The translations under genes and the position numbers were made by a program. Shown here piece after piece: positions 1-64,000 of a stretch of DNA of 64,000 nt. The notes under the pieces are model-generated. The model had not been told where the DNA came from. It saw only the letters and a list, made by a program, of their open reading frames with translations, and did not search any database. Location of the stretch: IMG/VR virus record IMGVR_UViG_3300018421_000013, positions 42,334 to 106,333 of that record. The stretch is one strand, 5' to 3'. Positions within the stretch are counted from its first letter, which is position 1; the number at the start of each line of letters is the position of its first letter. The stretch comes from a virus.

Positions 1-3000
1 TAGATCCCTGTTTTACTTCAAAACGATCAGCACCGTTATACACATCAAAAAATATTGTACATATTTGTCCATTGGCTGCACTATTAGATGATAATGTAAA
101 AGTGTATGAATCTGATGGGAAAATTGATTCTTCGCCATTAAGTCCTGGGCCATTAGTGTTATTTTTATTTTTAATTGCTACACACTTAGTTTCTACCTCT
201 TCTACTACAACAGGTGGAGGAGGAATTACTGGTGGTGGAACTGGTCTTTCACGTGTCGGTGGAACCACTGGAGGAGGTGGAGGTACTACAATTACAGGTC
301 CATCTGTAGAACTTTTTTGACTAACAATATTAACAACATTATATTTAAATTTAATCTTTTTACCATCACTATTTGTTGAACCATTATTAGCAGGCCTAAA
401 TGCAACTTCTAAAGGATTCTTAGATGGGCGTAGTCTATAATCATATATTGAAGAGTTTTGTGCAGGATCGTCTACGTTAGTCATTGATGCATCAATAAAT
501 TCATCAGTAAAAAATCCAAATTTATATCTTTCTAAAGTAGGATCAACTGAACTAGATAATACTTTATTTTTAACTTTTGTTTCATTATCACTTAAACTTA
601 CATAATATTCTAAAGCTGCAATCCTGTTTTCTAAGGACTTAATTTCATCCATACTATATCCAGGAGTTTGCATAGAACTCGCTTCAGTTGTAATAGTATA
701 TCTTTCTAATCTTCCGGTTTGAATAGTTTCATTATAAACATTAACTGCTAATATCTCAGTCATGTTTTCTGATAATCTTTCAGGAAGAGATGGATATGGA
801 GGAATATCAGCAGTATATAATAAGAACTCATCTGCCTGTCTAGCTTGTCTTAATTTTTCTCCTTCTAATATATCGAAAGTACCATCAGTATTTAAAATAA
901 TACTATCATCTCTAGAATCGTAATAAGTATAACTTAGTGTTATATCACCTTCTGGTACTGGAAACCTTTTATCTGTAGCAGCAAATCTAGTAGACTCTGT
1001 TACTGCACTTGGATTAGTTGGTGCTAATGCAGGATCTGTCTGATATGTTGTTGTAGCTGAGGTGATAGGTCTAAAATCTAAAACTTCTCTTAAATCATAA
1101 TAGTTTCCCTCAGGTCCTGTGATTTCAGGAATTTCTAATGTATTAATTACAGTTCCATCAGTATCTAATTCTGATAATGTTTTTGTATCATCTAAAGAAT
1201 ATGAAGAAATAGTTTTTAATCCTTCTGAAGACGTTGTAAAGCAATCTAATTCAATTAAATATACATCACTCGCACCTACTGTCCATTTTGGATTTTTCTT
1301 TAAATGTAAATAACCAACGTCTGCGTAATTTGTTTTATGATTATGATTTACGTAAAAATAATTTGTAATATTTGTATCGCTAGTAGTAGAACCGTCATAA
1401 ACTGCACGAAGTCTAAAAATATCTGGTATACCTAAACACCATGGTCCAGATGTACCTGCAGCATTAGATGAAACATCAATCTTGACATAAACTTTTCTAT
1501 TAACTGTTTTTGATGTTGGATTAGTTAAAGTTATTTTTTGATTGAAGATAATTGATGTAGTTCCAACCCCAGATGTTAAACTCTCTCCGAGATCAATATC
1601 TAAATTATTTCCATTTACAGTAGCAGTTCTATTAGCCCTAGTTGAAAACTCAATTGGAACATTTGCAGGTAATATTCTTTCAAAAGTTGCAGATGCATCA
1701 ATATCTGCTAATGCAGCGGTGGGTTGAAATTTAAAAGAAGTATTGTTAAGAATACTTCGTACTCGAATAATAGCTGTATTAGAACCACCATCGGTTAATT
1801 TAAGATAATCACCATCAGTCAATTCTGAAGTAAATTGTGTACTTAATCCAGTCAATGTTCCACTACTATCTGAAGAATACGTTCCAGAAATACTATCTGA
1901 TATGATTAAATCAGTTTCAGGCGTAATTATAATTTCTCTTTTTTCAGCAGTAGTGAGGGAACCAACGTATGGCCATGCAGCACCAGCATCTGCAGCAACG
2001 CTGAATTGGGAAAGAGTATCTACGATAATGCCAGTTTCTTCAGTTTTATATTTGTACGTAATGTTGGTTGTTTCTACTAAAGGCAATTGCGTATTATACA
2101 TTAATGCGTTATTAGCAACACCATATAATTTAGCAACAGATGTTCCTCCACCAGAACCTGGTTTAGATTCTAATATTAGATCAGCAGTAGACGTAGAAGT
2201 TCTTATTGCTTTAACATTATCAAAAGATTTTCCAGCATTCATTTTAATATCAAATAGATATATTCTAAATACTGCACCAGGATTTCCAAGATCTCCTCCA
2301 CGTTCCCACACTACAGACCTAACTCTAGCCTTACCTATAGTGGATCCAATATTTGGTATTGTACCTGCTCTTACAGATAATGCATTTTGGACAGAACTTT
2401 TAAGATCTACTTGATCTCCTTCTGTAAAAGAAAGATGTCCTGCATATTCATTTACTCTTACATAATTTCCATAGTTAAAATCTATTGCCGTATTTGAATA
2501 CGTAACAATATCTTTAGATTTAGAAATTTCTAAAGTAGTATTTCTATCTGTCTTAATTCTATATCCTGAAACGTATGCTTGACCAGGATCAATAACATAA
2601 TTAAATACGTTTTCAGAATCGGCCATAGAAGTTGGAGATTTTGTTGTAATGTTAAAAACATCTAAGAAATAATTACCAGATTCTTCAAATGTTCTTTCCG
2701 CCATTATATCACCAACAGCAGCTAATTCAGAACGATCTCTTGTTTGTGTAACTTTACCTTCTGAAAATTTCCAAACAGGATAATATTCAGAATCTTCCTC
2801 AGCTTCACTATCGGTTTTAATAGTTAAAACTGGCGTTAATGATAATCTATGTGCACCCGGCGCGTTTTCATTTAAATATCCAGCTGCATTGTCATATAAG
2901 CTATTATCTACAGAACTATTTGCAACATATTCTATTGTAGTAAATCCAGCAGAAACGTTACTTGGTGTATTGGCATATTTTTCTACAATGTGCCATTGTG

Positions 3001-4096
3001 GTTGTACGTTTAAAAAATATCCTTTTTGGTATATAATACCCTCTGTAATTTCCATAGCATAACCGACACCGACTGGATCAGTAAATTCATTAGTAGCTAC
3101 AGTAACTTTTGTCAAAAACGCATTGGGAGTTAGATCTAAAGCATTGACTTGATCTGTTGATGCTTGTGTTGTTGAAATTGTTACATATGGATCAATATAA
3201 TATCCAATACCAGCAGCTTGCATATTAATATTATTGATAACGCCTACAGAAGATGTATTAACAGATGCTACTGCGCCTCCGCCAACAAAATCCATAAGTA
3301 CAGCTTCGTTACTAGTAGTTCCACCGGTAATATTAAAGGTTCTAGAAAAAGACCAACTAGAATTATTTGCTAAAATTAATTGACTGGTAAGTGGTTTTAA
3401 TCTTAACACCACAGCTTCTGTATTAGAAGAAGTATCAATTGCAGTAATTTCTGCTTGAGCGCCAGTGGTTGATTGGGTAATAGTTTCTCCTACTTGGAAT
3501 GTACCATTAGAAAATTCTAATCCACCTGAGGTATTTTGTACTTCAATAGCTGATAGAATAACGACACTATCCGTATTAAGAAATCCTTGGGAACCATTAG
3601 CAACATCAATAGAATATAGTCTTAAATCTTCATTATATATCGTTAATAAGTTACCATTTGAAAACTCAGGAGTAGTGCCATCAAGACCACTATTAAGATA
3701 ATTTAAATATAAAGTATTGAGATTTGGATTTTGTGATTCAAATCCAGACTCAGACTTAATTACTCTAGCCACAAGATTAGTAGATGGTTGTACAGCTAAT
3801 AAACCTAAATACCGATCAACGTCAACAGCGCCACCAGTATATGTTGTATCTTTAATTTTAATATAAGGAACAGCATAGTGAAAAGTTGCATCGCATCCTT
3901 CTAATAAAGCTCCTCTATTAATAACATGATCACCAAACTTAGTAATTTGTTCTTGCAGAACACTTTGTAATTGGTTAAGTTCTCTTACTTGTACAGCAGC
4001 GCCTGGTCTAAATAAAATTTTATAATAATCTTTTGCATGCGCTGTTTCTGCGTCGTCAAAGTATGGGGATGCTTGTAAATCTGTTTGAATTGACAT
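1..4096 (-). CDS. DUF4815-type virion structural protein, 3' end outside window
   Basis: A continuous reading frame of more than 1365 codons starts at the ATG at 4096 and runs off the left edge. The N-terminus (MSIQTDLQASPYFDDAE, then FRPGAAVQVRELNQLQ and a GDHVINRGALLEG stretch) matches the start of the large DUF4815-type structural proteins that lie beside the baseplate genes of marine T4-like phages. The body is Ser/Thr/Asn-rich beta-type sequence. Near the window edge (minus-strand codons around 300-190) there is a proline-rich hinge with several PPP runs and a TRERP core, followed by another beta-like segment. It lies just downstream of gp8 with a 5-bp gap, so it is probably a baseplate-attached or fibre-like component expressed late. 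The family call rests on remembered similarity. Exact role unknown. Confidence 0.75.
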   Translation of the reverse strand, partial: MSIQTDLQASPYFDDAETAHAKDYYKILFRPGAAVQVRELNQLQSVLQEQITKFGDHVINRGALLEGCDATFHYAVPYIKIKDTTYTGGAVDVDRYLGLLAVQPSTNLVARVIKSESGFESQNPNLNTLYLNYLNSGLDGTTPEFSNGNLLTIYNEDLRLYSIDVANGSQGFLNTDSVVILSAIEVQNTSGGLEFSNGTFQVGETITQSTTGAQAEITAIDTSSNTEAVVLRLKPLTSQLILANNSSWSFSRTFNITGGTTSNEAVLMDFVGGGAVASVNTSSVGVINNINMQAAGIGYYIDPYVTISTTQASTDQVNALDLTPNAFLTKVTVATNEFTDPVGVGYAMEITEGIIYQKGYFLNVQPQWHIVEKYANTPSNVSAGFTTIEYVANSSVDNSLYDNAAGYLNENAPGAHRLSLTPVLTIKTDSEAEEDSEYYPVWKFSEGKVTQTRDRSELAAVGDIMAERTFEESGNYFLDVFNITTKSPTSMADSENVFNYVIDPGQAYVSGYRIKTDRNTTLEISKSKDIVTYSNTAIDFNYGNYVRVNEYAGHLSFTEGDQVDLKSSVQNALSVRAGTIPNIGSTIGKARVRSVVWERGGDLGNPGAVFRIYLFDIKMNAGKSFDNVKAIRTSTSTADLILESKPGSGGGTSVAKLYGVANNALMYNTQLPLVETTNITYKYKTEETGIIVDTLSQFSVAADAGAAWPYVGSLTTAEKREIIITPETDLIISDSISGTYSSDSSGTLTGLSTQFTSELTDGDYLKLTDGGSNTAIIRVRSILNNTSFKFQPTAALADIDASATFERILPANVPIEFSTRANRTATVNGNNLDIDLGESLTSGVGTTSIIFNQKITLTNPTSKTVNRKVYVKIDVSSNAAGTSGPWCLGIPDIFRLRAVYDGSTTSDTNITNYFYVNHNHKTNYADVGYLHLKKNPKWTVGASDVYLIELDCFTTSSEGLKTISSYSLDDTKTLSELDTDGTVINTLEIPEITGPEGNYYDLREVLDFRPITSATTTYQTDPALAPTNPSAVTESTRFAATDKRFPVPEGDITLSYTYYDSRDDSIILNTDGTFDILEGEKLRQARQADEFLLYTADIPPYPSLPERLSENMTEILAVNVYNETIQTGRLERYTITTEASSMQTPGYSMDEIKSLENRIAALEYYVSLSDNETKVKNKVLSSSVDPTLERYKFGFFTDEFIDASMTNVDDPAQNSSIYDYRLRPSKNPLEVAFRPANNGSTNSDGKKIKFKYNVVNIVSQKSSTDGPVIVVPPPPPVVPPTRERPVPPPVIPPPPVVVEEVETKCVAIKNKNNTNGPGLNGEESIFPSDSYTFTLSSNSAANGQICTIFFDVYNGADRFEVKQGS

Positions 4097-4101
4097 TTAT
4101 T

Positions 4102-6231
4102 TTAGAACTCCAAAATTACTCTTATTTCTTCAGATTGATTTGAATCTCTAGAAACCGGTACATCGTTTTGTAAAAAGACTATAGCTCCACTAGTAGGATC
4201 TAAATCTCCATTGTATTTAGTAAAAGGCGCTGATAAAATCGCAGAAGATTCATCTCCAATAATATTTACGCCGGTACTAATATTTCCAGATACTCTTGTC
4301 AGTGTTAAATGCGTAGAATTTGCTGAATGTACATACGCTGTAGCAGATGAATTTTCAACAGAAGATCCTTGATAAACTATTTCATTTGCTAAAAATGTTC
4401 CACTAGAAACTGCGCCTACACAGCGAGTCATCTGATTAAAAGTAGAAAAATTATATTGACTATTTGCCGTAGCATATCTTTCATTAATATCAATGCCAGA
4501 TGGTTTTGCTACTGCTCCAGAAGATAGACCAATCATATATTCGCCTATTTCTAATTTTCCTTTTACTGCATCTAAATAAAAACTATTGCTTCCAATTTTT
4601 TGTCTAATTTTTGAAATGCAAATCCTATTCGCAATATAAACGTCTGTTGTAGAAGAAGTCCACGGAGGTGCATCAAATAATGTTATAGTATCCTCAGCTG
4701 AAGCACTATTAACTTCTGATATATGATGGTAATTTCCTATCGTATCATTCAAATAGATATAATCTCCAGTTTTAATATATTCATCGTACGCAGTTCCTGC
4801 TAGATTCGCAGTAATAGTAACGTTTCCACCAATAGTAGTAACTTGTGAATAAAGTCTAATCTTTTTAAACTGAACTACAGTTTCATTTAAAGAAAATTCT
4901 CCATCAGAACCATCACTATCATCTGAAGCTTTAACGAAATGTACTTCAACATTAGCAAATACAGGATCTCGAATAATACCAAATTGTCCAAACGTATTTG
5001 TTGCTTCTACTGTACCATCTTCATCTTTATTAAATAGGGTATATATACCTAAAGCTTTTCCTCCAAGTTCAATCGCGCTATTTGCACCATGCCCTCCCGG
5101 TGGAGGAATGATAGGTCTTATTGTTGATGCTGTTGGAACTACAATATCACCAGCAGATCCTGCAGGTCCACCATTAGCAGCGGCAGGTCCACCCGTTAAT
5201 ACTTCAGCTGTTGCATAATTATAATTTTCTCCAACATCCAATATTTCTACTTTGTATATACTATTTGACGCTGCATTATTAATTAAGGCTCTTGCTATAG
5301 CATTGCTAGATTGAGTGCCATCTGAAACAATTTTAATCTCAGGACTTAATTCATATCTAGTAGAAGAATCTGGAGTAATTGTAAAAGTGTTTGCAACCTG
5401 TACAATCACACCAACACCTTCTAGAAGAAAAGAATCTGTTATCCTTGACCACTGTCCCGCCCCAGTTCCACTTAATAAATGTATAATAGTATTACCATAA
5501 AATCCATCTGCTGTGCCTGAACCATCTGGTAATTTATAAAGAAAAGTATTACTTTGAACTTTAACATCACTTAAAGTAAATTGTCCAGATACAAAATTAT
5601 TATAATTCTTTCCACCATTTTCTACTAATATTACATCTAATGATCCATCAACTGCATTAGCTTCAACTACAGTATTAGCAACAACGGGAATAAAATTTTG
5701 AGTTGCAAAATTAGAAAATGTTAAAGAGTCTATGCTATACATATACTTCCATTGATATCCATCGGAAGTTTCATAATAATCGTCGCCTGTAGTATATAAA
5801 GCAGCATCATATACTACATCGCCAAAAGTTGGTTGAATTGTAGATGCTGCGTTATTTGCATTATATAAGCATTTATAAACGTGCTTATAAGAACTTTCAT
5901 CAACAACAACGTAGAAAGGTTTATCATAAAGATCTGGATCATCGTCATCAAACGAAACATATGTATTACCAGCTTGCCAATCGTAGCGAGGAATCATAAC
6001 TCGCATATCACTTTGATTTAATCTTTTCCCAAATATCATATTTCTATACGTGTCAATATTTAAATCTTGTCCACTTCTTGAGGGAGCAACAACATCATCT
6101 TCAGTAACACCACTGGCCACATGATCACCAATAAAAGAGTAATACGTAGTATTGGCTGGCTCTGAAATAGATTCAACCATTTGCGTAATAAGATGCGTTT
6201 TAAATTCTCTTGGTACTATTCTTTTTGACAT
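4102..6231 (-). CDS. 8: Baseplate wedge protein gp8
   Basis: The 709-aa product begins MSKRIVPREFKTHLITQMVE and continues with a segment around residues 85-180 (RYDWQAGNTYVSFDD, then KPFYVVVDESSYKHVYKCL and DGYQWKYMYSI) that is characteristic of the gp8 wedge proteins of marine T4-like phages. T4 gp8 itself is only about half this length; the extra length is a long beta-rich C-terminal part. The wedge protein bridges gp7, gp6 and gp10 in the T4 baseplate. A consensus late promoter lies 26 nt before the start. The gene follows gp7 in the order gp25-gp6-gp7-gp8. Confidence 0.85.
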   Translation of the reverse strand: MSKRIVPREFKTHLITQMVESISEPANTTYYSFIGDHVASGVTEDDVVAPSRSGQDLNIDTYRNMIFGKRLNQSDMRVMIPRYDWQAGNTYVSFDDDDPDLYDKPFYVVVDESSYKHVYKCLYNANNAASTIQPTFGDVVYDAALYTTGDDYYETSDGYQWKYMYSIDSLTFSNFATQNFIPVVANTVVEANAVDGSLDVILVENGGKNYNNFVSGQFTLSDVKVQSNTFLYKLPDGSGTADGFYGNTIIHLLSGTGAGQWSRITDSFLLEGVGVIVQVANTFTITPDSSTRYELSPEIKIVSDGTQSSNAIARALINNAASNSIYKVEILDVGENYNYATAEVLTGGPAAANGGPAGSAGDIVVPTASTIRPIIPPPGGHGANSAIELGGKALGIYTLFNKDEDGTVEATNTFGQFGIIRDPVFANVEVHFVKASDDSDGSDGEFSLNETVVQFKKIRLYSQVTTIGGNVTITANLAGTAYDEYIKTGDYIYLNDTIGNYHHISEVNSASAEDTITLFDAPPWTSSTTDVYIANRICISKIRQKIGSNSFYLDAVKGKLEIGEYMIGLSSGAVAKPSGIDINERYATANSQYNFSTFNQMTRCVGAVSSGTFLANEIVYQGSSVENSSATAYVHSANSTHLTLTRVSGNISTGVNIIGDESSAILSAPFTKYNGDLDPTSGAIVFLQNDVPVSRDSNQSEEIRVILEF

Positions 6232-6256
6232 AATTCAATGTATCTCTATAATTGAT

Positions 6257-6264
6257 TATTTATA
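6257..6264 (-). promoter_or_regulatory. T4-type late promoter for gp8
   Basis: The minus strand reads TATAAATA, the T4 late promoter -10 consensus recognised by gp55, with no -35 element. It lies in the 33-bp gap between gp7 and gp8, and its 3' base is 26 nt from the gp8 ATG, the same spacing as at gp25. Confidence 0.8.
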
Positions 6265-9087
6265 CTAAGCGTTAGAAATAACATGCGGATAAGTTACGAA
6301 ATCGTCAGCGTCAATGAATGTGTATTGTTGCTCAAGAATCTGATTACGAACTGTCGGTGAGAAGAATACATCTTCGTCCTCGAATATAACATCTTGCGAT
6401 GCACTAATAATAATAGTTGGAGAATAGAAAATATTCTCATTCAACAACGCAACAGTAGATTTCAATTCAAAATCAATAGATTCAGATGAAGATAGAATAT
6501 CTAATTTTACGTCAGTGGTAGCTAAATAACCGCCAAACGGTTTGGTTCCAGCAACATGTAATACTTTAATTAAAGTATCTTTATAAGCATCGAAAGGCAA
6601 CGCCGTTAATACTTTATAAGAATATTCTTGATAAAAATCGTTATCTTGAAGATATTTATCTGAAGATAAAAATGATCTTCTATTAGTATGATATCCTATT
6701 CCAACACCTTGTTTGCCTAGATATCCAGTAACTGAAATAGTTTTACTGGAATCATCTGATGATACTAATGTCAAATCTTCTTCTTCAAAATATCCAAATC
6801 CAGAATCTACTACTTCAACTGCGGTAGCAAATCCATCACCAGTAAAAGCTTCAGATTTTACTATAGCGTTTAAACCAGTTCTTTGTTCTCTTCTTTCAAC
6901 ATAAGTACCATTATAATATTCTGGCGGGCCTTCTATAATAGTTGCAGAAAAATTAGTATCTTCTGAAGTTACAATTTCACCCGGAATAAAATTGTTGTCT
7001 AAATCTAATCTAGTAATTTTTAACGTTAAATTTTCTCTATCATGCACTCGCAACCTTCCACGAGTACCAGAAGTCTGTCCAATCAATGCTTCACCAATAT
7101 TAAAATTAAGACCTTGTGTAGATCCGGGTGGCAATTCGTATTCTGCAAAAAAATCGTATTTTTCTATATGGTACATTCTTGGTTCATATATAATAAAAAA
7201 TGGATCTGCTGCATAACCTCGACCAGGATTTCTACTTACTATTCCTTCTATGGAACCAATAGTAATATCTTCCCAAGGGCCAAGAGTTTGCACTAAAGTA
7301 TCGTTAAATCCTCTATCAAAGTTATTATTAACTTGGTATAAGTTAGAACCAATAATAGTACTTTCTGGGATTGCACTGATTAACGTATCATTAAAAGATT
7401 CTGGTATAATAACTTCTTCATTATACCCTACGATTTCAAAATTAGCTTCGGTTTCAAAGCCGGATATTGTTGTAATATTAAATGATGTTTCTACTGGATT
7501 ACCTAATGCGTCTTGAACATAACAAGAACCATTATAAAAGGTATTAACAATATTAATTATTCCTAGATTAGTGTTTGAAAAATTACCAGCACCAATAGCG
7601 GGAAAACTTACACCATCTCGTTCTCTTTCTAAAGGATAATCTGTTCTAATACAACCAACACCATAAACTATATCAGCATAACTTTCACCGAGTTCAATAT
7701 TTGAATATGCTTTTGAAACAGTACAATTAGCAAATAATTTTCTGTAATTCCCACCAGCATCGGTATTAATTGTATAGTATTGTTCTAAAATATCTCCAGC
7801 ATTTAATACACCCCCAGAAGAATCATATGTAATTGTTGCTGTATTAGAATATCCTATTACATTAGCAGACGCAGATACGCTAGTAGAACTTACTACATTA
7901 GAAACAAACGTATTACCAGTTAAATATATTTCATCTCCCAAATTACCAGCAGAATATGTATTAGAACTATAATTTACTACAATAGTTCCTTCAGTATCTC
8001 CAGCTTCATATGTAGAGCTTACAATAGTTCCAGTAAAAGTTATATTATTACCAACGTCATATGAAGTTACAGTTTCACCTATACTAAACTCTTCTGGATC
8101 TGCTACAGTAGCATCATAATCAACTGATAATAAATCTTGCTTTACATTTTCAAATTGCATTACCGGGGTTCTTCTATATAAGAAGTCATTTCCGTCTGGA
8201 TAAAAAGATCCAGTTACGCCTTCAATAGTATAATCTCTAGTAATTAAAACACGATCCGAACCTATAATTTCAGCGTTAGCTGTGTATCCCCACCCACCAT
8301 CTAATAGTTCAAAATCGATTACACCAACATAACTAGTAACGTCAGTAATTCTTCCAATACCTTTTTTCCCAGCACCATCTTCAACATAAGTAGTTTCTCC
8401 TAATTCAAATCCAGAATCACTACGATTAATACTAAACTTACTTAATGATCCTACAATTTTAGTAGTAACATTTGTGTCTTTAAATAATGTTGAAACTTGC
8501 TCGCCGGTTTTAAAATTTGTTTCTGTAACATTAGCTAAATATAAAACGCTAATAAATCTAGTATCTTTTTTTACTTTAACTAATCTTTCTACATAAGCTT
8601 CAGCACCAGTCTTATTACCTCTAATAATTTCACCAACCATTTGAATATTTGTTGGTGATTCAACAACTTCTAAATATTGTACATCTACCCATTCATTATC
8701 TGATAATCTAAATAAATCATCTGAGGGGTAATATACTTGTGCTTCTAATCCGTGTATTAATTTAAAAAACAAATCTATTGCACGCGGTGTACCTTTAGAT
8801 CTATAAAAATCTAATGAATTTTTTATGAATAACTGTTTATTAGACGCAGTAGTAAACTGGATGTTAGAAAGATATTTTTGTTTAAAGAAAACTATAAAAT
8901 CTTCAATAACTTTATCAATATCACGATAATCGGGTAATCTTCTAGCGTGATAATATATCTGATTTTCAGATTCTAACCACTCATAATATGCTTTTACAAA
9001 TGAAATAAACATTTGTCCTTCTTCCCGATAAAATTCTGGGAATAGTCTTTCTGTAAAAGGACTTATGTATTTTTCTAGTTCTTTCAT
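6265..9087 (-). CDS. 7: Baseplate wedge protein gp7
   Basis: The 940-aa product starts MKELEKYISPFTERLFPEFY and continues with the helical N-terminal region (residues 20-130: EEGQMFISFVKAYYEWLES, FFKQKYLSNI, SLDFYRSKGTPRAIDLFF) found in gp7 of marine T4-like phages. This part resembles the N-terminal part of phage wedge proteins that pack on gp6. The remaining 800 residues are beta-rich repeats. T4 gp7 is 1032 aa, so the length is comparable. Its ATG overlaps the gp6 stop (TAATG), so the two are translationally coupled. It acts at the wedge core that initiates baseplate assembly. Confidence 0.85.
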   Translation of the reverse strand: MKELEKYISPFTERLFPEFYREEGQMFISFVKAYYEWLESENQIYYHARRLPDYRDIDKVIEDFIVFFKQKYLSNIQFTTASNKQLFIKNSLDFYRSKGTPRAIDLFFKLIHGLEAQVYYPSDDLFRLSDNEWVDVQYLEVVESPTNIQMVGEIIRGNKTGAEAYVERLVKVKKDTRFISVLYLANVTETNFKTGEQVSTLFKDTNVTTKIVGSLSKFSINRSDSGFELGETTYVEDGAGKKGIGRITDVTSYVGVIDFELLDGGWGYTANAEIIGSDRVLITRDYTIEGVTGSFYPDGNDFLYRRTPVMQFENVKQDLLSVDYDATVADPEEFSIGETVTSYDVGNNITFTGTIVSSTYEAGDTEGTIVVNYSSNTYSAGNLGDEIYLTGNTFVSNVVSSTSVSASANVIGYSNTATITYDSSGGVLNAGDILEQYYTINTDAGGNYRKLFANCTVSKAYSNIELGESYADIVYGVGCIRTDYPLERERDGVSFPAIGAGNFSNTNLGIINIVNTFYNGSCYVQDALGNPVETSFNITTISGFETEANFEIVGYNEEVIIPESFNDTLISAIPESTIIGSNLYQVNNNFDRGFNDTLVQTLGPWEDITIGSIEGIVSRNPGRGYAADPFFIIYEPRMYHIEKYDFFAEYELPPGSTQGLNFNIGEALIGQTSGTRGRLRVHDRENLTLKITRLDLDNNFIPGEIVTSEDTNFSATIIEGPPEYYNGTYVERREQRTGLNAIVKSEAFTGDGFATAVEVVDSGFGYFEEEDLTLVSSDDSSKTISVTGYLGKQGVGIGYHTNRRSFLSSDKYLQDNDFYQEYSYKVLTALPFDAYKDTLIKVLHVAGTKPFGGYLATTDVKLDILSSSESIDFELKSTVALLNENIFYSPTIIISASQDVIFEDEDVFFSPTVRNQILEQQYTFIDADDFVTYPHVISNA

Positions 9088-10880
9088 TATAAACGAACCT
9101 GAGTAACACTTACTTTAATATCTTGATCTCTAATAGCAAGAATAGTTCTACGTTGTGATGTAATATCTTTTTCTTCAGTTCTTGCGTATATGTCTAAATT
9201 GTTTCCAATGATTTGATCTGGTTTAAAAGCACTTAATTGTAAAAATCCTCTAGTATAATCTACTGTTCCAATTTCTGAAAATAATCTGTGCGTATTTCCC
9301 TCGGTTGACATAATTCTCAACACACCTTCACCATCATCTTCAATAAAACACTCATTACCTCCAATAAAAAATGGTGTTGAAGAAATAATACTTTGTTCGT
9401 TTTCAGGATGATCTCCCGGCAATTGGCCAATATCATCTTTTAAAGCTATACTAAAATCTATATCATAATTAGCACTAGAAATTGTATTTGGATTTATACT
9501 TTTAATAGCTAACAAGTCTGTATCATTACTAACAATAGAAAGATCTGAATCATCTATATCAGCAATTAATCGAGAATAACGTAATGTTTTATTAAAGCCG
9601 TCAATATTTTGTGTGTTATGATTCTGAATTGTAGAAATTACAAGCGCTTTAATATCTTCAGTCGATAAGCTAGTCTCATTAATATTATATTTAACTTTAG
9701 TGTTAACTAAAACGTATGTATAATCCGGCGTTATAAACACTGGATCAATTGCTAATGGACTACGCTGTTTAATAAATTGACGATAAACATTTCTTCTGGA
9801 AGGCGGAAGTTCGTCAGTAGTTTTTAAATCTACTGCTACAATAACCTTACCATATTGCGGAGGAGTTTCTTCTTCTCCTCCATACGCTGACACTGCATTA
9901 ATTTCAGAAAAATTAGCTTTTAAAATTGTTTCATAATCACTAGCGGTAACAACTCTTTCTTGCGTATTAAATGCTCTTGGCGCATTAAATTTAATTGAAG
10001 AAATACTTTCTGATATAGATCCACCAGCAGCTTTAGAAACTGTTGTAATAGAAGTGATAGTTGCCGTTCCAACTTTACCATCTGCTGAAAATTTACCAAT
10101 TCCGTTTGGTAATTCACCGTTACAACGACGATATTGAAGAATTACAATTGATCTATCTTTAGGTCTTCTGCCAATAACACCATCGCCGAATAGAACTTCA
10201 TATGTTTCATTTTCTGCTGCTTGAATAAAGAACGATTGCGAAGTTGCATTTAATCCAAATAAATTATCAGCTTTCTTATAAGTTAATGTTTCAGCTCCAT
10301 TATCTTCTAATACCGTTACTAAGAGACTATTAATATCTACTGTTTTATTATTAATAATAAATCTTTGATTATCATTAGAATAATTCATTACATATTGATC
10401 TGATACATAATCACCTTCATATAATGTTACATTATTAGAATAGAACTTTCCATCATTTCCACTAATGGCTTGAATATTTTCTGATACAGTAAATGTAAAA
10501 TTTTTATTATCTACTGTACCAGTAAAAGATGTTCCTCTTGGGATTAATAATATAGCTTCGTCTGAACTATCTACCATAACAATATTAACTTTTGCTTGCG
10601 CAGATCTAAAAGAACGAGGAATATAATTTAATTCTTTAGCATGTGATACTACAGAATCCCGCATTAAAGCAGTATCTAAAAACATTTCATTTCCAATCAT
10701 ATTTAAATAAAATGAATTTAGATGGGTATTATGCGCAAGAATATCTAATAAAACGTTAATATTAGAAGCATCAAAATCATAATCTTTAAATAGATCTTGC
10801 GCTTTCATATACGTTTTAAAGTTATCTTTAATAGTATCAAAATCTAATGATGTTAAATTAATGCTAGTATTTGCTGCCAT
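9087..10880 (-). CDS. 6: Baseplate wedge protein gp6 (baseplate J family)
   Basis: The 597-aa product has the N-terminal gp6 signature: FDTIKDNFKTYMKAQD, then FDASNINVLLDILAHNTHLN and NEMFLDTALMRDSVVSHAKE, where nearly every residue follows the family pattern. A baseplate J-like domain follows around residues 250-400 (GGSISESISSIKFNAPRAFN and ERVVTASDYE). gp6 dimers form the continuous ring at the base of the contractile tail. The length is close to T4 gp6 (660 aa). It starts immediately after the gp25 stop and ends overlapping the gp7 start. Confidence 0.95.
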   Translation of the reverse strand: MAANTSINLTSLDFDTIKDNFKTYMKAQDLFKDYDFDASNINVLLDILAHNTHLNSFYLNMIGNEMFLDTALMRDSVVSHAKELNYIPRSFRSAQAKVNIVMVDSSDEAILLIPRGTSFTGTVDNKNFTFTVSENIQAISGNDGKFYSNNVTLYEGDYVSDQYVMNYSNDNQRFIINNKTVDINSLLVTVLEDNGAETLTYKKADNLFGLNATSQSFFIQAAENETYEVLFGDGVIGRRPKDRSIVILQYRRCNGELPNGIGKFSADGKVGTATITSITTVSKAAGGSISESISSIKFNAPRAFNTQERVVTASDYETILKANFSEINAVSAYGGEEETPPQYGKVIVAVDLKTTDELPPSRRNVYRQFIKQRSPLAIDPVFITPDYTYVLVNTKVKYNINETSLSTEDIKALVISTIQNHNTQNIDGFNKTLRYSRLIADIDDSDLSIVSNDTDLLAIKSINPNTISSANYDIDFSIALKDDIGQLPGDHPENEQSIISSTPFFIGGNECFIEDDGEGVLRIMSTEGNTHRLFSEIGTVDYTRGFLQLSAFKPDQIIGNNLDIYARTEEKDITSQRRTILAIRDQDIKVSVTQVRL

Positions 10881-11315
10881 TTATCTGACTCTGTATAGTG
10901 TAAGGTCTAATCTTTCTGTATCAGAAGATGTTATAATAGCAAAGAGAATACTTACTTCAACTGAATGGGTATCTTCATCAGAAGTAACTTTAATATCTAT
11001 AATATTAACCCTTGGCTCATATTGCTCTATAGTATTTTCAATATGTTGTTTAATTTCTAAATTTGTTTGTTTGCTTTGAGGCTCAAATAAAAATCTAGAT
11101 AGATTACTTCCAAATCGAGGATTTCTTAATCTTTCATATTTATTTGTTAATAATAAATTTCTAATAGCTAGCTTAACAGCTTCAACATTAGTCTTTCTAG
11201 AAATTTGTCCAGTATTAGGATGAGGCCTAAAAGAATGTAAGAAGTCACTGTATAGATCTAGACTTCCTCCACTCTGCTTATATAAATCTCTATGCTGTTC
11301 TATTTTAGCGCCCAT
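10881..11315 (-). CDS. 25: Baseplate wedge protein gp25
   Basis: This 144-aa protein has the size and fold pattern of gp25 (T4: 132 aa). It contains the conserved EPR signature (EQYEPRVNIIDIKV, about residues 96-110) and the closing beta hairpin (VSILFAIITSSDTERLDLTL). A RNPRFGSNLSRFLFEP segment is also typical. gp25 joins the gp6-gp7 wedge core and is conserved across contractile injection systems. It heads the gp25-gp6-gp7 cluster behind a perfect late promoter. Confidence 0.95.
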   Translation of the reverse strand: MGAKIEQHRDLYKQSGGSLDLYSDFLHSFRPHPNTGQISRKTNVEAVKLAIRNLLLTNKYERLRNPRFGSNLSRFLFEPQSKQTNLEIKQHIENTIEQYEPRVNIIDIKVTSDEDTHSVEVSILFAIITSSDTERLDLTLYRVR

Positions 11316-11340
11316 AAAAAGAGCCTCTTATATATTAATT

Positions 11341-11348
11341 TATTTATA
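11341..11348 (-). promoter_or_regulatory. T4-type late promoter for gp25-gp6-gp7
   Basis: The minus strand reads TATAAATA, 26 nt upstream of the gp25 ATG, in the short gap between the gp5-like gene and gp25. Spacing and sequence are the same as for the gp8 promoter. Confidence 0.8.
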
Positions 11349-11353
11349 ACGTA

Positions 11354-12532
11354 TTACTTAGGTGCACCAGTATCAGATTTAGGACCACTTCCTGCTGTTG
11401 GTGAACCATCATGTACATGAGTATGTAACTCAATACCATTAGAAGTAATACTACCACCAGCATCACCAATATTAATAGTGCTTCCAGTAACGTTAATAGT
11501 AGGAGCATCCATTGCAATTGAAGCGTCGCTTGTTATTGACATTGCTCCTACTGAATGTACGCTAGTTGTTCCATCAACATTAACAGAAGAATTGCCCTTA
11601 ATCATTACAGTACTATTCTCTCCAACTGTTACTGTGCTATTACTACCGATTTCAACATTACTATTATTGCCAATTGCAACATCACTATTGTTTACTATAA
11701 CAACTGAACTTGAATTTCCTACGAAAACTGTACTATCAATATCAATTTCAACAATACCATTACCCTTTACGAGTAAATGATTATCCTTCATTGTAATAGT
11801 CCAGTTATTATCTGTAATCTTATCTACACGTCTACCTTTAGCATCTCCTACATTTCCAATTTCAATATAAGAACCAGATGGATGATACGCGTGAATTCTT
11901 TCCGACGTGGGTGTATCATCAATTTCTATTGCATTGCCGCCTTTACTAGTATACGTTAAATTATATGGATACTTTGCAGCATATGCGCTCTTTGGTTCTT
12001 TTATTAATTCAGCATCACCTTCTATTTCTTCTTTTGGTAATGTGTTTGTTCCTCTAGCATTTGAAGCTACATCATTTAAAAACTCATCTCCATCGCTACC
12101 TACGTCAATTTGTAACATTTTTCCAGTTGATTCATCAGTAGGTGGTTCTGGAAATCTTGACATTTTATGATAGGTACCGAATATAACTGGTACATTTGAT
12201 TCTTGACCATCCATATAAAAACCGAAACAATATGTACCAACAGCAATACCGGTTGGAGATAAACCAACAGCATCAATCCAATCTGGTACTTGATATTCTT
12301 CTAACTCAACTATCTTTTTGTGATTTAAACTAGAAGATTGAATAGCTGAAATAGGATACGCCCATAGTAAATCCTCATCTAATATACCATAACTTTTTTT
12401 ATTCTTACCTAATTCACCGGTTTGCTCATGAATAACGCGGATTTTTACACGGCCTAGCATTTCCTCGTCGTTAATATCAACAACGCGAGCAATAAACCAT
12501 TTAAATACATCTCCTAACTTATAATAGCTCAC
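11354..12532 (-). CDS. 5: gp5-like baseplate spike without lysozyme domain
   Basis: The 392-aa protein has three parts. Residues 1-130 form an OB-fold-like domain (GDVFKWFIARVVDINDEEML, GRVKIRVIHEQTG, GTYCFGFYMDGQE). A linker follows, then a VgrG/gp5-type segment around residues 200-260. Residues 260-360 are a beta-helix of repeating hydrophobic-x-Gly-x-Asn-Ser units (VAIGNNSNVEIGSNS). The C-terminus has an HTHVH cluster followed by a Gly/Ser/Pro tail, as in self-tipped spikes that bind metal at the point. T4 gp5 carries a lysozyme domain between OB-fold and helix; none is visible here. The start overlaps the gp27-like stop, matching the gp5-gp27 complex of the tail tip. Confidence 0.85.
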   Translation of the reverse strand: MSYYKLGDVFKWFIARVVDINDEEMLGRVKIRVIHEQTGELGKNKKSYGILDEDLLWAYPISAIQSSSLNHKKIVELEEYQVPDWIDAVGLSPTGIAVGTYCFGFYMDGQESNVPVIFGTYHKMSRFPEPPTDESTGKMLQIDVGSDGDEFLNDVASNARGTNTLPKEEIEGDAELIKEPKSAYAAKYPYNLTYTSKGGNAIEIDDTPTSERIHAYHPSGSYIEIGNVGDAKGRRVDKITDNNWTITMKDNHLLVKGNGIVEIDIDSTVFVGNSSSVVIVNNSDVAIGNNSNVEIGSNSTVTVGENSTVMIKGNSSVNVDGTTSVHSVGAMSITSDASIAMDAPTINVTGSTINIGDAGGSITSNGIELHTHVHDGSPTAGSGPKSDTGAPK

Positions 12533-13797
12533 TATTCTAATCCCTTATTTAAACCAATCTTTCTACAATCTAAAATCATTTCATGGCTCATCTGTCCATC
12601 TTCACCATTTCTGATCATATGCTTTATATCTTTCACAATAAATCTTCCATTAATTAATTCAGCGTCTTCACCACCTGAGGTAACACCAGCAAATTGTGGA
12701 ATATTAATACCAACACTATCACCTATCATAATCTCAGTATCACCATATACTCTTATCTTTACGCCGGTTGATAACATTTTAGATCTAAAAGCCCGCTTGA
12801 AAGGAATAGTTTTAATATGATCTGAAGCAGGTCTTAATTCATCGAATACAATCATACTTGAGATTGCTGGATATTCATGAACACTTTCGTTAAAGTTTTG
12901 ACTATTTTGATCTCCTATAGAATCCGAATGCGCATTAAAAGAGAATCCATCGTGTATATTAGTATAATCATGTGTTTCAAAATAATCGCCGTGATAGATA
13001 TTGAAAGCTCTTACTTGATTACGTATTCCACCGGATAATACACGATCAACTGATGATAACCCATCTAGTCTTTGAAAATCTAGTATATTAAAAGCATTAA
13101 CTACTTTTTCAAAATCACCACCTTGATTTGATGTATCATAAAAATAATAGAAATCATCTGCATAATCTTCTCTTTCTTTAATTAAATTTTCAATCGTAGT
13201 AAAATTGTATTGTTCATTATCTTCATAGAATATAAAAAATGAAGATGCAAATTCTGCAGATACTGCTCTTTCCGTAAGTAAATCTATTACTTGGAAAGGA
13301 CGTACTCTATTCACAGCGTGATCAAAAAATCCTTTTGTCTTTTCTACGTATACGGGTTTCTCTGATCTCAGATCTACTTGAATACACTGTAACACAGCAT
13401 CGCTAAACTCCATCTCTTTATATCGCTTAGAAAAAACAATACTACTATTATAAAGAAAATCAAGAGTGACGCATTTTAATTTATAAGATTGTGCATTACC
13501 CATTGGATTTGGAGCAATACCTTCTACGCGTTCTACAAAGAACTTATACGCGCATTCTTTTCTACCTTCAGACTGTATAGCAAACTCAACAACCTCTTCA
13601 CCACCCACCGGAAAATAGTCAAGTAAATCAATTCCATCGTTTACGTAGATATCACATTGCATACAATGTTCATCTAGGGATTCATAAATATCAATTCCTG
13701 TTACTAGATTATAGATGTTAATAGGATCTATATCTGGAAATTTATATAACCAGATTGTTTGTTCTAGTATATCAACACTTCCAACGTCTGTACTCAT
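12532..13797 (-). CDS. 27: gp27-like baseplate hub protein
   Basis: The 421-aa product begins with IWLYKFPDIDPINIYNLVTG and contains YKLKCVTLDFLYNSS and LLTERAVSAEF, consistent with the tube-like domains of hub proteins of the gp27 / gpD type. Its length is near T4 gp27 (391 aa). The C-terminal part (NGRFIVKDIKHMIRNG, QMSHEMILDCRKIG) fits the last hub strand that returns a measured quantity, common in gp27-like proteins. The assignment also leans on position: its stop overlaps the start of the gp5-like spike, with which gp27 forms the central hub. The sequence match alone is moderate. Confidence 0.7.
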   Translation of the reverse strand: MSTDVGSVDILEQTIWLYKFPDIDPINIYNLVTGIDIYESLDEHCMQCDIYVNDGIDLLDYFPVGGEEVVEFAIQSEGRKECAYKFFVERVEGIAPNPMGNAQSYKLKCVTLDFLYNSSIVFSKRYKEMEFSDAVLQCIQVDLRSEKPVYVEKTKGFFDHAVNRVRPFQVIDLLTERAVSAEFASSFFIFYEDNEQYNFTTIENLIKEREDYADDFYYFYDTSNQGGDFEKVVNAFNILDFQRLDGLSSVDRVLSGGIRNQVRAFNIYHGDYFETHDYTNIHDGFSFNAHSDSIGDQNSQNFNESVHEYPAISSMIVFDELRPASDHIKTIPFKRAFRSKMLSTGVKIRVYGDTEIMIGDSVGINIPQFAGVTSGGEDAELINGRFIVKDIKHMIRNGEDGQMSHEMILDCRKIGLNKGLE

Positions 13798-14663
13798 TAT
13801 GCTTTATTCATCATATCATTAAGTTGTTTATTTAAACTTGATGCATTATCTGCGTCGATGAGAAATAACTCTCGTTTCTTTTCATTTAAATCATTTTCGA
13901 AATCGTAAGCATTGACCGCAGAAAAATATACTTCCTCATTTTCATTAATGACTTGGTGTGTAGATACACTATCTGCATCGACTGTATATGTATCGGATGC
14001 TCCTCTTTTTGTTACAGTATAATCACTACCGGCGGTCCAATCACCATAGACATGTTGTATTGTTATCGCACTTGTGTTAGCCCAGGTTACAGTTCCATAA
14101 ACGGAACTATTACTGTCTTTTATAAGGATATCGCCGGCGCTTGCGGCGGCGTCCACGGTCGCGACATTAAAACTAACATACTTATTTGTCGGTACTACGA
14201 TATCTTCTTTTTGTCTAACATATCCGGAAATACCAAAAGCGTTATATATAGGACCCCAATATTTTTTACGGTCTCCAATTAAATTATTATATTGTTCGGA
14301 AGACAAGATCGTATCGTCACTTTCCCAATTATTTTTCCATTGTACAATTGCTTGTAAAGCATAATCAAAGGATCCATATTTTTTAATAATAAATTCTTGG
14401 AAATCTTGCTCGTTCAGCACTACCCCATAATACGGATCACTAATATCATTTGCTAGATAGATTAACCAATCAAAATTCACATCGTCGTAATAATTAAATG
14501 CGAGGTGTTCTATTCGTTCGCTACTATCCATCGTATAGGTATAGAATCGATTATAATATTCTTTGACCGTCGACGAAATATCTACTCGCTTCATTATATT
14601 AAGAGCAGGTGTACCATCATAATCGATTACAGGAAATCTTTCGAAGAATCTTTTAATTGCCAT
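13797..14663 (-). CDS. 53: Baseplate wedge protein gp53 with an inserted domain
   Basis: Residues 1-150 match gp53: KRFFERFPVIDYDGTPALNI, then EHLAFNYYDDVNFDWLIYLA, ANDISDPYYGVVLNEQDFQE and FIIKKYGSFDYALQAI. T4 gp53 is 196 aa; this one is 288 aa because a segment of about 90 residues (roughly 155-240) follows the conserved part. That segment is Ala/Ser/Thr/Val-rich and its DNA is locally GC-rich (around 14128-14164), unlike the surrounding AT-rich genes. gp53 joins neighbouring wedges. The stop overlaps the gp27-like start and the gene follows gp48 by 3 nt. Confidence 0.88.
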   Translation of the reverse strand: MAIKRFFERFPVIDYDGTPALNIMKRVDISSTVKEYYNRFYTYTMDSSERIEHLAFNYYDDVNFDWLIYLANDISDPYYGVVLNEQDFQEFIIKKYGSFDYALQAIVQWKNNWESDDTILSSEQYNNLIGDRKKYWGPIYNAFGISGYVRQKEDIVVPTNKYVSFNVATVDAAASAGDILIKDSNSSVYGTVTWANTSAITIQHVYGDWTAGSDYTVTKRGASDTYTVDADSVSTHQVINENEEVYFSAVNAYDFENDLNEKKRELFLIDADNASSLNKQLNDMMNKA

Positions 14664-14666
14664 ATA

Positions 14667-16022
14667 TTAACCTTGTTCGTCTTCAGAAGTATATTGTTCT
14701 ATTTCTTGGAATGTCATCGATAATGTAATTGAAACGGGTCTTCCATCAATAAAGAAAGCACTCGATCCTTCTGCTGTATAATTAATAGAAATGTTTGTTA
14801 TAGCAGATCTTTTAAAGTTACCGTAATCATATATTTCACTACCCTCCCTTATTACATTAGGCTGTACAATATTCGGAAATTTCAAAAATGCTTTACCTGC
14901 GCCATTTAATTCAGGAAGAGCGTGTAACTTTATTTCTTTTAGTATCTGCTGTAATACATCACTTTCATCAAAACTACGTGGAATTAATCTCCATACCCAA
15001 TTAAATTCTCGTAGGTTCAAACCCTTAAAGAATAATGTGGGATGAGGATTAGGTACCATCCCTGCAACACTGGACACTACCCCACCTATTGCTGCATCTT
15101 CTGTCATAAATTTTTGTAATGCTAAATACCTTGCTGCATCTCTTGCTCCACTCGCACCTTCTCCAGCAGTTAACTGACCTGCCTGATTCATAATTTGTCG
15201 ACCACTATCCATTAATCTTCCTTCAGACATTGATCTTGTAGCATCCGCATTAATAGAATCCAATACAGCACCTAACGCTGCTTGATCCTGCTGAGAGTGT
15301 ATAATGTTATGAGCTACTGTCATGTTTTCCGGTAGAGGCAGATATACCACTATCTGTTCCCCTACACTACCCCCCTTATAAGCGTTCTCTCTCGTATATT
15401 CTAAGAACCTTAATTGCAAATAAGCCTGAGTATTCGTTTCTAAATCCATCGGGAACATTAATCCTCCGAATGGCAGATCTAGTTTACCTGTTATTTTATT
15501 TGCTGCCTTTCTTACTTTACTATTCACCGTAGACTTTAACTTAGCAGGTATACGATTTCCTAGTGACGAAAAATCTTTGGTGTGTTTAGCAACTGCGCGC
15601 GTAATATTTTTTGCTGCTTTGTTATGTGCGATTCCCTTCATGGCTACAGAGGTAATTTTAGAGGCGATCTTTGTGGGTACCCCAGCCCCCTCCAGCTTCG
15701 CACCGAGAGCACTACCCACCACTATAGCTGCCTTGTTCCCGCCTCCTAGTGAAGAGAGTTTCCCTGCGATATCTCCTGTAATTCCGCCTGCTTTTCCTAA
15801 TGATCCAGCGAGGCCAGAGACACTGCTGATCTGCGCCTTTTCTAATAAAGAAGATTTTTGTTTAAGCTGACCTGTGAGTGATCCTACGTCCTTTAATGCG
15901 TTATTAGAAATCTTTCTCTTCGTCTTAGAGAGAAGAGCCGAAGCAGGACTTGTCACGGCCTGTGTGACTGTATTAACTGTCTTTGATTTAACGCTATCTA
16001 CTAGGTTATTATGGAATGACAT
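14667..16022 (-). CDS. 48: Baseplate-tail tube cap protein gp48 with long N-terminal extension
   Basis: The C-terminal 260 residues match gp48: FPMDLETNTQAYLQLRFLEY, VVYLPLPENM, NPHPTLFFKGLNLREFNWVW, RLIPRSFDESDVLQQILKEI and a final SITLSMTFQEIEQYTSED. gp48 sits on top of the hub and starts tube polymerisation. About 190 residues precede this core. They are rich in Gly, Ala, Ser and Lys (SLTGQLKQKS, AGGITGDIAGKLSSLGGGN, KAAIVVGSALGAKLEGAGV) and have no match that I recognise. T4 gp48 is 364 aa, so the 451-aa length comes from this extension. It is the first gene of the minus-strand baseplate block. Confidence 0.85.
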   Translation of the reverse strand: MSFHNNLVDSVKSKTVNTVTQAVTSPASALLSKTKRKISNNALKDVGSLTGQLKQKSSLLEKAQISSVSGLAGSLGKAGGITGDIAGKLSSLGGGNKAAIVVGSALGAKLEGAGVPTKIASKITSVAMKGIAHNKAAKNITRAVAKHTKDFSSLGNRIPAKLKSTVNSKVRKAANKITGKLDLPFGGLMFPMDLETNTQAYLQLRFLEYTRENAYKGGSVGEQIVVYLPLPENMTVAHNIIHSQQDQAALGAVLDSINADATRSMSEGRLMDSGRQIMNQAGQLTAGEGASGARDAARYLALQKFMTEDAAIGGVVSSVAGMVPNPHPTLFFKGLNLREFNWVWRLIPRSFDESDVLQQILKEIKLHALPELNGAGKAFLKFPNIVQPNVIREGSEIYDYGNFKRSAITNISINYTAEGSSAFFIDGRPVSITLSMTFQEIEQYTSEDEQG

Positions 16023-16027
16023 AAATA
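16020..16027 (+). promoter_or_regulatory. Late-promoter-like site for gp4
   Basis: The plus strand reads CATAAATA, one mismatch from TATAAATA, and ends 27 nt before the gp4 ATG, close to the spacing at gp8 and gp25. It overlaps the start codon of the divergent gp48 gene. Confidence 0.5.
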
Positions 16028-16053
16028 TCTTATCTCTTAGTGTTTAATTAATC

Positions 16054-16494
16054 ATGGCGTATAAAGGCAAATTCAAACCACGTAATCCATCCAAATATAA
16101 AGGCGATCCTACAAACATCATCTATAGGAGCCGATGGGAATTAGTATTTATGGACTACTGTGATTCCCATAAGGATATAATAAAGTGGGCCTCTGAGGAA
16201 TTCTTTATTCCATATAGGTCTCTCATAGATGGCCGTCTCCACAGATACTTTCCAGACTTCTATATAGAAAAGCTCGATAAGGATGGCCATAAAGAAATCG
16301 TAGTCATAGAAATAAAACCGCGATCTCAGACAATTGAACCTAAACCCTCTAAACAAATCACCAAAAGATATTTATATGAAGTCAGAGAATATGGACGAAA
16401 TATATCTAAATGGAAAGCCGCAGAAAAATTTTGTTTAGAAAGAGGATGGAGATTTATGATAATGACCGAGAAAGAGCTAGGGATTAAATTTTAA
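16054..16494 (+). CDS. 4: Head completion protein gp4
   Basis: The 146-aa protein matches T4 gp4 (150 aa) along its length: MAYKGKFKPRNPSKYKGDP, YRSRWELVFMDYCDSH, YFPDFYIEK, VVIEIKPRSQT and KWKAAEKFCLERGWRFMIM. The D-x16-E-x-K arrangement (FPDFYIEK...VIEIKP) resembles a PD-(D/E)XK nuclease core, in line with reports for this family. gp4 is needed with gp50/gp64 to finish the filled head before tail joining. It starts the plus-strand late block, divergent from gp48, and is followed by hairpins with T-runs. Confidence 0.93.
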   Translation: MAYKGKFKPRNPSKYKGDPTNIIYRSRWELVFMDYCDSHKDIIKWASEEFFIPYRSLIDGRLHRYFPDFYIEKLDKDGHKEIVVIEIKPRSQTIEPKPSKQITKRYLYEVREYGRNISKWKAAEKFCLERGWRFMIMTEKELGIKF

Positions 16495-16518
16495 TTCTCG
16501 CGAAAGGAAACAAAGGGC

Positions 16519-16544
16519 AACCGGCTTTAAATACGGTTTTTTTT
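16519..16544 (+). terminator. Intrinsic terminator after gp4
   Basis: A 5-bp stem AACCG/CGGTT (16519-16523 with 16034+500 region, i.e. 16534-16538) with a 10-nt loop runs straight into a run of eight T. It begins 25 nt after the gp4 stop. A weaker version (AACC/GGTT plus T-run) follows at 16575-16599. Confidence 0.6.
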
Positions 16545-16599
16545 GATTAATAAATAGTAGAGAAAACACAGACGAACCCCTTTTAAATACGGTTTTTTT
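16526..16599 (+). repeat. 18-bp direct repeat in two copies, terminator-like
   Basis: The sequence TTTAAATACGGTTTTTTT occurs at 16526-16543 and again at 16582-16599, 56 bp apart. Each copy forms the loop, 3' arm and T-run of a small hairpin. The two act most simply as tandem terminators between gp4 and the next plus-strand genes. Confidence 0.7.
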
Positions 16600-16667
16600 A
16601 TTATGTTGCTCTCGATAGGTATTTTATATTTGTTTTTTTTACTTTTTTTACTTTTTAAGGATGATAT

Positions 16668-16823
16668 ATGATGAAATTATTGGATAAATTTGCGAATCAA
16701 ATCAAAAATGATATTCAAGCAAAGAAGATTTATGAAGCTCGATGGGTTTGGTATCATACAATTCTTGCCTTCGAACTATTAATTATTATCTTTGTACTCA
16801 TTGGAATTTTGATAAAAATATGA
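16668..16823 (+). CDS. Small single-pass membrane protein (51 aa)
   Basis: The start is the first of two adjacent ATG codons, seven bases after an AAGG ribosome site. Residues 1-27 are charged (KLLDKFANQIKNDIQAKK); residues 28-50 form one hydrophobic segment (HTILAFELLIIIFVLIGIL). The stop overlaps the ATG of the 2OG oxygenase gene (ATGA), so it is translated as part of that operon. No family is recognised. Small membrane proteins of this type are common in T4-like accessory regions. Confidence 0.6.
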   Translation: MMKLLDKFANQIKNDIQAKKIYEARWVWYHTILAFELLIIIFVLIGILIKI

Positions 16824-17389
16824 GTTTTAAGCCTTTTGTAATACGTAATGTATTAAACGAAGAAATGATTGAATATTATGATTCTTCTTTTATAGATCTT
16901 TTCTCTTGTGTTGAAAATCCGATCTTGAATCATATGTTTAGAGGAAATATTTCTTATGTTTCTTGTCCGCGATATAGAAGAAAAGATGATATTGAAAAAG
17001 TTCGTCTTCGAATAGAAAAAAAATTAAAAAAAAGTTTATATTATACGTATGTTTTTCATGCGGAGTATTATTATGAATCGTTTATGGGTCCGCATAGAGA
17101 TAATCCAGCGTGTGAAGTTTCGATTACGATGCATATTCATGGTGATCAATCTTGGCCAATTAAGATGATTTATGATGAAAAGGTTTTATCGTTTAAAATA
17201 AATCCTGGTGATGGGATTGTTTATCCTGGTCCTGATGTATTGCATTGGCGAGAGCCTTATCTTGGTGAACATTATAATCAATTAATGTTTCATTATTCTT
17301 CGTTTCCAATGAATGTATCAAATGAAGAAAGAATTAATATAATAGAATATGAGCAAAAAATAGATAAATATTACAGCAAATACGTTTAA
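16820..17389 (+). CDS. 2OG-Fe(II) oxygenase superfamily protein
   Basis: The product (189 aa from the ATG at 16820) has a jelly-roll iron site: His92 and Asp94 in GPHRDNP and His142 in GDGIVYPGPDVLHWREP, followed by a conserved tail strand (NQLMFHYSSFP). An upstream extension in frame exists to 16742, but 16820 is preferred because it overlaps the stop of the preceding membrane-protein gene. Such oxygenases hydroxylate proteins, lipids or nucleic acids using 2-oxoglutarate; the substrate cannot be inferred. It lies between head and tail genes and is one of four such genes here. Confidence 0.8.
   Translation: MSFKPFVIRNVLNEEMIEYYDSSFIDLFSCVENPILNHMFRGNISYVSCPRYRRKDDIEKVRLRIEKKLKKSLYYTYVFHAEYYYESFMGPHRDNPACEVSITMHIHGDQSWPIKMIYDEKVLSFKINPGDGIVYPGPDVLHWREPYLGEHYNQLMFHYSSFPMNVSNEERINIIEYEQKIDKYYSKYV
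17363..17370 (+). promoter_or_regulatory. Late-promoter-like site before the tail gene at 17395
   Basis: GATAAATA, one mismatch from the T4 late consensus, ends 25 nt before the next ATG. It lies inside the end of the oxygenase gene. Confidence 0.35.
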
Positions 17390-17394
17390 GAAAC

Positions 17395-17982
17395 ATGGCA
17401 ACATACATCTTTGATAAAATAGCGCGAGAGCAGCAAACTGCTGGTGTTTCCGGCGTGGAAGCTCGTGATTGGCTGAGAGATAGAGCATCAGAAATCAACT
17501 CAGTGAATATACGAAAAGAAATGACGAATCGTGCATTAACTCAATCTAATATCACAAATCAAGATATTGGACGAATGTTTATGTACTTTTATACAGCGAA
17601 AACAAAAGATAAGTTGCCTTATTGGGACAGATTTCCTTGCATCTTTGTTGTTGATGTAACAGCAGACGGATTCACGGGAATTAACTTACATTATTTAAGT
17701 CCTCTTTACAGAGCTCGTTTAATGGATAGCTTATATACGATTCAACGTAATGATGGACTAAGAAAAAGTAAAAAGCTGCGAATGAATTATCAATTATTAA
17801 GTAGTGCAGCAAAATTTCGTTGGTTTAAGCCAACGTTTAAAAAATATTTAAGAAGTCAAGTAAGAAGTCGATATTTGTGGGTTCCTGCAGAATCGTGGGA
17901 TGTAGCGTTAATGTTGCCGACTCAAAGATTTGTACGTACAACTAAGAATAGAGTTTGGAGAGACAGTCGCAATGCCTTTTAA
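17395..17982 (+). CDS. Conserved tail-region protein, function not assigned
   Basis: The 195-aa product contains GRMFMYFYTAKTKDKLPYWD, RFPCIFVVDVTADGFTGINL and HYLSPLYRARLMDSL, a pattern I have seen in proteins from many large phages near the tail genes, without a reliable function. The C-terminus is basic (FKKYLRSQVRSRYLWVP). It could be one of the small T4 hub or tail-completion proteins that diverge strongly (gp28, gp3 or gp2), but no specific match is visible. Its last codons overlap the start of the tail-tube-like gene. Confidence 0.6.
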   Translation: MATYIFDKIAREQQTAGVSGVEARDWLRDRASEINSVNIRKEMTNRALTQSNITNQDIGRMFMYFYTAKTKDKLPYWDRFPCIFVVDVTADGFTGINLHYLSPLYRARLMDSLYTIQRNDGLRKSKKLRMNYQLLSSAAKFRWFKPTFKKYLRSQVRSRYLWVPAESWDVALMLPTQRFVRTTKNRVWRDSRNAF

Positions 17983-18505
17983 CATAAGCGAATTTAAAAG
18001 CAATCTAGGAAAGAATGGATTATTACGCGCTTCTCATTATGAAGTAGAATTGTTTTTTCCTGCAATACTCGGCAATGATCGTGAATTGGTGTTAAAAACC
18101 GAGAGTGTAAACATTCCAGGATTTGCATCGTTTAGTGCTGATAATTATCGCCCATATGGTGCAGGCAAAACTATTTCTATTCCGTATGGATATAATCCAA
18201 CATCAATTCAGTGTGCACATATGATTGATTCAAACGGTGATACATTACAAAAGTTTTATGATTGGTCTGACTTAATTGTAGGAAGATCTGGTAATCAAGC
18301 ACAATATCTTGTTGCTTACTATGAAGATTATATTGGTACAATGAATATTAAAATATTTAATGGTGCAGGTGATCTTTCAAAGACTATTGTTGTAAAAGAA
18401 GTATATCCAATCTCATACGATCAAGTAGGCATGGGATGGAATGAAACAGATAGATTTTTAAGTTTGAACGTTGACTATAATTATTCGACGTATGAATATA
18501 CTTAA
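17972..18505 (+). CDS. Tail tube-like protein (gp19/gp54 fold family)
   Basis: The 177-aa product (ATG at 17972) reads like a phage tail tube subunit: NLGKNGLLRASHYEVELFFP, an ESVNIPGFASFSADNYRPYG segment, ISIPYGYNPTSIQCAHMIDS and a closing SLNVDYNYSTYEYT strand. It is the size of a tube monomer (T4 gp19: 163 aa) but lies between hub genes, not beside the sheath gene. A baseplate-tube adaptor such as gp54, which shares the tube fold, is the more likely role. Translation overlaps the previous gene by 11 nt. An earlier in-frame start at 17930 is disfavoured because it lacks a ribosome site. Confidence 0.7.
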   Translation: MPFNISEFKSNLGKNGLLRASHYEVELFFPAILGNDRELVLKTESVNIPGFASFSADNYRPYGAGKTISIPYGYNPTSIQCAHMIDSNGDTLQKFYDWSDLIVGRSGNQAQYLVAYYEDYIGTMNIKIFNGAGDLSKTIVVKEVYPISYDQVGMGWNETDRFLSLNVDYNYSTYEYT

Positions 18506-18518
18506 TGAGGAGTAAATG

Positions 18519-19229
18519 ATGGCTTTACCGCAAGTAGCGTCAATAACGTTTAATTGCATTCAACCTTCTACAAGAAAAGAAATTACTTTTCGTCCTTTCC
18601 TTGTAAAAGAAGAAAAAGTGTTATTAATGGCGAAAGAAAGTGGAGAAAGAGTTGATATTTTTAATGCTATTAAAAGTATTATCAATGCGTGTGTATTAAC
18701 ACCCGGATTTAATGTAGACGAAATTCCTATTTTTGATATGGAATACATCTTCATTAAATTAAGATCTGCAAGTGTATCAAACACAGTAGAGTTTCAGGTT
18801 GAAGATAGTACAGACGGTATAACGTATAATTTAACGTTAGATCTTGATGATGTTGAAGTACAATTTCCAGATGACGTTGAAAGGAAAGTAATGATTAATG
18901 ATGATCTGGGAATGATGCTTAAATATCCAACACCAAGAATTTCAGATAAAATTCGTGGTTTGACAAAGATGGCTGATATTACATATGCGACTATTAATCA
19001 TTGTGTAGATTATGTGTTTGATGCTGAGGAAGTATATCCTTGGGCAGAGGCATCAGAAAAAGAAAGAGAAGATTGGTTAGATTCATTGCCGATCGATGCA
19101 TATAATAAGATCAATGAATTTTTTGAGCGTGTACCTAAGATCGAACATATTGTGACTTATGAAAATAGTGAAGGAACTGAAAAAAGAGTCTATTTTAGGA
19201 ATTTAGACGATTTTTTTACGCTGGGCTGA
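18519..19229 (+). CDS. 26: Baseplate hub/chaperone protein gp26, short (unshifted) form
   Basis: The zero-frame product is 236 aa from the second of two adjacent ATG codons (6 nt after AGGAG; the first would be only 3 nt away). It fits the T4 baseplate protein family that covers gp26/gp51: CIQPSTRKEITFRPFLVKEE, KVLLMAKESG, CVLTPGFNVDEIPIFDMEYI and FIKLRSASVS. In tail assembly these act as chaperone or hub-assembly factors. The gene lies directly before the tape-measure-like gene, where G/GT-type chaperones sit in other phages. It ends 10 nt after a slippery site. Confidence 0.85.
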   Translation: MALPQVASITFNCIQPSTRKEITFRPFLVKEEKVLLMAKESGERVDIFNAIKSIINACVLTPGFNVDEIPIFDMEYIFIKLRSASVSNTVEFQVEDSTDGITYNLTLDLDDVEVQFPDDVERKVMINDDLGMMLKYPTPRISDKIRGLTKMADITYATINHCVDYVFDAEEVYPWAEASEKEREDWLDSLPIDAYNKINEFFERVPKIEHIVTYENSEGTEKRVYFRNLDDFFTLG

Positions 19230-19396
19230 GTTACACTGATCTCTATCTACATTATAAGCTAAACTTTGACGTAACTCAGTATCACAGGTTCACATTGATA
19301 GACATTGAGAATATGATTCCTTTTGAACGGGATTTGTATATTGAGATGTTAGCTGATAAAGTAAAAAGAGAAAACGAGCAAAGAAAGAATGGGTAA
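18519..19396 (+). CDS. 26: gp26 long form made by programmed -1 frameshift
   Basis: A slip at T TTT TTT (19211-19217) joins the gp26 frame to an open -1 frame that continues 59 codons to the TAA at 19394-19396, giving about 292 aa. The added tail starts YAGLSYTDLYLHYKLNFDV and ends with IENMIPFERDLYIEML and a charged helix. A PFER/PYER-type motif in a helical C-terminal domain is usual for the T half of phage tail chaperones. The -1 frame has no start with a good ribosome site, and without the shift a 159-nt coding-like gap would remain. The stop overlaps the next ATG by 8 nt. Confidence 0.85.
19211..19279 (+). promoter_or_regulatory. Programmed -1 ribosomal frameshift signal
   Basis: The slippery heptamer T TTT TTT (19211-19217, codons GAT TTT TTT) is followed by an 8-nt spacer and then a 9-bp stem: CTGAGTTAC at 19226-19234 pairs exactly with GTAACTCAG at 19271-19279. 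The loop is 36 nt. The zero-frame stop TGA lies inside the 5' arm. Spacer length, position and stem agree with known -1 frameshift stimulators. Confidence 0.85.
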
Positions 19397-21713
19397 AGCA
19401 AAAGCAGCAAGGGCAGCATTTAAAAGTCTTAGGAAAGGTAAAAAACTTCGTAAGAAAAAAGGTGCTGCCGCAAAAAATATTAAAGGTGGTGCTGCTGCGG
19501 GTGCGTTAGGAGGACTCGGCGCTGCTATTAATGAGATGATGAGTGGTGATGAAGCAAAAGAAATGCAAACGCTCCCAGCAACTGTTACTCAAGCTGCAGC
19601 CAACACTGAAAAAGCAAAAAAACGCGAGCGAACCGAATTTAATGCTGCCGATGTACTGGAAGGCACGCTCATTCCTCGTCAAGACATCATACCTGAACTT
19701 GGACCAGAAGAAGGACAATATTCACAACACTTAAATCTCATCATTGAAAGAGTAGCTCGATTAGAAGAAGAAGTATACAGGCAAAGCTTATTATTAAATA
19801 AAGTAGCATCAATTATTGATGAACAAACTGAGTTCCAAAAATCTGAATCAATTAAAGAAGAAAGACGATATGACGAGGAGCAAGTAGAAGAACAATCTAC
19901 TGTCAGTAAAATCATTGATGCTGGTGTTGGAATGGCAAAAGCTTATGGTGCTGCAGCGGGAGTAAAGTATGGTGCAATAGCAGGCATGGCTGCGTTGTGG
20001 GCAGGCAGTGAAGTAGCGGCCGATGAACTAGAAGATAATACTACTCCAATGGATGATGTATTTGATACATTAGAGTTTGTTGAAGAAACAGCACTTAAAG
20101 CAACAATGGGTGTTGCTGCATTAAGAGGAACACCTGTTGGACCTAAAGTAGCTGAAGCTGCGAAAGGGATGGCAGAAAAAACAAAAGCTAAGGCAGTAAA
20201 AGCTTCATCTCCATTAGTTAAAGGCGTTAAGAATGTCGCCGGTGTTGCTAAAGACTTGAAAACAGATTTAATGAAAGGACCGGGTGCTAAACCTCCTAGC
20301 ACACAGCTTACTGTAGTTAAACCAAAAACACCCATGATTGGAACAACTCCAAACGCTGCAAAAGCTATCCCACCGCAAATTAATAATGCTGCAAAATATC
20401 AAAAATATCTTGCAAACATGAAATCAGCGCAGGGTTTGATTACTAAAATTTCTAAGAAAGCCGGTGAATGGACTACCGCAACACAGAATTTTATTAAAAG
20501 CTTACCATCACGATTTGCTCAATTTATAAAGTTTTTAGGTAAGAACATCGTTAAGTGGGCTTTAATAATTGAAGCTATTATGTTTATGATTCGTTCTACA
20601 GAATTATTATTACTCGGAAGCATTACTGAAGAAGAATGGCATAAAGGTAATAAAGAACAGATCAATAAAATTATATCTTTATTTGGTGCACCGTGGGTCA
20701 TTGCTAAAATTGGATTCTTAGTTGGTAGCGTAATACCAGTGTTAGGAAATGCGGCAGGCGGTGTTGCTGGTCTTATTATTGGTGTTATTTGGGGAGATAA
20801 AATCTATACCGCAATTGGAATGGATAAACTAGTCAGTGCATTATACGACTTTATTGTATTGGGTAAAACCGATGGTCTTAAATCTTGTTGGAATGGATTA
20901 GTAAGCTGGGTGACTAAAGAACTTCCGGCAATGATGGCAGAAGCTGCAAAAGATGTAGCTTTAGCTGCAACTGGCGTTGATATCGCCATGACCGAAGAAG
21001 AATTAGCAGAAAATTATGGTGAAGGAACATCAACGGCAGATATTTTACTCAAGGCCGGTGAAGGTATTGGCACAGATGAAGATGCTATTCTTGGTGCATT
21101 GAATAGAGTTAAAACAAAACAAGATTGGATACAATTGCAACAAGATTTTAAAGCGATAAATGAGGATCAAACATTAGATGAATATTTACAAGATGAGCTT
21201 AGTGTTAATGAATATGAAAAAGCAATGGATATGGTTGACACAAATCTTGGGCTTCCTCCAAAAATCCGCGTCAATACTAAAGGTGGTGTTGTTAGATTAA
21301 CCAAAGAACAAATAATCGATGGGATACAGACCAAAACGATTAATCGTTTTGCAGGTGAAAGAGCTCTTGTAAAATTAGAAGAAAAGATTGCAGAGTCTCC
21401 AGTCAATGAAGAAACACCTATGTCGCAAAACGTTATCATTGGTGCTGATGGATCTGAATGGAAAGTTGGAGATCCTCAAAGACCGGCACCAACGATTGGT
21501 ATGGAAATTCCTGATGGTCAAGTACGTAGTACTAATAACATTACGTACACACCGGCAGAAGATAGAGGAGGGGATCTTATTGTAGTTAAGCAACCTGCTC
21601 GTAGTGTTGTAACTAATCAAGGAATCCCAATAGGACAAAAGGTCCCGCTTGAGACGAGACCTTCTGCTGTAGCAAGAGATAGTTTTATCTCTTCTAATCC
21701 ACACTATTCTTAG
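19389..21713 (+). CDS. Tape-measure-like tail protein (gp29 position) with annexin-like repeat
   Basis: The 774-aa product follows the tail chaperone, as tape measures do. It starts with a very basic Lys/Ala/Gly stretch (residues 1-45), has a charged coiled-coil region around 120-165 and hydrophobic, membrane-like segments around 390-412 and 435-472 (VGSVIPVLGNAAGGVAGLII), the latter rich in Gly/Ala. Residues about 554-612 read like one annexin repeat: KAGEGIGTDEDAILGAL, then a helix and TLDEYLQDELSVNEYEKAM. T4 gp29 is 590 aa and sets tail length together with gp27 and gp48. The link to gp29 is by position and composition, not by clear sequence match. Confidence 0.65.
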   Translation: MGKAKAARAAFKSLRKGKKLRKKKGAAAKNIKGGAAAGALGGLGAAINEMMSGDEAKEMQTLPATVTQAAANTEKAKKRERTEFNAADVLEGTLIPRQDIIPELGPEEGQYSQHLNLIIERVARLEEEVYRQSLLLNKVASIIDEQTEFQKSESIKEERRYDEEQVEEQSTVSKIIDAGVGMAKAYGAAAGVKYGAIAGMAALWAGSEVAADELEDNTTPMDDVFDTLEFVEETALKATMGVAALRGTPVGPKVAEAAKGMAEKTKAKAVKASSPLVKGVKNVAGVAKDLKTDLMKGPGAKPPSTQLTVVKPKTPMIGTTPNAAKAIPPQINNAAKYQKYLANMKSAQGLITKISKKAGEWTTATQNFIKSLPSRFAQFIKFLGKNIVKWALIIEAIMFMIRSTELLLLGSITEEEWHKGNKEQINKIISLFGAPWVIAKIGFLVGSVIPVLGNAAGGVAGLIIGVIWGDKIYTAIGMDKLVSALYDFIVLGKTDGLKSCWNGLVSWVTKELPAMMAEAAKDVALAATGVDIAMTEEELAENYGEGTSTADILLKAGEGIGTDEDAILGALNRVKTKQDWIQLQQDFKAINEDQTLDEYLQDELSVNEYEKAMDMVDTNLGLPPKIRVNTKGGVVRLTKEQIIDGIQTKTINRFAGERALVKLEEKIAESPVNEETPMSQNVIIGADGSEWKVGDPQRPAPTIGMEIPDGQVRSTNNITYTPAEDRGGDLIVVKQPARSVVTNQGIPIGQKVPLETRPSAVARDSFISSNPHYS

Positions 21714-22042
21714 ATGATACCTAATTTATAACGAGTATTATAAGTTCTTGACGTATCATCGTGAATGTATATGTCAAGCTCACGTGCATTAGTAAACTTA
21801 TTGCGAACATCACCAAAAAATGTCCTTTTCCCATCAATGGGCTTTCGACCTTTAATGCTGATACGCTTATACATCGCTTTAGTGTTTCTTATATAAGCAC
21901 ATTGTAAATCTAAAGAAACATTTTGATTATGAACTGCAATCGTTTTCTTAATTGCTGATAAGATATCACCCATATCTACTGCAGACATAGGATCAAGTGT
22001 ACAAACGTAAAAGCTTGACTTACGATTTTGTTTGATTTCCAT
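21710..22042 (-). CDS. Hypothetical phage protein (110 aa)
   Basis: The preferred start is the ATG at 22042, which overlaps the stop of the upstream gene (TAATG). A longer in-frame version to 22075 would run into that gene. The protein is basic with a Ser-Ser-Phe-Tyr-Val start and alternating strands (KSSFYVCTLDPMSAVDMGD, LDLQCAYIRNTKAMYKRI) ending with ELDIYIHDDTSRTYNTRY. No family recognised. It converges with the tape-measure-like gene; the two stop codons overlap by 4 nt. Confidence 0.6.
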   Translation of the reverse strand: MEIKQNRKSSFYVCTLDPMSAVDMGDILSAIKKTIAVHNQNVSLDLQCAYIRNTKAMYKRISIKGRKPIDGKRTFFGDVRNKFTNARELDIYIHDDTSRTYNTRYKLGII

Positions 22043-22203
22043 TATACTTTTTCTCCAAAACGATCTTCTGTCCAACCTTTAAATATATCCAAAGCTTCTT
22101 GCTTTGTCATACCAAATTGTTCTCTCAAAACTGCTGGTGCACCGAACATATTGATTGCACCAGATGCTCTCAGCTCATCTAAAAATTCATAATAGAATGT
22201 CAT
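22042..22203 (-). CDS. Small phage protein (53 aa)
   Basis: The frame runs from the ATG at 22203 (AAAGGAATAAAAAGT leader) to the TAA that overlaps the next ATG. The protein starts MTFYYEFLDELRASGAINMF and ends FKGWTEDRFGEKV, with a mixed helical composition. The middle (REQFGMTKQEALDIF) looks like a short helix-turn-helix-sized unit, though no regulator family is recognised. A strong sigma70-type promoter lies 30 bp upstream, which makes this an early gene. Confidence 0.65.
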   Translation of the reverse strand: MTFYYEFLDELRASGAINMFGAPAVLREQFGMTKQEALDIFKGWTEDRFGEKV

Positions 22204-22235
22204 ACTTTTTTATTCCTTTTTTCAATTTATGAGTA

Positions 22236-22264
22236 TATTCTACCACATATGTTGAAAAAGTAAA
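22236..22264 (-). promoter_or_regulatory. Early sigma70-type promoter P1
   Basis: Minus strand: TTTACT, about 17-nt spacer, TAGAAT. Upstream of the -35 lies the shared box CAATAACTTATGTGCTGG, also found before the promoters at 25625 and 27145. It drives the 53-aa and 110-aa genes. Confidence 0.75.
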
Positions 22265-22293
22265 CCAGCACATAAGTTATTGTTTTTATATTA

Positions 22294-22321
22294 GAAAAAA
22301 TGAGGGGCCCGAAGGCCCCTC
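22294..22321 (-). terminator. Intrinsic terminator of gp32 gene (UUCG loop)
   Basis: On the minus strand an 8-bp perfect stem GAGGGGCC/GGCCCCTC closes a TTCG tetraloop and is followed by ATTTTTT. It starts 21 nt after the gp32 stop and separates that operon from the early promoter P1. Confidence 0.9.
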
Positions 22322-22342
22322 TAGTCGTCCAGCTTCCCAAGT

Positions 22343-23245
22343 CTATTCATTAATGAGTTTCTTGAAGAAATCAAGTGACTCATCGTCATCATCTAGAGAT
22401 TCAGCTGCAGTCGAAGGGGCAGGCTTAGATTCAGCAGTGGGTGGAGTCCATGCTGGTTCATCTTCTACCTCTGTTTCTTGTGCCATCGCACTATTAGGGG
22501 AGAAGTTAACGCCTAGTACTCGCTGAAGCTTTTCCTGAAGGAAATCATAGGTCTTGAATTTATCTTCAGAAACAAGTTCCTCGAGAGCATGTTGTGATTG
22601 CCAAATCTTTTCCAAGACTTCGTCATCAGCGTGGAGGACTTCAGGCGAGTCAAATGTAGACTTATCATAATTACGATAGCCTTCCACATTACGAATTCGA
22701 AGACGGAAGTTAGCACCTTCCCATAGGTCAAAAGGATTCACTGCATCTTCATCTTCAAACTGAGGGTGCATTAAATCATTGAGCTTATCAAAGATTTTTT
22801 TGCCGTATTCGTATAGGAATACTTTACCTTCATTTGCGGGATTACCAGGATCACTGATAACAAAAATGTTTGAGATGTAATGCAAGCGTCGCTTTTGCTT
22901 ACGCGCTTGATCTTTGTCAGCATCAACACCAGAATTCCAAAGTGAGGTATTAAACTCAGATACAGGATCTTGCTGACCAAGAGATGTCAAAGATTTCTCG
23001 ATGTACCAACCACCTGGTCCTTGGAATCCATGATCCCAGTAACGAACGAATGGAACAGTTTCATTTTGTGGTGCAGGCAAGAATCGAATGACTGCTGAGC
23101 CATTACCAGCTTTATCAACTGTAGGTTTCCAAAAACGTTCATCAACACCTCCACCTTGCTGTGGATTGCTGACTTTTTCAGCGGCTTGTGCGAGCTTTTC
23201 GAATTGCTCGGCGCGGGACTTTTTCATTTGTGCGAATGTATTCAT
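22343..23245 (-). CDS. 32: Single-stranded DNA-binding protein gp32
   Basis: The 300-aa protein matches gp32 of T4-like phages (T4: 301 aa). The N-terminus carries a basic cooperative-binding segment (MKKSRAEQFEKLAQAAEK). The core has FWKPTVDKAGNGSAVIRFLP, PGGWYIEKSLTSLGQQDPVS, RRLHYISNIFVISDPGNPAN and NPFDLWEGANFRLRIRNVEG. The C-terminus is a long acidic tail (SLDDDDESLDFFKK) that recruits gp59, gp43 and UvsX. There are no cysteines, so the zinc site of T4 gp32 is absent. It is preceded by gp33-gp59 in T4 order and has its own strong promoter and terminator. Confidence 0.96.
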   Translation of the reverse strand: MNTFAQMKKSRAEQFEKLAQAAEKVSNPQQGGGVDERFWKPTVDKAGNGSAVIRFLPAPQNETVPFVRYWDHGFQGPGGWYIEKSLTSLGQQDPVSEFNTSLWNSGVDADKDQARKQKRRLHYISNIFVISDPGNPANEGKVFLYEYGKKIFDKLNDLMHPQFEDEDAVNPFDLWEGANFRLRIRNVEGYRNYDKSTFDSPEVLHADDEVLEKIWQSQHALEELVSEDKFKTYDFLQEKLQRVLGVNFSPNSAMAQETEVEDEPAWTPPTAESKPAPSTAAESLDDDDESLDFFKKLINE

Positions 23246-23312
23246 ACGTATTTTCCTTGTATTTGCAATGTATTAACAGTTTATCCACATTATTCATTAT
23301 ATAAGAGTATTT

Positions 23313-23341
23313 ATTCTACACCGATTCTCTAAAAATGTCAA
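23313..23341 (-). promoter_or_regulatory. Strong sigma70 promoter for gp32
   Basis: Minus strand TTGACA, 17 bp, TAGAAT; the -10 overlaps the gp59 stop codon. It leaves a leader of about 60 nt before the gp32 start, with a ribosome site AAGGA. Within the leader AATGT and ACATT can pair around a 15-nt loop, where gp32 autoregulation would act in T4. Confidence 0.8.
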
Positions 23342-23900
23342 CCAGTAAAGCATTCATTTTTTTCTTATCGAACTGTAGGAATGGAGCATACTTTAATAGC
23401 TTCATCTTCTTACGTGGCCACACGACTGTGTCACTAATATTGTTTGACCAGTAATCAAATACATTAAGAGTACGATCCAACACAACGAGAGTCTCCGCTG
23501 ATACTGAGCCACGATTATAGTCGTTCAGTATTTTTGGATAGTTCCCGTTAGTTACCACTAGGGCGTCATTTAAAGATTCATAATTACTCAATTCGCTTTT
23601 TACCATATAGGATAGCGACTCATGTTTTCTTTTTGCATTTTTATAACGCGTTTCGTGGATTTCATCAAAGATATTACCAACCCATACGTTGTCATCTTCA
23701 ATAAAATTAGATGCTAAGAACAACTCAAGATCAGGCTTTTTGCTGAGCCTATAGTAATAGTACTTATCATTCTTAGTTTCAAAAGAAATCTTATTAACCT
23801 TAACGCTCCCATTATATTTAAAATAATCATAGGAATCGCTTGTAAAATGTAACTTGAGCGCTTGAAATTTCTTATAAGCGTCAAATGGTTCCATAATCAT
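23316..23900 (-). CDS. 59: Replicative helicase loader gp59
   Basis: The 194-aa protein follows T4 gp59 (217 aa): DAYKKFQALKLHFTSDSYDY, FKYNGSVKVNK, NDKYYYYRLSKKPDLELFLA, SNFIEDDNVWVGNI and a C-terminal KYAPFLQFDKKKMNALLVD. It loads the gp41 helicase onto gp32-coated DNA at forks and recombination junctions. Its ATG overlaps the gp33 stop (ATGA) and gp32 follows, so the trio keeps T4 gene order. Confidence 0.9.
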   Translation of the reverse strand: MIMEPFDAYKKFQALKLHFTSDSYDYFKYNGSVKVNKISFETKNDKYYYYRLSKKPDLELFLASNFIEDDNVWVGNIFDEIHETRYKNAKRKHESLSYMVKSELSNYESLNDALVVTNGNYPKILNDYNRGSVSAETLVVLDRTLNVFDYWSNNISDTVVWPRKKMKLLKYAPFLQFDKKKMNALLVDIFRESV

Positions 23901-24154
23901 ATAGGTAGTCTTGAGATTTTTTCTAGAAAGTTAAGACTTTCCGCTTCTTCTTGAAGCTTTGCTAATAATGCAGGATCATTCTTAATTAATTTAGCAATAG
24001 ATTCGATCTCAACGTCATAAATTTCACAATAATATATGATTGCGTCGAGATATCCAATGTTGTCTACTTTCCTTAATCTTTCTAGTTCAGATAAAAAGTG
24101 ACCTGTTCTAGTTGATTTGATTGTGTCATCAATTACTTTTTGCATATTTAACAT
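23897..24154 (-). CDS. 33: Late transcription co-activator gp33
   Basis: The 85-aa product (ATG at 24154; a second in-frame ATG is at 24145) resembles the C-terminal two thirds of T4 gp33 (112 aa). IGYLDAIIYYCEIYDVEIES aligns with the T4 SYLEATTAFLEENSIPE region, followed by AKLIKNDPALLAKLQEEAES and an LNFLEK end. gp33 ties the sliding clamp to RNA polymerase at TATAAATA late promoters, which are present in this window. Gene order 33-59-32 supports the call. A TTGACA hexamer at 24178-24183 and an overlapping CATAAATA lie upstream, but neither makes a complete promoter. Confidence 0.85.
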   Translation of the reverse strand: MLNMQKVIDDTIKSTRTGHFLSELERLRKVDNIGYLDAIIYYCEIYDVEIESIAKLIKNDPALLAKLQEEAESLNFLEKISRLPI

Positions 24155-24182
24155 CAATAAGATTCCAATTATATTTATGTCA

Positions 24183-24210
24183 AAAAATAGGGGGGCCCGA
24201 AGGCCCCCCG
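24183..24210 (-). terminator. Intrinsic terminator of DUF932 gene (UUCG loop)
   Basis: Minus strand: 8-bp stem GGGGGGCC/GGCCCCCC around a TTCG loop, then TATTTTTT. It starts within 5 nt of the DUF932 stop and has the same design as the gp32 terminator. Confidence 0.9.
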
Positions 24211-24213
24211 GTG

Positions 24214-25221
24214 TTAGGCTGCTTCAGCATACTCAAGGGCGAGACCCATCGCTTCAATATTGCGATTCTTATTCCCACCAAACCAGAGTGACTGCATGCG
24301 AGTATCAGGATTATGACCCATTGTGTGATTAGTCATATAAGTGACAGCGTTGTAAGCTGACCACCATGTTCCTTTGCCGAACTCAGCACCAGCCTGAGTT
24401 TCGACTACTTCCATTGCATTGATAGCATTTCTTGATGCAAGTTTACTATCACCACTCTTGAAGCTAGCCATAAGCTCTTTGAATGACACCTCACCTTTAG
24501 CGTTAGATGTTTTTGGAAATACTTTGGTGAAGTATTCAAAGAGACTTTCCTGAGTGTACCTTTTCTTAGAAAGGAACTCAGCCACCTCACGGTAATTACC
24601 TAGCATTTGAGAAGCTTCAGCCAAGGTTGCTTTGACTTTATCTACGTCAAAAGACTTACGATGACTTAGGCTAATGCCTAGGGCTGCTTTCCCTTGCAGC
24701 GCCATTGAGATGGTATTGTTGCATACGACTCGAATTGGTGTAGTGCGTATGTCAACACCGCGTCCAAACTGGTGAGGATTAGACAAAAGGAGATAGTTGG
24801 TCACTTCATCCTTACCGTTGAACAGGGAAAAAGACTCGCCGATTCGTGCGAGTCCCCAGATGATACGACCATCTTTTAGAGACCCTGCCGTCTCCATCGT
24901 CATATCACCATTCTTGACGTACTCAGAGAAGAACTCGAAAGCTTCTTCATTTTGGACAGGAATCCAATCTTCTGAGACAATGTCAAGGTAAGCGTTATCA
25001 TTTGTACGAATCAACGCTTTCTTCTTTGGAGCAGGAACCATTTGACCATTGAGTTGGAAAAATACATCTTCCTTTTCAACAGTCCAATCTAAGTTTGCCG
25101 CTTGCATCATTTCTTTTGGCGACATATTAGAATCAACTTTAACACCAAGGCCATGCCAAGGTAGTTCACCAGTATACGCCATTGATGCTTTTCCATTTAC
25201 AATTTCAAGTTCGTGTGACAT
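24214..25221 (-). CDS. DUF932 (phage/plasmid-like TIGR03299) protein
   Basis: The 335-aa product shows the DUF932 pattern: MAYTGELPWHGLGVKVDSNM at residues 14-33, YLDIVSEDWIPVQNEEAFEF, GRIIWGLARIGESFSLF, YLLLSNPHQFGRGVDIRTTP, IRVVCNNTISMAL and a late GTWWSAYNAVTYMTNH. The family is widespread in phages and plasmids; its biochemical role is not known. The start overlaps the stop of the 37-aa gene (TAATG), so it belongs to the early operon from promoter P2, and it ends at a strong terminator. Confidence 0.88.
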   Translation of the reverse strand: MSHELEIVNGKASMAYTGELPWHGLGVKVDSNMSPKEMMQAANLDWTVEKEDVFFQLNGQMVPAPKKKALIRTNDNAYLDIVSEDWIPVQNEEAFEFFSEYVKNGDMTMETAGSLKDGRIIWGLARIGESFSLFNGKDEVTNYLLLSNPHQFGRGVDIRTTPIRVVCNNTISMALQGKAALGISLSHRKSFDVDKVKATLAEASQMLGNYREVAEFLSKKRYTQESLFEYFTKVFPKTSNAKGEVSFKELMASFKSGDSKLASRNAINAMEVVETQAGAEFGKGTWWSAYNAVTYMTNHTMGHNPDTRMQSLWFGGNKNRNIEAMGLALEYAEAA

Positions 25222-25334
25222 TACACTATTTCCTTTTTATGTTTACGATAACCACGTTTTGCAAGTTTTTTTCTATCCGCCATCACAACAGCTTTATTGT
25301 AACGACGTGCATATTTTGCTACCAAATTTTTCAT
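25221..25334 (-). CDS. Tiny basic protein (37 aa)
   Basis: The frame runs from the ATG overlapping the upstream stop (TAATG at 25332-25336) to the TAA overlapping the DUF932 ATG. The sequence is MKNLVAKYARRYNKAVVMAD followed by a Lys/Arg-rich end: 14 of 37 residues are Lys, Arg or His. Being locked at both ends by stop-start overlaps is the main support that it is translated. It may bind nucleic acid, judging only from charge. Confidence 0.6.
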   Translation of the reverse strand: MKNLVAKYARRYNKAVVMADRKKLAKRGYRKHKKEIV

Positions 25335-25594
25335 TAATGCACCGCCTTTTTACTAAGAAGACCATCGACATACCAGTTGAAAAACGTGGTAGGTCCCCAA
25401 ATCTCAGAGGCACCCGAGTCGTAATACTGAGCACAAATCACTTCGGCAATCTTATCGGCCGTATCATCATGACCGTCCTGAGTCAAAAACCAATTTTTAG
25501 GCAACGTGCGGTCAGCAACCTTAGCAAGGTCTGACGGATCTAAGTCCAACAGAGGCTCAATAAAACAGTCGTAAAAATCTAATCCATCCATCAT
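25334..25594 (-). CDS. Hypothetical early phage protein (86 aa)
   Basis: Starts with two adjacent ATG codons after an AAAGGTAATAAAA leader, 30 bp downstream of promoter P2. The acidic sequence (FIEPLLDLDPSDLAKVADRT, DTADKIAEVICAQYYDSG, PTTFFNWYVDGLLSKKAVH) has no family that I recognise. It is the first gene of the P2 operon with the 37-aa protein and DUF932. Confidence 0.65.
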   Translation of the reverse strand: MMDGLDFYDCFIEPLLDLDPSDLAKVADRTLPKNWFLTQDGHDDTADKIAEVICAQYYDSGASEIWGPTTFFNWYVDGLLSKKAVH

Positions 25595-25624
25595 TTTTAT
25601 TACCTTTTTCCAATTTACTAGTAT

Positions 25625-25653
25625 ATTCTACTGTATTTTTGCGAAAAAGTAAA
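25625..25653 (-). promoter_or_regulatory. Early sigma70-type promoter P2
   Basis: Minus strand TTTACT, 17 bp, TAGAAT, preceded by the shared box CAATAACTTATGTACTGG. It drives the 86-aa, 37-aa and DUF932 genes. Confidence 0.8.
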
Positions 25654-25677
25654 CCAGTACATAAGTTATTGTTTTTG

Positions 25678-25839
25678 CTACCAATTATGTATTACATTTG
25701 CCATTATGAAAAAGCACGTAAGAAAATTAACGCCCACAATAATAGTACGAAGGAGTGCAACGTAATTATCATAAGGTTCCGTTTTATCATCCGAAAATCC
25801 ACCTAGTGCATATTTCCAAATTGTCCAGAATTTTTTCAT
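25678..25839 (-). CDS. Small conserved membrane protein (53 aa)
   Basis: Runs from the ATG at 25839, overlapping the stop of the 120-aa gene (ATGA), to a TAG at 25678. MKKFWTIWKYALGGFSDDKT at the N-terminus and a single hydrophobic segment (LLRTIIVGVNFLTCFFIMA) followed by HNW match a small protein I recall from marine T4-like phages. Role unknown; a membrane location is likely. Confidence 0.7.
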   Translation of the reverse strand: MKKFWTIWKYALGGFSDDKTEPYDNYVALLRTIIVGVNFLTCFFIMANVIHNW

Positions 25840-26198
25840 TTTAATTTTGAAAGATACTTCGTAAAAGTTTCACTATTTTGCCAGTCTTCAGTAAACTCAC
25901 GACGCCTTTTAGTGTCCACCATGTAATACAGAGAATGTAGTATTTTAGCTTCTTCCATTGACACACGTATCGTTTTGTCATCGTCTGTTTGAACGCTATT
26001 GAGTTCTACAGGATTTCCTTCGGAATCAATGATTTTCGCTAATTGCAAAACCATTAAAGGATTTTTAAATCCTAGTCCATAGAATTCATCGGCATCTTCG
26101 AGAATTTTTTGTTTTGTTCGTTGTTTCAATTCTTCTTTCCTTTTAAGAAACATCCATTTTGTTTGATGAGAAGATTTATGAATTCTAGTTATTCTCAT
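25836..26198 (-). CDS. Hypothetical phage protein (120 aa)
   Basis: A charged helical protein: MRITRIHKSSHQTKWMFLKR, then EELKQRTKQKILEDADEFYG, and a C-terminal KRRREFTEDWQNSETFTKYL. A Val/Ser/Asp middle part may be a small beta unit. No family recognised. It overlaps the upstream 72-aa gene by 14 nt and the downstream membrane-protein gene by 4 nt, so it is one cistron of the small-gene operon from promoter P3. Confidence 0.6.
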   Translation of the reverse strand: MRITRIHKSSHQTKWMFLKRKEELKQRTKQKILEDADEFYGLGFKNPLMVLQLAKIIDSEGNPVELNSVQTDDDKTIRVSMEEAKILHSLYYMVDTKRRREFTEDWQNSETFTKYLSKLK

Positions 26199-26403
26199 CG
26201 TCTATCACTGTTAAAGTTACGGTTCCAGTGTCATCATCAACAACAGATTGTAAGAAATTTACAAATCTTTCTAGTTCTTCAGTCGACATTTCTTTAAAAA
26301 TGTCTGCAACATCTACACCTTCTTCATATGCTTTTGCAGCTGCTGCTAGTTTGTCTAGCTTTTTTTGTTTATAGTCCATAAGACTAACTACATTGCTCAC
26401 CAT
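26185..26403 (-). CDS. Hypothetical acidic protein (72 aa)
   Basis: The ATG at 26403 is chosen because GGAG lies 10 nt before it; a longer form to 26436 would overlap the upstream gene fully. The sequence is a Lys/Ala helix (YKQKKLDKLAAAAKAYEEGV) followed by DVADIFKEMSTEELERFVNF and an acidic beta end (DDDTGTVTLTVIDDENN). No family recognised. Confidence 0.6.
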   Translation of the reverse strand: MVSNVVSLMDYKQKKLDKLAAAAKAYEEGVDVADIFKEMSTEELERFVNFLQSVVDDDTGTVTLTVIDDENN

Positions 26404-26648
26404 GTTACGGGTTCTCCTATTACTTGAGTATTGCAAACACCATTAACCCAAACATACGCAGCAATAATCCCATCATCCATAGGATCACCCATTTCTACTG
26501 TAGAAGGAACCCTAAGTGTTTTAGCGTAATCACACGCGATGTCACGAATATGTTCGTAATAGTCACGTTCACTTTCAGCTACAATATCATTGAGTGAATC
26601 TGCCCAGAAATCTTCTTGAGATGTATGCAACATGTGCACTCTATACAT
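26397..26648 (-). CDS. Hypothetical phage protein (83 aa)
   Basis: Acidic protein with MYRVHMLHTSQEDFWADSLN, a central helix (SERDYYEHIRDIACDYAKTL) and an end AAYVWVNGVCNTQVIGE. It overlaps the upstream 102-aa gene by 8 nt and the downstream gene by 7 nt. No family recognised. Confidence 0.6.
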   Translation of the reverse strand: MYRVHMLHTSQEDFWADSLNDIVAESERDYYEHIRDIACDYAKTLRVPSTVEMGDPMDDGIIAAYVWVNGVCNTQVIGEPVTW

Positions 26649-26949
26649 TATCTTCTCCTAATGCTTCTAATACGTTTGAGACTGCAATTTGATTGCGGCC
26701 GCCAATATGCCAGCAATATTCACTTGCCAACATAGCTTTCCAACCACCATCGTAATCTTTCCAATTATAAATGGTAGCCACTGTACCATCATTAAATTGA
26801 ATATCCCACTCAAAGTCGACTTTATCATCTCCTGAACCTAAAAAAGTAGGTTCACCAAATGTAGCTACGATAGCATCATAAGAAGTTTCAACATAACCAC
26901 GAAGACTAGTCATACCAACGTTAACAAACTCACCAACTTGGAATTTCAT
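26641..26949 (-). CDS. Conserved phage protein (102 aa)
   Basis: The sequence TSLRGYVETSYDAIVATFGE, then GSGDDKVDFEWDIQFNDGT, VATIYNWKDYDGG and CWHIGGRN follows a small family I recall from many large phages and marine viruses, with the conserved elements G-Y-V, FGEP, W, DG-VATIYNWK and WHIGG. Function unknown. It lies in the P3 operon, 1 nt after the 54-aa membrane-protein gene. Confidence 0.7.
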   Translation of the reverse strand: MKFQVGEFVNVGMTSLRGYVETSYDAIVATFGEPTFLGSGDDKVDFEWDIQFNDGTVATIYNWKDYDGGWKAMLASEYCWHIGGRNQIAVSNVLEALGEDNV

Positions 26950-26950
26950 C

Positions 26951-27115
26951 TTAAACTCCTGTAAAAAGTAGGCCGTAGGCCAGCATTAAACCAAGCAATC
27001 CACCCATTGCTGAACAAGCTAGAATACTAACTACAAATTCTACAATGTCATTTTTAGGTTCTTCCAACTTGATATATGAAGATCCAACTTCATGGTTTAA
27101 CTTAACTCTATTCAT
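26951..27115 (-). CDS. Small membrane protein (54 aa)
   Basis: The start at 27115 follows AAAGG by 8 nt. A longer in-frame version to 27181 would begin upstream of promoter P3 and is excluded. Residues 1-28 are polar (MNRVKLNHEVGSSYIKLEEP); the rest is one membrane segment (SILACSAMGGLLGLMLAYGL). It is the first gene after P3. No family recognised. Confidence 0.65.
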   Translation of the reverse strand: MNRVKLNHEVGSSYIKLEEPKNDIVEFVVSILACSAMGGLLGLMLAYGLLFTGV

Positions 27116-27144
27116 ATCTATACCTTTATTTAATTTATAGTACC

Positions 27145-27172
27145 ATTCTACCATTTTTTGCGAAAAAGTAAA
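27145..27172 (-). promoter_or_regulatory. Early sigma70-type promoter P3
   Basis: Minus strand TTTACT, 16 bp, TAGAAT, with the shared upstream box CAATAACTTATGTGCTGG. It drives the run of small genes from 27115 to 25678. Confidence 0.8.
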
Positions 27173-27184
27173 CCAGCACATAAG

Positions 27185-27385
27185 TTATTGTATTGATTTA
27201 ATTTTTATGAACTTTCTACGGTTGCCAGACCATTGAGAGGAAGGCTTTGATAGCCATTTCTCAGTGGTTGTACCTTCAGGAATATAGCCTACAAGTCTTT
27301 TTTTCTCATCAAAAATGTAAGTATGCAATGGAACACGATAATCGGTAGTCCATTTATCAGTCACTTCTTGATAATAATTTAGCAT
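27185..27385 (-). CDS. Hypothetical early protein (66 aa)
   Basis: The ATG overlaps the stop of the upstream gene (TAATG). The sequence contains PLHTYIFDEKKRLVGYIPEG and ends with a basic stretch SGNRRKFIKIKSIQ. No family recognised; a small nucleic-acid-binding role is possible from charge only. Confidence 0.6.
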   Translation of the reverse strand: MLNYYQEVTDKWTTDYRVPLHTYIFDEKKRLVGYIPEGTTTEKWLSKPSSQWSGNRRKFIKIKSIQ

Positions 27386-27567
27386 TAATGTGGCTCCATT
27401 TTATGGATTGTAGTTGATGATATGGTGATGTTCATATTTTTCCAAAAAGAACATCCATACGTAATAGTGTCATGCATTTCTTTTGCTTCGTCTAGCGTAT
27501 CGTAATAGCCAGCGGCATAACGATACCCGCGTGAATCAATGATTGACACAATCCAAGGAAGATTCAT
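27385..27567 (-). CDS. Hypothetical early protein (60 aa)
   Basis: The ATG at 27567 is taken as start; an upstream in-frame TTG at 27576 has no advantage. MNLPWIVSIIDSRGYRYAAG and YYDTLDEAKEMHDTITYG suggest a small alpha/beta unit of the kind that displays a variable sequence tag on short phage proteins. No family recognised. Confidence 0.6.
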   Translation of the reverse strand: MNLPWIVSIIDSRGYRYAAGYYDTLDEAKEMHDTITYGCSFWKNMNITISSTTIHKMEPH

Positions 27568-27572
27568 TGATA

Positions 27573-27740
27573 TCAATTTGTATAAGCCTCCTTAAAAGAC
27601 ACAGAAACACAGTTAGACTCTTCTAAAACGTACATTACCTGTCCTTTGGCAGTATATAGTTTAGTCCATTTTTCTTCACAGGGCTTGATTGCAGTACAAC
27701 CAGTCATTAACAACAAAGCAGCAATTACTAAAAGTTTCAT
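27573..27740 (-). CDS. Small lipoprotein (55 aa)
   Basis: From the ATG at 27740 (GGAGAAA ribosome site) the protein has a lipoprotein signal: MKLLVIAALLLMTGC, with a lipobox LMTGC whose Cys15 would be lipidated. The 40-residue mature part (TAIKPCEEKWTKLYTAKGQV) has two more cysteines, Cys20 and one near residue 44. Early phage lipoproteins often block superinfection at the envelope; that role is inferred only. Confidence 0.7.
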   Translation of the reverse strand: MKLLVIAALLLMTGCTAIKPCEEKWTKLYTAKGQVMYVLEESNCVSVSFKEAYTN

Positions 27741-27751
27741 TTTTTCTCCAA

Positions 27752-28003
27752 TTAAGATAAGTCGGCCCAATTGCCAGTTACAGGATCAATTTTACGAGGT
27801 TCACGTATTTGAAAACCATCAGGTGAAAGATCATTAAAAAGGTCTTTAGCTTCTTGTTCGAGACCCTGAGCTTTTAAATTTTGATATGCGGCATCAATAG
27901 CTTTACGCTGTTGAAGACCGCGATTATACCACTTAGAATCGTCAGAATAGTTAAAATACCAATCATGACTATTGAGCATATTAGTGAATTCTTGCAAAGT
28001 CAT
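27752..28003 (-). CDS. Hypothetical early protein (83 aa)
   Basis: TLQEFTNMLNSHDWYFNYSD, then KAIDAAYQNLKAQGLEQEAK and FQIREPRKIDPVTGNWADLS. The N-terminal part reads like the small helical unit found in several phage and plasmid proteins, but no family name can be given. Start overlaps the upstream stop (TAATG). Confidence 0.6.
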   Translation of the reverse strand: MTLQEFTNMLNSHDWYFNYSDDSKWYNRGLQQRKAIDAAYQNLKAQGLEQEAKDLFNDLSPDGFQIREPRKIDPVTGNWADLS

Positions 28004-28275
28004 TACACTAACTCCTGGTTTTTCCAGAGAACATGTTCAACTTCATTCCAAATCTGACGAAATTCATAAGAACTTTCAAAACCAGCTTCTTCAGCTGACT
28101 CATCACAACCACACAACGCTTCAATGAACGTTGAGGAAGCCATGTAATGCTTTTTCAGACCACCTCTTTCACGAATTACACCGATAAGATAGTGAGCTGA
28201 ATTGCTCAAAGCTACACATGTATCACCTTGATACAATCTGATAGCACCTTTAGCAATATTTAAATAATCAATCAT
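28003..28275 (-). CDS. Hypothetical early protein (90 aa)
   Basis: First gene after promoter P4, with an AAAAGGA ribosome site. Sequence: MIDYLNIAKGAIRLYQGDTC, VIRERGGLKKHYMASSTF, then an acidic CGCDESAEEAGFESSYEFRQ and a helical end. No family recognised. Confidence 0.62.
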   Translation of the reverse strand: MIDYLNIAKGAIRLYQGDTCVALSNSAHYLIGVIRERGGLKKHYMASSTFIEALCGCDESAEEAGFESSYEFRQIWNEVEHVLWKNQELV

Positions 28276-28309
28276 TTATTTAATTTCCTTTTATCAATTT
28301 ATGGTAGCT

Positions 28310-28338
28310 ATTCTACCACGGTCACACGCAAATGTACA
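28310..28338 (-). promoter_or_regulatory. Early sigma70-type promoter P4
   Basis: Minus strand TGTACA, 17 bp, TAGAAT, with TCAATAACTTA upstream; a second AATAACTTA box lies further upstream near 28380. The 170-nt gap 28276-28447 holds this promoter and otherwise AT-rich sequence. Confidence 0.75.
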
Positions 28339-28447
28339 CTTCTAAGTTATTGATTTTAAAGGGCTTTTTTTATGATTGTAAGTTATTGTTTTTAATAGGT
28401 TTTTTTGCGAAAAAAAATGACTTTTTTTAGATTATTTTTGAATATGG

Positions 28448-29056
28448 TTAGACGATTAGGTTATAAGCGAGGGTTATGCGGGGATTTTCGTCTTTATGTG
28501 GTTCTACGCCATGGAACATCCAACTTGGCCAGAAATAAGCGGTAGATTCTTGTGGAACAATACTACGATGTTCAACGTTAAGAGGATTTGGATAAAATTC
28601 ATACGTATTGTCAATTAGAAAATGTTCCATGTTATGCGTCATCCACATATACCTAGCATCCATTCTTTCAAATCTAATTCTACCTTCTTGATCTGTTTCT
28701 ATAAGTTCATTTGTTTTTATATAAAAGCAACCAGATAAAAAACAAGTGCCATGGCTATGCGCAAGATTATAATCATATTGATCGTTGATATTCAACCAAC
28801 AGTTTGCTAATTGAAGTGGTTTTTGAAGTTGATACTCTTTTGCAACTTTATTTCCAAGATCTTCAATTTGGAAAATCAATTCATCATATTCGGGACTAAT
28901 TCTAGGATTATAACCACTCTGCCAACCACCTCTATTGGAAGCTATTCTTCCATCATTTTCTTCTGCATACTTTAATGCTTGTTTGGCTAACAAGTCTACA
29001 TCAGCGTCGATGGATTCATAATGTACTACTTCAGAAAATAGAGTTTCAACTTTCAC
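28448..29056 (-). CDS. 2OG-Fe(II) oxygenase (PF13759-like)
   Basis: The 202-aa protein starts with GTG at 29056, 7 nt after an AAGGA site, overlapping the exonuclease stop by 11 nt. The fold signature of this phage oxygenase family is present: LQLANCWLNINDQYDYNLAH with His100 and His102, then a second half with SWMFHGVEPHKDE (His182) and NPRITLAYNL (Arg193). The family is frequent in marine phages. The substrate is unknown. Confidence 0.85.
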   Translation of the reverse strand: MKVETLFSEVVHYESIDADVDLLAKQALKYAEENDGRIASNRGGWQSGYNPRISPEYDELIFQIEDLGNKVAKEYQLQKPLQLANCWLNINDQYDYNLAHSHGTCFLSGCFYIKTNELIETDQEGRIRFERMDARYMWMTHNMEHFLIDNTYEFYPNPLNVEHRSIVPQESTAYFWPSWMFHGVEPHKDENPRITLAYNLIV

Positions 29057-29729
29057 TTAATAATCCTTGGTGATAATATTCAAAATATTTGCGAGTTTTA
29101 TTTATGTAATTGTTGATATCTTCTACGAAGATTTCTGGGGTTGGTTCTTCGGCAATCGTCATAAGAATAACTATTTGTTCTACATCAAAATTATAATGTT
29201 CTTTAGCCATAATTGAATACGCTGAACACTGTAAAAAATAACTAAGGATGTCTTCTTTACTTTTACGCCTCTTTGACGTTTTGAAATCAAGTAAAGTATT
29301 CTTACCATTGTACCGACATATTAAGTCAGCGGTGCCTGCTGTCTTGAGTTCGTCAGAATACATACGTAATTCTATGCCATAAATTTCATCGACGTTATTA
29401 TCAAGATATGGTTTAATCGTATTAAATTTACTAAGAGCAATAGGATTTTCTTTACTTATATCTTCGCCGAGAACATATTTTTCTGCGACGTTATGAACAG
29501 CAGTGCCCGCCCTTGCAGCTTGCTGGCCAATTTTATTAGCCTTATCGAAGCCTACACGTCGGCGCCATTCATTAAGTTTTTTTCGACCAATAAGACTTAA
29601 AGCTGTAGTAACGGAAGGATATTTTTCTCCTCCTTCCGTTACGTACAATCTTCTCCCATCTTCATTTATTTGTTTTAGTTTCTTTGGCTCAAATAATTTA
29701 AGCGCAAAGCCCGAGTTGTTCTCGTGCAA
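29046..29729 (-). CDS. PD-(D/E)XK exonuclease (RecB/Cas4-like)
   Basis: The 227-aa product has the nuclease core: YPSVTTALSLIGRKKLNEW, ARAGTAVHNVAEKYVLGED, GIELRMYSDELKTAGTADLI and LLDFKTSKRR, where the Asp of GTAD and the Asp-x-Lys of DFKTSK are catalytic. Families with this order act as 5'-3' exonucleases in recombination and host DNA degradation. It lies between PhoH and the 2OG oxygenase and overlaps PhoH by 32 nt. Confidence 0.85.
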   Translation of the reverse strand: MHENNSGFALKLFEPKKLKQINEDGRRLYVTEGGEKYPSVTTALSLIGRKKLNEWRRRVGFDKANKIGQQAARAGTAVHNVAEKYVLGEDISKENPIALSKFNTIKPYLDNNVDEIYGIELRMYSDELKTAGTADLICRYNGKNTLLDFKTSKRRKSKEDILSYFLQCSAYSIMAKEHYNFDVEQIVILMTIAEEPTPEIFVEDINNYINKTRKYFEYYHQGLLSES

Positions 29730-30441
29730 TGATATACTCCTTCACTAATGCTGAACGAACAATGTCGTTTTTATCAAATTCTATATGAGTAAAATCATTG
29801 AGACTATCTAAAATATTCATAAAATTTAATAATCCATCACGTTCTTGTTTTTTAACTAAATCGCTTTGTCTAAAATCACCACAAAATATTACTCTACAAT
29901 TGTCACCTAATCTAGTAATAACAGAGTCTAATTCGTGGAAATTCATATTGTTAACTTCATCTATTATAACAATAGAGTCGTTAAGTGTCAATCCTCGTAC
30001 AAATGATGTGCACATAAAATTAACAATTCCTTTATATTTAAGGATATCGTATGCGTCTCCTCTTCTAAACAATTCGTTGCAGATTGATTTATAGGGCTGT
30101 TCATAAACTTTAATTTTATCTTCTTCTTTACCAGGAAGAAATCCAATATCCCTAGTGGGTACTACACTTCTGATAAGTGTTACGTTCGTATGGGTTGAGT
30201 GTATGTCGTTAAAGATTTCACTTAATGCTAAGTACATTGAAATGAATGTTTTGCCAGTGCCTGCCATGCCGTGGAGTAATAAGTGCGAACCGGAATCATA
30301 CGCGTCAAATGTAGCTTGCTGGCTGTAGGTTTTAGGATATACCGGTTTAATATTCATACCTTTCTGTTGTATGCTATTACCTCGCTCAATCATCAAATCA
30401 TTATTTCTAATTGCTCGGCGTTTTTTCTTTGAAAGTGACAT
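29698..30441 (-). CDS. phoH: PhoH-like ATPase
   Basis: The 247-aa P-loop protein has Walker A GMAGTGKT at residues 58-65, the PhoH pattern ATFDAYDSGSHLLLHG, TLIRSVVPTRDIGFLPG and Walker B VIIDEVNNM, then RVIFCGDFRQSDL. PhoH proteins are common in marine phages, with a proposed RNA-related ATPase role. The C-terminus overlaps the exonuclease gene. Confidence 0.93.
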   Translation of the reverse strand: MSLSKKKRRAIRNNDLMIERGNSIQQKGMNIKPVYPKTYSQQATFDAYDSGSHLLLHGMAGTGKTFISMYLALSEIFNDIHSTHTNVTLIRSVVPTRDIGFLPGKEEDKIKVYEQPYKSICNELFRRGDAYDILKYKGIVNFMCTSFVRGLTLNDSIVIIDEVNNMNFHELDSVITRLGDNCRVIFCGDFRQSDLVKKQERDGLLNFMNILDSLNDFTHIEFDKNDIVRSALVKEYIIAREQLGLCA

Positions 30442-30465
30442 AAGCTTCCTTTGTGGTTGTTGAAT

Positions 30466-30693
30466 TTAAAAAGTGTTTATATCAGACCCCCTATTAGCTG
30501 CTTTGATTCGTTGTAATACTTCACGAAAACCGCCGTCAGGTTTAGCACTAATGCCAGCTACTGTCGGTGGTAATTCTGAAAAGTGACGTGTTAAATGCGG
30601 GTGCTCGACTTTAAATCTATCATATTCAGAGATAGATAGGAAGTGTTCTTCCGTTTCACCGGTGGTTTCATTTTTAAATGTATATGTCGGCAT
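30466..30693 (-). CDS. Conserved phage protein (75 aa, FmdB-like start)
   Basis: MPTYTFKNETTGETEEHFLS, then EYDRFKVEHPHLTRHFSE and a PDGGFREVLQRIKAANRGSD end. The opening and the Gly-Gly-Phe-Arg-Glu-Val-Leu close match a small family in T4-like marine phages sometimes labelled FmdB-like regulatory. The zinc-ribbon cysteines of true FmdB are absent. Role unknown. Confidence 0.7.
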   Translation of the reverse strand: MPTYTFKNETTGETEEHFLSISEYDRFKVEHPHLTRHFSELPPTVAGISAKPDGGFREVLQRIKAANRGSDINTF

Positions 30694-30697
30694 AAAA

Positions 30698-30874
30698 TTA
30701 TTTATAATATTCAGATTCTAAAAAACCATTAATATCATTAGATTTTAATTTATTTTTAAAATTTTTATCGTTAAATTCTTTAAAGCTTTTTCGCTTTTTC
30801 TTCTTTTTAAATACTCCATCTGTGTATCTATCTTCTTCATTCATAAAAGAACGCTTTTTATTTGACTTACTCAT
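30698..30874 (-). CDS. Small Lys-rich protein (58 aa)
   Basis: ATG at 30874 overlaps the stop of the 138-aa gene (ATGA). The sequence is MSKSNKKRSFMNEEDRYTDG followed by a run of Lys/Arg (VFKKKKKRKSFKEF) and an acidic/aromatic end. A TATAAATA at its 3' end is coding (TAT TAT AAA TAA) and lies too near the next start to be a promoter. No family recognised. Confidence 0.6.
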   Translation of the reverse strand: MSKSNKKRSFMNEEDRYTDGVFKKKKKRKSFKEFNDKNFKNKLKSNDINGFLESEYYK

Positions 30875-31287
30875 AGTAAACCAGGCAGTGCCTCCTCAAC
30901 TAGTTTTTTAGTAATAGATTTATAGGGCATTTTTTTGTCTTTAACTGACAATAAAAGCTTTGCTTCATCTGCGTGAATTCCTTCAAGAAGCTGAATAAAT
31001 AAAACTTCTCTACGTACAGGCTTGAGGCCAGGATTTGTTTGACCTTCAATAAACAAATACATTTTACGCAATTCTTGATATAAACCACTTTCATCTAAAT
31101 CTTTATTTGGTTTATAGGGAGGATCTCCTTCCGGTAAAAGGAACCGAATTGAATCATCCCAAACGTACTTAAAAAATTCTTTCATCACAGGATTTCCGCG
31201 ATGATAACGTAAATGTTCAATTTTTTCTTTTTTAGTTTTTTTAGCTTGTACTTCAGCTAAAACAGCGCTTACTAGTGGTGGTTTCAT
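30871..31287 (-). CDS. Conserved phage protein (138 aa, DUF6433-like)
   Basis: EGDPPYKPNKDLDESGLYQE, LRKMYLFIEGQTN, RREVLFIQLLEGIHADEAKL and VKDKKMPYKSITKKLVEEAL form a pattern conserved in T4-like marine phages, which I recall as DUF6433. Function unknown. It follows the RNase H gene by 1 nt and is probably co-transcribed from the promoter at 32181. Confidence 0.7.
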   Translation of the reverse strand: MKPPLVSAVLAEVQAKKTKKEKIEHLRYHRGNPVMKEFFKYVWDDSIRFLLPEGDPPYKPNKDLDESGLYQELRKMYLFIEGQTNPGLKPVRREVLFIQLLEGIHADEAKLLLSVKDKKMPYKSITKKLVEEALPGLL

Positions 31288-31288
31288 A

Positions 31289-32155
31289 TTAAAACTCGTT
31301 TAAATTTTCGGTTAAGTTTTTTAGCTTATGCTTAATGAAATAATTAAAAAGTTGGCTTCTATCTTTAGATGCTTGATTTTCTAATTGTACATATACAGAA
31401 TCACTAATTTCTTCAGGTACTTCCTTAAGATCAATGAGTGATTTATTTCGATAAAAATTTCTAAGTTCTTCACCTTCAAATACGTCTGAAGGATCTTTAA
31501 TTAATAAATCACTAATCCAATTTTTCATTTTTTTATTAGACACAGGTTTTTGTCTAGAACCACTAACAAATACATCATCAGCACTTAAAAAATTAGGAAC
31601 ACCATCTCCTACATCACCCTTAATTATATGTTCAAAAAGGAATGAATAAGGATCAGAATTAGATAACCAACGTTTTCTGACAGGATCATATTGTTTAACA
31701 TTAGAATAACATTGTAATTGAACAAAATCTTTATCTCCTGAAAGAATCAAAATAGGTTCTCCGCCGAGGTCTTTGCCAAATTTTTTGCATAATGCAGCAA
31801 TGATATCGTCAGCTTCCGCAGTGTCGACTTGAATTGTTGGATAAGGAAAAAATTCTTTAAGTTCATCTCTGACTTTGTTTAGACTTTCAAAAATTGAATT
31901 CCAATCTAATTTGGATTCTTGTCTATTTTTTCGGCGGGAAGCTTTATAATAAGGAAAAATTTGCCGGCGCCAATTATTCTTGTCATCGCACGCAATAATT
32001 AAATCGCCAAATTCGTTTTTAAATTTTACACGATTCATACGAATTGAGTTAAGAATCATATGCCTCAGTAAATTTTCATTTACTTCTATTGAATGGCCTC
32101 CTAATTGTGCCATCAAATTAGCAATCATTACTTGGTTTAAATCTAATATAATCAT
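31289..32155 (-). CDS. rnh: RNase H (5'-3' exonuclease, FEN family)
   Basis: The 288-aa product has the metal-binding Asp pattern of T4 RNase H / FEN nucleases: IILDLNQVM at the N-terminus, IIACDDKNNWRRQIFPYYKA, TAEADDIIAALCKKFG, ILSGDKDFVQL and IIKGDVGDGVPNFLSADD. The length is near T4 RNase H (305 aa). It removes RNA primers and adjacent DNA on the lagging strand. A perfect TTGACA-17-TAGAAT promoter lies just upstream. Confidence 0.92.
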   Translation of the reverse strand: MIILDLNQVMIANLMAQLGGHSIEVNENLLRHMILNSIRMNRVKFKNEFGDLIIACDDKNNWRRQIFPYYKASRRKNRQESKLDWNSIFESLNKVRDELKEFFPYPTIQVDTAEADDIIAALCKKFGKDLGGEPILILSGDKDFVQLQCYSNVKQYDPVRKRWLSNSDPYSFLFEHIIKGDVGDGVPNFLSADDVFVSGSRQKPVSNKKMKNWISDLLIKDPSDVFEGEELRNFYRNKSLIDLKEVPEEISDSVYVQLENQASKDRSQLFNYFIKHKLKNLTENLNEF

Positions 32156-32180
32156 AATTTTTTATCTTTACAAAAGATAC

Positions 32181-32209
32181 ATTCTACACTATAAACATCA
32201 AAATGTCAA
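32181..32209 (-). promoter_or_regulatory. Strong sigma70 promoter for RNase H
   Basis: Minus strand TTGACA, 17 bp, TAGAAT, with a leader of about 20 nt. The -35 abuts the stop of the 121-aa gene. Confidence 0.85.
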
Positions 32210-32575
32210 CTAATCTTCTAAATAATTGAAATCAAAAGATAATTGAGGATTTTCTTCATTTTTCTCTACATATGGTTCATATACTTCCACAGCTAGCTTT
32301 TGGATTGGATGTTTCATATCATTACACTTAAATAAAACTGATCTTATATTTTCGTATAAAAATGAAATATCATACAACATTTTTTTGTTATTAAAAACGT
32401 ATCCATATTCTGTCATATGATGAATCAGCATTCCTGCTAGCTCTTCAGAAATTTCTTCTAGATAACGATGGCTCTGTCTATTGGGTAACTCTTTTGGAAG
32501 AGTTGCATCTGTTGGAATTCTAAATTCACGCTTCTTCATTTTCTTAAGATCTGGAAACTGAATTACGTTATCCAT
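32210..32575 (-). CDS. Conserved phage protein (121 aa)
   Basis: MDNVIQFPDLKKMKKREFR, then LEEISEELAGMLIHHMTEYG, LYENIRSVLFKCNDM and an acidic end. MDNVIQFP-type starts occur in small proteins of T4-like marine phages. Function unknown. It follows the glycosyltransferase by 1 nt. Confidence 0.65.
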   Translation of the reverse strand: MDNVIQFPDLKKMKKREFRIPTDATLPKELPNRQSHRYLEEISEELAGMLIHHMTEYGYVFNNKKMLYDISFLYENIRSVLFKCNDMKHPIQKLAVEVYEPYVEKNEENPQLSFDFNYLED

Positions 32576-32576
32576 G

Positions 32577-33587
32577 CTAGGTTCCTGTGTTAATTGTAAA
32601 CATTGCCTTTTTAATTGAACGATCTTTAATATTTAGGCTTAATGACTTCAAAAATGCAGTCCACTCTACAGATCGCTGTTTCCAACTATAAAATACATTT
32701 GCGTATGTTTGCATTGGTTGCAATCTAGATTGAACGCTATCGTTAGTATAATTATCTATAACACTTTTAAGAATTTGATAGAATAAATTTGCGTGTTCAT
32801 TAGCATCTTCTTGTAATTGATACATATGTGTCCAATTTGCTGATGTTTCTGGTAATGCAGCATAATTTGAATGAACACATGCTAATCCAGCACTCATTGC
32901 TTCCATTAAACACATACAAGATGTTTCAGCCCATACTGATGGATAAGCAAAGATATGAGATTTTTGTAATTGTTCTCTAACTACTGATTGTGGTTGCGTA
33001 CCGTGATATATCATCTGGGGATGCGCTTCAATTTTATCAAATAATTCTTTGTATTGTTCATCTCTTTTTTCCCATCCATATAATTTGAATGAAGAAAAAA
33101 CATGTAGTTTTAGATTCTTATGTTCTTCTGCTAATTTTTCAAAAACTGGTACTAAGACATTTAATCCACGATGCGGGGTAGGCGTATAAATTATATTTAA
33201 TTCTTCTTTTGGATCTGGTTTTTCTATTGGTGCAATAGGATCAATAGCGTTTTGAATAACTTGACACTTTGACCAAGGCAATCCATAATGTTGCATATAG
33301 GCTTGCATTTGCCAATTTGAAACAAAAATAAATCTATGAAATTTATTATGATTTTCTTTTTTCTTTAAAAAATCAGATTCAGGATCTCCCGGCAAATCAT
33401 GGGCCCAAAATAATCTAACCTTTGTTTCATCCAAATCATCTCTCATTCTAGATACAACAATTTGGACATCTTCTAGTATTTTTTTATCAACATTATTTAC
33501 TAACGCTTGCGATAATAATTCAGTACCACCCATTGAATTTTCATTTGTTTCATTACGAATGAATTCACCATTATAAATTTGGGACAT
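32577..33587 (-). CDS. Glycosyltransferase, GT-B fold (GT4-like)
   Basis: The 336-aa product shows a nucleotide-sugar glycosyltransferase layout. The N-terminal half has SMGGTELLSQALV and a RFIFVSNWQMQAYMQHYG segment; the C-terminal half has IIYTPTPHRGLNVLVPVF, KSHIFAYPSVWAETSCMCLM and the Glu-x7-Glu acid pair (AETSCMCLMEAMSAG). Phage enzymes of this kind modify DNA bases, virion proteins or host surface sugars; the acceptor here is unknown. Start overlaps the upstream stop. Confidence 0.85.
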   Translation of the reverse strand: MSQIYNGEFIRNETNENSMGGTELLSQALVNNVDKKILEDVQIVVSRMRDDLDETKVRLFWAHDLPGDPESDFLKKKENHNKFHRFIFVSNWQMQAYMQHYGLPWSKCQVIQNAIDPIAPIEKPDPKEELNIIYTPTPHRGLNVLVPVFEKLAEEHKNLKLHVFSSFKLYGWEKRDEQYKELFDKIEAHPQMIYHGTQPQSVVREQLQKSHIFAYPSVWAETSCMCLMEAMSAGLACVHSNYAALPETSANWTHMYQLQEDANEHANLFYQILKSVIDNYTNDSVQSRLQPMQTYANVFYSWKQRSVEWTAFLKSLSLNIKDRSIKKAMFTINTGT

Positions 33588-33817
33588 TATAACATTTCCT
33601 TAGCTTTAATTAAATTTTCTGTTCTTACAGAAGCAACTTCACCCTGTAGTCCAGCTTTACTTATATGGCCAGCTGGAAAAGGGATAAGAACTTTAGAATG
33701 CTTATTCCCTTTTGATAACATATATACTCGCCGTTTTCCTTTCTTTAAATACCACACATCTTTATCGACAAATGCAGAATTTACTTTTTGGATATCTTCA
33801 TTATAATCTGTTTTCAT
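33587..33817 (-). CDS. Hypothetical phage protein (76 aa)
   Basis: A basic protein: DIQKVNSAFVDKDVWYLKKG, KRRVYMLSKGNKHSKVLIPF, AGHISKAGLQGEVASVRTEN. The middle is beta-like. It overlaps the glutaredoxin gene by 17 nt and the glycosyltransferase by 1 nt. No family recognised. Confidence 0.6.
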   Translation of the reverse strand: MKTDYNEDIQKVNSAFVDKDVWYLKKGKRRVYMLSKGNKHSKVLIPFPAGHISKAGLQGEVASVRTENLIKAKEML

Positions 33818-34028
33818 TAAAATATTCCTTCAATTTATCAAACCCACCTATTTCTTTGCCATCAATTAGAATGTGTGGGGCCATCCTAACATGCGGAAAT
33901 TTTTTAATAAATCCTTCTCTATCTTTATCAATAGATTTTTCATTAAATACCATACCCTTCATTCTCATTAATCTTTTCGCGGCTTCACAGTGTATACAAT
34001 GGTTTTTGGTGTAAATTGTTGCGTGCAT
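33801..34028 (-). CDS. grx: Glutaredoxin
   Basis: The 75-aa protein has the thioredoxin-fold redox site Cys11-Ile-His-Cys14 (YTKNHCIHCEAAKRLM) and the cis-Pro segment MAPHILIDGKEIGGF with the GGFDKL glutathione-side loop. It supplies electrons to the phage ribonucleotide reductase, encoded 2 kb away. It is joined at both ends to neighbours by short overlaps. Confidence 0.9.
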   Translation of the reverse strand: MHATIYTKNHCIHCEAAKRLMRMKGMVFNEKSIDKDREGFIKKFPHVRMAPHILIDGKEIGGFDKLKEYFNENRL

Positions 34029-34457
34029 TTATATCTCCTTTAAATTTTTTCCGTTAATTTTTCCACCAATAAATTCATTGTAATAACCCTCATCTAATAA
34101 TACGTTTCTTTTTATTTGTTCTTCCATTTCGTAATAAGCACACTGTGTTTTAGTATAGCATAATTTTAATATAGTTCTATTGATTTTGTCAACCCCAATG
34201 TTATCAATTTCTTCTTTTAATTTTTTATTAGAACCGTAATAATTTTTCCAATCAGATTCTACTTTTACTTTTTTTCGCTTACCATTTTTTTGACGTGTAA
34301 CCGTAGTCCAAAAAAATTTTTTACCAACATATAATTTATTATTGCTGGTATTTTCTAATAGATATACCATTCCATAATATTCTCCAATGTCTTCACTGTT
34401 GAATATGTTTCCTGAGATCTTCCAGGGATTTTGGTACATAGGGTTCTGGGTGTTCAT
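34029..34457 (-). CDS. GIY-YIG nuclease of SegE type
   Basis: The 142-aa product has a GIY-YIG-like start (GEYYGMVYLLENTSNNKLYV, GKKFFW) and the SegE-type features ESDWKNYYGSNKKLKEEIDN, CYTKTQCAYYEMEEQIKRN and YYNEFIGG. These are homing-type or restriction-like endonucleases common in T4-like phages, usually free-standing. The ATG at 34457 overlaps the deaminase gene by 65 nt; ATG codon 7 at 34439 is an alternative. Confidence 0.75.
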   Translation of the reverse strand: MNTQNPMYQNPWKISGNIFNSEDIGEYYGMVYLLENTSNNKLYVGKKFFWTTVTRQKNGKRKKVKVESDWKNYYGSNKKLKEEIDNIGVDKINRTILKLCYTKTQCAYYEMEEQIKRNVLLDEGYYNEFIGGKINGKNLKEI

Positions 34458-34893
34458 ATAATATTTCTACTTCTATCCCAGCTTCTTTAAACATTTCATT
34501 TGATAAATTAAAGCTTTCATTCCATTTTGGATCAGTCATTGATAATGCTGGTATTTTTACATTCTTAATCCCTACCTGTATAATACCTTTAGCGCATTCA
34601 CTACAAACAGGTAAGCCCCAAACAAATAATGTTGCACCTTTCGGTGACACACCATTTAAACACGCATTATAAATTGAATTCATTTCAGCGTGTACGACGT
34701 ATTTATATTTTTCTTCTCTGTCATCATAGCGATTATTATCTTCTATGCCGGCCGGGAATCCATTATAACCAGTCGCAACAATTTTTCGAGATTCATCTAC
34801 AATAACTGCGCCAACTTTACGGGATGGATCTTTTGACCATTCCGATATATGTTTAGCTAAATTCATAAATCTAAATTTCCAATGTGCTTCCAT
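34393..34893 (-). CDS. cd: dCMP deaminase
   Basis: The 166-aa protein has the zinc deaminase site: His68-Ala-Glu70 in YKYVVHAEMNSIYNA and Pro-Val-Cys97-Ser-Glu-Cys100 in GLPVCSECAKGI. SEWSKDPSRKVGAVIVD and GYNGFPAGIEDN are typical of dCMP deaminases. It makes dUMP for phage thymidylate synthesis. It is coupled to the upstream zinc-ribbon gene (TAATG). Confidence 0.93.
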   Translation of the reverse strand: MEAHWKFRFMNLAKHISEWSKDPSRKVGAVIVDESRKIVATGYNGFPAGIEDNNRYDDREEKYKYVVHAEMNSIYNACLNGVSPKGATLFVWGLPVCSECAKGIIQVGIKNVKIPALSMTDPKWNESFNLSNEMFKEAGIEVEILYEHPEPYVPKSLEDLRKHIQQ

Positions 34894-35036
34894 TAATCTT
34901 CTTCTTCATCATACAAATAATCTTCAACTTCACAGCTACAAATTGGACAAAAAAGTTGTCCGTTTTCTTCATCATATTCATGTACAAAAATATCTGTTAC
35001 ATATCCACACGATAAACAATTAATTTGTGTTTTCAT
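34893..35036 (-). CDS. Small zinc-ribbon protein (47 aa)
   Basis: The ATG at 35036 overlaps the methyltransferase stop (ATGA) and the TAA overlaps the deaminase ATG. Two Cys pairs (CLSCG at residues 7-11, CPIC at 32-35, plus Cys37) around a short acidic stretch form a rubredoxin-like zinc ribbon, followed by a strongly acidic end (DYLYDEEEED-like). A role in protein or nucleic-acid binding is likely but unproven. Confidence 0.7.
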   Translation of the reverse strand: MKTQINCLSCGYVTDIFVHEYDEENGQLFCPICSCEVEDYLYDEEED

Positions 35037-35842
35037 ACTCTATCCTCTGGTTCTGAATATATTCCTGCTCTATATATTTTTTTAGCTACCTCAGGATCAC
35101 CAGTTTTGTATGAATTTGAAATTTCACTGACCTCAATATTTCCTCGAGAATAACCAAATTGCATAGGAACTTTGAATTCATTATCATATACTTTTCTAGA
35201 AATTACACCGATCATTGGATCTCCACCACCTGGGCTTCTTTTCCATTCATCTAATTTAAATTTTTTCGGCAATTCATCTAGACCAGTTTGTTGCATAGTC
35301 AAAGGTATAATTTTCATTTGTGTACATAAATCATCTGAAATACAAAAAAATTCTACAACGTATTCATTTTCAGCAGCAAGACACGCAAACAATTGTGGTT
35401 GGTAATTATAAAATCCGTGATCTGACCATTTATAATATGGAAGCACGTGTATCATATATCCGCCAACTTTAGTTAAATCATGCATATTTTTAAAAACGGC
35501 GTATTGATTAAATACGTGCTCACTTGTTCCATTATTTGTAACTAAATCAAATTGTTCGGTCCAATTATAATGAGTTTTTAAATCTTTATTTAAATCTAAA
35601 GCTATAGCATCTAATTTTGTATTTACATCAATTGCTACATATTTTTTATAACCTAACGCTTCATAAAATTGTTTGGTAGATTCATACTTATCTTTCAAAT
35701 AAGGACGTTTTCCAGCCTTTAGGATTTGAAGTATTCTTCTATTATTTTGAGTTTGATTTCCAAAATCACAAACGGTTTTATTTTCATTGTGTATAAGTTC
35801 ATCTGCACGATCAACCACATACGTCATCATATCATTAAACAT
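35033..35842 (-). CDS. SAM-dependent methyltransferase-like protein
   Basis: The 269-aa product has a Rossmann-like layout: VCDFGNQTQNNRRILQILK, YVAIDVNTKLDAIALDLNKD, QFDLVTNNGTSEHVFNQYAV and MHDLTKVGGYMIHVLPYYKW, where the Asp-rich strands and NNGTSEH loop fit class I methyltransferases although the usual GxGxG is replaced. Similar proteins accompany sugar-modification genes in large phages. It is coupled to NrdB upstream. Substrate unknown. Confidence 0.65.
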   Translation of the reverse strand: MFNDMMTYVVDRADELIHNENKTVCDFGNQTQNNRRILQILKAGKRPYLKDKYESTKQFYEALGYKKYVAIDVNTKLDAIALDLNKDLKTHYNWTEQFDLVTNNGTSEHVFNQYAVFKNMHDLTKVGGYMIHVLPYYKWSDHGFYNYQPQLFACLAAENEYVVEFFCISDDLCTQMKIIPLTMQQTGLDELPKKFKLDEWKRSPGGGDPMIGVISRKVYDNEFKVPMQFGYSRGNIEVSEISNSYKTGDPEVAKKIYRAGIYSEPEDRV

Positions 35843-36936
35843 TACAATTCAAATCCTTTAAAACTATCAGTATCAATATCCTTTTTTATTCCACCAATAA
35901 TGTATGATGTAATTTCTGTTTCTTGCGGTGCTACTTGAACATCAGATCCACTAATCCATTTTTGTGTCCAAGGCAATGGATCATTTCCACCCTTATACGG
36001 AGATTTAATTCCAGCCGCTAACATTCTTTTATGCGCGATCCATTCTACGTATTCGCATAAAATATCTTCATTAAGGCCAATCATTGTTCCATCTTTAAAA
36101 AGATATTTGGCCCAAGTTTTTTCTTGATCTACTACGTTTTTAAATATGTTAATAATTTCTTCTTCACATGTTTCTTTTAATTCTGCAAAATATGGATCAT
36201 CTTTTGGTAAAATTTTAAGTAAATGTTGTGTAGATGCTAAATGTACATTTTCATCTCTTGCGATTAATTTAATAATTTTAGCGTTACCTTCCATTTTCTT
36301 AAGTTCAGCGAATGCCCATGAACATGCAAACGAAACATAAAATCTAATTCCTTCAAGAGCGTTAACTGCGTTTAATGCTAACCATAAAGATTTTTTATGT
36401 TTATTTTCGTTATACTTTAACAGTTTTTTATTCATAATTTCTTCATTATTTTGACTTATTAAAATGTCGTAATATTTCGAAATATCATCAGCGCAATCAA
36501 CAATTTGTTTAATATCTAATAATTCATCAAACACTTTAGAAGGATCTGGATATACATTTCTAATAATATGTGTATAACTTCTTGAATGTATTGTTTCACT
36601 AAAAGACCATGTTAAAATCCAATTTTCTAATTCTGGCAAAGAACAAACAGGTAAAAACGCTTCAGCCGGAGCTCGGCCTTGTACTGAATCTAATACAATT
36701 TGACGTTTTAAATTTGATGTAAAAATGTGTTGTTCATGCTCTGTAAGATTTTTAAAATCTTTACTATCTCTACTAATATCTACTTCTTCTGGTCTCCAAA
36801 AAAATCCTAATTGTTTTTCAGTTAATTTTTCAAAGATTTGATATTTCTGTTTATCGTATCTTGCAACATTTACCGATTGTCCAAAAAACGCAGGTTGATT
36901 TACAGCATCTATTTTTCTAGTGTTAAAGACTGACAT
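35842..36936 (-). CDS. nrdB: Ribonucleotide reductase beta subunit NrdB
   Basis: From the ATG at 36936 (AAGGAATAAA site) the 364-aa protein follows class Ia small subunits: LGFFWRPEEVDISRD, EHEQHIFTSNLKRQIVLDSV, WSFSETIHSRSYTHIIRNVY and IARDENVHLASTQHLL, which carry the di-iron ligands (Glu/His). A longer frame to 36990 would overlap the upstream oxygenase. It supplies the tyrosyl radical for NrdA, encoded just upstream. Confidence 0.95.
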   Translation of the reverse strand: MSVFNTRKIDAVNQPAFFGQSVNVARYDKQKYQIFEKLTEKQLGFFWRPEEVDISRDSKDFKNLTEHEQHIFTSNLKRQIVLDSVQGRAPAEAFLPVCSLPELENWILTWSFSETIHSRSYTHIIRNVYPDPSKVFDELLDIKQIVDCADDISKYYDILISQNNEEIMNKKLLKYNENKHKKSLWLALNAVNALEGIRFYVSFACSWAFAELKKMEGNAKIIKLIARDENVHLASTQHLLKILPKDDPYFAELKETCEEEIINIFKNVVDQEKTWAKYLFKDGTMIGLNEDILCEYVEWIAHKRMLAAGIKSPYKGGNDPLPWTQKWISGSDVQVAPQETEITSYIIGGIKKDIDTDSFKGFEL

Positions 36937-36937
36937 T

Positions 36938-37723
36938 TTATTCCTTATTAAAATTCCATCTGTTAATCCATGCCGCGTAATTAGTATCATAACTTAAACA
37001 AAACATATATCTGTTATGAATTCCAGTTTTTCTTTGAGTAACAGCATGAAATGCTACTGGACTATTTGGAAATATAATCATATTTCCTGGTTCGTATTTT
37101 ATTGTTTTACATTTTACTACTGTATTGATATCATCAACTATGTTTCCTCTTTTACACGGGAGACCATAATATAATTCTAGATCTCCTCCTAAATCATCAT
37201 CTTTTTGTTTTAAATATAATAACGTAACAAAAACTTTAGTAGGTAAATCATGATGAGGTAAACATGCGTTAACCCTTTCTTTACTTCGTAAATTAGTAGC
37301 ATTAGGATTTGCTAATACTTCTTGATTATATTTTGAAAATGTAGAAATAGAATTTAAGTATATCTCTTTCTTTTCTTGTTCAGAAAAACTAGTAGAATGC
37401 GTATATAATTTTCTAGGAGTATTCTTATTTTTAAGTGTAATAGGTTCAACGGATAAACCTTTTAACATTGGAAAAGAAAATTCTTCCGTTAAAGAATCAA
37501 AATACTTTTGATAAAAATTTTCTTTTCCGTTTGCAAGATAATCTATTCTCCAATCACCTTTATAGTTATCTCTCCACAATGGAAGAGTATTATAGTTATC
37601 TGCAGCGTGTTCTACTTCTTCTTCAGTTAAAGCCTTTTCAAAAAATATATGGGGAAAAGGATCATTGAAAAAATGTTTAGACCTATCATATTGCTTAAAT
37701 ATTTTCCAAATTAATTCATCCAT
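36938..37723 (-). CDS. 2OG-Fe(II) oxygenase superfamily protein
   Basis: The 261-aa protein contains an iron site: His158-x-Asp159 region in CLPHHDLPTKVFVTLLYL, DDLGGDLELYYG, then EPGNMIIFPNSPVAFHAVTQ (His226) and HNRYMFCLSYD (Arg238). It sits between nrdA and nrdB, with 1-nt spacing on each side, an unusual place for an oxygenase. Substrate unknown. Confidence 0.8.
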   Translation of the reverse strand: MDELIWKIFKQYDRSKHFFNDPFPHIFFEKALTEEEVEHAADNYNTLPLWRDNYKGDWRIDYLANGKENFYQKYFDSLTEEFSFPMLKGLSVEPITLKNKNTPRKLYTHSTSFSEQEKKEIYLNSISTFSKYNQEVLANPNATNLRSKERVNACLPHHDLPTKVFVTLLYLKQKDDDLGGDLELYYGLPCKRGNIVDDINTVVKCKTIKYEPGNMIIFPNSPVAFHAVTQRKTGIHNRYMFCLSYDTNYAAWINRWNFNKE

Positions 37724-40011
37724 TAGATCTTACAGCTTTCACAATCTTCGTCTGATTCTAAAATAGATTGTTCTAGTTCTGGCAAATCTTTTACTTCCAT
37801 TTCTCCAGCACCATCAAACGTATTGTTATAATATAATTGCTTACCGCCATACTTATAAAACATTAAAACGTGTTGAATCATATCTGATAAAGGAATTTTT
37901 TCATCTTCATAATGTAATGGATTATATGAAGTATTAACTGAAATTCCTTGATCTATGAATTTTTGTAGTACAGCACAAATTTTCAAATAACCTTCCGGCG
38001 ATTTTTGATCCCACAATAAATCGTATTTGTTTTTGAGTCTTTGAATACTCGGTACAACCTGCTTTAAAATACCATCTTTTGACTGTTTAACTGATACTAA
38101 AGCCCGCGGAGGTTCGATTCCATTAGTGCTATTACTTATCTGCGCCGATGTTTCAGCAGGCATGAGTGCCATTAACGTACTATTACGTGGACCAATATCA
38201 AAAGCTCTTTTACGAAGTGTATCCCAATCCATATTGTATTTTGGCTGTACTAATTCATCCACATCTTTTTTATAAGTGTCAATAGGTAAAATGCCATTTC
38301 CGTATTTACTTTCACACGGCAATTCACATGGACCAATTTCTTCTGCTAAGTCTATAGATGCTTTAATCAAATAGTATGACCATGCTTCAGCATATTCATG
38401 TAATAATTCTAAATCTGGATTTTGATATGTAGTATCGTTTTTTGCTAACCAAAACGCAAGATTAATAATACCGATTCCAAGAGGCCTTCTATTTTTTGTA
38501 GATAATTCGGCAGCAAGAATTGGATAACTCTGGAAAGACAATAATGCATCTAATGCACGAACAGCTAGAGTACATGGTTTTTCAAAATCTTCTGGTTTTT
38601 TAATTTTACCCCAATTAATTGCAGCCAATGTACACAAACTAATTTCACCTTCATCATCGTATAAATGCTTTAACGGTTTTGTAGGTAAATCAATTTCACA
38701 ACACAAATTACTTTGTCTAATTGGTGCTAATTCTTTCATAAAAGCACCGTGATCATTTGCATGGTCTACATTCATTAAATATACACGGCCAGTATCTTTA
38801 CGTTCTTGAATGAATGATGAAAATAAATCAATTGCAGGAATTGACTTTTTACGAATAGAATATGCACGTTCATATTTTTCATACAATTCTCTAAATTTAT
38901 TTACATCAACATAAAAAGCATCATATAAATCTGGTACATCATTCGGTGAGAATAGAGTAATGTTACCACCTGATAATAAACGTTCATACATTACTTTATT
39001 AAATTGAACGCCATAATCTAAATGTCTTACTCTGTTTTCTTCTGTGCCTTTGTTGTTTTTAAGGACGAGGATGTCTTCGACTTCGTAGTGCCATATAGGA
39101 TAATATAAAGTCGCTGCGCCACCTCTGACACCGCCCTGTGAGCACGATTTAACAGCGCTTTGAAAATATTTGAAAAATGGAGTAACGCCAGTATGAGAAG
39201 TATCTCCATTACGAATCGAAGAACCGATAGCGCGAATGCTACCCGCTCCAATACCAATTCCAGCTTTTTGCGAAACATATTTTACTATAGCCCCCGCGGT
39301 TGCATTGATTGAATCGAGTGAATCATCAGTTTCAATTAAAACGCATGATGAAAATTGTCTTTGAGGAGTTCTAACTCCTGCCATAATTGGTGTTGGCAAA
39401 CTGATGTCAAATAAACTAATAGCATTATATAAGTCAACAACCCAATTTAATCGCGTTTCTTTAGGATAGCTATGGAATAATGTCATTGCAATACACATGA
39501 TAGCCATTTGAGGCGTTTCATATATTTTACCATTAGTTCTATTTTTTACTAAATATTTTCCACGAAATTGTTCCATTGCAGCGTACGTAAAAAGGAAATC
39601 TCTGCTATGGTCAATTTTTGTATCTAAAAAATCTATTTCATCTTTGGAATATTCATCCATAAGAATATCATCATAGATTTTTTCACTTACATTTTGTATA
39701 ATATGTGCAGCTAATGTTGGAGGTTCAAATTGTCCAAAAACTTCTTTTCTTAGACCATAGTTAATTAGACGGCCAGCAACATATTGATAATTAGGAGCAT
39801 CTTCTGAAATAAGGTCAGCGGCTGCTTTAATTAATGTTTCTTGTACATCTATGGTTTTAATGTTATTATAAAATTGCAAATGGGTTTTAATTTCTAAATC
39901 TGATGCTGATACTCCTGCTAAATCATCACACGCAAAACCAGCAACTTTATGAAATTTATTAAGGTCAAGTGGTTCCTTAGAACCATCACGTTTTGTTACC
40001 ATTATGTCCAT
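37723..40011 (-). CDS. nrdA: Ribonucleotide reductase alpha subunit NrdA
   Basis: The 762-aa product is a class Ia large subunit (T4: 754 aa). It has the N-terminal cone (KRDGSKEPLDLNKFHKVAGF), the substrate cysteine in SSCVLIETDDSLDSINAT, the radical loop SNLCCEIDLPTKPLKHLYD with the Asn-x-Cys-x-Glu set, GPRNSTLMALMPAETSAQIS and the C-terminal CESC redox pair. Together with NrdB and glutaredoxin it makes dNTPs for replication. Confidence 0.97.
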   Translation of the reverse strand: MDIMVTKRDGSKEPLDLNKFHKVAGFACDDLAGVSASDLEIKTHLQFYNNIKTIDVQETLIKAAADLISEDAPNYQYVAGRLINYGLRKEVFGQFEPPTLAAHIIQNVSEKIYDDILMDEYSKDEIDFLDTKIDHSRDFLFTYAAMEQFRGKYLVKNRTNGKIYETPQMAIMCIAMTLFHSYPKETRLNWVVDLYNAISLFDISLPTPIMAGVRTPQRQFSSCVLIETDDSLDSINATAGAIVKYVSQKAGIGIGAGSIRAIGSSIRNGDTSHTGVTPFFKYFQSAVKSCSQGGVRGGAATLYYPIWHYEVEDILVLKNNKGTEENRVRHLDYGVQFNKVMYERLLSGGNITLFSPNDVPDLYDAFYVDVNKFRELYEKYERAYSIRKKSIPAIDLFSSFIQERKDTGRVYLMNVDHANDHGAFMKELAPIRQSNLCCEIDLPTKPLKHLYDDEGEISLCTLAAINWGKIKKPEDFEKPCTLAVRALDALLSFQSYPILAAELSTKNRRPLGIGIINLAFWLAKNDTTYQNPDLELLHEYAEAWSYYLIKASIDLAEEIGPCELPCESKYGNGILPIDTYKKDVDELVQPKYNMDWDTLRKRAFDIGPRNSTLMALMPAETSAQISNSTNGIEPPRALVSVKQSKDGILKQVVPSIQRLKNKYDLLWDQKSPEGYLKICAVLQKFIDQGISVNTSYNPLHYEDEKIPLSDMIQHVLMFYKYGGKQLYYNNTFDGAGEMEVKDLPELEQSILESDEDCESCKI

Positions 40012-40013
40012 AA

Positions 40014-40229
40014 TTAATCTTCAAACCAGTCCAAAATTTCATTCGCGGAATCTAATAATTCTTTTGCGTCTGCGTACGCGGTGATTTGTTCATGTACAGC
40101 TTCAACTAAATCGGGATGTTCACCAATACCTACTGAGTTATGCATATAAGTATGTACATTTGCAATTGCTTTATCCATGTCTGCTTTATATTTCGAAATG
40201 TTAGCTTTAATTAAATCTGTACGTGCCAT
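40014..40229 (-). CDS. Hypothetical phage protein (71 aa)
   Basis: A helical acidic protein (DLIKANISKYKADMDKAIAN, HEQITAYADAKELLDSANEI). It lies 2 nt from nrdA and overlaps the upstream gene by 1 nt. No family recognised. Confidence 0.6.
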   Translation of the reverse strand: MARTDLIKANISKYKADMDKAIANVHTYMHNSVGIGEHPDLVEAVHEQITAYADAKELLDSANEILDWFED

Positions 40230-40429
40230 TATTCTTCCTCTATTTTTACTGTGTAATCAAATACCATATTATACTTAGTACGTAAAAAATCCATGATACT
40301 ATCTATTCCCGCGTTAGAACCATCTGCAAATCCATCTGAATACGCGTCTGCTTTTCCTACAAAAGATCCTAGTTTATAACTTATGAAAATAACTCCAATG
40401 ACTAAAAGGGTGTGAGTAACATCATCCAT
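40229..40429 (-). CDS. Small membrane protein (66 aa)
   Basis: One membrane segment at residues 5-24 (THTLLVIGVIFISYKLGSFV), then a soluble part with YSDGFADGSNAGIDSIMDFL. TAATG-type overlap with the downstream gene. No family recognised. Confidence 0.6.
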   Translation of the reverse strand: MDDVTHTLLVIGVIFISYKLGSFVGKADAYSDGFADGSNAGIDSIMDFLRTKYNMVFDYTVKIEEE

Positions 40430-40613
40430 TCCATACTCCTAATACGTAGTTTTCTGCAGCGTCTTCTACATAATAAACGGACTTATCATTATAAGTTCTT
40501 GTTTTAACTTCATCACCTTCCCAGCACTCTAAGACGTATTCTTTTGATTCATTCTGTTTCACTAACGCATGTCTTTTTTGATCATGTGACCAATATTCAG
40601 AGATCGTATTCAT
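40422..40613 (-). CDS. Hypothetical phage protein (63 aa)
   Basis: The ATG at 40613 overlaps the primase stop (ATGA); an upstream ATG at 40625 has no ribosome site. Sequence: NTISEYWSHDQKRHALVKQN, VLECWEGDEVKTRTYNDKSV, AENYVLGVWNG, a small beta-rich protein. No family recognised. Confidence 0.6.
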   Translation of the reverse strand: MNTISEYWSHDQKRHALVKQNESKEYVLECWEGDEVKTRTYNDKSVYYVEDAAENYVLGVWNG

Positions 40614-41617
40614 ATTTTTTTCCATGATGTGTATTTAATATTTGCTTGTAGATTATTACTTATATTATTTCTAAGAAGTTCATTAACATTAATATCTTCC
40701 AATACCATATCATTGATATCTTTTTCTTTTATTATATCAGGAAAGATCACTACTTGACACCCTTTATCCATAACTTTTCGAATTTTTTTACATGTTTCAA
40801 CGCTTCTTGGTTCATTATCATAAACAAATATAGACTGTTCATTAACGTAATTCCAATCAATAGATCCACCAGCCATTGCTATTGAATTATCAATAAACAT
40901 AGAATCAATTGGACCTTCTAAAATAAAATGTGGTTTAGAACGATCACATGTATCTAGTCCAAATATTTTAGGCTTTTCATCATTTAACATAATAGTAATA
41001 TATCTTATTTCATCATCAGAAAAAGCTCTACCTTGGAAACCAAATAGATTTTTATTTTCATCTAAGAATGGTATAATAAGTCGCGGTGTATCATTTTCTA
41101 TACTTTTAAATTTACCGGGTATAATATCATTTACCCATTTTTTAAATTTTGGCGCATAGAAAAGCTTGGCTTGATAAGGTGTGGGAATTTTACGTGCGTT
41201 AACGTAGTTTTTTACGGGGTGATCCCAACGTAATTGAGATACTTTTTTGAGTTGTTTAAGTGGAGTTGCTTTAATGAAAACGGGAGTCTTCATTTTATTT
41301 GCGAATACTTCTACGTCTGAAAGTACTCTTTGTTTTTTTCCAAATCCGTTCTGTAATTTTTCTTTTAAATATTCTTTATGAATAACCGGATCTAGAGTTT
41401 CTAAAAACTTATCAACTCCAAGAGTAATATTACAATTGTGGCAGTGATACAAATATCCACCATCGTCTTTTGGAAAGAGATATCCTCGAGCTTTGAATTT
41501 ATTTTTTTGAGAATCTCCACAGATCGGACACCTGCAATTAAATAATCTATTATTAACTCGTTTGAATCTTTCTAAACGAGAACTAATTAAACCAATGTAT
41601 TTTTCTTCAAGCCACAT
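40610..41617 (-). CDS. 61: DNA primase gp61
   Basis: The 335-aa product is a T4-type primase: N-terminal zinc ribbon (CRCPICGDSQKNKFKARG with a second Cys pair in YLYHCHNCN at residues about 57-63), then a TOPRIM-like half with RLIIPFLDENKNLFGFQGRA, HFILEGPIDSMFIDN and SIFVYDNEPRSVETCKKIRK. It lays down RNA primers for gp41/gp43. A TTGACA-16-TATAAT promoter lies immediately upstream. Confidence 0.9.
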   Translation of the reverse strand: MWLEEKYIGLISSRLERFKRVNNRLFNCRCPICGDSQKNKFKARGYLFPKDDGGYLYHCHNCNITLGVDKFLETLDPVIHKEYLKEKLQNGFGKKQRVLSDVEVFANKMKTPVFIKATPLKQLKKVSQLRWDHPVKNYVNARKIPTPYQAKLFYAPKFKKWVNDIIPGKFKSIENDTPRLIIPFLDENKNLFGFQGRAFSDDEIRYITIMLNDEKPKIFGLDTCDRSKPHFILEGPIDSMFIDNSIAMAGGSIDWNYVNEQSIFVYDNEPRSVETCKKIRKVMDKGCQVVIFPDIIKEKDINDMVLEDINVNELLRNNISNNLQANIKYTSWKKI

Positions 41618-41653
41618 AATATATTAGATACTACTTTCAATGAACTCAGTTCT

Positions 41654-41681
41654 ATTATACGCAAGTAAGCGAAAATGTCAA
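41654..41681 (-). promoter_or_regulatory. Strong sigma70 promoter for primase
   Basis: Minus strand TTGACA, 16 bp, TATAAT; leader about 30 nt. The -35 overlaps the stop of the 95-aa gene. Confidence 0.85.
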
Positions 41682-41965
41682 CCCATTTGTTGTAGAAAAT
41701 GTGAAAGAATTAAAGTTACTCCCGTAGCAATAAGAAACCACATAACTTTATTAACAACTTTCATTTGTTCTTCAACACGATACATAGAATCTTTTACATC
41801 ATCTATATTACGTGATAAACGATTCACTCTTTCGTGTGTTTCTACTCTTCGTTGTTCTAAATCCGCGATTTTTTCTTCTACACGGGCTAAAGTAACAATT
41901 GCGTCAGAAAGTTTATCTAGCTTAGATTCAATACGATCTAAACGTGTAGAATTTGTATCAACCAT
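41678..41965 (-). CDS. Coiled-coil protein with C-terminal membrane anchor (95 aa)
   Basis: Residues 1-68 are heptad-rich and charged (RIESKLDKLSDAIVTLARVE, EKIADLEQRRVETHERVNRL); residues 70-92 form a membrane segment (NKVMWFLIATGVTLILSHFL). The layout matches XhlA/hemolysin-type lysis accessory proteins. Its place beside a spanin pair supports a lysis role, but no holin-specific signature is visible. Confidence 0.6.
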   Translation of the reverse strand: MVDTNSTRLDRIESKLDKLSDAIVTLARVEEKIADLEQRRVETHERVNRLSRNIDDVKDSMYRVEEQMKVVNKVMWFLIATGVTLILSHFLQQMG

Positions 41966-41973
41966 GTGAGATC

Positions 41974-42411
41974 CTAATTGTTCGGATTATTTTCTAACCA
42001 CTCTTCAGCAGTGGTTCCTTCAGATTCTGTTGTTGCTTCACGATAATAGAGAATCAGTTCTTTCTGTTGTCTCACATAACGTCGAACTTCTTGAAAGTTC
42101 TCTGCCATTTTTTCATACCCATCAGGAGTCAACGCAAATACTACAAAGTTACCATCGAGAATTTTTTCGATCTCTTTTTTCTTCTCTTCATAATTTTCTT
42201 CTGTAATTACAAAAAAATTAACATTGAGAAGATCAATCTCAGCCGGCAACGGCGGTTGATAAATTCTCAGCGGCACTTTTTCCGTCACTGTTACGATCTG
42301 TGGTTCCGGTTGGATTATCTCCGGTTTCGGTCCCCACTCCAGTCTGGGCATTAGGTTGCACCCCGTCAATAGGAGGGGTATCGTCAGCATCCATAAGTTC
42401 TTTTGTATCAT
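41974..42411 (-). CDS. o-spanin-like outer-membrane lipoprotein
   Basis: The 145-aa product has a lipoprotein signal MIQKNLWMLTIPLLLTGC with lipobox LLTGC (Cys18), then a Pro-rich segment (GPKPEIIQPEPQIVT, RIYQPPLPAEIDL) and a charged helix with KELILYYREATTESEGT. It begins inside the i-spanin gene in another frame and overlaps it by 173 nt. Signal, proline content and nested start match Rz1-type spanins. Confidence 0.75.
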   Translation of the reverse strand: MIQKNLWMLTIPLLLTGCNLMPRLEWGPKPEIIQPEPQIVTVTEKVPLRIYQPPLPAEIDLLNVNFFVITEENYEEKKKEIEKILDGNFVVFALTPDGYEKMAENFQEVRRYVRQQKELILYYREATTESEGTTAEEWLENNPNN

Positions 42412-42787
42412 CTTCTAGCATCCTAAAAACTTGTTCTGTTTTTGCATTCATTCGTTTTTCAATCATACCAGGTTTAGCTCTTGCTAATCTTGTCAAATTG
42501 TGATCTTTAAAGATCTTCATCGCGTTGTCTTTTTCTCGCTGTAACTCATTATTCCTTGCGGTGAGTGCAGACATTGCCGCCTCTGATTTCTTTGCGTTTG
42601 CTTCCGCAGCAGCAAGTGACTCTTGAGCAGTTTTCACTGCCATTTCCATCTGCACCTGATTTTCTTTCAGAGTGCGGTTGTTTGCCTCTAGTTGTGCTTT
42701 TGCTGCCTCTAAGTTAGAGACGGTAACCGAATGATAAGCATATCCACCACCCAATAAAAGAAGACACAATAATATAACATATGGCAT
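42239..42787 (-). CDS. i-spanin-like inner-membrane protein
   Basis: The 182-aa product has one N-terminal membrane segment (MPYVILLCLLLLGGGYAYHS) followed by a coiled coil of about 85 residues (NLEAAKAQLEANNRTLKENQ, AAAEANAKKSEAAMSALTAR) and an Asp/Thr/Gly-rich tail. It has the layout of Rz, which links the inner membrane to the o-spanin. It is coupled to the preceding 154-aa gene (TAATG) and nested with the lipoprotein gene. Confidence 0.75.
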   Translation of the reverse strand: MPYVILLCLLLLGGGYAYHSVTVSNLEAAKAQLEANNRTLKENQVQMEMAVKTAQESLAAAEANAKKSEAAMSALTARNNELQREKDNAMKIFKDHNLTRLARAKPGMIEKRMNAKTEQVFRMLEDDTKELMDADDTPPIDGVQPNAQTGVGTETGDNPTGTTDRNSDGKSAAENLSTAVAG

Positions 42788-43251
42788 TATACTTTAACCT
42801 TTTTTCTTCTCATAATTTTTGGTTTCTTTTTAACTGGTGGATCTTCTCCTGGAATTATTCCCGAAATAGCTCCTCCACCTACATTATTGACGGGAACTTC
42901 TTCTATTAATGTTTTAGCTTCCACCATATAATGCTCAATACATTCTTCTAAATATTCTAAATCATCTGGATCTAAATTCTTTTCTTTGAGTAATAATAAT
43001 GCAGCGGCAAAAGATGCAATTCGTGTTTTACCGCCTGGTATTTTTCCTAATAATTTTTTTAGATTTGCTAGTAACTTATCGTAGTAACCCCAAGTTTTTT
43101 CTTGCGCTGGAGTACGACTTGCTTTATTTAAAATTACCTTACCATCTTTATCAATAACACCTGCTTTATATGCATCCCACTTCTCAAAAGGTGTTACAAG
43201 TCTTCGTAAAAACTCGTAAATTAAATAAATGTCTAAAACACCTTTTGCCAT
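42787..43251 (-). CDS. Conserved phage protein (154 aa)
   Basis: The N-terminus MAKGVLDIYLIYEFLRRLVT followed by PFEKWDAYKAGVIDKDGKVI and a GKIPGGKTRIASFAAALLLL segment is conserved in many T4-like marine phages as an unknown, probably virion-associated protein. The C-terminus is basic (KKKPKIMRRKKVKV). Function unknown. TAATG overlap with the i-spanin start. Confidence 0.7.
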   Translation of the reverse strand: MAKGVLDIYLIYEFLRRLVTPFEKWDAYKAGVIDKDGKVILNKASRTPAQEKTWGYYDKLLANLKKLLGKIPGGKTRIASFAAALLLLKEKNLDPDDLEYLEECIEHYMVEAKTLIEEVPVNNVGGGAISGIIPGEDPPVKKKPKIMRRKKVKV

Positions 43252-43643
43252 TATAGTTCTCTTAAAATTTTAACAACATTTAGATCTATTGGTATAGAAC
43301 TAGTCACTATTATTCTATCTTCGTATTCAATATCGTATAAAGCTGCAGGCATATAATTTAAAAATAATAAAAACGATTTCAATATATACCAATGTTTTTC
43401 TTCCACCTTATAGAATAACATTCTAGTATTAGCTTTATGTTCAAATACATTATACAAAGTAATTAAATGATTTAATATCAATCTTTCTTTTAATTCTTTT
43501 TTATCATGATATCTTGAAAACAATCTTTTTATATATTTAAATCTTTGTAAATCCTCGTCAAATTCTTGCATATCATAGCACTGCAAATTTATATAATTCG
43601 CAGATGCATATAATAAAAAATTGTTCTCATTCAATACTCTCAT
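43251..43643 (-). CDS. Conserved phage protein (130 aa)
   Basis: A helical protein (LLYASANYINLQCYDMQEFD, LQRFKYIKRLFSRYHDKKEL, KERLILNHLITLYNVFEH, ILKSFLLFLNYMPAALYDIE) conserved in T4-like marine phages with the FNHLITLYNVF-type core. Function unknown. It is the first gene after the hairpin at 43655. Confidence 0.65.
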   Translation of the reverse strand: MRVLNENNFLLYASANYINLQCYDMQEFDEDLQRFKYIKRLFSRYHDKKELKERLILNHLITLYNVFEHKANTRMLFYKVEEKHWYILKSFLLFLNYMPAALYDIEYEDRIIVTSSIPIDLNVVKILREL

Positions 43644-43654
43644 AGCAATACCAA

Positions 43655-43674
43655 GGGGCTATTTAAATAGCCCC
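43655..43674. terminator. Perfect palindromic hairpin between operons
   Basis: GGGGCTATTTAAATAGCCCC is a perfect 20-bp palindrome, 12 nt from the end of the 222-aa virion gene. There is only a short T/A flank on each side, so it may be a weak bidirectional terminator or a processing hairpin. Confidence 0.55.
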
Positions 43675-43686
43675 CTTTAAACTCAA

Positions 43687-44355
43687 TTAAGCTGTAACAG
43701 TAAGTGTTGCGTTATCAGATACAACTGTTTGTGTTGTACCTGAACCAGAAACTGTTACACGAACAATTGTTTGGTCAGCAATCGTATTAGCATCTGCTGT
43801 TAATGTATTTGTACCTTGACCCGAGAATCCTGATACACCATCTGCAGTAGCAAATGTTCCAGTATCTCCTGGCGTAGTAGTATATTCCCAAGCATATGAA
43901 AGAGTATTTTCAAATCCAGTAGGAGCTGTAGCAGCAACTAAAGCAAAGTTAATTTGCTCATTACCACTTGCAGAACCGGACGCATCAATAAATTGACCAG
44001 TAATACTGATGAGATAATCAGGTACAACTGCATCATCAGCACCATCACCTTGCATTGCATTGTGTGAAAATGCAACTAATGTTTCATAATGAACTCGTCC
44101 TGCACGACCACCAGTACCTTCTGTACGTAAAGCCCAACCCGGTGAAGCTGGTCTTGATGAGCCACTAGCGCGTAACGCTTTAATTTCGTTTCTATCAACG
44201 CCATATTGTCCAACTGTTACGCCTGCTTGATATGCATCAGCAGTAGTATTGCCATAAAGAGCATTACGCTCTGAAGCAGATACTGGCTTACTAACTTGCA
44301 TAGTAGCAAACACTGCTGAATTAGACGCAGCGTCAGAATTTCCCCATTGAGCCAT
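43687..44355 (-). CDS. Virion protein with C-terminal Ig-like domain
   Basis: The 222-aa product begins MAQWGNSDAASNSAVFATMQ and has ERNALYGNTTADAYQAGVTV, GQYGVDRNEIKAL, GWALRTEGTGGRAGRVHYET, LVAFSHN, a start conserved in small structural proteins of marine phages. Residues about 125-222 look like an Ig-like beta sandwich (LSYAWEYTTTPGDTGTF, ASGTTQTVVSDNATLTV). Probably capsid- or tail-associated. It ends at a palindromic hairpin. Confidence 0.75.
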   Translation of the reverse strand: MAQWGNSDAASNSAVFATMQVSKPVSASERNALYGNTTADAYQAGVTVGQYGVDRNEIKALRASGSSRPASPGWALRTEGTGGRAGRVHYETLVAFSHNAMQGDGADDAVVPDYLISITGQFIDASGSASGNEQINFALVAATAPTGFENTLSYAWEYTTTPGDTGTFATADGVSGFSGQGTNTLTADANTIADQTIVRVTVSGSGTTQTVVSDNATLTVTA

Positions 44356-44356
44356 T

Positions 44357-44680
44357 TTAGTTTTCCTCTTCTATGATTAACATATCTAAAAGATATTTAG
44401 ATTTTTTACTTATTAATTTTATTTGACCTTTATGGACTAAATACGTTTCGTTCGGATTTAATCTAGAAAAGTCAACGTTATATTCTTTATTTATTAATTC
44501 TTCCGACCCAGTTCTAATTTCTTTTACAACTTCATTGACAATTTCAATAACGGGTCTAGGCCTATCAGGTCTAGCCCATTCACCAACATCAGTTCTTTCA
44601 ATATGACTTGCAGCTCGAGCATCTTTCCAGCCTCTTACTGCAGCTCTTCTTTCATCATTTGTATTTCTAATAATAGGCAT
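44357..44680 (-). CDS. Hypothetical phage protein (107 aa)
   Basis: Arg-rich N-terminal part (RNTNDERRAAVRGWKDARAA, GEWARPDRPRPVIEIVNEVV) and a C-terminal half with NPNETYLVHKGQIKLISKKS. The ATG follows the 711-aa gene (TAATG). No family recognised. It is probably co-expressed with the virion proteins on both sides. Confidence 0.6.
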   Translation of the reverse strand: MPIIRNTNDERRAAVRGWKDARAASHIERTDVGEWARPDRPRPVIEIVNEVVKEIRTGSEELINKEYNVDFSRLNPNETYLVHKGQIKLISKKSKYLLDMLIIEEEN

Positions 44681-46815
44681 TATTTTTTCTTCTTAGAAGG
44701 TTCACTTCCGCATGAAGCTTCGTCTTGCATTTCTTTTTTAGCAATTGATTTACGACGCTTATGTAAAAATCGATCTGATTCATCTTCATCACCATCATTG
44801 TCAACATCTTTATCTTTACGATTTTTAAATTTTTTCAATGCTTGTGATTTATCTACTAGGTCAGTATCTTCATATTTTGCTTTTTTCTTAGAAGACATAT
44901 ACTTTTCTACTACTGAAGTATAATCTTTTTCTTGAGCTTGAACATTATTTTCTTTTAGCATAGAAATAAACATTTCTATTGATTCTTCTTCAAAATAAGA
45001 ATCTAAAATACTACGTAAAACTTCTTCTGGTACACAATTTGGCACTTCTTTTCCTCCTTTCTTTTTTGTACCTACCATTTCATAACCTTTCCAGCATGGA
45101 TCTTTTCCTTTCATTTTTTTATTTCCTTCTTCAACGCCAGTAGGTTTAACGCCAGGCTTCTTTTTATTTCCTAATCTTTGTTTTTCTCTTTCGGCCTGAG
45201 CCTTTTCAGTCTCGGTACGATTATCACGATATGTCTGTTCTTTTTGATAATGATGTTGTTTGTTTTTATTTCTATAATCAGCTACAGCATTACGAGCACC
45301 TTTATCATTTGTTCTCATGCTAGGATGTCCAAAATACGCGCGGTGATATGCATCTGCTTCTCCTTTTGCGTGTTCTTTCTTCTTATATGCCTGAGATCCA
45401 AGATATGTTGTTTTACCATTTTTATCTTTTAAATGCGCGCGGTGGCCTCCAAATTGAGATTTTTCACTACTCGACGTATAACCTTGACCGTGAGCGTGTT
45501 TAATCCTTTGCAAACCACCCTCTTCTTTAAGTCCTGATTTCTTCCATGTATCAGCTGCTTGTTTTACTGCTGCTATTCCACCTTTTGCTAATCTAATTCT
45601 TAATAATCTTTTACCTGCAGGAGGAAGTCTATCATGTAATTTCAAAGCATCAGCAGCATCTTTTTCTGATACTCTTCCAGTTTTACCCATATGAAATTCT
45701 ACATCCATATTACCTTTAACATCTACTGCTTTACGTAATTGCATAATAATATTTTTATCTGCTTTATCGTATGAACCACGTGCATTTTTAGAAGGCGTAG
45801 GCTTTGCGGGAGATTTTTTCTTATCAACTACCATACCCAATTCTTGCTTAAGTGCGTCTAATCTTTTTTGCGCTTGAGGATTAGATTTTGCTCGCTTTTC
45901 TAAATTTTTTAATTTAATTTTTTGAGCAGGAGTAATATCTTCTTTTTGTACATAAAGCTTTTTCGCCGCGGCTCGCATTGCTTCACGTTGAGATTTATAT
46001 TTGCCCAGGCTTTGTCCGTCGACACTTACGCTATAATGTCCAGTGTCGGGGTAATGCTTTACTGCAACTTTTTTACCACGCATATTATATGTATTACTAT
46101 TATCTCTAAGTTCATCTAACGCTTCTTCTTCTTTCGCAAGACGATTTCTCACATTACCAAATGATTTATTTTGTGAAGCAGACTTTTGTCGTTTTTGAAG
46201 TCTTTTATCTTTTGCTGAAGCAACTGATAAAGAACTTGGACTATAATCCTTCATTTTATTTCCAAAAGCTACTTTTACGAAGTCTTTACCTACTGTCATA
46301 ACTCGACCTTTTTTGCCATCTTTAGTCATTACTGTAGATCCTTCAGGAAATCTTCCTGAATTTTGTGCGATATTTTTTCTTAAAGACTCTTCCATTTCAT
46401 CTCCAGCTAAATTTTCTTTTCCTGAGATTCTATTACGTAATGCTGCTCTTATTTTAGCATCATTAGTTCTATCAACACCTTTTAATAAAGATGCTTTCTT
46501 AATTAATTTACGCATTTTAATTTTAACATCTGATGCAGTGTCTGCATCCATATAAAAACGTGGAAATCCATCGATGTCTACGCTAAATTTTGCTTCAAAA
46601 ATTTTCATAGTTTGTTCTGGGCCTAAATGCTTAGCGAAAGACATTGCAACATCATCATTTTTCTTAAGAACTTTAATTTCAGCTTTCCCTGGCATTTGAC
46701 CTTTTTGTAATTTATCAACAACTCTACGTACTTTAACATCAGTACGTGCTAAAGATTCTAATTCTTTAGCAATCTTTTTTAATTTATTTTTATCTAATGC
46801 TTCTTCTATTTTCAT
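44680..46815 (-). CDS. Large mosaic basic head-interior-like protein
   Basis: The 711-aa, Lys-rich product is built from distinct modules: a helical start (MKIEEALDKNKLKKIAKELE), a KOW-like strand (GKKGRVMTVGKDFVKVAFGN), a SVDGQSLGKYKSQREAMRAA unit, a basic Pro/Lys linker, GHRAHLKDKNGKTTYLGSQA, the CWKGYEMVGTKKKGGKEVPN motif known from marine phage core-type proteins, and DVDNDGDEDESDRFLHKRR, a calcium-loop-like acidic motif. It ends CGSEPSKKKK. Fused small modules like these are typical of marine T4-like prohead or head-interior proteins. The specific role is not established. Confidence 0.6.
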   Translation of the reverse strand: MKIEEALDKNKLKKIAKELESLARTDVKVRRVVDKLQKGQMPGKAEIKVLKKNDDVAMSFAKHLGPEQTMKIFEAKFSVDIDGFPRFYMDADTASDVKIKMRKLIKKASLLKGVDRTNDAKIRAALRNRISGKENLAGDEMEESLRKNIAQNSGRFPEGSTVMTKDGKKGRVMTVGKDFVKVAFGNKMKDYSPSSLSVASAKDKRLQKRQKSASQNKSFGNVRNRLAKEEEALDELRDNSNTYNMRGKKVAVKHYPDTGHYSVSVDGQSLGKYKSQREAMRAAAKKLYVQKEDITPAQKIKLKNLEKRAKSNPQAQKRLDALKQELGMVVDKKKSPAKPTPSKNARGSYDKADKNIIMQLRKAVDVKGNMDVEFHMGKTGRVSEKDAADALKLHDRLPPAGKRLLRIRLAKGGIAAVKQAADTWKKSGLKEEGGLQRIKHAHGQGYTSSSEKSQFGGHRAHLKDKNGKTTYLGSQAYKKKEHAKGEADAYHRAYFGHPSMRTNDKGARNAVADYRNKNKQHHYQKEQTYRDNRTETEKAQAEREKQRLGNKKKPGVKPTGVEEGNKKMKGKDPCWKGYEMVGTKKKGGKEVPNCVPEEVLRSILDSYFEEESIEMFISMLKENNVQAQEKDYTSVVEKYMSSKKKAKYEDTDLVDKSQALKKFKNRKDKDVDNDGDEDESDRFLHKRRKSIAKKEMQDEASCGSEPSKKKK

Positions 46816-47354
46816 TTTAATGGTCTTTTAGTTTTTTTAAGGAGGATACTAAATCCTTCTTTGTGTTGTTGAAATTTCATCCTCATAAACTTTACCGGAT
46901 AATTTTCTAATTTTCTTAACCACCACCAATATGGTCTAACCGTAACATGAGCATTTTTTCCATTCTCTAATATAAGTTTTGCTGGAACACAACTAATACC
47001 TAAAAGTAAATACCCGTTGAGTTTAACTTTACTCATTAATTGTGTTAAAAACAAATTTAAATACTCAAGTTCAATATGTTCTAAAACATCAAAACACATT
47101 ACAAAATTTTGTGGTTCTGGTTCAACATTAAATCTTTCTACATGTGGATCGTATCCAATCCAAGGAATATCTAATCTTCTCTCTAACGCTCCTTTACCAC
47201 AACCATAATCTAAAACTGTATCACGATAGTGAAGATCATTAAGAGTTACGTAAAGATCTCGTATATAAGATTTAGGACCATTTCCCCATCCCGGTTTATT
47301 TTTATGTGTATTTTTTAATACTTCTCCGTATTCATCACTCCATGTCTGTTGCAT
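46812..47354 (-). CDS. SAM-dependent methyltransferase
   Basis: The 180-aa product has a class I methyltransferase layout: DTVLDYGCGKGALERRLDIP (motif I), WIGYDPHVERFNVEPEPQNF, VMCFDVLEHIELEYLNLFL and KLNGYLLLGISCVPAK. It is placed between head-interior genes; the substrate is unknown. The start overlaps the upstream gene by 20 nt. Confidence 0.85.
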   Translation of the reverse strand: MQQTWSDEYGEVLKNTHKNKPGWGNGPKSYIRDLYVTLNDLHYRDTVLDYGCGKGALERRLDIPWIGYDPHVERFNVEPEPQNFVMCFDVLEHIELEYLNLFLTQLMSKVKLNGYLLLGISCVPAKLILENGKNAHVTVRPYWWWLRKLENYPVKFMRMKFQQHKEGFSILLKKTKRPLK

Positions 47355-47589
47355 TTTCTTCTTCCTCAGAAGAAGTTTCTACTTCGGCGTCACTGATAAC
47401 ATCTTGTACTTCTGCAGAAACTTCTTGGCCTAAATCTTCTGATTCTACTGGCGCGGGAATTTCTGCTGATGGAATTTCAATTCCATATTTTTGCATTAAG
47501 CCTGCCGAATACAAATCATTTTGCTTCGATAAAACATCGTTAATTGCACTTACTAATCCTTTAGGATAATCTTTCAATGGATCACTCAT
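47335..47589 (-). CDS. Acidic head-interior-like protein (84 aa)
   Basis: Begins SDPLKDYPKGLVSAINDVLS, then QNDLYSAGLMQKYGI and an acidic end (SEDLGQEVSAEVQDVI, ETSSEEEENATDME). Strongly acidic small proteins of this sort occur in the prohead core region. No family recognised. Confidence 0.55.
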   Translation of the reverse strand: MSDPLKDYPKGLVSAINDVLSKQNDLYSAGLMQKYGIEIPSAEIPAPVESEDLGQEVSAEVQDVISDAEVETSSEEEENATDME

Positions 47590-47591
47590 AA

Positions 47592-48029
47592 TTATTTCAC
47601 CTGTGTTGTTTTGTTTTTAGTTTGAGCGTCTTGTAATCGTGCTGAATCCAACATACGATCGTGTCGACGCTTATCATTTTTTAGTTCACGAGAAATTCGA
47701 ACTTTAGCTCTTTTTTCTGCTTCCCCTTCATTCATTACTGCCTCACCATAAAAAGCAGACTTCACTGCTCTATGAACCAACATCTTAGCTTTCTTTTCAT
47801 CGGCACTATGAGACTTCATTACCATTTGAATAGCCTGATCCATATTCTGAGCAGAACCAATTACTCTAAGAATTTTTTCATTTTGGGCAGATCTTTTCTT
47901 ACCTTCATTTATTTTAGATTTTTTCTTTTTATCAGGATGTCCTTTTCCACCATCTGCTTTCGCAGCATGGACAGCTTTTCTTTGGGCATCTGATACATAA
48001 CCTTCTACAAATTCGTTAAAAGTTTTCAT
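47592..48029 (-). CDS. Basic internal head-like protein with IP-type N-terminus
   Basis: The 145-aa protein starts MKTFNEFVEGYVSDAQRKAV. Compared with the T4 internal proteins (MKTYQEFIAEA), the Met-Lys-Thr-aromatic-x-Glu-Phe-hydrophobic-Glu pattern is retained; in T4 it targets proteins to the prohead and is cut by gp21 after Glu. The rest is Lys/Arg/Ala/Gln-rich helix. It is coupled to the nucleotidyltransferase gene (48029 shared base). Confidence 0.65.
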   Translation of the reverse strand: MKTFNEFVEGYVSDAQRKAVHAAKADGGKGHPDKKKKSKINEGKKRSAQNEKILRVIGSAQNMDQAIQMVMKSHSADEKKAKMLVHRAVKSAFYGEAVMNEGEAEKRAKVRISRELKNDKRRHDRMLDSARLQDAQTKNKTTQVK

Positions 48030-49579
48030 TAGTTACAATTCCATCTCTTTAGTGACATAGCCTTACGTGTCGGCCTACCCTTTTCATCTTTCATAGGTCC
48101 TTTCATACCACTCATACGGGCACAAAAAGACTTACGCCTTTTAGCCGCTTTACTACCAGCTTTTAATTTACTTGGCTTGGTAGTTACAGCGGTTTGCAAT
48201 TTACTACCAGGATTTTTTCTACGATAAGCATCTACGCCTTTCTTCGTTAAACCAGCACCGTCTTCAGTAGGTCTCTTGTGACCCTTTGAATCATCTCCTC
48301 TTTTATTTGGCTTATCATCTTCACTAATAGCTAATTCATAATTCAGATTATTGAAAGCGTATTGTTCTTCGTCTAAATGCGTATTCGTAGGATCCCATTC
48401 TTTTTTATAATTAATATAGATGTCTCTGATATCTTCATATGCAATGTTATACTTATCAGCTTTTTTACGAAGATTTTTTTCTACATTTTGACTAATAGTT
48501 TTAATGTGTAATTCATTTACCATCGACATTAAAGCATCATAATCTAAACTTTCTTTTTTAGGACCATCAGTTACTCTAGAAACTTTTCCTTTACCACCTT
48601 TAGCTTTACGTAATCTTTCTACTTCTGCTTTACGAACTTTTGGTAATAATCTTTTTGCTAGTCTTCCAATCAATGCTTTTTTCTTTTCAACCTTTTTGTC
48701 TACTTCTATCCTTGCACTGATTGGTAAGTTTTTATAATTAGCACCACGAGAGCCTGCTAGTTTAGCTCTTAAAATATCTCGTGCTTTTCTTCTTGATCTA
48801 GTTTGTAGTTTTTCGGGGCGGGCCATGCGAGTTTTCGCAATACGTCGACCGCGCTTAATTTTGCCGGCAATACGACGCATAATAATTTTTTTCTTCATTC
48901 TTTGCTGCAATGTTAAAGTTTCATCTAAAGATAATTCTTCAGAAATACCCATTGCTGATCTAATCTTATTATACATTTCTTTTGATTCTTGATTTGACAT
49001 TTTCCTAGGTAATCCTTTCTTATACTCAGAGAATTGACCAGAGACAGCTAATTGTCTAAGCTTAGACGCTGACATACCTGATACATCATCTGCATCAGGA
49101 TCTCGTTCTCCAGCTGAAACAACCTTAATAGACTTAAATTTAAAATCTTTATTATTATATTTATTTACAATTCTGGTAAACTCTGTAACTCTATCGCTTC
49201 CAACAACAATAGTAACATTATCAAAAGTGTTTTGTATTTCTTTTAAAACGTCAAATATTGTTTTAGAATTAGAACGCTTTACAATATCACCAAAAGCTTT
49301 TTGTGTATATTTAAGCTTATCGTTATATGATAAAGGATTCTTTTTCTTATCTTGAGAATGGGATAGATATAAATGAGGTTGCGCTTTCTTTGAACGCGCT
49401 ATTGATGTTATCTTATCAACTAATTTTTGATGTCCAATTGTAGGAGGATTCATTCTTCCAAACGAAAGGACTACGGCAGACCCGATTTCTTCGGATATCA
49501 ACGAAGTGTCGGTTTTGACATCTGTGATGGTACGCCCTTGACCATCAGTTTGAGGAGTAATTATCTTTTTTTCTTTCAT
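48029..49579 (-). CDS. Nucleotidyltransferase fused to basic DUF6321-like domain
   Basis: The 516-aa product has an N-terminal nucleotidyltransferase at about residues 33-205: VVLSFGRMNPPTIGHQKLVD holds the T/HxGH nucleotide site and SGMSASKLRQLAVSGQF resembles the ISxxxLR motif; GSDRVTEFTR lies between. A long Lys/Arg-rich middle follows (residues about 225-345). The C-terminus (GLTKKGVDAYRRKNPGSKLQ, RKSFCARMSGMKGPMKDEKG, RPTRKAMSLKRWNC) matches the DUF6321-type end seen in marine phage proteins. Adenylyl or cytidylyl transfer is likely; the substrate (for example a nicotinamide nucleotide) is unknown. Confidence 0.75.
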   Translation of the reverse strand: MKEKKIITPQTDGQGRTITDVKTDTSLISEEIGSAVVLSFGRMNPPTIGHQKLVDKITSIARSKKAQPHLYLSHSQDKKKNPLSYNDKLKYTQKAFGDIVKRSNSKTIFDVLKEIQNTFDNVTIVVGSDRVTEFTRIVNKYNNKDFKFKSIKVVSAGERDPDADDVSGMSASKLRQLAVSGQFSEYKKGLPRKMSNQESKEMYNKIRSAMGISEELSLDETLTLQQRMKKKIIMRRIAGKIKRGRRIAKTRMARPEKLQTRSRRKARDILRAKLAGSRGANYKNLPISARIEVDKKVEKKKALIGRLAKRLLPKVRKAEVERLRKAKGGKGKVSRVTDGPKKESLDYDALMSMVNELHIKTISQNVEKNLRKKADKYNIAYEDIRDIYINYKKEWDPTNTHLDEEQYAFNNLNYELAISEDDKPNKRGDDSKGHKRPTEDGAGLTKKGVDAYRRKNPGSKLQTAVTTKPSKLKAGSKAAKRRKSFCARMSGMKGPMKDEKGRPTRKAMSLKRWNCN

Positions 49580-49654
49580 AGTTTCCGGAGATTGCCTTAG
49601 CCTTATCCAAACAAATACAGGTCTGCCATAGCCTAAACTGTATTAAAGTATTTA

Positions 49655-50434
49655 TCAAATTTTGTATTTTAAGAATTCATCATAATCGGTTATTAAGTTA
49701 TAACCAATAAGTTCTTTTATAAAATGTGGATTTAAAATAGAATTTATTTTTTCTATAACATGCCAATCTAATTTAATTTTAAAGTTAGCATAATAATCTC
49801 TTCTTTCTTGAGTAAAATCATTTGATTGACTTACTTTACCAGGTATGCTAATTTCGTCCATTGGTCTTTCGTAACGTACACCCCAATGCGGCAATGCTTT
49901 TGACAAAAAACTATGCGCGCCATATTTCGTATTAGTAATTATATCTTCGTATTTAAATGTTTGTATGTTTTTACGTTGCGAAAATTCCCACCACCATATA
50001 GTGTGTTCTTGCCATAATCTAATAGCTTCCGCTATGTTAATATCATTTCTCGAAAATAAATTCCATTCATCTTGGTTTTGTTTATTTTTCCTAGTGACTC
50101 TAGGATATGTTTTTTTGATATCGACTTGCTTATCAGTTATACTATAAGCCCAAGCATAAGGATGCTTAACTAGATGTAATACTTTTAATTCACCACTATC
50201 TATTTTATCTACTAACTTTTGGAAACTAAAATCTACGTTACTGGGATTGGGTCCAGGTATTCCATTTGGACTATCTAATGCCCAAGCGTGTTTCCAAAAT
50301 CCACCATTTCTATATGTATTTCTACAATTGCCATTATAACCGCCAGTTAAGTTTTGCTTAATTAATGCTTCAACAAAATTAGTACCACTTCGTTGAATGC
50401 CTGCAACGACAAACGCAACTTCTTCTTTTGCCAT
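49655..50434 (-). CDS. Sulfotransferase family protein
   Basis: From the ATG at 50434 (GGGA site 7 nt before) the 259-aa product opens with a PAPS-type P-loop, VVAGIQRSGTNFVEALIKQN. It continues with VLHLVKHPYAWAYSITDKQ, equivalent to the 3'-phosphate loop, and TFKYEDIITN, usual for the C-terminal part of the fold. These fit cytosolic/phage sulfotransferases that use PAPS. Target unknown. A longer frame to 50458 would overlap the upstream gene. Confidence 0.8.
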   Translation of the reverse strand: MAKEEVAFVVAGIQRSGTNFVEALIKQNLTGGYNGNCRNTYRNGGFWKHAWALDSPNGIPGPNPSNVDFSFQKLVDKIDSGELKVLHLVKHPYAWAYSITDKQVDIKKTYPRVTRKNKQNQDEWNLFSRNDINIAEAIRLWQEHTIWWWEFSQRKNIQTFKYEDIITNTKYGAHSFLSKALPHWGVRYERPMDEISIPGKVSQSNDFTQERRDYYANFKIKLDWHVIEKINSILNPHFIKELIGYNLITDYDEFLKYKI

Positions 50435-50445
50435 TCTATTCCCTA

Positions 50446-51675
50446 CTACTTTTCCCAACCCTTAATCACCTCAGGTGAAAAGTTAGCGTAGGAAAATTCC
50501 ATTCTATCTACTATCTTCACCGCATCATTTGTAAGATGATCTATAGCAACAAATCCTTCTTGATTAGTAACTTTAAATCCTTTGCGCGTTTTAAGAAAAG
50601 TACCAATGTTACTAGCATGATTCATTTTATCTACGATCAATTGTTTAGCGTCTACCAATAGATTCATCAATTCAAAGATTAATTGTATTTGAGACGCATT
50701 ATATTTAGTAAATACCGATAATGCTTGTTTTTGTTTTTCTGCAATCTTATCTTTAGCAGCCTGTGTTTTTCTCTTAGACATTTCTTTTTTATAATAATCT
50801 ATAATATAATTACTTAAAAGACGAGCATGAGTTTTAGGATTAATTTTTTTCTGTTGCCTAACAAACGTATTATTAAATGTTTTTGTACGCATATGTAATT
50901 CTTCATTTGTACTAAACTCATTTAATAATGCAGCAGGAATTTTATTAAATATGCGGCCGGCCTGAGATAAAATTGAAGTTACTTGATTTGTTTCAGCTAC
51001 CGTGAATGTAGCATTGCCAGAAAGATCTTGATAAGTGGCATCCATCTGCCAAATTTTAGGAGATTGTTTAAACTTACTTGTAATGTTTTTTGCAAATGCA
51101 GCAGACATTGTTTCAAAAGATTTGCCAGTATATGTAGTATGCCAAACAATTCCTATATCAGCAGCTAATAATTGACGTGCTGCAGGCGTTCCCGCGGGAA
51201 TCGCATACATGATAGTATTAGGTTGGAACGTAATATAATTTACGCCATCAATTTTAGTTTTACTAAGATCACCTTTGGTAAACATCAAGTCGCCTTGATA
51301 AACTCCAGACTTAACGCCTAAAGTAGAAAAGCTATTGAACGCTTGTATTAGTTTTGCCTGAAGATCTCCAGAAGTATCTGCTTTAACGTCTTCAACACTT
51401 TTATAAACTTTAGGATTCTTATTGAATACGCCTTTTTTAGCAACAAAGAATTTTCCGTCCGAAGGATCCACACCGACGAATACAGCGGGTGCACCATCCC
51501 ACTTGACAGTGCGTGATATTTGAGTCCTAGAATGACCGGCCAACATATCTCGTAAATCACGTAAAAAATTAATCGCTTTTCTAGTTCCATTAACTCCTTC
51601 ATTGAAGATTAGATCTTCAACATGTTCCATGTGAGTATTTTTAGCTTCGATAAGATATGAATTAAATTTTAACAT
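50446..51675 (-). CDS. RNA ligase/nucleotidyltransferase-like DUF6267 protein
   Basis: The 409-aa product begins MLKFNSYLIEAKNTHMEHVE. NEGVNGTRKAINFLRDLRDM, RTVKWDGAPAVFVGVDPSDG and FFVAKKGVFNKNPKVYKSVE follow the DUF6267 pattern of marine T4-like phages. K-W-DG-A-P is a KxDG ligase motif I at about residue 59, and VYQGDLMF could be motif III. The start MLKFNSYLIEA parallels the T4 internal-protein signal MKTYQEFIAEA, with LIE before the expected gp21 cut. The start codon lies only 6 nt downstream of a -10 hexamer. Confidence 0.75.
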   Translation of the reverse strand: MLKFNSYLIEAKNTHMEHVEDLIFNEGVNGTRKAINFLRDLRDMLAGHSRTQISRTVKWDGAPAVFVGVDPSDGKFFVAKKGVFNKNPKVYKSVEDVKADTSGDLQAKLIQAFNSFSTLGVKSGVYQGDLMFTKGDLSKTKIDGVNYITFQPNTIMYAIPAGTPAARQLLAADIGIVWHTTYTGKSFETMSAAFAKNITSKFKQSPKIWQMDATYQDLSGNATFTVAETNQVTSILSQAGRIFNKIPAALLNEFSTNEELHMRTKTFNNTFVRQQKKINPKTHARLLSNYIIDYYKKEMSKRKTQAAKDKIAEKQKQALSVFTKYNASQIQLIFELMNLLVDAKQLIVDKMNHASNIGTFLKTRKGFKVTNQEGFVAIDHLTNDAVKIVDRMEFSYANFSPEVIKGWEK

Positions 51676-51681
51676 GTTACT

Positions 51682-51710
51682 ATTCTACACTATTTTTATG
51701 AAAAAGTACA
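51682..51710 (-). promoter_or_regulatory. Early-type promoter P6 positioned for leaderless transcription
   Basis: Minus strand TGTACT, 17 bp, TAGAAT; its TACTTTTTCATAAAAATA core matches the P1-P3 promoters. The -10 ends 6 nt before the ATG at 51675, so the expected +1 falls on or next to the start codon. No ribosome site is possible in between. Confidence 0.7.
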
Positions 51711-51752
51711 CCATTTTTTTAGACTGTTTTATTATATACTTATTCTTTTTTG

Positions 51753-52709
51753 TTATATACTTTGTGTCGTTCCGACAATTTTTCCAGCTGGAAATACACC
51801 AATCCTTGCATTTCCTACAAACAATCCAGCGACACGTGCCCCTCGGTCACTCGTATATCTAGCAAAATAAATACATTCATATCCACCGCTTTTAGGTATA
51901 TCCCCGTTCTTTCCTTTATGATTAGATTTTATTTCGTAAACTTTACCACTCTTTTTTAGAGTCATACTTCCCTGGTGGAATTCATCGACATTTTCAATTC
52001 CGCGGGCTGCACCATAATTAACACCATAAATTGATTTAGTAATAATAGAATTATCTTTTACTAATCTCGCAACCGAACTTTTTGGGGGTAAACCATTAGG
52101 AAATTTTTTAGCGCAATCCTTCATAAATTTCTTAACTTCAGTACTACTATTAAATGTAGAGTCTGATAATCCACCATATTGTTGAAAATCACTTGGCTTT
52201 CTTCCAGCTTTGTGTGATAACCAACCAGTTTGATTACCATCGACATCAACAATACTAAAATCAGATTTTGGTGCTCGTCTACCAGTTTGAGGCGTACTTA
52301 TAATTCCTGCGCAATTTATAATTCTTCCACCACATCTTAATCTTATACTAGATGTTTTTTCAATTTCAAATACGGCGTTTAATTTACCTTTAAATTCAGT
52401 TAAATAAAAATCTTCTGCCGCTGTGCCTGAACCAGCGCCTTTGCCACCAAATTCTGGTGTTTTAAAAAATTCTTTTGGATATTCAACAACAACTGGTCCT
52501 CCACCAACTACTTTACCTTTAAACGAACCGCTGTAACCAGGAATATCCATTGCAGCATATAAACCATCAAATTGTTTTTTATCAAAGATAACGCTACCTT
52601 TAGCTGTAAAAAACTCAGTACCGTCTTTAATTTTTGCTACAAAAATTTTTAATCTTTCGCCGCCACGTTTACGCAAATCATTGTGTTGTAAAACTTTATA
52701 TTCGGCCAT
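51753..52709 (-). CDS. Late protein with nuclease-like PD-(D/E)XK pattern, unassigned
   Basis: The 318-aa product contains DFYLTEFKGKLNAVFEIEKT, then RRAPKSDFSIVDVDGNQTGW, LSHKAGRKPSDFQQYGGLSD. The E...PKSDF...SHK order resembles the core of PD-(D/E)XK nucleases, with H replacing the usual E/Q. A later GMTLKKSGKVYEIKS-type strand and GLFVGNARIGVFPAGKIVG end it. I recall related proteins from large marine phages, without a function. It has a perfect late promoter, so it is made late and may be virion-borne. Confidence 0.55.
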   Translation of the reverse strand: MAEYKVLQHNDLRKRGGERLKIFVAKIKDGTEFFTAKGSVIFDKKQFDGLYAAMDIPGYSGSFKGKVVGGGPVVVEYPKEFFKTPEFGGKGAGSGTAAEDFYLTEFKGKLNAVFEIEKTSSIRLRCGGRIINCAGIISTPQTGRRAPKSDFSIVDVDGNQTGWLSHKAGRKPSDFQQYGGLSDSTFNSSTEVKKFMKDCAKKFPNGLPPKSSVARLVKDNSIITKSIYGVNYGAARGIENVDEFHQGSMTLKKSGKVYEIKSNHKGKNGDIPKSGGYECIYFARYTSDRGARVAGLFVGNARIGVFPAGKIVGTTQSI

Positions 52710-52728
52710 GCGAATACCTTAAATATTT

Positions 52729-53442
52729 TTATATATTTATAAAAATATCATTTAATACAGGCAAGGGATCGACCAGCGGCCGCTTTGGAGGTGTTTTAAT
52801 ATTAAAGTTTAAAGTATATCTATTTTCATTTTTATTATTTGAAATATACTTATGATAACCATTTGCATCATTATTTAAAAATATAAATGCACGATTTTTT
52901 TTCCATTCTATTTCTTCTATCTCGTTACCATCTTTATCACACAATATAGTTCCTTGATTTTCGTCATTCAAATAAACCACAACAGATAATATTTTAACAT
53001 AAAGATCTATATGAGGAGGATATTTGTATCCATAACCAGCAGACGCTAAAGACATATACATACGTGTAGTTGGAACATTATACTGTTTAGGTAATAGCTG
53101 AAAAAGAAAATCATATATAGTTTTTTGATATTCATCAAATAATCTGTACAAATATAATTGTGCGTTTGCTTGTTCTTTATTTGCTTTTAAAAATTTTGAC
53201 AACTTTGATTTATTAATCTCTGTCCATTTATTAAGACCATTACGTTGATCATGCTGTTTGAAAGCCTGGCCCAATCTTGTTCTTTCATCTTTTGAATTTA
53301 AAGACGACATAAAATCTGCGTCTATACTCATTATTCTTTGAACTTGATGTGGGGCCTGGAAAAACTTTAATGTTTTACAAAAATTTAAAGCTTCATTTAA
53401 CTCTTTTTGTGATAGAAAATCATCGACAATAATGTATTGCAT
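52729..53442 (-). CDS. 2OG-Fe(II) oxygenase superfamily protein
   Basis: The 237-aa product has the prolyl-4-hydroxylase-like iron site: YPPHIDLYVKILSVVVYLND (His144-x-Asp146), GTILCDKDGNEIEEI, RAFIFLNNDANGYHKYISNN (His197) and Arg208 in NENRYTLNF. Such enzymes hydroxylate proteins or small molecules with 2-oxoglutarate. It overlaps the late promoter of the next gene at its 3' end. Substrate unknown. Confidence 0.85.
   Translation of the reverse strand: MQYIIVDDFLSQKELNEALNFCKTLKFFQAPHQVQRIMSIDADFMSSLNSKDERTRLGQAFKQHDQRNGLNKWTEINKSKLSKFLKANKEQANAQLYLYRLFDEYQKTIYDFLFQLLPKQYNVPTTRMYMSLASAGYGYKYPPHIDLYVKILSVVVYLNDENQGTILCDKDGNEIEEIEWKKNRAFIFLNNDANGYHKYISNNKNENRYTLNFNIKTPPKRPLVDPLPVLNDIFINI
52734..52741 (-). 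promoter_or_regulatory. T4-type late promoter for the 318-aa gene
   Basis: Minus strand TATAAATA, ending 25 nt before the ATG at 52709, with an AAGG ribosome site between. It overlaps the 3' end of the oxygenase gene. Confidence 0.75.
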
Positions 53443-53445
53443 AAT

Positions 53446-54003
53446 TTATACGTACACAAACCATTCTGGTACTTCACGCTTTGACCATACCATATTGAAG
53501 CGATGCTGCTTAGTTTGATAAAACATACGATAAGATTTGACAGGATCGTTAGGGAACATACATTCCGGATTAGATTTCATTGCCAATGGAAAAGGCGTTT
53601 GACCAAGAGTTCTAGGTATATTACGAGGAGGAGTTTTGAGAGGTTCACGCAATAGCTGATCAGTTAGATGTAATTTGCCATAACGATGAGTGTATTCGTC
53701 GCAGAGAGCAACGAAGTGTTTGTAATGCCAATTGTAATTAGCTAAGGTTTCACGAGTCCATACTGTACACGGATGATTGAAATGAACGGCTTTGTAAAAT
53801 AGTTCTTCGCTATCATCTTCTAATTCATAGTATTTTACCATAGTCTTACCAGACTTAGATGGTTTCCTAGTTTCAAAGCCATCAAGCATACGATGAGCAG
53901 TGCAAAGCATTTGAGCAGATTCGACAATCATTTTAGGTACATGTTTGTCGCACTGTTGTTCAGCAGCACACACGGGACAATAATCAAGGATAAATAAATT
54001 CAT
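53446..54003 (-). CDS. Conserved phage protein with CxxC-type N-terminus
   Basis: The 185-aa product matches a protein found in many large phages: AAEQQCDKHVPKMIVESAQM, LCTAHRMLDG, YKAVHFNHPCTVWTRETLAN and NYNWHYKHFVALCDEYTHRY, with CDKHVPKM and NHPCTVW conserved. The relatives I recall begin LDxDP where this one has LDYCPVC, creating a Cys-x2-Cys. Function unknown. It is coupled to the 54-aa gene upstream (TAATG). Confidence 0.75.
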   Translation of the reverse strand: MNLFILDYCPVCAAEQQCDKHVPKMIVESAQMLCTAHRMLDGFETRKPSKSGKTMVKYYELEDDSEELFYKAVHFNHPCTVWTRETLANYNWHYKHFVALCDEYTHRYGKLHLTDQLLREPLKTPPRNIPRTLGQTPFPLAMKSNPECMFPNDPVKSYRMFYQTKQHRFNMVWSKREVPEWFVYV

Positions 54004-54167
54004 TATCTATTTCTATAAGCTAACTTACTGTTATATAAACTATAAACGCGTTTATTAGTTACTAACTGGTATCCAGAAAAATCTAATATTTCTTCTAATT
54101 TATTTTTTTCTAAGAATTCTTTAAAGTCAGTTAAACTATTCCACTTTTTTTCTAAGTAATCATCCAT
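54003..54167 (-). CDS. Small phage protein (54 aa)
   Basis: ATG at 54167 inside the end of the membrane-protein gene; TAA overlaps the next ATG. Sequence: MDDYLEKKWNSLTDFKEFLE, KNKLEEILDFSG, then YQLVTNKRVYSLYNSKLAYR. No family recognised. The double stop-start coupling supports translation. Confidence 0.6.
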   Translation of the reverse strand: MDDYLEKKWNSLTDFKEFLEKNKLEEILDFSGYQLVTNKRVYSLYNSKLAYRNR

Positions 54168-54355
54168 AATATTAATACTACCATAAGTATAAGAAAAAGT
54201 AAACCACTAAATCCATAAAAAATAGCTTTTATAATAAAGCCGCCAAAATTAGCTAGAGCCATAAAACATAAACCAATTGCAAAAGAAATAATTGCTAGTT
54301 TAAATATGAAAGTAGCTGCTAACCAAGCAAAAATAATATAATCTATTTCTTCCAT
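54152..54355 (-). CDS. Small membrane protein with two spans (67 aa)
   Basis: Two hydrophobic segments (YIIFAWLAATFIFKLAIISF, then FALANFGGFIIKAIF and GFSGLLFLILMVVLILWMIT) separated by a short loop: probably a two- or three-span inner-membrane protein. Holin-like size, but lysis genes lie elsewhere. No family recognised. Confidence 0.6.
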   Translation of the reverse strand: MEEIDYIIFAWLAATFIFKLAIISFAIGLCFMALANFGGFIIKAIFYGFSGLLFLILMVVLILWMIT

Positions 54356-54504
54356 GATTGTTGATATCTATATTCACGTCTTAACCACCATTTGTATTTT
54401 TTGAAATACTCAGCAGCATCATAACATGGAGGTTTGCCTTCCCAAGATTCTGTTTCTAATTTATGTTCTTCCCACATTTGTAATAACCAGGTTCTAAAAT
54501 CCAT
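54343..54504 (-). CDS. Small conserved phage protein (53 aa)
   Basis: ATG at 54504 overlaps the stop of the glycine-zipper gene (TAATG). MDFRTWLLQMWEEHKLETES and AAEYFKKYKWWLRREYRYQQ give the start MDFR-WL and the WWLRREYRY motif that I recall from small T4-like marine phage proteins. Function unknown. Confidence 0.65.
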   Translation of the reverse strand: MDFRTWLLQMWEEHKLETESWEGKPPCYDAAEYFKKYKWWLRREYRYQQSWKK

Positions 54505-55031
54505 TATTGTACTCCCATTATTTGTACGTCAATAATTTCACCAGGTTGATACATAATTGGTCTAGTAACAGTATAACGACTGCCGTCGTTTAATCTTACA
54601 CGAATTTTATATCCTTCGACCACTGTGGTAGTAACAACTGTAGTTCTACCACTTGGCCTAAGCTCACAATTTTTAGTAGCGTTCTCAACTTTATCATTGA
54701 TATCATTACCAATTTTATTTCCAAGAATAGCACCAACAGCCATAGCGCCATATCTTCCTCGGCCATCACCTATTTTATCGCCAATCGCAATACCAATAGC
54801 TGAACCAAGAGCGCCAGTAGAACTACCAAATACTCTTCTAGAACTATCTTCTATCCAGCCACGTGCTACGTAATTGGTTTCACAAACTTCAATAACATCA
54901 TCTAAAGGAACGCGTTCGTAATAGTTACGTTCAATAGGTTGTGATCTTATCACCTCAGCTTGAATTGCTGCTGCTTGATTACACACAAATATAGCAAAAA
55001 CGCTAACTAAAAATACAATAATTCTTTTCAT
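54504..55031 (-). CDS. Exported glycine-zipper protein
   Basis: The 175-aa product has a signal peptide (MKRIIVFLVSVFAIFVCNQA, probable cleavage after AAA) and a glycine-zipper region around residues 72-105 (GALGSAIGIAIGDKIGDGRG, MAVGAILGNKIGNDI). The end (RVRLNDGSRYTVTRPIMYQP) is beta-like. Such SlyB/Rickettsia 17-kDa-type proteins insert in or stiffen the envelope. In a phage this may alter the outer membrane or block superinfection, inferred from type only. Promoter P5 precedes it. Confidence 0.75.
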   Translation of the reverse strand: MKRIIVFLVSVFAIFVCNQAAAIQAEVIRSQPIERNYYERVPLDDVIEVCETNYVARGWIEDSSRRVFGSSTGALGSAIGIAIGDKIGDGRGRYGAMAVGAILGNKIGNDINDKVENATKNCELRPSGRTTVVTTTVVEGYKIRVRLNDGSRYTVTRPIMYQPGEIIDVQIMGVQ

Positions 55032-55054
55032 ATCTTTTCCTCATTTATATGGCT

Positions 55055-55083
55055 ATTCTATACAAATTGGCCGAAAAAATATA
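55055..55083 (-). promoter_or_regulatory. Early-type promoter P5
   Basis: Minus strand TATATT, 17 bp, TAGAAT. Upstream, TCAATAGCTTATACGC resembles the CAATAACTTATG box of P1-P3. Weak -35. Confidence 0.6.
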
Positions 55084-55112
55084 TAGCGTATAAGCTATTG
55101 ATTTAATTACGC

Positions 55113-55676
55113 TTATTCAACAGCATTATAATCTCTAAGATACTTAAACACTTCAGCAGCAGATGTTACACTAAATGGATCGTTTTCTGCATTATCTTGC
55201 TTGCCTGGCTCAATAAACATTTTTTGAACTACTCCATTATTAATGACTGCTGCATATCTCCAAGATCTTTTTCCAAACCCTAGATTATCTTTTGCAACTA
55301 GCATTCCCATACCTTCAGTAAATAATCCAGATCCATCAGGAATCATTTTAACGCGTTCACAACCTTTACTTTTTGCCCAAGCATTCATTACAAATGAATC
55401 ATTTACAGATACGCAATAAATGTCATCAACGCCTTCATTACGAAAATTTTGAGCATGAAGTTCATATTCTGGTAATTGGTAAGTATCACACGTAGGAGTA
55501 AATGCACCTGGCAAACTAAAAATTACTACAAGTTTATTTGAAAAAATATCAGAAGTAGTAACGTCTTCCCATACATAGGGATTTTCTTGTCCAGGAATTT
55601 CATTCCCTTCTTCGTCTAATTCTGGCCTTCTTACTCTTGTTTTAAATGTCACGTTTGGTACAGCTTGTCCTTCCAT
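55113..55676 (-). CDS. Peroxiredoxin (Prx5-like)
   Basis: The 187-aa protein has the peroxidatic site FSLPGAFTPTCDTYQLPEYE (Thr60, Cys63) and the fold marks VIFSLPGAFTPTC, DIYCVSVNDSFVMNAWAKSK and RSWRYAAVINNGVVQKMFIE of the PRX5/AhpE-type enzymes (usually about 160-170 aa). Other cysteines (near 85 and 105) could resolve the disulfide, but no GxxC resolving pattern is obvious. Uncommon in T4-like phages; it may protect against host oxidative stress. Confidence 0.9.
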   Translation of the reverse strand: MEGQAVPNVTFKTRVRRPELDEEGNEIPGQENPYVWEDVTTSDIFSNKLVVIFSLPGAFTPTCDTYQLPEYELHAQNFRNEGVDDIYCVSVNDSFVMNAWAKSKGCERVKMIPDGSGLFTEGMGMLVAKDNLGFGKRSWRYAAVINNGVVQKMFIEPGKQDNAENDPFSVTSAAEVFKYLRDYNAVE

Positions 55677-55689
55677 TTTAGATTTCTCC

Positions 55690-55881
55690 TTATTGAATTA
55701 TATCTAAATATTTTTCTAATTGATTGATTTCCAACATTTCTTTTATATCACTTGCAGACATATATCTTAAGCAACAATATAAAAGATGTTCTCCATCTAT
55801 ATATCCAGCTTCTATATGCTTATAAAGTAAATCTCTTACATCAATCTGTTTACCATCGTTGAGTTGTATGTATTGTGTCAT
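55690..55881 (-). CDS. Small phage protein (63 aa)
   Basis: The ATG at 55881 overlaps the gp41 stop (ATGA). Sequence: TQYIQLNDGKQIDVRDLLYK, HIEAGYIDGEHLLYCCLRYM, then a DIKEMLEINQLEKYLDII end. It may associate with gp41, given the coupling. No family recognised. Confidence 0.6.
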   Translation of the reverse strand: MTQYIQLNDGKQIDVRDLLYKHIEAGYIDGEHLLYCCLRYMSASDIKEMLEINQLEKYLDIIQ

Positions 55882-57272
55882 TTCCAAAGCTCAAATACAT
55901 TTTTATCTATTTTTTCTCGTTTTAATCCTTCGCCAAATGAAGTGTTATCCATTACTGGTTTATCATCAACAATACCTTGCTGAGCATTTTGTTCTACATC
56001 ATATAGTTTCATCTTTGATCTATCAACACCAATAACAAATCTTCTATTAGATGAAGGATCGTTATAACGATTTTTTAATTGTTTAATCATCAGCTGATTT
56101 AAAGATTCTAACTCTTCATTTGATATTGCTGCTATCATAAAATCTGCGGTTGCAGGTAAACCAAATGATTCAGACGTATCTTCAAGTCCAACATCAGAGT
56201 TTGTAAAACCAGTTCTATTTGTTTGAGTAGCACTGAATATAGGTAAGTTGTATTCTACAGCCAGGCCACGCAATTCTTCAGCAATAGATTTTATATAAGA
56301 ATATGTGTTTACATTAGATCCCATTTTTAATCTTGATGAAATACAAAGATTAAGATAGTCAATGTAAATAACATCTGGCGTAAACTTTTTCTTCATTTTT
56401 AATTCATTTAATAAATGTCGAAAATGACCAGATCCTACTGAAGCTGTAGGATATTCTTTGACAATTAATTTACCATTTGTTTTCTTTTGTACTATATTTA
56501 ATTTTTTTGAATAAGAATCTTTTGGTAATGTTTCCAAATCATTTAATGCAACATTCATTAAGTTAGCATCAATACGTTCTGCAATTCTTTCTTCAGCCAT
56601 TTCTAACGTAATGTATAAAACATTTTTGCCCTGCATTAAATTAGATGCAGCAAAATGACACATCATTAATGTTTTACCTACGCCAGTACCCGCCAAAATC
56701 ATATTAAGAGTTTTTCTAGGTACACCTCCACGTGTAATCTCATTCATATATTCAAGATCAAACGGTAATCTTTCTACGACCTTGTGATAAAAGTCATATC
56801 TTTCTTCAAAGTCTTCTAAGAAATCATGGCCAATATGATTATCAAAAGAAACTGCTAATGCATCTTGTAATATTTGTGGGATAGCACCTTTATCATTATT
56901 AGATTTATTATCAATAATTTGTATGCTTTCCATTATAGCATTATATACTGCTTTATCCTGACAGTATTTTTCAGTTTGATATATCAACCATTCATAATCA
57001 ACATCATTTTTTGTAGTAATAATTTCTAGTGTTTTTAAACAATTTTCATATGTATCTTGATTAATATTAGCTTCATCTAATTCTATTTTTATAGCACTAG
57101 ACGATGGTGCCATATTATACTTATCAAAATATTGTCTAATTGTGTTGAAGATTGTACGCTGATCAAAGTTTATAAAATATTCTTCTTTAATATATGGTAT
57201 TGATGCTCGAATATAATTTTCATCATTGATTAAACTCGATAAGATTAAATTTTCAATGTCTATATTCGTCAT
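55878..57272 (-). CDS. 41: Replicative DNA helicase gp41 (DnaB type)
   Basis: The 464-aa protein (T4: 475 aa) has an N-terminal helical domain and a RecA-like core with Walker A GTGVGKT at residues 195-201, VLYITLEMAEERIAERIDAN, VIYIDYLNLCISSR (Walker B) and the arginine-finger helix of LSFGLP-like type (SESFGLPATADFMIAAI). Ends with FELWK. It unwinds the fork with gp61 and gp59. The start overlaps UvsX. Confidence 0.95.
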   Translation of the reverse strand: MTNIDIENLILSSLINDENYIRASIPYIKEEYFINFDQRTIFNTIRQYFDKYNMAPSSSAIKIELDEANINQDTYENCLKTLEIITTKNDVDYEWLIYQTEKYCQDKAVYNAIMESIQIIDNKSNNDKGAIPQILQDALAVSFDNHIGHDFLEDFEERYDFYHKVVERLPFDLEYMNEITRGGVPRKTLNMILAGTGVGKTLMMCHFAASNLMQGKNVLYITLEMAEERIAERIDANLMNVALNDLETLPKDSYSKKLNIVQKKTNGKLIVKEYPTASVGSGHFRHLLNELKMKKKFTPDVIYIDYLNLCISSRLKMGSNVNTYSYIKSIAEELRGLAVEYNLPIFSATQTNRTGFTNSDVGLEDTSESFGLPATADFMIAAISNEELESLNQLMIKQLKNRYNDPSSNRRFVIGVDRSKMKLYDVEQNAQQGIVDDKPVMDNTSFGEGLKREKIDKNVFELWK

Positions 57273-58330
57273 TCATTGCCCTCAATAAAATCATTAATTT
57301 CTCTATCACGAATAATCGTGCTATGTGCTACTTGATATTTTGTTTTTACAAATTCTGGAAATTCTTTGGAAGAAAGAATGGGTTTCCAAAATTCAGAAGT
57401 ATCAGTATCTTTGATTCTAAATTTCTTTTCTTCTACTTCCCCGCTTGATATATCCACTCTAGAATACCAACCATTACTGGGCTTTACTACGAAACCGCCA
57501 TCCATAGCAATATCCAAGAGACCAGACCACTTAGAAATACCACCGTCAAAAGAAACACTGACAGGTATTTTTGACTTTTCTTTAACATGGCGTGATTTCT
57601 CTACGTTAATAATAAAATTATAACCAGTAACTTCGGTACCAGTTTTTTCTTGCTGACGACCAATGATGTAAATATTATCAGCGGAGTAGTAGGAGCCCGT
57701 TCCTCCGCCAACAATATCTTTAGGGAACAAACCAATTTCTTTGTACGTGTGGTTTACCACTACCATAGGAATATCTTTTAATGTAAGATGTGGTGTAACC
57801 ATGCGGAACAATGATTTGATTTGTTTTGCTCTCGACATATCAGCAACTGACTTTTCATTCAAAGCATCTTCAACTTCTTTCTTTGAAGCAAGGTTACCAA
57901 TAGAATCGATCACAATAATGACTCGCTCACCACGATCAAGTTGATCGAGTTGTTTCATAATATCAAATTTCAATTGCTCAACGTCAGTAATAGGCGTATG
58001 CAATACTCGATCTTTATCAATTTCAAACGAGTCAAAATATGATTGCGGAGTACCAAACTCAGAATCATAAAAAAGTAAAGCTGCATCTTCATACTTGTCA
58101 AGGTATGACTTAGCCATCAATAAACTAAATGCAGTTTTAAAATGTTTAGAAGGACCAGCCCACATTGTAAGGCCAGGCGTTAAACCACCATCTAGTTTAC
58201 CACTCAATGCAATGTTGATAACCGGAATAGATGTTGGGATCATATCTTTTTCTGTAAAAAACTTAGAGTCAACTAATAAAGCAGAATCTTTAATAGTTGA
58301 ATTTTTCTTAAGTTTATCTAATACACTCAT
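57269..58330 (-). CDS. uvsX: UvsX recombinase (RecA family)
   Basis: From the ATG at 58330 (GGAG 8 nt before) the 353-aa protein has a UvsX Walker A variant WAGPSKHFKTAFSLLMAK, then LLFYDSEFGTPQSYFDSFEI, VIIVIDSIGNLASKKEVED (Walker B), PMVVVNHTYKEIGLFPKDIV, GGGTGSYYSADNIYII and GYNFIINVEKSRHVKEKS. It drives strand exchange and recombination-dependent replication. The promoter at 58357 lies within the end of the preceding gene. Confidence 0.95.
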   Translation of the reverse strand: MSVLDKLKKNSTIKDSALLVDSKFFTEKDMIPTSIPVINIALSGKLDGGLTPGLTMWAGPSKHFKTAFSLLMAKSYLDKYEDAALLFYDSEFGTPQSYFDSFEIDKDRVLHTPITDVEQLKFDIMKQLDQLDRGERVIIVIDSIGNLASKKEVEDALNEKSVADMSRAKQIKSLFRMVTPHLTLKDIPMVVVNHTYKEIGLFPKDIVGGGTGSYYSADNIYIIGRQQEKTGTEVTGYNFIINVEKSRHVKEKSKIPVSVSFDGGISKWSGLLDIAMDGGFVVKPSNGWYSRVDISSGEVEEKKFRIKDTDTSEFWKPILSSKEFPEFVKTKYQVAHSTIIRDREINDFIEGNE

Positions 58331-58356
58331 GTAGTTCTCCAATATATAGTTTGTAT

Positions 58357-58385
58357 ATTATACTGCATTATGATTTGTTTGTAAA
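58357..58385 (-). promoter_or_regulatory. Sigma70-type promoter for uvsX-gp41
   Basis: Minus strand TTTACA, 17 bp, TATAAT; the +1 falls about 20 nt before the uvsX ATG. It overlaps the stop of the upstream gene. Confidence 0.8.
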
Positions 58386-59059
58386 CCAGCTAACCAAGAT
58401 TCTATTTCCATTTCTTTAGGATTTTTAATTCTTGGTGCTCTTGGTATATCGTCTACGCTCGTTAACCCATTTGTAGATTTTCTATTCCACGCTACAGCTT
58501 GAGGAGGATCACACAAATATAATGGCATTGTGGGTTTCATCATTAATCTTTTATCTACACCAAGAGTTACTCCATGTTCTTCTATTTCGTCAATAAGAAA
58601 CTGCGCTGTAGCAGGCGTAATAGAATATGCGTGACAACCTTTTCCTCTTTTTATCTCTGTTAATTTTTGTGCTGGACCAATTGGTTTATAATGTTCTATT
58701 TCCATTACATGATTTCCAAATGATACAACACTCATGTCCGGAATGTCTAGTGTTTTTACGTCACCAAGAATAATAGCATCGTGTTCTAATATAATACATG
58801 GCTTTCCTAATTCTATAATTCTTTTCCAACATTTAATCATACTAGAATGGACGCAACAATTTCCATCTGTATTTTTATAATGTCTATGCATTTTTATACC
58901 AACAGAATTAAATGCATTTTTACAATCTAAAAACTCTACAGCATCAATAAATTCATATTTTAATCCATGTTCTTTGCACGAATCAGCACATCCTTGTGCG
59001 TATTCCATTGATAATGGAACTTGTAATCTTCTAATTATTAGTCCTCGGTCCACTTTCAT
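58358..59059 (-). CDS. Glycosyltransferase family 25-like protein
   Basis: The 233-aa product shows the GT25 pattern: MHRHYKNTDGNCCVHSSMIK, WKRIIELGKPCIILEHDAII and GKGCHAYSITPATAQFLIDE, followed by YLCDPPQAVAWNRKSTNG. GT25 enzymes add sugars to LPS-type acceptors. The product overlaps the methyltransferase-like gene upstream by 29 nt. Target unknown; a host-surface or virion sugar is plausible. Confidence 0.75.
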   Translation of the reverse strand: MKVDRGLIIRRLQVPLSMEYAQGCADSCKEHGLKYEFIDAVEFLDCKNAFNSVGIKMHRHYKNTDGNCCVHSSMIKCWKRIIELGKPCIILEHDAIILGDVKTLDIPDMSVVSFGNHVMEIEHYKPIGPAQKLTEIKRGKGCHAYSITPATAQFLIDEIEEHGVTLGVDKRLMMKPTMPLYLCDPPQAVAWNRKSTNGLTSVDDIPRAPRIKNPKEMEIESWLAGLQTNHNAV

Positions 59060-59747
59060 ATACTATATCCATACATGGTTTATGGTTTGTAAATTCACTA
59101 CACATTTTTTGATGCGTAACTAAAAAATCATTGAAATCCTGCATTAAATTTTTATGTATAAGAATACCTGTCCATTGTCCATTCGTCATAGTTTTATCAT
59201 GTATCATAAAATAATCTTCATGCGGAATAAATGTTCCAACATCAGGATCCATCTCATAAGAATGATTAGTGTGGCCAGGTCTTGTAGGATTATTATTTTG
59301 GCAATCATGATATACTATAATATCAAATTTATGGTGTAACACATCAAGCGCGCTTCTTCTTGTTGATGCGTATTGATCTACAAATAAAAAATTATAACCA
59401 TCTGTATTTAAATTTGAATAATAGTTTTCAACTTCTTTTATTTTTTCTTTTGTCAACTCCCATCTTTTAGTATGAACACGAATACCATCGCCTAGAGTGT
59501 GCAGTATGAATTTATTATTTTCATCTTCACCAAATTCTTTTCTAACTTTATCATACCAAGATGCGTCATTTTCTATTGACAAAACTTTATTAGCGTAATT
59601 GCGAAAAACTTTAGTACTAAAGTTTCCACACCCTAATTCAATAACACCTGTAATATTATACGTACTGCATAGTGCAGCATTAACTGGTATATGAGATCCC
59701 CAGGATTCTGCTTGTTTTATTTTTGATAGCTCTGTTAGTATACTCAT
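59031..59747 (-). CDS. Methyltransferase-like protein
   Basis: The 238-aa product has a class I methyltransferase layout: ITGVIELGCGNFSTKVFRNY (motif I), KVLSIENDASWYDKVRKEFG and YNFLFVDQYASTRRSALDVL, then FDIIVYHDCQNNNPTRPGH. Proteins like this accompany glycosyltransferases in surface-sugar clusters. It overlaps both neighbours. Substrate unknown. Confidence 0.7.
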   Translation of the reverse strand: MSILTELSKIKQAESWGSHIPVNAALCSTYNITGVIELGCGNFSTKVFRNYANKVLSIENDASWYDKVRKEFGEDENNKFILHTLGDGIRVHTKRWELTKEKIKEVENYYSNLNTDGYNFLFVDQYASTRRSALDVLHHKFDIIVYHDCQNNNPTRPGHTNHSYEMDPDVGTFIPHEDYFMIHDKTMTNGQWTGILIHKNLMQDFNDFLVTHQKMCSEFTNHKPCMDIVYESGPRTNN

Positions 59748-60613
59748 TTTGTTTGTCCGTCCAATCCTAAGTTATGTCCGTCGGTGGAACTATCCATCTT
59801 CATAATCTTATTATCATCTATTTGGTGTTTTCCATCTATAATAACAGGTTTTTTAGAATGAACTAATCCAGCATTTCCTGCTAGTAACAAACAGATGGCC
59901 AGAGGATCAAAAACAGAAACCAATAAAATAATGATCCATCGAACTGCCACATCAAAATAATCTTTTGCTTGATCTCCATATATTAACTCTGCAATATATT
60001 TTAATGGTCCTATTTCTGCTTCTAATTCTATTGATTGTTTCTTTAAAGGTATAAGCTCAATTTGGTACTCATCAATTCTTTCTTGTGCATTTCTTAATGA
60101 TTGTTCTATTTCAGCACGTTCTTCTTTTTGTGATTGACGAACTGCAAGCGCACCTTCAGGTCCTCGTATTCTATCGTACTCGACAAGAGTTTGTACTGTC
60201 TGGTCAAGACTTGTAAGTACGGTTTCTGCAGATCTAATATTTCTTTGTTCAGATTCAATTCTTCGTTCAAGTAACTGAATTTGTATATCATTATTTCCAC
60301 CTTGGTTTATCGTTTGATCTAAATGTGCTTTAGATAGATAACCAAAAATACCCATAGATGTTATTATAACTAAAACAATAACAGCTAGAATCATATATAT
60401 TCGCATTAATAATGGTGCGATTATCCAATTTCTATATATCCAAGAAGCTGCTATAATTTTAGATGCCTCTAAAGAACCTGCCATTATAATGACAGACCAC
60501 CATGCACCTGAAAAAATTGTAGCAATACCTATAACAGAAAAATAACCAGCAACTGCAGATAACAAAATACCCATACCCAAAGCCATTAAGCTTATTGGTA
60601 GTGAAGGTTGCAT
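59744..60613 (-). CDS. Membrane protein with long coiled coil (289 aa)
   Basis: Membrane segments lie at about residues 9-28, 30-50 (SLEASKIIAASWIYRNWI follows), 70-93 (RIYMILAVIVLVIITSMGIF) and 226-248 (IIILLVSVFDPLAICLLLAG). Between the third and fourth is a coiled coil of about 110 residues (QIQLLERRIESEQRNIRSAE, RNAQERIDEYQIELIPLKKQ). The layout occurs in marine phages beside replication genes, and the C-terminus is polar. Role unknown; a membrane anchor for a phage complex is one option. Confidence 0.65.
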   Translation of the reverse strand: MQPSLPISLMALGMGILLSAVAGYFSVIGIATIFSGAWWSVIIMAGSLEASKIIAASWIYRNWIIAPLLMRIYMILAVIVLVIITSMGIFGYLSKAHLDQTINQGGNNDIQIQLLERRIESEQRNIRSAETVLTSLDQTVQTLVEYDRIRGPEGALAVRQSQKEERAEIEQSLRNAQERIDEYQIELIPLKKQSIELEAEIGPLKYIAELIYGDQAKDYFDVAVRWIIILLVSVFDPLAICLLLAGNAGLVHSKKPVIIDGKHQIDDNKIMKMDSSTDGHNLGLDGQTK

Positions 60614-60622
60614 TATACCTCC

Positions 60623-60919
60623 TTAGTTTTCTAAAATAGAAAGTAATTTTAACTTAAAAGCATTAATCTTATCTGTACGGTTAGGCCAATAAATGTATTC
60701 TTTTTCTTCATTTGCAGCTAAATTATTTAATAGCGGTATAGTATGTTCATACAATAAATTTGATGTATGTTCCCAATGTTCAGCGCGCGCTTTCCAAAAT
60801 TCTGCTTCATCAGTTGTTTGTTGAATTTCTTGCTTAACTTGTTGTACAGTTTGTAATTCTTCTTCGTTGACAATACTAAAACCAAAATCAAATGGTTCTA
60901 AATTAATAGGTTCAGTCAT
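60623..60919 (-). CDS. Conserved phage protein (98 aa)
   Basis: ATG at 60919 overlaps the gp43 stop and follows GAGGA by 7 nt; a longer frame to 60964 is disfavoured. MTEPINLEPFDFGFSIVNEE, ELQTVQQVKQEIQQTTDEAE, ARAEHWEHTSNLLYEHTIPL. A charged helix with an aromatic start (PFDFGFS). Such small proteins follow polymerase genes in other marine T4-like phages. Function unknown. Confidence 0.65.
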   Translation of the reverse strand: MTEPINLEPFDFGFSIVNEEELQTVQQVKQEIQQTTDEAEFWKARAEHWEHTSNLLYEHTIPLLNNLAANEEKEYIYWPNRTDKINAFKLKLLSILEN

Positions 60920-63455
60920 TGAAAAAATCCTCAAGAGTTGCTTTCTTTTCGTGATTCCAACCAATAGTATTTAAAATAACATTAACTGGATCTAAATATC
61001 CTTTAACGAATTGCATTTCATAATCTATATATTCTTCAAGCTTAAATTCTGTAGGTAAAGTATCTGGACAGGAAATAACCATATCGTGTAAAGGATTTGG
61101 TTTTTTTAAATAAGAAAATTTAATCTTTTCTCCATCGTTAATTGATTCATATTTCTTGGTGAGATTATATTTATCTAAATAATGATTATATATCAATGCA
61201 CCTTTCACTTGAATTGGTGTACCCTTTTTGTATATATTCTTTTTATCAGCATACGTATCCGGATATCTTTGGCCATCACTAGTTTCTTTCCACGTTAAAA
61301 AATTAACACTACGCGGAAAAGCTATTTGTTCAAATTTTAATGTATTAAATTCTTTTCTGATATCTGCAATATATTTTTGAACTACAGTTTCAGACTCATT
61401 CATTATAAGTTCTAATGTTTTTTTAATATAATCCCGACATACACCAGGAGTCGAAGATCTAATAGCTTCAATCCCCATCATTTTTAATTTAGGTTCATTA
61501 TATCTAACACCTTCAGAATCATGCACATTCATGATGTAACGTTTTTTAGCAGTCCATATAGCTTTATCAGCAATGTTTTCTCGTTTCATAAACATTTTTT
61601 GGCTGACTGCATTCATATAATCTGCAAGTTCTTCATAGCATTTATCAATATACGATTCAATTTTTGTCTTAGCAACCCTATCAAGAAATTCTACAATTTC
61701 ATTTGTTTGACCATTAGGTAAAACTTGATTTACTAATTCATCAAAAACAATATATACAGAATCAGTATCAACTGCTAATACATAATCCTTATCATTTGTT
61801 TTTAATAACTTATTAAGATATTCATTTAACTTACGCTCAATCCATCTAATAGAAAGTTGGCCAGCTTTAGTAATAGCCTCAGCGTTTTCTAAATCAAACC
61901 AACGAAAGTATTGATTAGCTAATGCACCATATGCAGAATTTAGTTGAATCTTTTTAGCAAGTTGTAGATTATGATATCGAGAAATATCAATTTCTAGTTC
62001 TTTAGTTGGTGTTTTTTCATATTCCTGTTTAGCTTCAATCATTTTTTGTTTATATTTTGTACGATCATCATACATTTCTTTCATCAGAGCTGGTAAAAAT
62101 CCACGAACATCACGTCGATAAAATTGACCATTTGGAGTCATTGTATAATCATATTTTTTTAAGACTTCAGTATCAATTTTTTTATCAAGTAAATGATCGA
62201 CAGATATATTACGAGTAAGATTATATAATTCAGCATTAGAACTTGCGCGAGTATCTGGTGAGATATTATATTGCTGAATAAGATGCGGATAAAGAGAATT
62301 TAAATCAAAAGACATTACCCACTTATGCATACCAGTAATAGGTTCTTTAACAAATCCACCTTCAATACTTCTATTCATTTCAGATATTGATCTTGGATTG
62401 ATAACAACATTTTTATCAAGTAAATAGTTGTGTATTATTACATCCCATATCAATACTGAAGCGAGGGCATCTATATAATTAACTTTAGCATCATATGAAA
62501 TTGCAAAAATTTGTTCAAGAAATCCTAGCTTTTCTTCAAGCATAAAAATCAAATCAGTATCACGAATATTATATTCAATGAATTTTTGAAAATTTTCTTT
62601 ATACAACGCAAATAGATTACCATACTCTGAGTAATCTATTTTCTTAACGCCAAGTTCAACCTCAGCAATATAGTCTAGTCTATAAGATTCGCGAGGATCT
62701 AATTGAAATTTACGATATACAGCTAGATAATCTAAACAAGAAACACCTCCGATGTTGTATGTTATTTCTTCTTTAGAATTACGTCTAACAGTATTCTTTG
62801 TAATAATTCCCCACGGCGATAATTTATTTACTGCGTCTTCATCCACAATTCTGCGGATACGATGTACAAGATAAGGAATATCAAAAAACTCAGTGTTCCA
62901 TCCCGTAACGACATCAGCATCCAATTCATTCCAGATTTCAAGGAATTTACATAAGAGTTGATATTCATTTTTGCATTTAATATAGTAAGTATTTTTTTCA
63001 TCTGTAACAAAATCTCCGCAACCAAGAATTATTTTTAGATCCCGTCTTCTTAACGAAATGGCAGTTACTTCTTTATCAGCGTGTAATGGCTCAGGAAAAC
63101 CATCATCAGATGCAACCTCAATATCAATCAATACAATATTAATTTTAGAAGTATCAGGATTTAAATTCTTGTATGTATCATATATATAAATATAAGGCCA
63201 GCGGGTAAGACCATAAAATTCTTTTCCGCGAACTCCATCGTATAGTTTGAGTTCTTCGTGGCACTTTGAAATTGAATCATATAATTTAGGTTTTACATTT
63301 TGTCCATATATATTATAGTAACCGGTATTTTGTTGGGATGGTTGATATAAAGTAGGTTCATATTTTACTTTACGTTGAAACCTACCGGTCTCATCAAAAC
63401 CTCGAACATAAATGTAATCGCCTTTAAATTTGGAGACGTTAGTATAAAATTCCAT
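60912..63455 (-). CDS. 43: DNA polymerase gp43 (family B)
   Basis: The 847-aa protein (T4: 898 aa) has exonuclease motifs NIVLIDIEVASDDGFPEP, ELDADVVTGWNTEFFDIPYL and YNIRDTDLIFMLEEKLG, and polymerase motifs A (SFDLNSLYPHLIQQYNISPD), B (KKIQLNSAYGALANQYFRW) and C (DYVLAVDTDSVYIVFDEL). The C-terminus (KKATLEDFFND) reads like a sliding-clamp peptide. It replicates the genome with gp45 (not in this window). A TTTACT-17-TATAAT promoter lies upstream. Confidence 0.97.
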   Translation of the reverse strand: MEFYTNVSKFKGDYIYVRGFDETGRFQRKVKYEPTLYQPSQQNTGYYNIYGQNVKPKLYDSISKCHEELKLYDGVRGKEFYGLTRWPYIYIYDTYKNLNPDTSKINIVLIDIEVASDDGFPEPLHADKEVTAISLRRRDLKIILGCGDFVTDEKNTYYIKCKNEYQLLCKFLEIWNELDADVVTGWNTEFFDIPYLVHRIRRIVDEDAVNKLSPWGIITKNTVRRNSKEEITYNIGGVSCLDYLAVYRKFQLDPRESYRLDYIAEVELGVKKIDYSEYGNLFALYKENFQKFIEYNIRDTDLIFMLEEKLGFLEQIFAISYDAKVNYIDALASVLIWDVIIHNYLLDKNVVINPRSISEMNRSIEGGFVKEPITGMHKWVMSFDLNSLYPHLIQQYNISPDTRASSNAELYNLTRNISVDHLLDKKIDTEVLKKYDYTMTPNGQFYRRDVRGFLPALMKEMYDDRTKYKQKMIEAKQEYEKTPTKELEIDISRYHNLQLAKKIQLNSAYGALANQYFRWFDLENAEAITKAGQLSIRWIERKLNEYLNKLLKTNDKDYVLAVDTDSVYIVFDELVNQVLPNGQTNEIVEFLDRVAKTKIESYIDKCYEELADYMNAVSQKMFMKRENIADKAIWTAKKRYIMNVHDSEGVRYNEPKLKMMGIEAIRSSTPGVCRDYIKKTLELIMNESETVVQKYIADIRKEFNTLKFEQIAFPRSVNFLTWKETSDGQRYPDTYADKKNIYKKGTPIQVKGALIYNHYLDKYNLTKKYESINDGEKIKFSYLKKPNPLHDMVISCPDTLPTEFKLEEYIDYEMQFVKGYLDPVNVILNTIGWNHEKKATLEDFFND

Positions 63456-63481
63456 TGATACACCTTTTAAGTATGTAGTAG

Positions 63482-63510
63482 ATTATAAAGCAAATCACAC
63501 AAAAAGTAAA
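63482..63510 (-). promoter_or_regulatory. Sigma70-type promoter for gp43
   Basis: Minus strand TTTACT, 17 bp, TATAAT; leader about 20 nt to the ATG at 63455. On the plus strand TATAAAGC at 63484 is a poor late-promoter candidate for the divergent gene. Confidence 0.8.
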
Positions 63511-63525
63511 TAGGTTGGGATCAAA

Positions 63526-63873
63526 ATGGCAGCAAAAAAAGATAAAACAGTAGACGATAATTTGGCCGCGGCCGATTTAAATGGTGATGGCCATATTTCT
63601 ATGGAAGAAGTTGAAGCACATATGAATCTTGAATTTAAAAGAAAAGAATTAGAAGATCAAGACGCACAACGAGATGCTATTCGTAAAATGGCGTGGTTTT
63701 CACTAGGTGGTCTTTTGTTATATCCATTTGGAATTTTTATGACATCGTTATTTGGATTAGACGGGGCAGCGAGTTTGATTGCAGACATTGCACCCACATA
63801 CTTTGCATCTATTGCCGTATTAGTCTCTGCATTCTTTGCAGCTGATGCGGTAGGGAACAAGAAAAAGGATTAA
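63526..63873 (+). CDS. EF-hand membrane protein (115 aa)
   Basis: Residues 17-28 form a complete EF-hand loop (DLNGDGHISMEE). A charged helix follows (LEFKRKELEDQDAQRDAIRK), then two hydrophobic segments at about residues 54-73 (WFSLGGLLLYPFGIFMTSLF) and 80-107 (LIADIAPTYFASIAVLVSAF). Similar EF-hand plus membrane proteins occur in marine phages, with holin-like or structural roles suggested. It is divergent from gp43 and is read with the following virion gene. Confidence 0.75.
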   Translation: MAAKKDKTVDDNLAAADLNGDGHISMEEVEAHMNLEFKRKELEDQDAQRDAIRKMAWFSLGGLLLYPFGIFMTSLFGLDGAASLIADIAPTYFASIAVLVSAFFAADAVGNKKKD

Positions 63874-63876
63874 ATC

Positions 63877-64000
63877 GTGGCACAGTGGAATAAAAATAGT
63901 CAGAGTTACCTAGCAAACGGTACCACACTGTTTGAAGCAGTAATGATTGCTGATAAAGATGGTAACATTCTCAACACTGCGGGTTCAGCCTCAAACATTC
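63877..64000 (+). CDS. Virion structural protein, 5' part only (GTG start)
   Basis: The frame starts with GTG at 63877, seven bases after AAAAAGGA, and continues past the window edge. MAQWNKNSQSYLANGTTLFE, then AVMIADKDGNILNTAG, is a start typical of large virion proteins in marine phages (AQW start, then LFEVVMIADKDGN). It begins another plus-strand late block. Confidence 0.65.
   Translation, partial: MAQWNKNSQSYLANGTTLFEAVMIADKDGNILNTAGSASNI

Follow-up and report, generated by a model that had tools for sequence, protein, structure and literature searches.

Packaged proteins in T4 and other described phages

The closest described counterparts of the locus considered here are the phage T4 proteins IPI, IPII, IPIII and Alt, which begin with a tag of ~10 residues (F/Y4, F/Y7, L/I8, E10), the capsid targeting sequence (CTS). 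Mutation of the T4 CTS has shown that residues 4 and 7 are involved in targeting, and that residues 8 and 10 allow processing by the phage protease gp21 (PMC9026906). Head packaging, proteolytic maturation and host delivery also occur with the DarA, DarB and Hdf proteins of phage P1 and the ejection proteins of giant phages (phiKZ, SPN3US), although the proteases and signals differ from those of T4-type phages (PMC12810830, PMC7411985). In addition, NMNAT-like proteins have been reported in virions of the T4-like cyanophages S-SCSM1, S-SZBM1, S-CREM2 and S-SM1; in the available portions of these reports carry-over was left open, no targeting signal was named, and the authors cautioned that CsCl preparations can carry soluble proteins (PMC9602691, PMC9146016, PMC10665884, PMC3037559). 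Literature searches turned up no report that connects the CTS with cyanophages, and DUF6267 was not reported in any of the virion proteomes that were accessible.

The window analysed here, a stretch of 64,000 nucleotides (positions 42,334 to 106,333 of the virus record IMGVR_UViG_3300018421_000013), belongs to a T4-like virus of marine-type bacteria. It holds a block of minus-strand genes (Table 1) in a replication/nucleotide-metabolism region, adjoining gp41/uvsX and nrd genes. Two of the products, DUF6267 and a 145-aa basic protein, carry N-termini resembling those of the T4 internal proteins, and one of the two, like Alt, may be an enzyme carried in the head. In contrast to T4, the cargo is unrelated, the genes lie beside replication genes and not head genes, and the tag is found on many enzyme families.

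The reading preferred here, with a probability of about three in four, is that the block encodes cargo for head delivery of the T4 type, with DUF6267 and the 145-aa protein carrying a detachable tag. Judged from their sequences, both are probably loaded into the head, cut by gp21 and injected. The aromatic residues 4 and 7 of the tag would bind the prohead core, gp21 would then cut after Glu10, and the mature proteins would remain beside the DNA in the head and accompany it into the cell, where they may act early in infection. The preliminary description of this DNA had proposed an undescribed system; the mechanism is better regarded as that of the T4 CTS and gp21, with different cargo. The gp21 gene was not found in the record, either with PF03420 or with the gp21 sequences of T4 and two cyanophages as queries, probably because the record ends soon after gp20. 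As in T4, it is present in relatives of the window phage, PF03420 being found in 11 of 11 records searched, T4 included.

Table 1. Features of the block and of its immediate neighbours, by position in the window
Feature	Position	Strand	Basis
222-aa protein, PHROG 'head protein' family, block edge	43687..44355	-	phrog_613 E=2.9e-7
711-aa basic mosaic protein	44680..46815	-	pI 9.8; phrog_4359 + phrog_22379
Methyltransferase, 180 aa	46812..47354	-	Methyltransf_23 E=2.5e-7
84-aa acidic protein, orphan	47335..47589	-	pI 4.1
145-aa basic protein, predicted internal head protein	47592..48029	-	pI 10.1
Predicted CTS variant MKTFNEFVEG of the 145-aa protein	48000..48029	-	MKTF-EF start as in T4 IPI
516-aa NMNAT/NaMNAT/PPAT-fold adenylyltransferase + basic K/R-rich region + C-terminal DUF6321	48029..49579	-	phrog_3041 E=5.6e-67; DUF6321 E=2.3e-19
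Sulfotransferase-like protein, 267 aa, without CTS	49655..50458	-	PF00685 E=2.9e-8
DUF6267 protein, 409 aa	50446..51675	-	PF19782 E=4.5e-104; phrog_455
Predicted CTS of DUF6267, MLKFNSYLIE	51646..51675	-	T4 CTS residues 4, 7, 8, 10 matched
318-aa upstream neighbour, without CTS here	51753..52709	-	phrog_13937 E=1.9e-48

Proteins encoded by the block

ORF translations place both tagged N-termini where they had been described. The tag of DUF6267 (MLKFNSYLIEAK) has F4, Y7, L8 and E10 followed by A11, the exact T4 register, so that the Leu-Ile-Glu previously noted ahead of the expected gp21 site agrees with a predicted cut between E10 and A11. The tag pattern is conserved among relatives. It is a modular element: it falls outside PF19782 (which begins at residue 13), is unfolded in the structure model (pLDDT < 50 for residues 1-15) and is present on some NMNAT copies only, others beginning at the catalytic domain. 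CTS-type packaging of DUF6267 is a well-supported prediction. The DUF6267 copies of the close relatives C48C1 and Melnitz carry the tag, those of S-SZBM1 and S-CRM01 are without it, and DUF6267 is absent from the S-SZBM1 and S-CREM2 virion tables, as far as these are available.

DUF6267 is widespread (464 phage records), and the window's copy matches the Pfam profile over its full length (349 bits against a cut-off of 27); beyond the family as catalogued (PF19782, phrog_455), it has the predicted CTS and ligase-like motifs. These nucleotidyltransferase/ligase-like motifs (K58xDG, Q127GD, E373GFV, K387) show little or no variation across 35 relatives, with K58, D60, G61, Q127, D129, E373, G374 and K387 invariant. 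In S-PM2 DUF6267 is fused to the cytidyltransferase. DUF6267 is likely to be a divergent ATP- or NAD-dependent nucleotidyltransferase/ligase. The earlier term 'ligase-like' holds for the KxDG and downstream motifs of the covalent nucleotidyltransferase superfamily (DNA/RNA ligases, capping enzymes), but no significant similarity to a known ligase was found: Pfam ligase profiles matched none of the 35 members, hhalign against T4 Rnl2 gave a probability of 0.1, and Foldseek with the DUF6267 model returned no significant match to a solved structure (lowest E about 1; the weak matches include LigA and RNA ligases). As neither HMM nor fold comparisons gave significant similarity, DUF6267 was not accepted as a proven ligase, and the assignment stays a motif-based lead.

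The 145-aa protein begins MKTFNEFVEG, close to the T4 IPI start (MKTFKEFTST) and alike at 8 of 10 residues to the MKTFNEFLEE of two proteins of a related locus, L185. The aromatic residues at positions 4 and 7 are present (F4 and F7), but the FVE site is off the T4 cleavage register by one (V8, E9, G10), so that FVE|G fits gp21 imperfectly; a better [LI]xE|G site, INE|G, lies at residues 40-43. A search of eight genomes for the E9 variant (class B) gave four matches, three of them plausible, against about 1.3 expected, and the case for this protein is therefore its likeness to IPI and not statistics. No full-length homologue was found among isolates, and mosaic proteins of relatives contain a 28-aa module that also occurs in it. 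Packaging via a T4-type tag is plausible from this start.

The NMNAT-like 516-aa fusion has no CTS at its N-terminus. It has the TxGH and SxSxxR-type motifs, corresponding to the (H/T)xGH and SxSxxR signature and conserved in relatives, and in Foldseek it matches both a nicotinate-nucleotide adenylyltransferase (8aih, E=1.7e-5) and PPAT structures, the fold matches being divided between NadD and CoaD. The enzyme probably acts on NAD, and its NMNAT-like relatives are likely to make NAD(P)-type dinucleotides. Of the action on host RNA or nucleotides that had been suggested, the nucleotide part fits NMNAT; the host-RNA part is conjectural. Compared with the NMNAT-like proteins of cyanophage virions, the catalytic domain is homologous and the place in gene order is alike in most, whereas the window's copy is untagged and fused to DUF6321. 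A RyR-like protein and NAD synthetase were searched for in the record and neither was found.

The fusion, the 711-aa mosaic, the acidic protein and the methyltransferase were all located by ORF analysis and profile searches, as described; the 267-aa sulfotransferase-like gene was missing from the earlier list. The 711-aa protein starts MKIEEA, giving an early IxE|A site. It has a CWKGY-type module also found in the virion proteins S-SZBM1_139 and S-CREM2 gp160, and a DNDGD-type module resembling one in virion protein S-SCSM1_92 (E=0.002 over 38 aa), going by the accessible virion data. The 318-aa neighbour has relatives with a CTS in some cases, e.g. the L178 homologue (E=2.3e-105). The packaged enzyme set of the preliminary description stands in part: DUF6267 is well supported and the 145-aa protein plausible through their T4-type tags, and relatives of the NMNAT, as well as short modules of the 711-aa protein, occur in published virion proteomes, as far as available, but the window's NMNAT is untagged. 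Packaging of the methyltransferase, sulfotransferase-like and acidic proteins is unsupported.

The basic character of several products raises the alternative that the tagged proteins are structural components of the prohead core or DNA-binding ones, like T4 gp67, gp68 or IPIII, serving head assembly and not injected as effectors. The 145-aa and 711-aa proteins would belong here, with NMNAT and DUF6267 as passengers having no role in the new cell. Very basic proteins (pI 10.1, 9.8, 9.6), the K/R-rich regions fused to NMNAT and the effect of T4 IPIII on head assembly (PMC9026906) are consistent with this explanation. However, both DUF6267 and NMNAT have conserved catalytic motifs, and a tagged SAM hydrolase, kinases and a PNK-like P-loop protein make little sense as scaffold. 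A purely structural role is the less likely reading.

The tag in related phages and their virions

Within the 106-kb record the strict motif occurs once against 0.24 expected, which is not compelling by itself. Across 12 T4-like genomes it starts 36 ORFs, compared with 4.5 +/- 2.2 in position-wise shuffles (maximum 13 in 300), which is compelling. In 160 related loci there are 247 tagged starts against 4.1 expected; as 189 of these are DUF6267 or NMNAT relatives, families are the independent unit, and the tagged proteins form 27 clusters once the first 14 residues are removed. The tag thereby occurs on >20 unrelated protein families in these loci. Tag positions 4, 7 and 8 are uniform, and 5, 6 and 9 variable. 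The tag regex recovers IPII and IPIII in T4 itself, and there was no strict match in HTVC008M.

Where virion proteomes exist, and within the parts of them available, the particle has been shown to contain the majority of the tagged proteins, the NMNAT-like enzyme foremost. All four virion-reported NMNAT copies are tagged (MKNFSSFLTEA, MRFRQFIIEA, MKKFSAFLNEA, MKSFLQFLKEA), a count that leaves out the untagged virion NMNAT of S-CBWM1, a non-T4 phage. In S-CREM2 the tag is matched by 3 of 196 CDS (a SAM hydrolase, a kinase and a cytidylyltransferase), and all three were detected in virions in the accessible portion of the published mass spectrometry (p=0.015; 3.4e-5 counting non-structural enzymes only). 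Moreover, an S-CRM01 kinase starting MISFDQFLSEK is reported in virions in the source as available, and genes 89-93, 95 and 97 of the syntenic block of S-SCSM1 are annotated as virion proteins. A 105-aa tagged family of S-SZBM1 and S-SCSM1 is absent from the mass spectrometry results of both phages, in the form in which these could be consulted.

These data bear on a second alternative, in which DUF6267 and the NMNAT-like protein are ordinary auxiliary enzymes of the infected cell, virion detection is carry-over of proteins present in abundance and the N-terminal likeness is incidental or ancestral. The position beside gp41/uvsX and nrd genes, the untagged state of the cyanophage DUF6267 copies and the window's NMNAT, and the warning of carry-over in the cyanophage virion reports, so far as seen, would fit. 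Nevertheless, the motif statistics, the match to the T4 positions defined by mutation and the joint occurrence of tag and mass spectrometric detection, in S-CREM2 and on all four NMNAT copies of the partly available proteomes, make it improbable. It is very improbable that the peptide is instead a conserved amphipathic element acting at a membrane, in a replication compartment or on translation start. In favour of this third alternative, no targeting experiment is known outside T4, and the residue after the tag Glu varies more than in the T4 cleavage consensus, E, K, Q and D being frequent besides A, G and S; against it, the T4 CTS register is shared, the motif is on T4 IPII and IPIII, gp21 is in all complete relatives and the mass spectrometry agrees.

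Meaning for T4-like phages

Head delivery of tagged cargo, the reading preferred above, leads to a broader and more tentative proposal: the T4 targeting peptide may serve T4-like phages of marine bacteria as a general, exchangeable address label, loading varied enzymes into the head to act at infection. These would be NMNAT-like proteins (possibly restoring NAD), SAM hydrolases, kinases, Cas9-like nucleases, PNK- and HAD-like proteins, and also DUF6267, here a new ligase of nucleic acids or nucleotides; the whole would possibly be a head-delivered counter-defence and repair kit. The tag would provide a sequence rule for predicting the proteins that T4-like phages inject along with DNA. In cyanophage virions, where several teams saw enzymes without being able to separate cargo from contamination, the tag offers a direct test. 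DUF6267 and NMNAT-like enzymes become candidates for delivery at the start of infection, when restriction and NAD-depletion defences act.

The gene block and its N-termini

T4-type genes of the virus record (106,333 bases, of which bases 42334-106333 form the window) include those for adaptor, neck, terminase, sheath, tube and replication, and a portal-length ORF comes after the tube gene. A run of minus-strand genes in the window encodes, in order, a phrog_13937 protein, DUF6267, a sulfotransferase-like protein, a cytidyltransferase-DUF6321 fusion, a 145-aa basic protein, an 84-aa acidic protein, a methyltransferase, a 711-aa mosaic protein, a 107-aa protein and a phrog_613 head protein. The sulfotransferase-like gene is inserted between the DUF6267 and cytidyltransferase genes; in cyanophage S-SCSM1 a sulfotransferase is annotated too, at another place in the genome.

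The N-termini of DUF6267 and the 145-aa protein, likened to T4 internal proteins in the preliminary description, are both exact in the window sequence. In the ten-residue capsid targeting sequence (CTS) of T4 IPIII, residues 4 and 7 serve targeting, and 8 and 10 cleavage by the protease gp21 (PMC9026906). DUF6267 of the window starts M-L-K-F4-N-S-Y7-L8-I-E10|A. The 145-aa protein begins much like T4 IPI (MKTFNEF versus MKTFKEF), but its Glu lies at 9, off the T4 register (10). T4 also has a 54-aa ORF with a full CTS-like start, MKTFKEFIKEDMV. gp21 (PF03420) was present in 11/11 records searched, T4 among them, and was not found in the window's record, which stops soon after gp20.

Coordinates of the gene run and of CTS-bearing or related genes
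Feature	Record or locus	Positions	Strand	Remark
Gene run	window	43687-52709	-	
Sulfotransferase-like gene	window	49655-50458	-	
Proteins with shuffled modules	window	44680-46815, 48029-49579, 47592-48029	-	also many relatives; some of the modules sit in known virion proteins
CTS-like-start / Cas9-like genes	S-CREM2 (OR473000; L089-L092)	3837-5081, 7704-10313, 10579-12846		
CTS-tagged HAD (PNK-phosphatase-like) / PNK/Zeta-toxin-like P-loop proteins	L009; L152; L053/G001	9384-10004; 3227-3904; 131148-131753		near DUF6267 or NMNAT genes
Adjoining MKTFNEFLEE proteins	L185	7826-8242, 8239-8628		
105-aa family	OL473597 (S-SZBM1_191); MK867354	122311-122628; 44215-44535		perfect CTS
Cytidyltransferase start	L004 (C48C1 OQ984149)	23515 (63514)		
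54-aa ORF	T4 NC_000866	18966-19130		

Frequency and detachability of the tag

The T4 register was searched as Met, 1-4 residues, aromatic, two residues, aromatic, L/I/V/M, one residue and Glu. In twelve T4-like genomes 36 ORFs begin with this pattern, IPII and IPIII of T4 among them, against 4.5 +/- 2.2 (maximum 13 in 300 shuffles) when residues were permuted within each N-terminal position. In 160 loci around DUF6267 and NMNAT-like (cytidyltransferase family) relatives there were 247 matches, against 4.1 expected from internal positions. Since most of these are DUF6267/NMNAT relatives, the family is the independent unit; 27 clusters of tagged proteins were left once the first 14 residues were removed, a few of which look like chance. 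The tag is uniform at positions 4, 7 and 8 and variable at 5, 6 and 9, the pattern itself restricting 4, 7 and 8 and fixing 10.

The tag is a detachable unit. Relatives of DUF6267 start, for example, MLKFASFLKE-EKNTHM or MKKFSTYLAE-AKNTHM, in some of them inserted residues separate tag from domain, and those of S-SZBM1 and S-CRM01 are untagged, beginning at MAKNTH or MAKDGKNVH. Moreover, the Pfam model begins at residue 13 of the window protein, of which residues 1-15 are unstructured in the AlphaFold model. About half of distinct NMNAT-like proteins bear a strict or variant tag; the untagged ones include copies beginning right at the catalytic domain, the window copy's nearest relatives among them. 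Phages C48C1 and Melnitz encode a free-standing basic protein similar to the basic part of the fusion in the window; the C48C1 protein bears a strict tag of its own. In locus L185 one tag precedes a DUF6267-NMNAT fusion.

The cytidyltransferase start of C48C1 appears to be annotated too late; an in-frame upstream start yields MIKNFSQYLLEEEREVYFTFGRMNPPT, with a CTS. The basic proteins of these phages share short modules in shuffled arrangement (CWKGY-type, DNDGD-type, DUF6321 SFCARM, SDAQRKAVHAAKADGGKGHPD).

Tagged proteins in published virions

In cyanophage S-CREM2 the strict tag occurs on three of the 196 annotated CDS examined (SAM hydrolase, APH-like kinase and cytidylyltransferase), each of which appears among the published virion proteins (PMC10665884; p=0.015 relative to all CDS and 3.4e-5 when only non-structural enzymes are counted). 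In the fourth such enzyme, which is Cas9-like, LRFASFMAEA occupies residues 17-26, and homologues of this enzyme in S-N03, MA01, S-B68 and S-CRM01 retain the motif at about the same position (~17 residues in). NMNAT-like enzymes are reported in virions of S-CREM2 (PMC10665884), S-SZBM1 (PMC9146016), S-SCSM1 (PMC9602691) and S-SM1 (PMC3037559), and 4/4 of these copies are tagged (MKNFSSFLTEA, MRFRQFIIEA, MKSFLQFLKEA, MKKFSAFLNEA); the S-CRM01 kinase, cited as a virion protein, begins MISFDQFLSEK. In addition, 7/10 genes of the corresponding S-SCSM1 block (genes 89-98) are annotated as virion proteins, the virion proteins S-SZBM1_139 and S-CREM2 gp160 contain CWKGY modules resembling that of the window 711-aa protein, and S-SCSM1_92 contains a DNDGD-like one. 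Against this agreement, however, the virion proteomes of S-SZBM1 and S-SCSM1 did not show the tagged 105-aa family, and the published S-SZBM1 and S-CREM2 virion tables do not list DUF6267.

The 105-aa family starts MK[ST]FK[SQ]F[LM]SESVNISGDFNGNLY[IV]NS. Six adjacent S-CRM01 genes (L226 g126-g131) all have CTS-like N-termini, and CTS-like starts occur on SAM hydrolase and APH/ChoK kinase in loci L089-L092 and L226.

For T4 the CTS is established knowledge, and PMC9026906 notes related basic proteins with a CTS in T2 and T6. That cyanophage virions contain NMNAT is known as well, but the papers examined regard it as possible carry-over. In a full-text search combining 'capsid targeting' and 'cyanophage', with incomplete coverage of subscription literature, the T4 review PMC9026906 was the only paper found. 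The association of the tag with enzyme cargo thus seems to be new, in the sense of a variation on an established mechanism.

Predicted activities of the putative cargo

The cytidyltransferase domain is predicted to have the fold of either nicotinate-nucleotide or phosphopantetheine adenylyltransferases (best Foldseek match E=1.7e-5) and conserves TxGH and SxSxxR-type motifs, so dinucleotide synthesis is likely. DUF6267 has an invariant KxDG, with QxD and an EG...K pattern, as in covalent nucleotidyltransferases. LigA and RNA ligases are among its weak Foldseek matches; as similarity was nowhere significant, DUF6267 is not classed with the ligases. Tagged proteins of relatives also include a P-loop protein of PNK/Zeta-like type and a HAD protein that is close to polynucleotide kinase phosphatases; these tagged proteins, encoded near DUF6267 or NMNAT genes, suggest a packaged nucleic-acid end-repair set.

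In L185, two adjoining unrelated proteins have the identical start MKTFNEFLEE, with a tagged DUF6267-NMNAT fusion upstream; one of the pair is RyR-like (PF02026 E=7e-5, below cut-off). A member of the RyR family was shown to break down cADPR immune signals (PMC13232231).

From the features of DUF6267 and the cytidyltransferase, HAD and P-loop proteins, it is therefore a reasonable, but unproven, reading that a delivered set would act on NAD and nucleic-acid ends.

Follow-up and report, generated by a model that had tools for sequence, protein, structure and literature searches.

A DUF6267 gene at a T4-like replication locus

The window analysed here is a stretch of 64,000 nucleotides that forms part of a 106-kb virus record. 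Its baseplate, gp43, UvsX, gp41, primase, NrdA/B and gp32 genes identify it as a T4-like myovirus. An earlier note, made from the sequence alone, had singled out an ORF on the minus strand, which lies within the gp43-uvsX-gp41 region. This ORF is real, and its product matches DUF6267 (PF19782) over its full length (Pfam E 4.5e-104; 349 bits against a gathering cut-off of 27). The protein is likewise a full-length member of phrog_455 and belongs to the cyanophage T4-like gene cluster 71 (T4-GC 71). The features considered below are these:

48029-49579, minus strand: NMNAT-like "cytidyltransferase" (GRMNPPTIGH, SASKLR) with C-terminal DUF6321; partner by adjacency and fusion
50446-51675, minus strand: DUF6267 / phrog_455 / T4-GC 71 ORF, 409 aa, ATG start; predicted covalent (lysyl) nucleotidyltransferase of RNA-ligase-type fold
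50503-50520, minus strand: motif V, VKIVDR, residues 386-391; K387 and R391 invariant, no KxK (motif, Rnl2 alignment)
50548-50559, minus strand: motif IV, EGFV, residues 373-376 (motif, conservation)
50620-51000, minus strand: helical insert between motifs III and IV, residues 226-352 (model; shorter in syn9-type relatives)
51289-51297, minus strand: motif III, QGD, residues 127-129, with D129 where ligases carry E (motif, conservation)
51433-51435, minus strand: K81 in (K/T)K(G/S)VFNK, invariant in 66/66 relatives; putatively in the place of T4 Rnl2 R55 (AKRTGPI) by motif order
51493-51504, minus strand: motif I, KWDG, residues 58-61; K58 is the predicted nucleotidyl-lysine (motif, conservation)
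51646-51675, minus strand: residues 1-10, MLKFNSYLIE, T4-type capsid-targeting-like N-terminus (pattern; predicted disordered, pLDDT 36)
51753-52709, minus strand: upstream ORF, 318 aa, phrog_13937, with the PD-(D/E)XK-like signature KSDFSIVDVDGNQTGWLSHK (pattern)

A tblastn search of 50,697 phage records found relatives in about 470. Nearly all of the carriers are T4-like cyanophages, the others including phages of Pelagibacter, Methylophilales, Stenotrophomonas, Vibrio and Pseudoalteromonas. Sorted by name, the matching records comprise 371 Synechococcus, 61 Cyanophage and 24 Prochlorococcus entries; the corresponding figures for UvsX are 375 Synechococcus and 61 Cyanophage. The gene is near-universal in sequenced T4-like cyanophages. 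The family has been annotated as hypothetical, with no function described. Neither DUF6267 nor PF19782 is mentioned in the literature searched, and the passages retrieved from surveys of NAD networks (PMC9503650) and of polyvalent proteins (PMC5512222) do not name it. Promoter and terminator scans gave results at chance level.

Active-site motifs and predicted fold

The earlier note had recognised in this protein a Lys-x-Asp-Gly site of the DNA/RNA ligase and capping-enzyme superfamily, with YQGDLMF as possible motif III. Both assignments are supported. In window-protein numbering, which is used throughout, KWDG occupies residues 58-61, and its KxDG is kept in all 66 relatives less than 70% identical; YQGDLMF spans residues 126-132, with D129 invariant in the same 66. 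A second KxDG in the window protein (KIDG, 141) is not conserved. The strongest support for a ligase-type site comes from motifs IV and V, which had been overlooked; together with motif III they follow motif I in the expected order, motif III having D, motif IV EG and motif V a single K. The residues identical in 66/66 relatives are K58, D60, G61, K81, D129, N153, Y157, H179, T180, E373, G374, V376, K387, R391, F394 and N398. In an alignment of 67 relatives the KWDG, QGD and EG motifs and K387/R391 were scored as invariant, W59 being replaced by Y, I or M among the 66, and the motif residues are retained down to 24-29% identity. Taken alone, KxDG is a weak signal: it turns up in 11.8% of shuffles of the window protein, and 148 of 1312 other ORFs with at least 250 aa contain it too. 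The ordered pattern KxDG - [GA][DE] - EGxV - K, composed after the family had been viewed, is present in 465 of 481 family members, as against 3 of the 1312 other ORFs and a fraction of 0.0004 of shuffles.

Sequence comparison by itself does not reach the ligases. No link was returned by Pfam, NCBIfam, PADLOC or phmmer/hmmsearch against the PDB; alignment of the DUF6267 profile with T4 Rnl2 by hhalign gave a probability of 0.3%; and the Pfam families listed for 122 DUF6267 members include no ligase. Genome searches with PF09414 (Rnl2-type) and PF09511 (Rnl1) do not pick up DUF6267, which belongs to neither profile. A PDB match to bacterial STING (E 0.2) and several coiled-coil matches map to the helical insert and were dismissed as an effect of composition.

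Structures were predicted with AlphaFold2 for the window protein and for a natural short form, syn9 gp183 (320 aa), chosen to drop the helical insert without altering any sequence; the alignment for the short form comprised 122 relatives. The models reached pLDDT 85.3 and pTM 0.79 for the window protein and pLDDT 92.3 and pTM 0.87 for syn9 gp183. In the former, motif I ends a strand, motifs III and V lie on strands and motif IV starts one, with a helical block at 226-352. The top VIA matches of the window model were Naegleria RNA ligase (Z 8.2; 185 residues aligned, 3.9 A), Trl1 (7.9), T4 Rnl1 (7.8) and Rnl2 (7.2), interspersed with unrelated proteins of helical structure, matched through the insert. 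With the short form, all 50 of the matches listed were RNA or DNA ligases and none had an unrelated fold; they included Naegleria Rnl (Z 8.6; 173 aligned, 3.8 A), Trl1 (7.3), Rnl2 (6.8), REL1 (6.5) and DNA ligase I (5.5). DNA ligases I, III and IV are all present among the fold matches. As the Z values are middling, the case leans on the unanimity of the ligase matches and on the motifs. Foldseek against the PDB was weak: the best E values of the two model searches were 0.028 and 0.11, the window model's best match being DNA ligase 3rr5 (E 0.028, probability 0.92). When the window model was compared with BFVD, the closest named entry that is not a family member was likewise annotated as an RNA ligase (Atu_ph07, E 1.9e-3). 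The earlier note had proposed structure prediction as the check, a fold unrelated to the nucleotidyltransferase superfamily being the outcome that would speak against it. That outcome did not occur; both models have the nucleotidyltransferase fold, of RNA-ligase type and with T4 Rnl1 and Rnl2 among the matches, and so join the motifs in bearing out membership in the superfamily.

Since VIA provides no residue pairs, the overlay of active sites relies on motif order and spacing, which is how residues were equated with T4 Rnl2 (PF09414). The Rnl2 counterparts are KIHG (K35), AKRTGPI (R55), FGEFAG (E99), EGYVLKP (E204) and VAIKCKN (K225, K227). The family resembles Rnl2, T4 Rnl1, the Naegleria enzyme and the Trl1 ligase domain in predicted catalytic fold, in the order in which motifs I, III, IV and V follow one another, in an EGYV-type motif IV and in a basic residue conserved downstream of motif I. 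It differs from all four in that no sequence similarity is detectable. It also departs from known ligases in having D for E in motif III and, in motif V, one lysine and an arginine rather than the KxK of Rnl2 (the second position being V/I); and it carries invariant, family-specific PNTxxY and HTxY sequences. The spacing between motifs III and IV is 244 in the window protein, 168 in syn9 and 105 in Rnl2. Like the ATP-dependent DNA ligases of PF01068, T4 gp30 among them, it has KxDG, an acidic motif III and an EG motif IV, but it has no match to that family. The OB domain and motif VI of ATP-dependent DNA ligases and mRNA capping enzymes are likewise missing: the window protein ends 22 residues past K387, which leaves no place for an OB or C-terminal domain, and the model shows no further domain. 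The existence of natural short forms without much of the helical insert marks the insert as an addition. As modelled, DUF6267 consists of the catalytic domain alone, interrupted by a helical insert peculiar to the family, and has neither OB nor C-terminal domain.

Capsid-targeting-like N-terminus and neighbouring genes

The T4 capsid-targeting consensus is M-x2-3-[FYLI]-x2-[FYL][ILVM]-x-E, and residues 1-10 of the window protein fit it. In T4, sequences of this kind route internal proteins to the head, from which they are injected (PMC3012670). As in the internal proteins IPI and Alt, the N-terminal pattern is followed by a disordered junction; most DUF6267 members, however, have no such tag. 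Among relatives of the window protein the tag occurs in 83 of 92 at 50% identity or more, in 20 of 228 at 30-50% and in 0 of 160 at 20-30%, typical cyanophage forms failing to fit. Controls from the same loci gave 0/234 for the DnaB-type helicase, 0/145 for MazG and 1/122 for UvsX (1/501 in total). The capsid-type N-terminus claimed by the earlier note is therefore borne out as a sequence pattern. The tag and a long helical insert are what the window's clade adds to the family at large. The earlier note had also called a ligase-type protein with a capsid-type N-terminus unusual; the combination is indeed so, but the gene, near-universal in T4-like cyanophages, is not rare.

The recurrent downstream partner of DUF6267 is the NMNAT-like "cytidyltransferase", which adjoins it in many relatives. 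In S-PM2 the two are fused in one ORF of 591 aa (LN828717; positions 3992-5767 of locus L332), annotated as hypothetical, and the phrog_455 profile also includes a DUF6267-NMNAT-like fusion. In the window a sulfotransferase-like ORF (49655-50458, minus strand; PF00685, E 2.9e-8; no PHROG match) stands between them. The capsid-targeting pattern is present in 117 of 227 NMNAT-like proteins, and NMNAT-like/cytidylyltransferase proteins have been reported from virions of S-SM1, S-SZBM1, S-SCSM1 and S-CREM2, the authors concerned also allowing for carry-over in CsCl preparations (PMC3037559, PMC9146016, PMC9602691, PMC10665884). Virions of S-SZBM1 were found to contain the cytidylyltransferase _140 as well as _139, the protein encoded next to it (PMC9146016); _140 starts with MRFRQFIIEA and so carries the tag. 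The DUF6267 protein of that phage (_141, with the untagged start MAKNTHLEH) is not listed in its virion proteome, the only one checked (PMC9146016). This lends no support to DUF6267 as a proven virion protein; it suggests that the tag may predict packaging. The literature searched yielded no virion proteome for any phage of the tagged clade. For the window's clade, which carries the tag, packaging of DUF6267 is about an even chance.

The C-terminus of the window's NMNAT-like protein is a basic DUF6321. Several PHROGs have this domain as the last part of proteins that are otherwise unlike one another, so it may serve as a common tail for virion association or DNA binding. Adjoining the NMNAT-like gene is a lysine-rich ORF of 145 aa (47592-48029, minus strand) whose start, MKTFNEFVEG, is a near match to the capsid-targeting pattern. 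Other short families at the loci examined start with perfect capsid-targeting-like sequences, such as MKKFSAFLKEAQKSFAAQ and MKKFIPFLLEE, and are by these starts candidates for packaged proteins of marine T4-like phages.

The ORF upstream of DUF6267 in the window contains KSDFSIVDVDGNQTGWLSHKAG, which forms a PD-(D/E)XK-like signature. Similar signatures are borne by unrelated-looking upstream ORFs of other carriers. With a pattern devised after examples had been viewed, 137 of 319 upstream ORFs scored, compared with 3.5% of shuffles and 44 of 1193 other ORFs; Pfam gave no support for a nuclease of this type in the upstream ORFs. The recurrence of the signature in ORFs that look unrelated suggests a nuclease - ligase - NMNAT module, of which the phrog_13937 ORF is a possible third member.

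A predicted ligase-type nucleotidyltransferase and its alternatives

The conserved motifs and the two models make it very probable that DUF6267 is an enzyme of ligase fold whose active site is intact. The overall reading of the earlier note is partly supported, the family appearing as a new, divergent one of ligase type, while the injection and the action on RNA that the note suggested are putative. The explanation that we favour, with a fair measure of doubt, is that DUF6267 comprises divergent nucleotidyltransferases of the covalent lysine type, with an RNA-ligase-type catalytic domain as their core. Starting from the observed motif conservation and the predicted fold, we infer catalysis, ligation, substrate and packaging as follows. 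K58 would most likely attack ATP (or NAD+) to give an enzyme-AMP; the AMP would be passed to a 5'-phosphate and the break, in RNA or in DNA, then sealed, as by ligases, the helical insert occupying the place of the OB/C-terminal domain of known ligases. The motifs and models make such sealing of nucleic-acid ends somewhat probable; guanylyl or protein-directed transfer may occur instead. The enzyme would act beside the NMNAT-like enzyme, as fusion and adjacency with that protein suggest; the finding of NMNAT-like proteins in cyanophage virions also speaks for the explanation. In the window's clade, the T4-type N-terminus points to probable packaging: the protein would probably enter the head, lose its N-terminus to the prohead protease, which would cut after LIE, and be injected, with a role early in infection. 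Against this explanation as a whole stand the weak Foldseek E values, the 0.3% profile probability with T4 Rnl2, D for E in motif III, a motif V without the KxK of Rnl2, and the absence of the S-SZBM1 protein from its virion list; moreover, the missing OB and C-terminal domains leave binding to nucleic acid unexplained.

Could DUF6267 instead be the replicative or repair DNA ligase of T4-like cyanophages, acting in place of gp30 beside gp41 helicase and gp61 primase, with the tag incidental? Its near-universality in cyanophages and its place in the gp43-uvsX-gp41 region fit such a role, and gp30 can be missing in T4 relatives, most often cyanophages (PMC2993671). No PF01068 or PF01653 ligase was found in 13/13 cyanophage-type carriers (Syn1, HTVC008M, Melnitz-3, C48C1, syn9, P-SSM2, ACG-2014d, S-PM2, S-SZBM1, DSL-LC02, P-HM2, Bellamy and S-CAM9) or in the incomplete window record, nor any PF09414 or PF09511 ligase in those searched with these profiles, namely nine of the thirteen and the window record. 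T4, the positive control, was detected by PF01068, PF09414 and PF09511. DUF6267 could thus stand in for gp30 in cyanophages. However, three carriers that are not cyanophages, DLP6, Vibrio 2.275.O and Pseudoalteromonas XG4, encode a gp30-type ligase (PF01068) alongside DUF6267, which weakens a simple replacement, and that simple form was rejected. In addition, the best fold matches are RNA ligases, and cyanobacterial hosts possess an NAD-dependent ligase of their own (control search), so that a phage ligase is not needed. We regard the replicative role as unlikely.

The bare catalytic domain, the PNTxxY, HTxY and R391...N398 residues that are invariant in DUF6267 and absent from Rnl2, and the constant pairing and fusion with the NMNAT-like protein would also suit a nucleotidyltransferase that uses the ligase fold without sealing, for example to cap or tag the 5' ends of RNA or DNA, or to modify proteins or NAD-linked molecules with its partner. 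Capping enzymes rank only low in the Foldseek list, though, and no RNA triphosphatase or comparable partner appears in the annotated neighbourhoods; we give this possibility little weight. A virion component that keeps the ligase fold without catalysis, in a binding or scaffold role, would account for the capsid-type tag of the window's clade and for the finding of S-SZBM1_139 and _140 in virions. Yet all catalytic motif positions stay invariant even between members that have diverged widely, with or without the tag, as one would not expect had catalysis been lost, and this makes a purely structural role very improbable.

If the favoured explanation is carried further, DUF6267 would be an unrecognised phage ligase family forming a module with the NMNAT-like enzyme and often a restriction-endonuclease-like protein. 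Some marine T4-like phages would bring this module along in the head and inject it as an NAD-linked kit for nucleic-acid repair or counter-defence. This larger picture is speculative and, taken whole, doubtful; if true, the kit would act ahead of any phage gene expression.

T4-like cyanophages rank among the most abundant ocean viruses and almost all sequenced ones have DUF6267, a hypothetical core gene for which a ligase-type identity supplies a concrete function to test. A further 36 DUF6267 loci (L247-L282) lie on contigs filed as bacterial or archaeal MAGs, apart from one Nonlabens isolate (L277, a 188-kb contig) and one Prochlorococcus single cell (L279, 189 kb); these contigs are probably of phage origin, either binned along with the host or from a phage infecting it.
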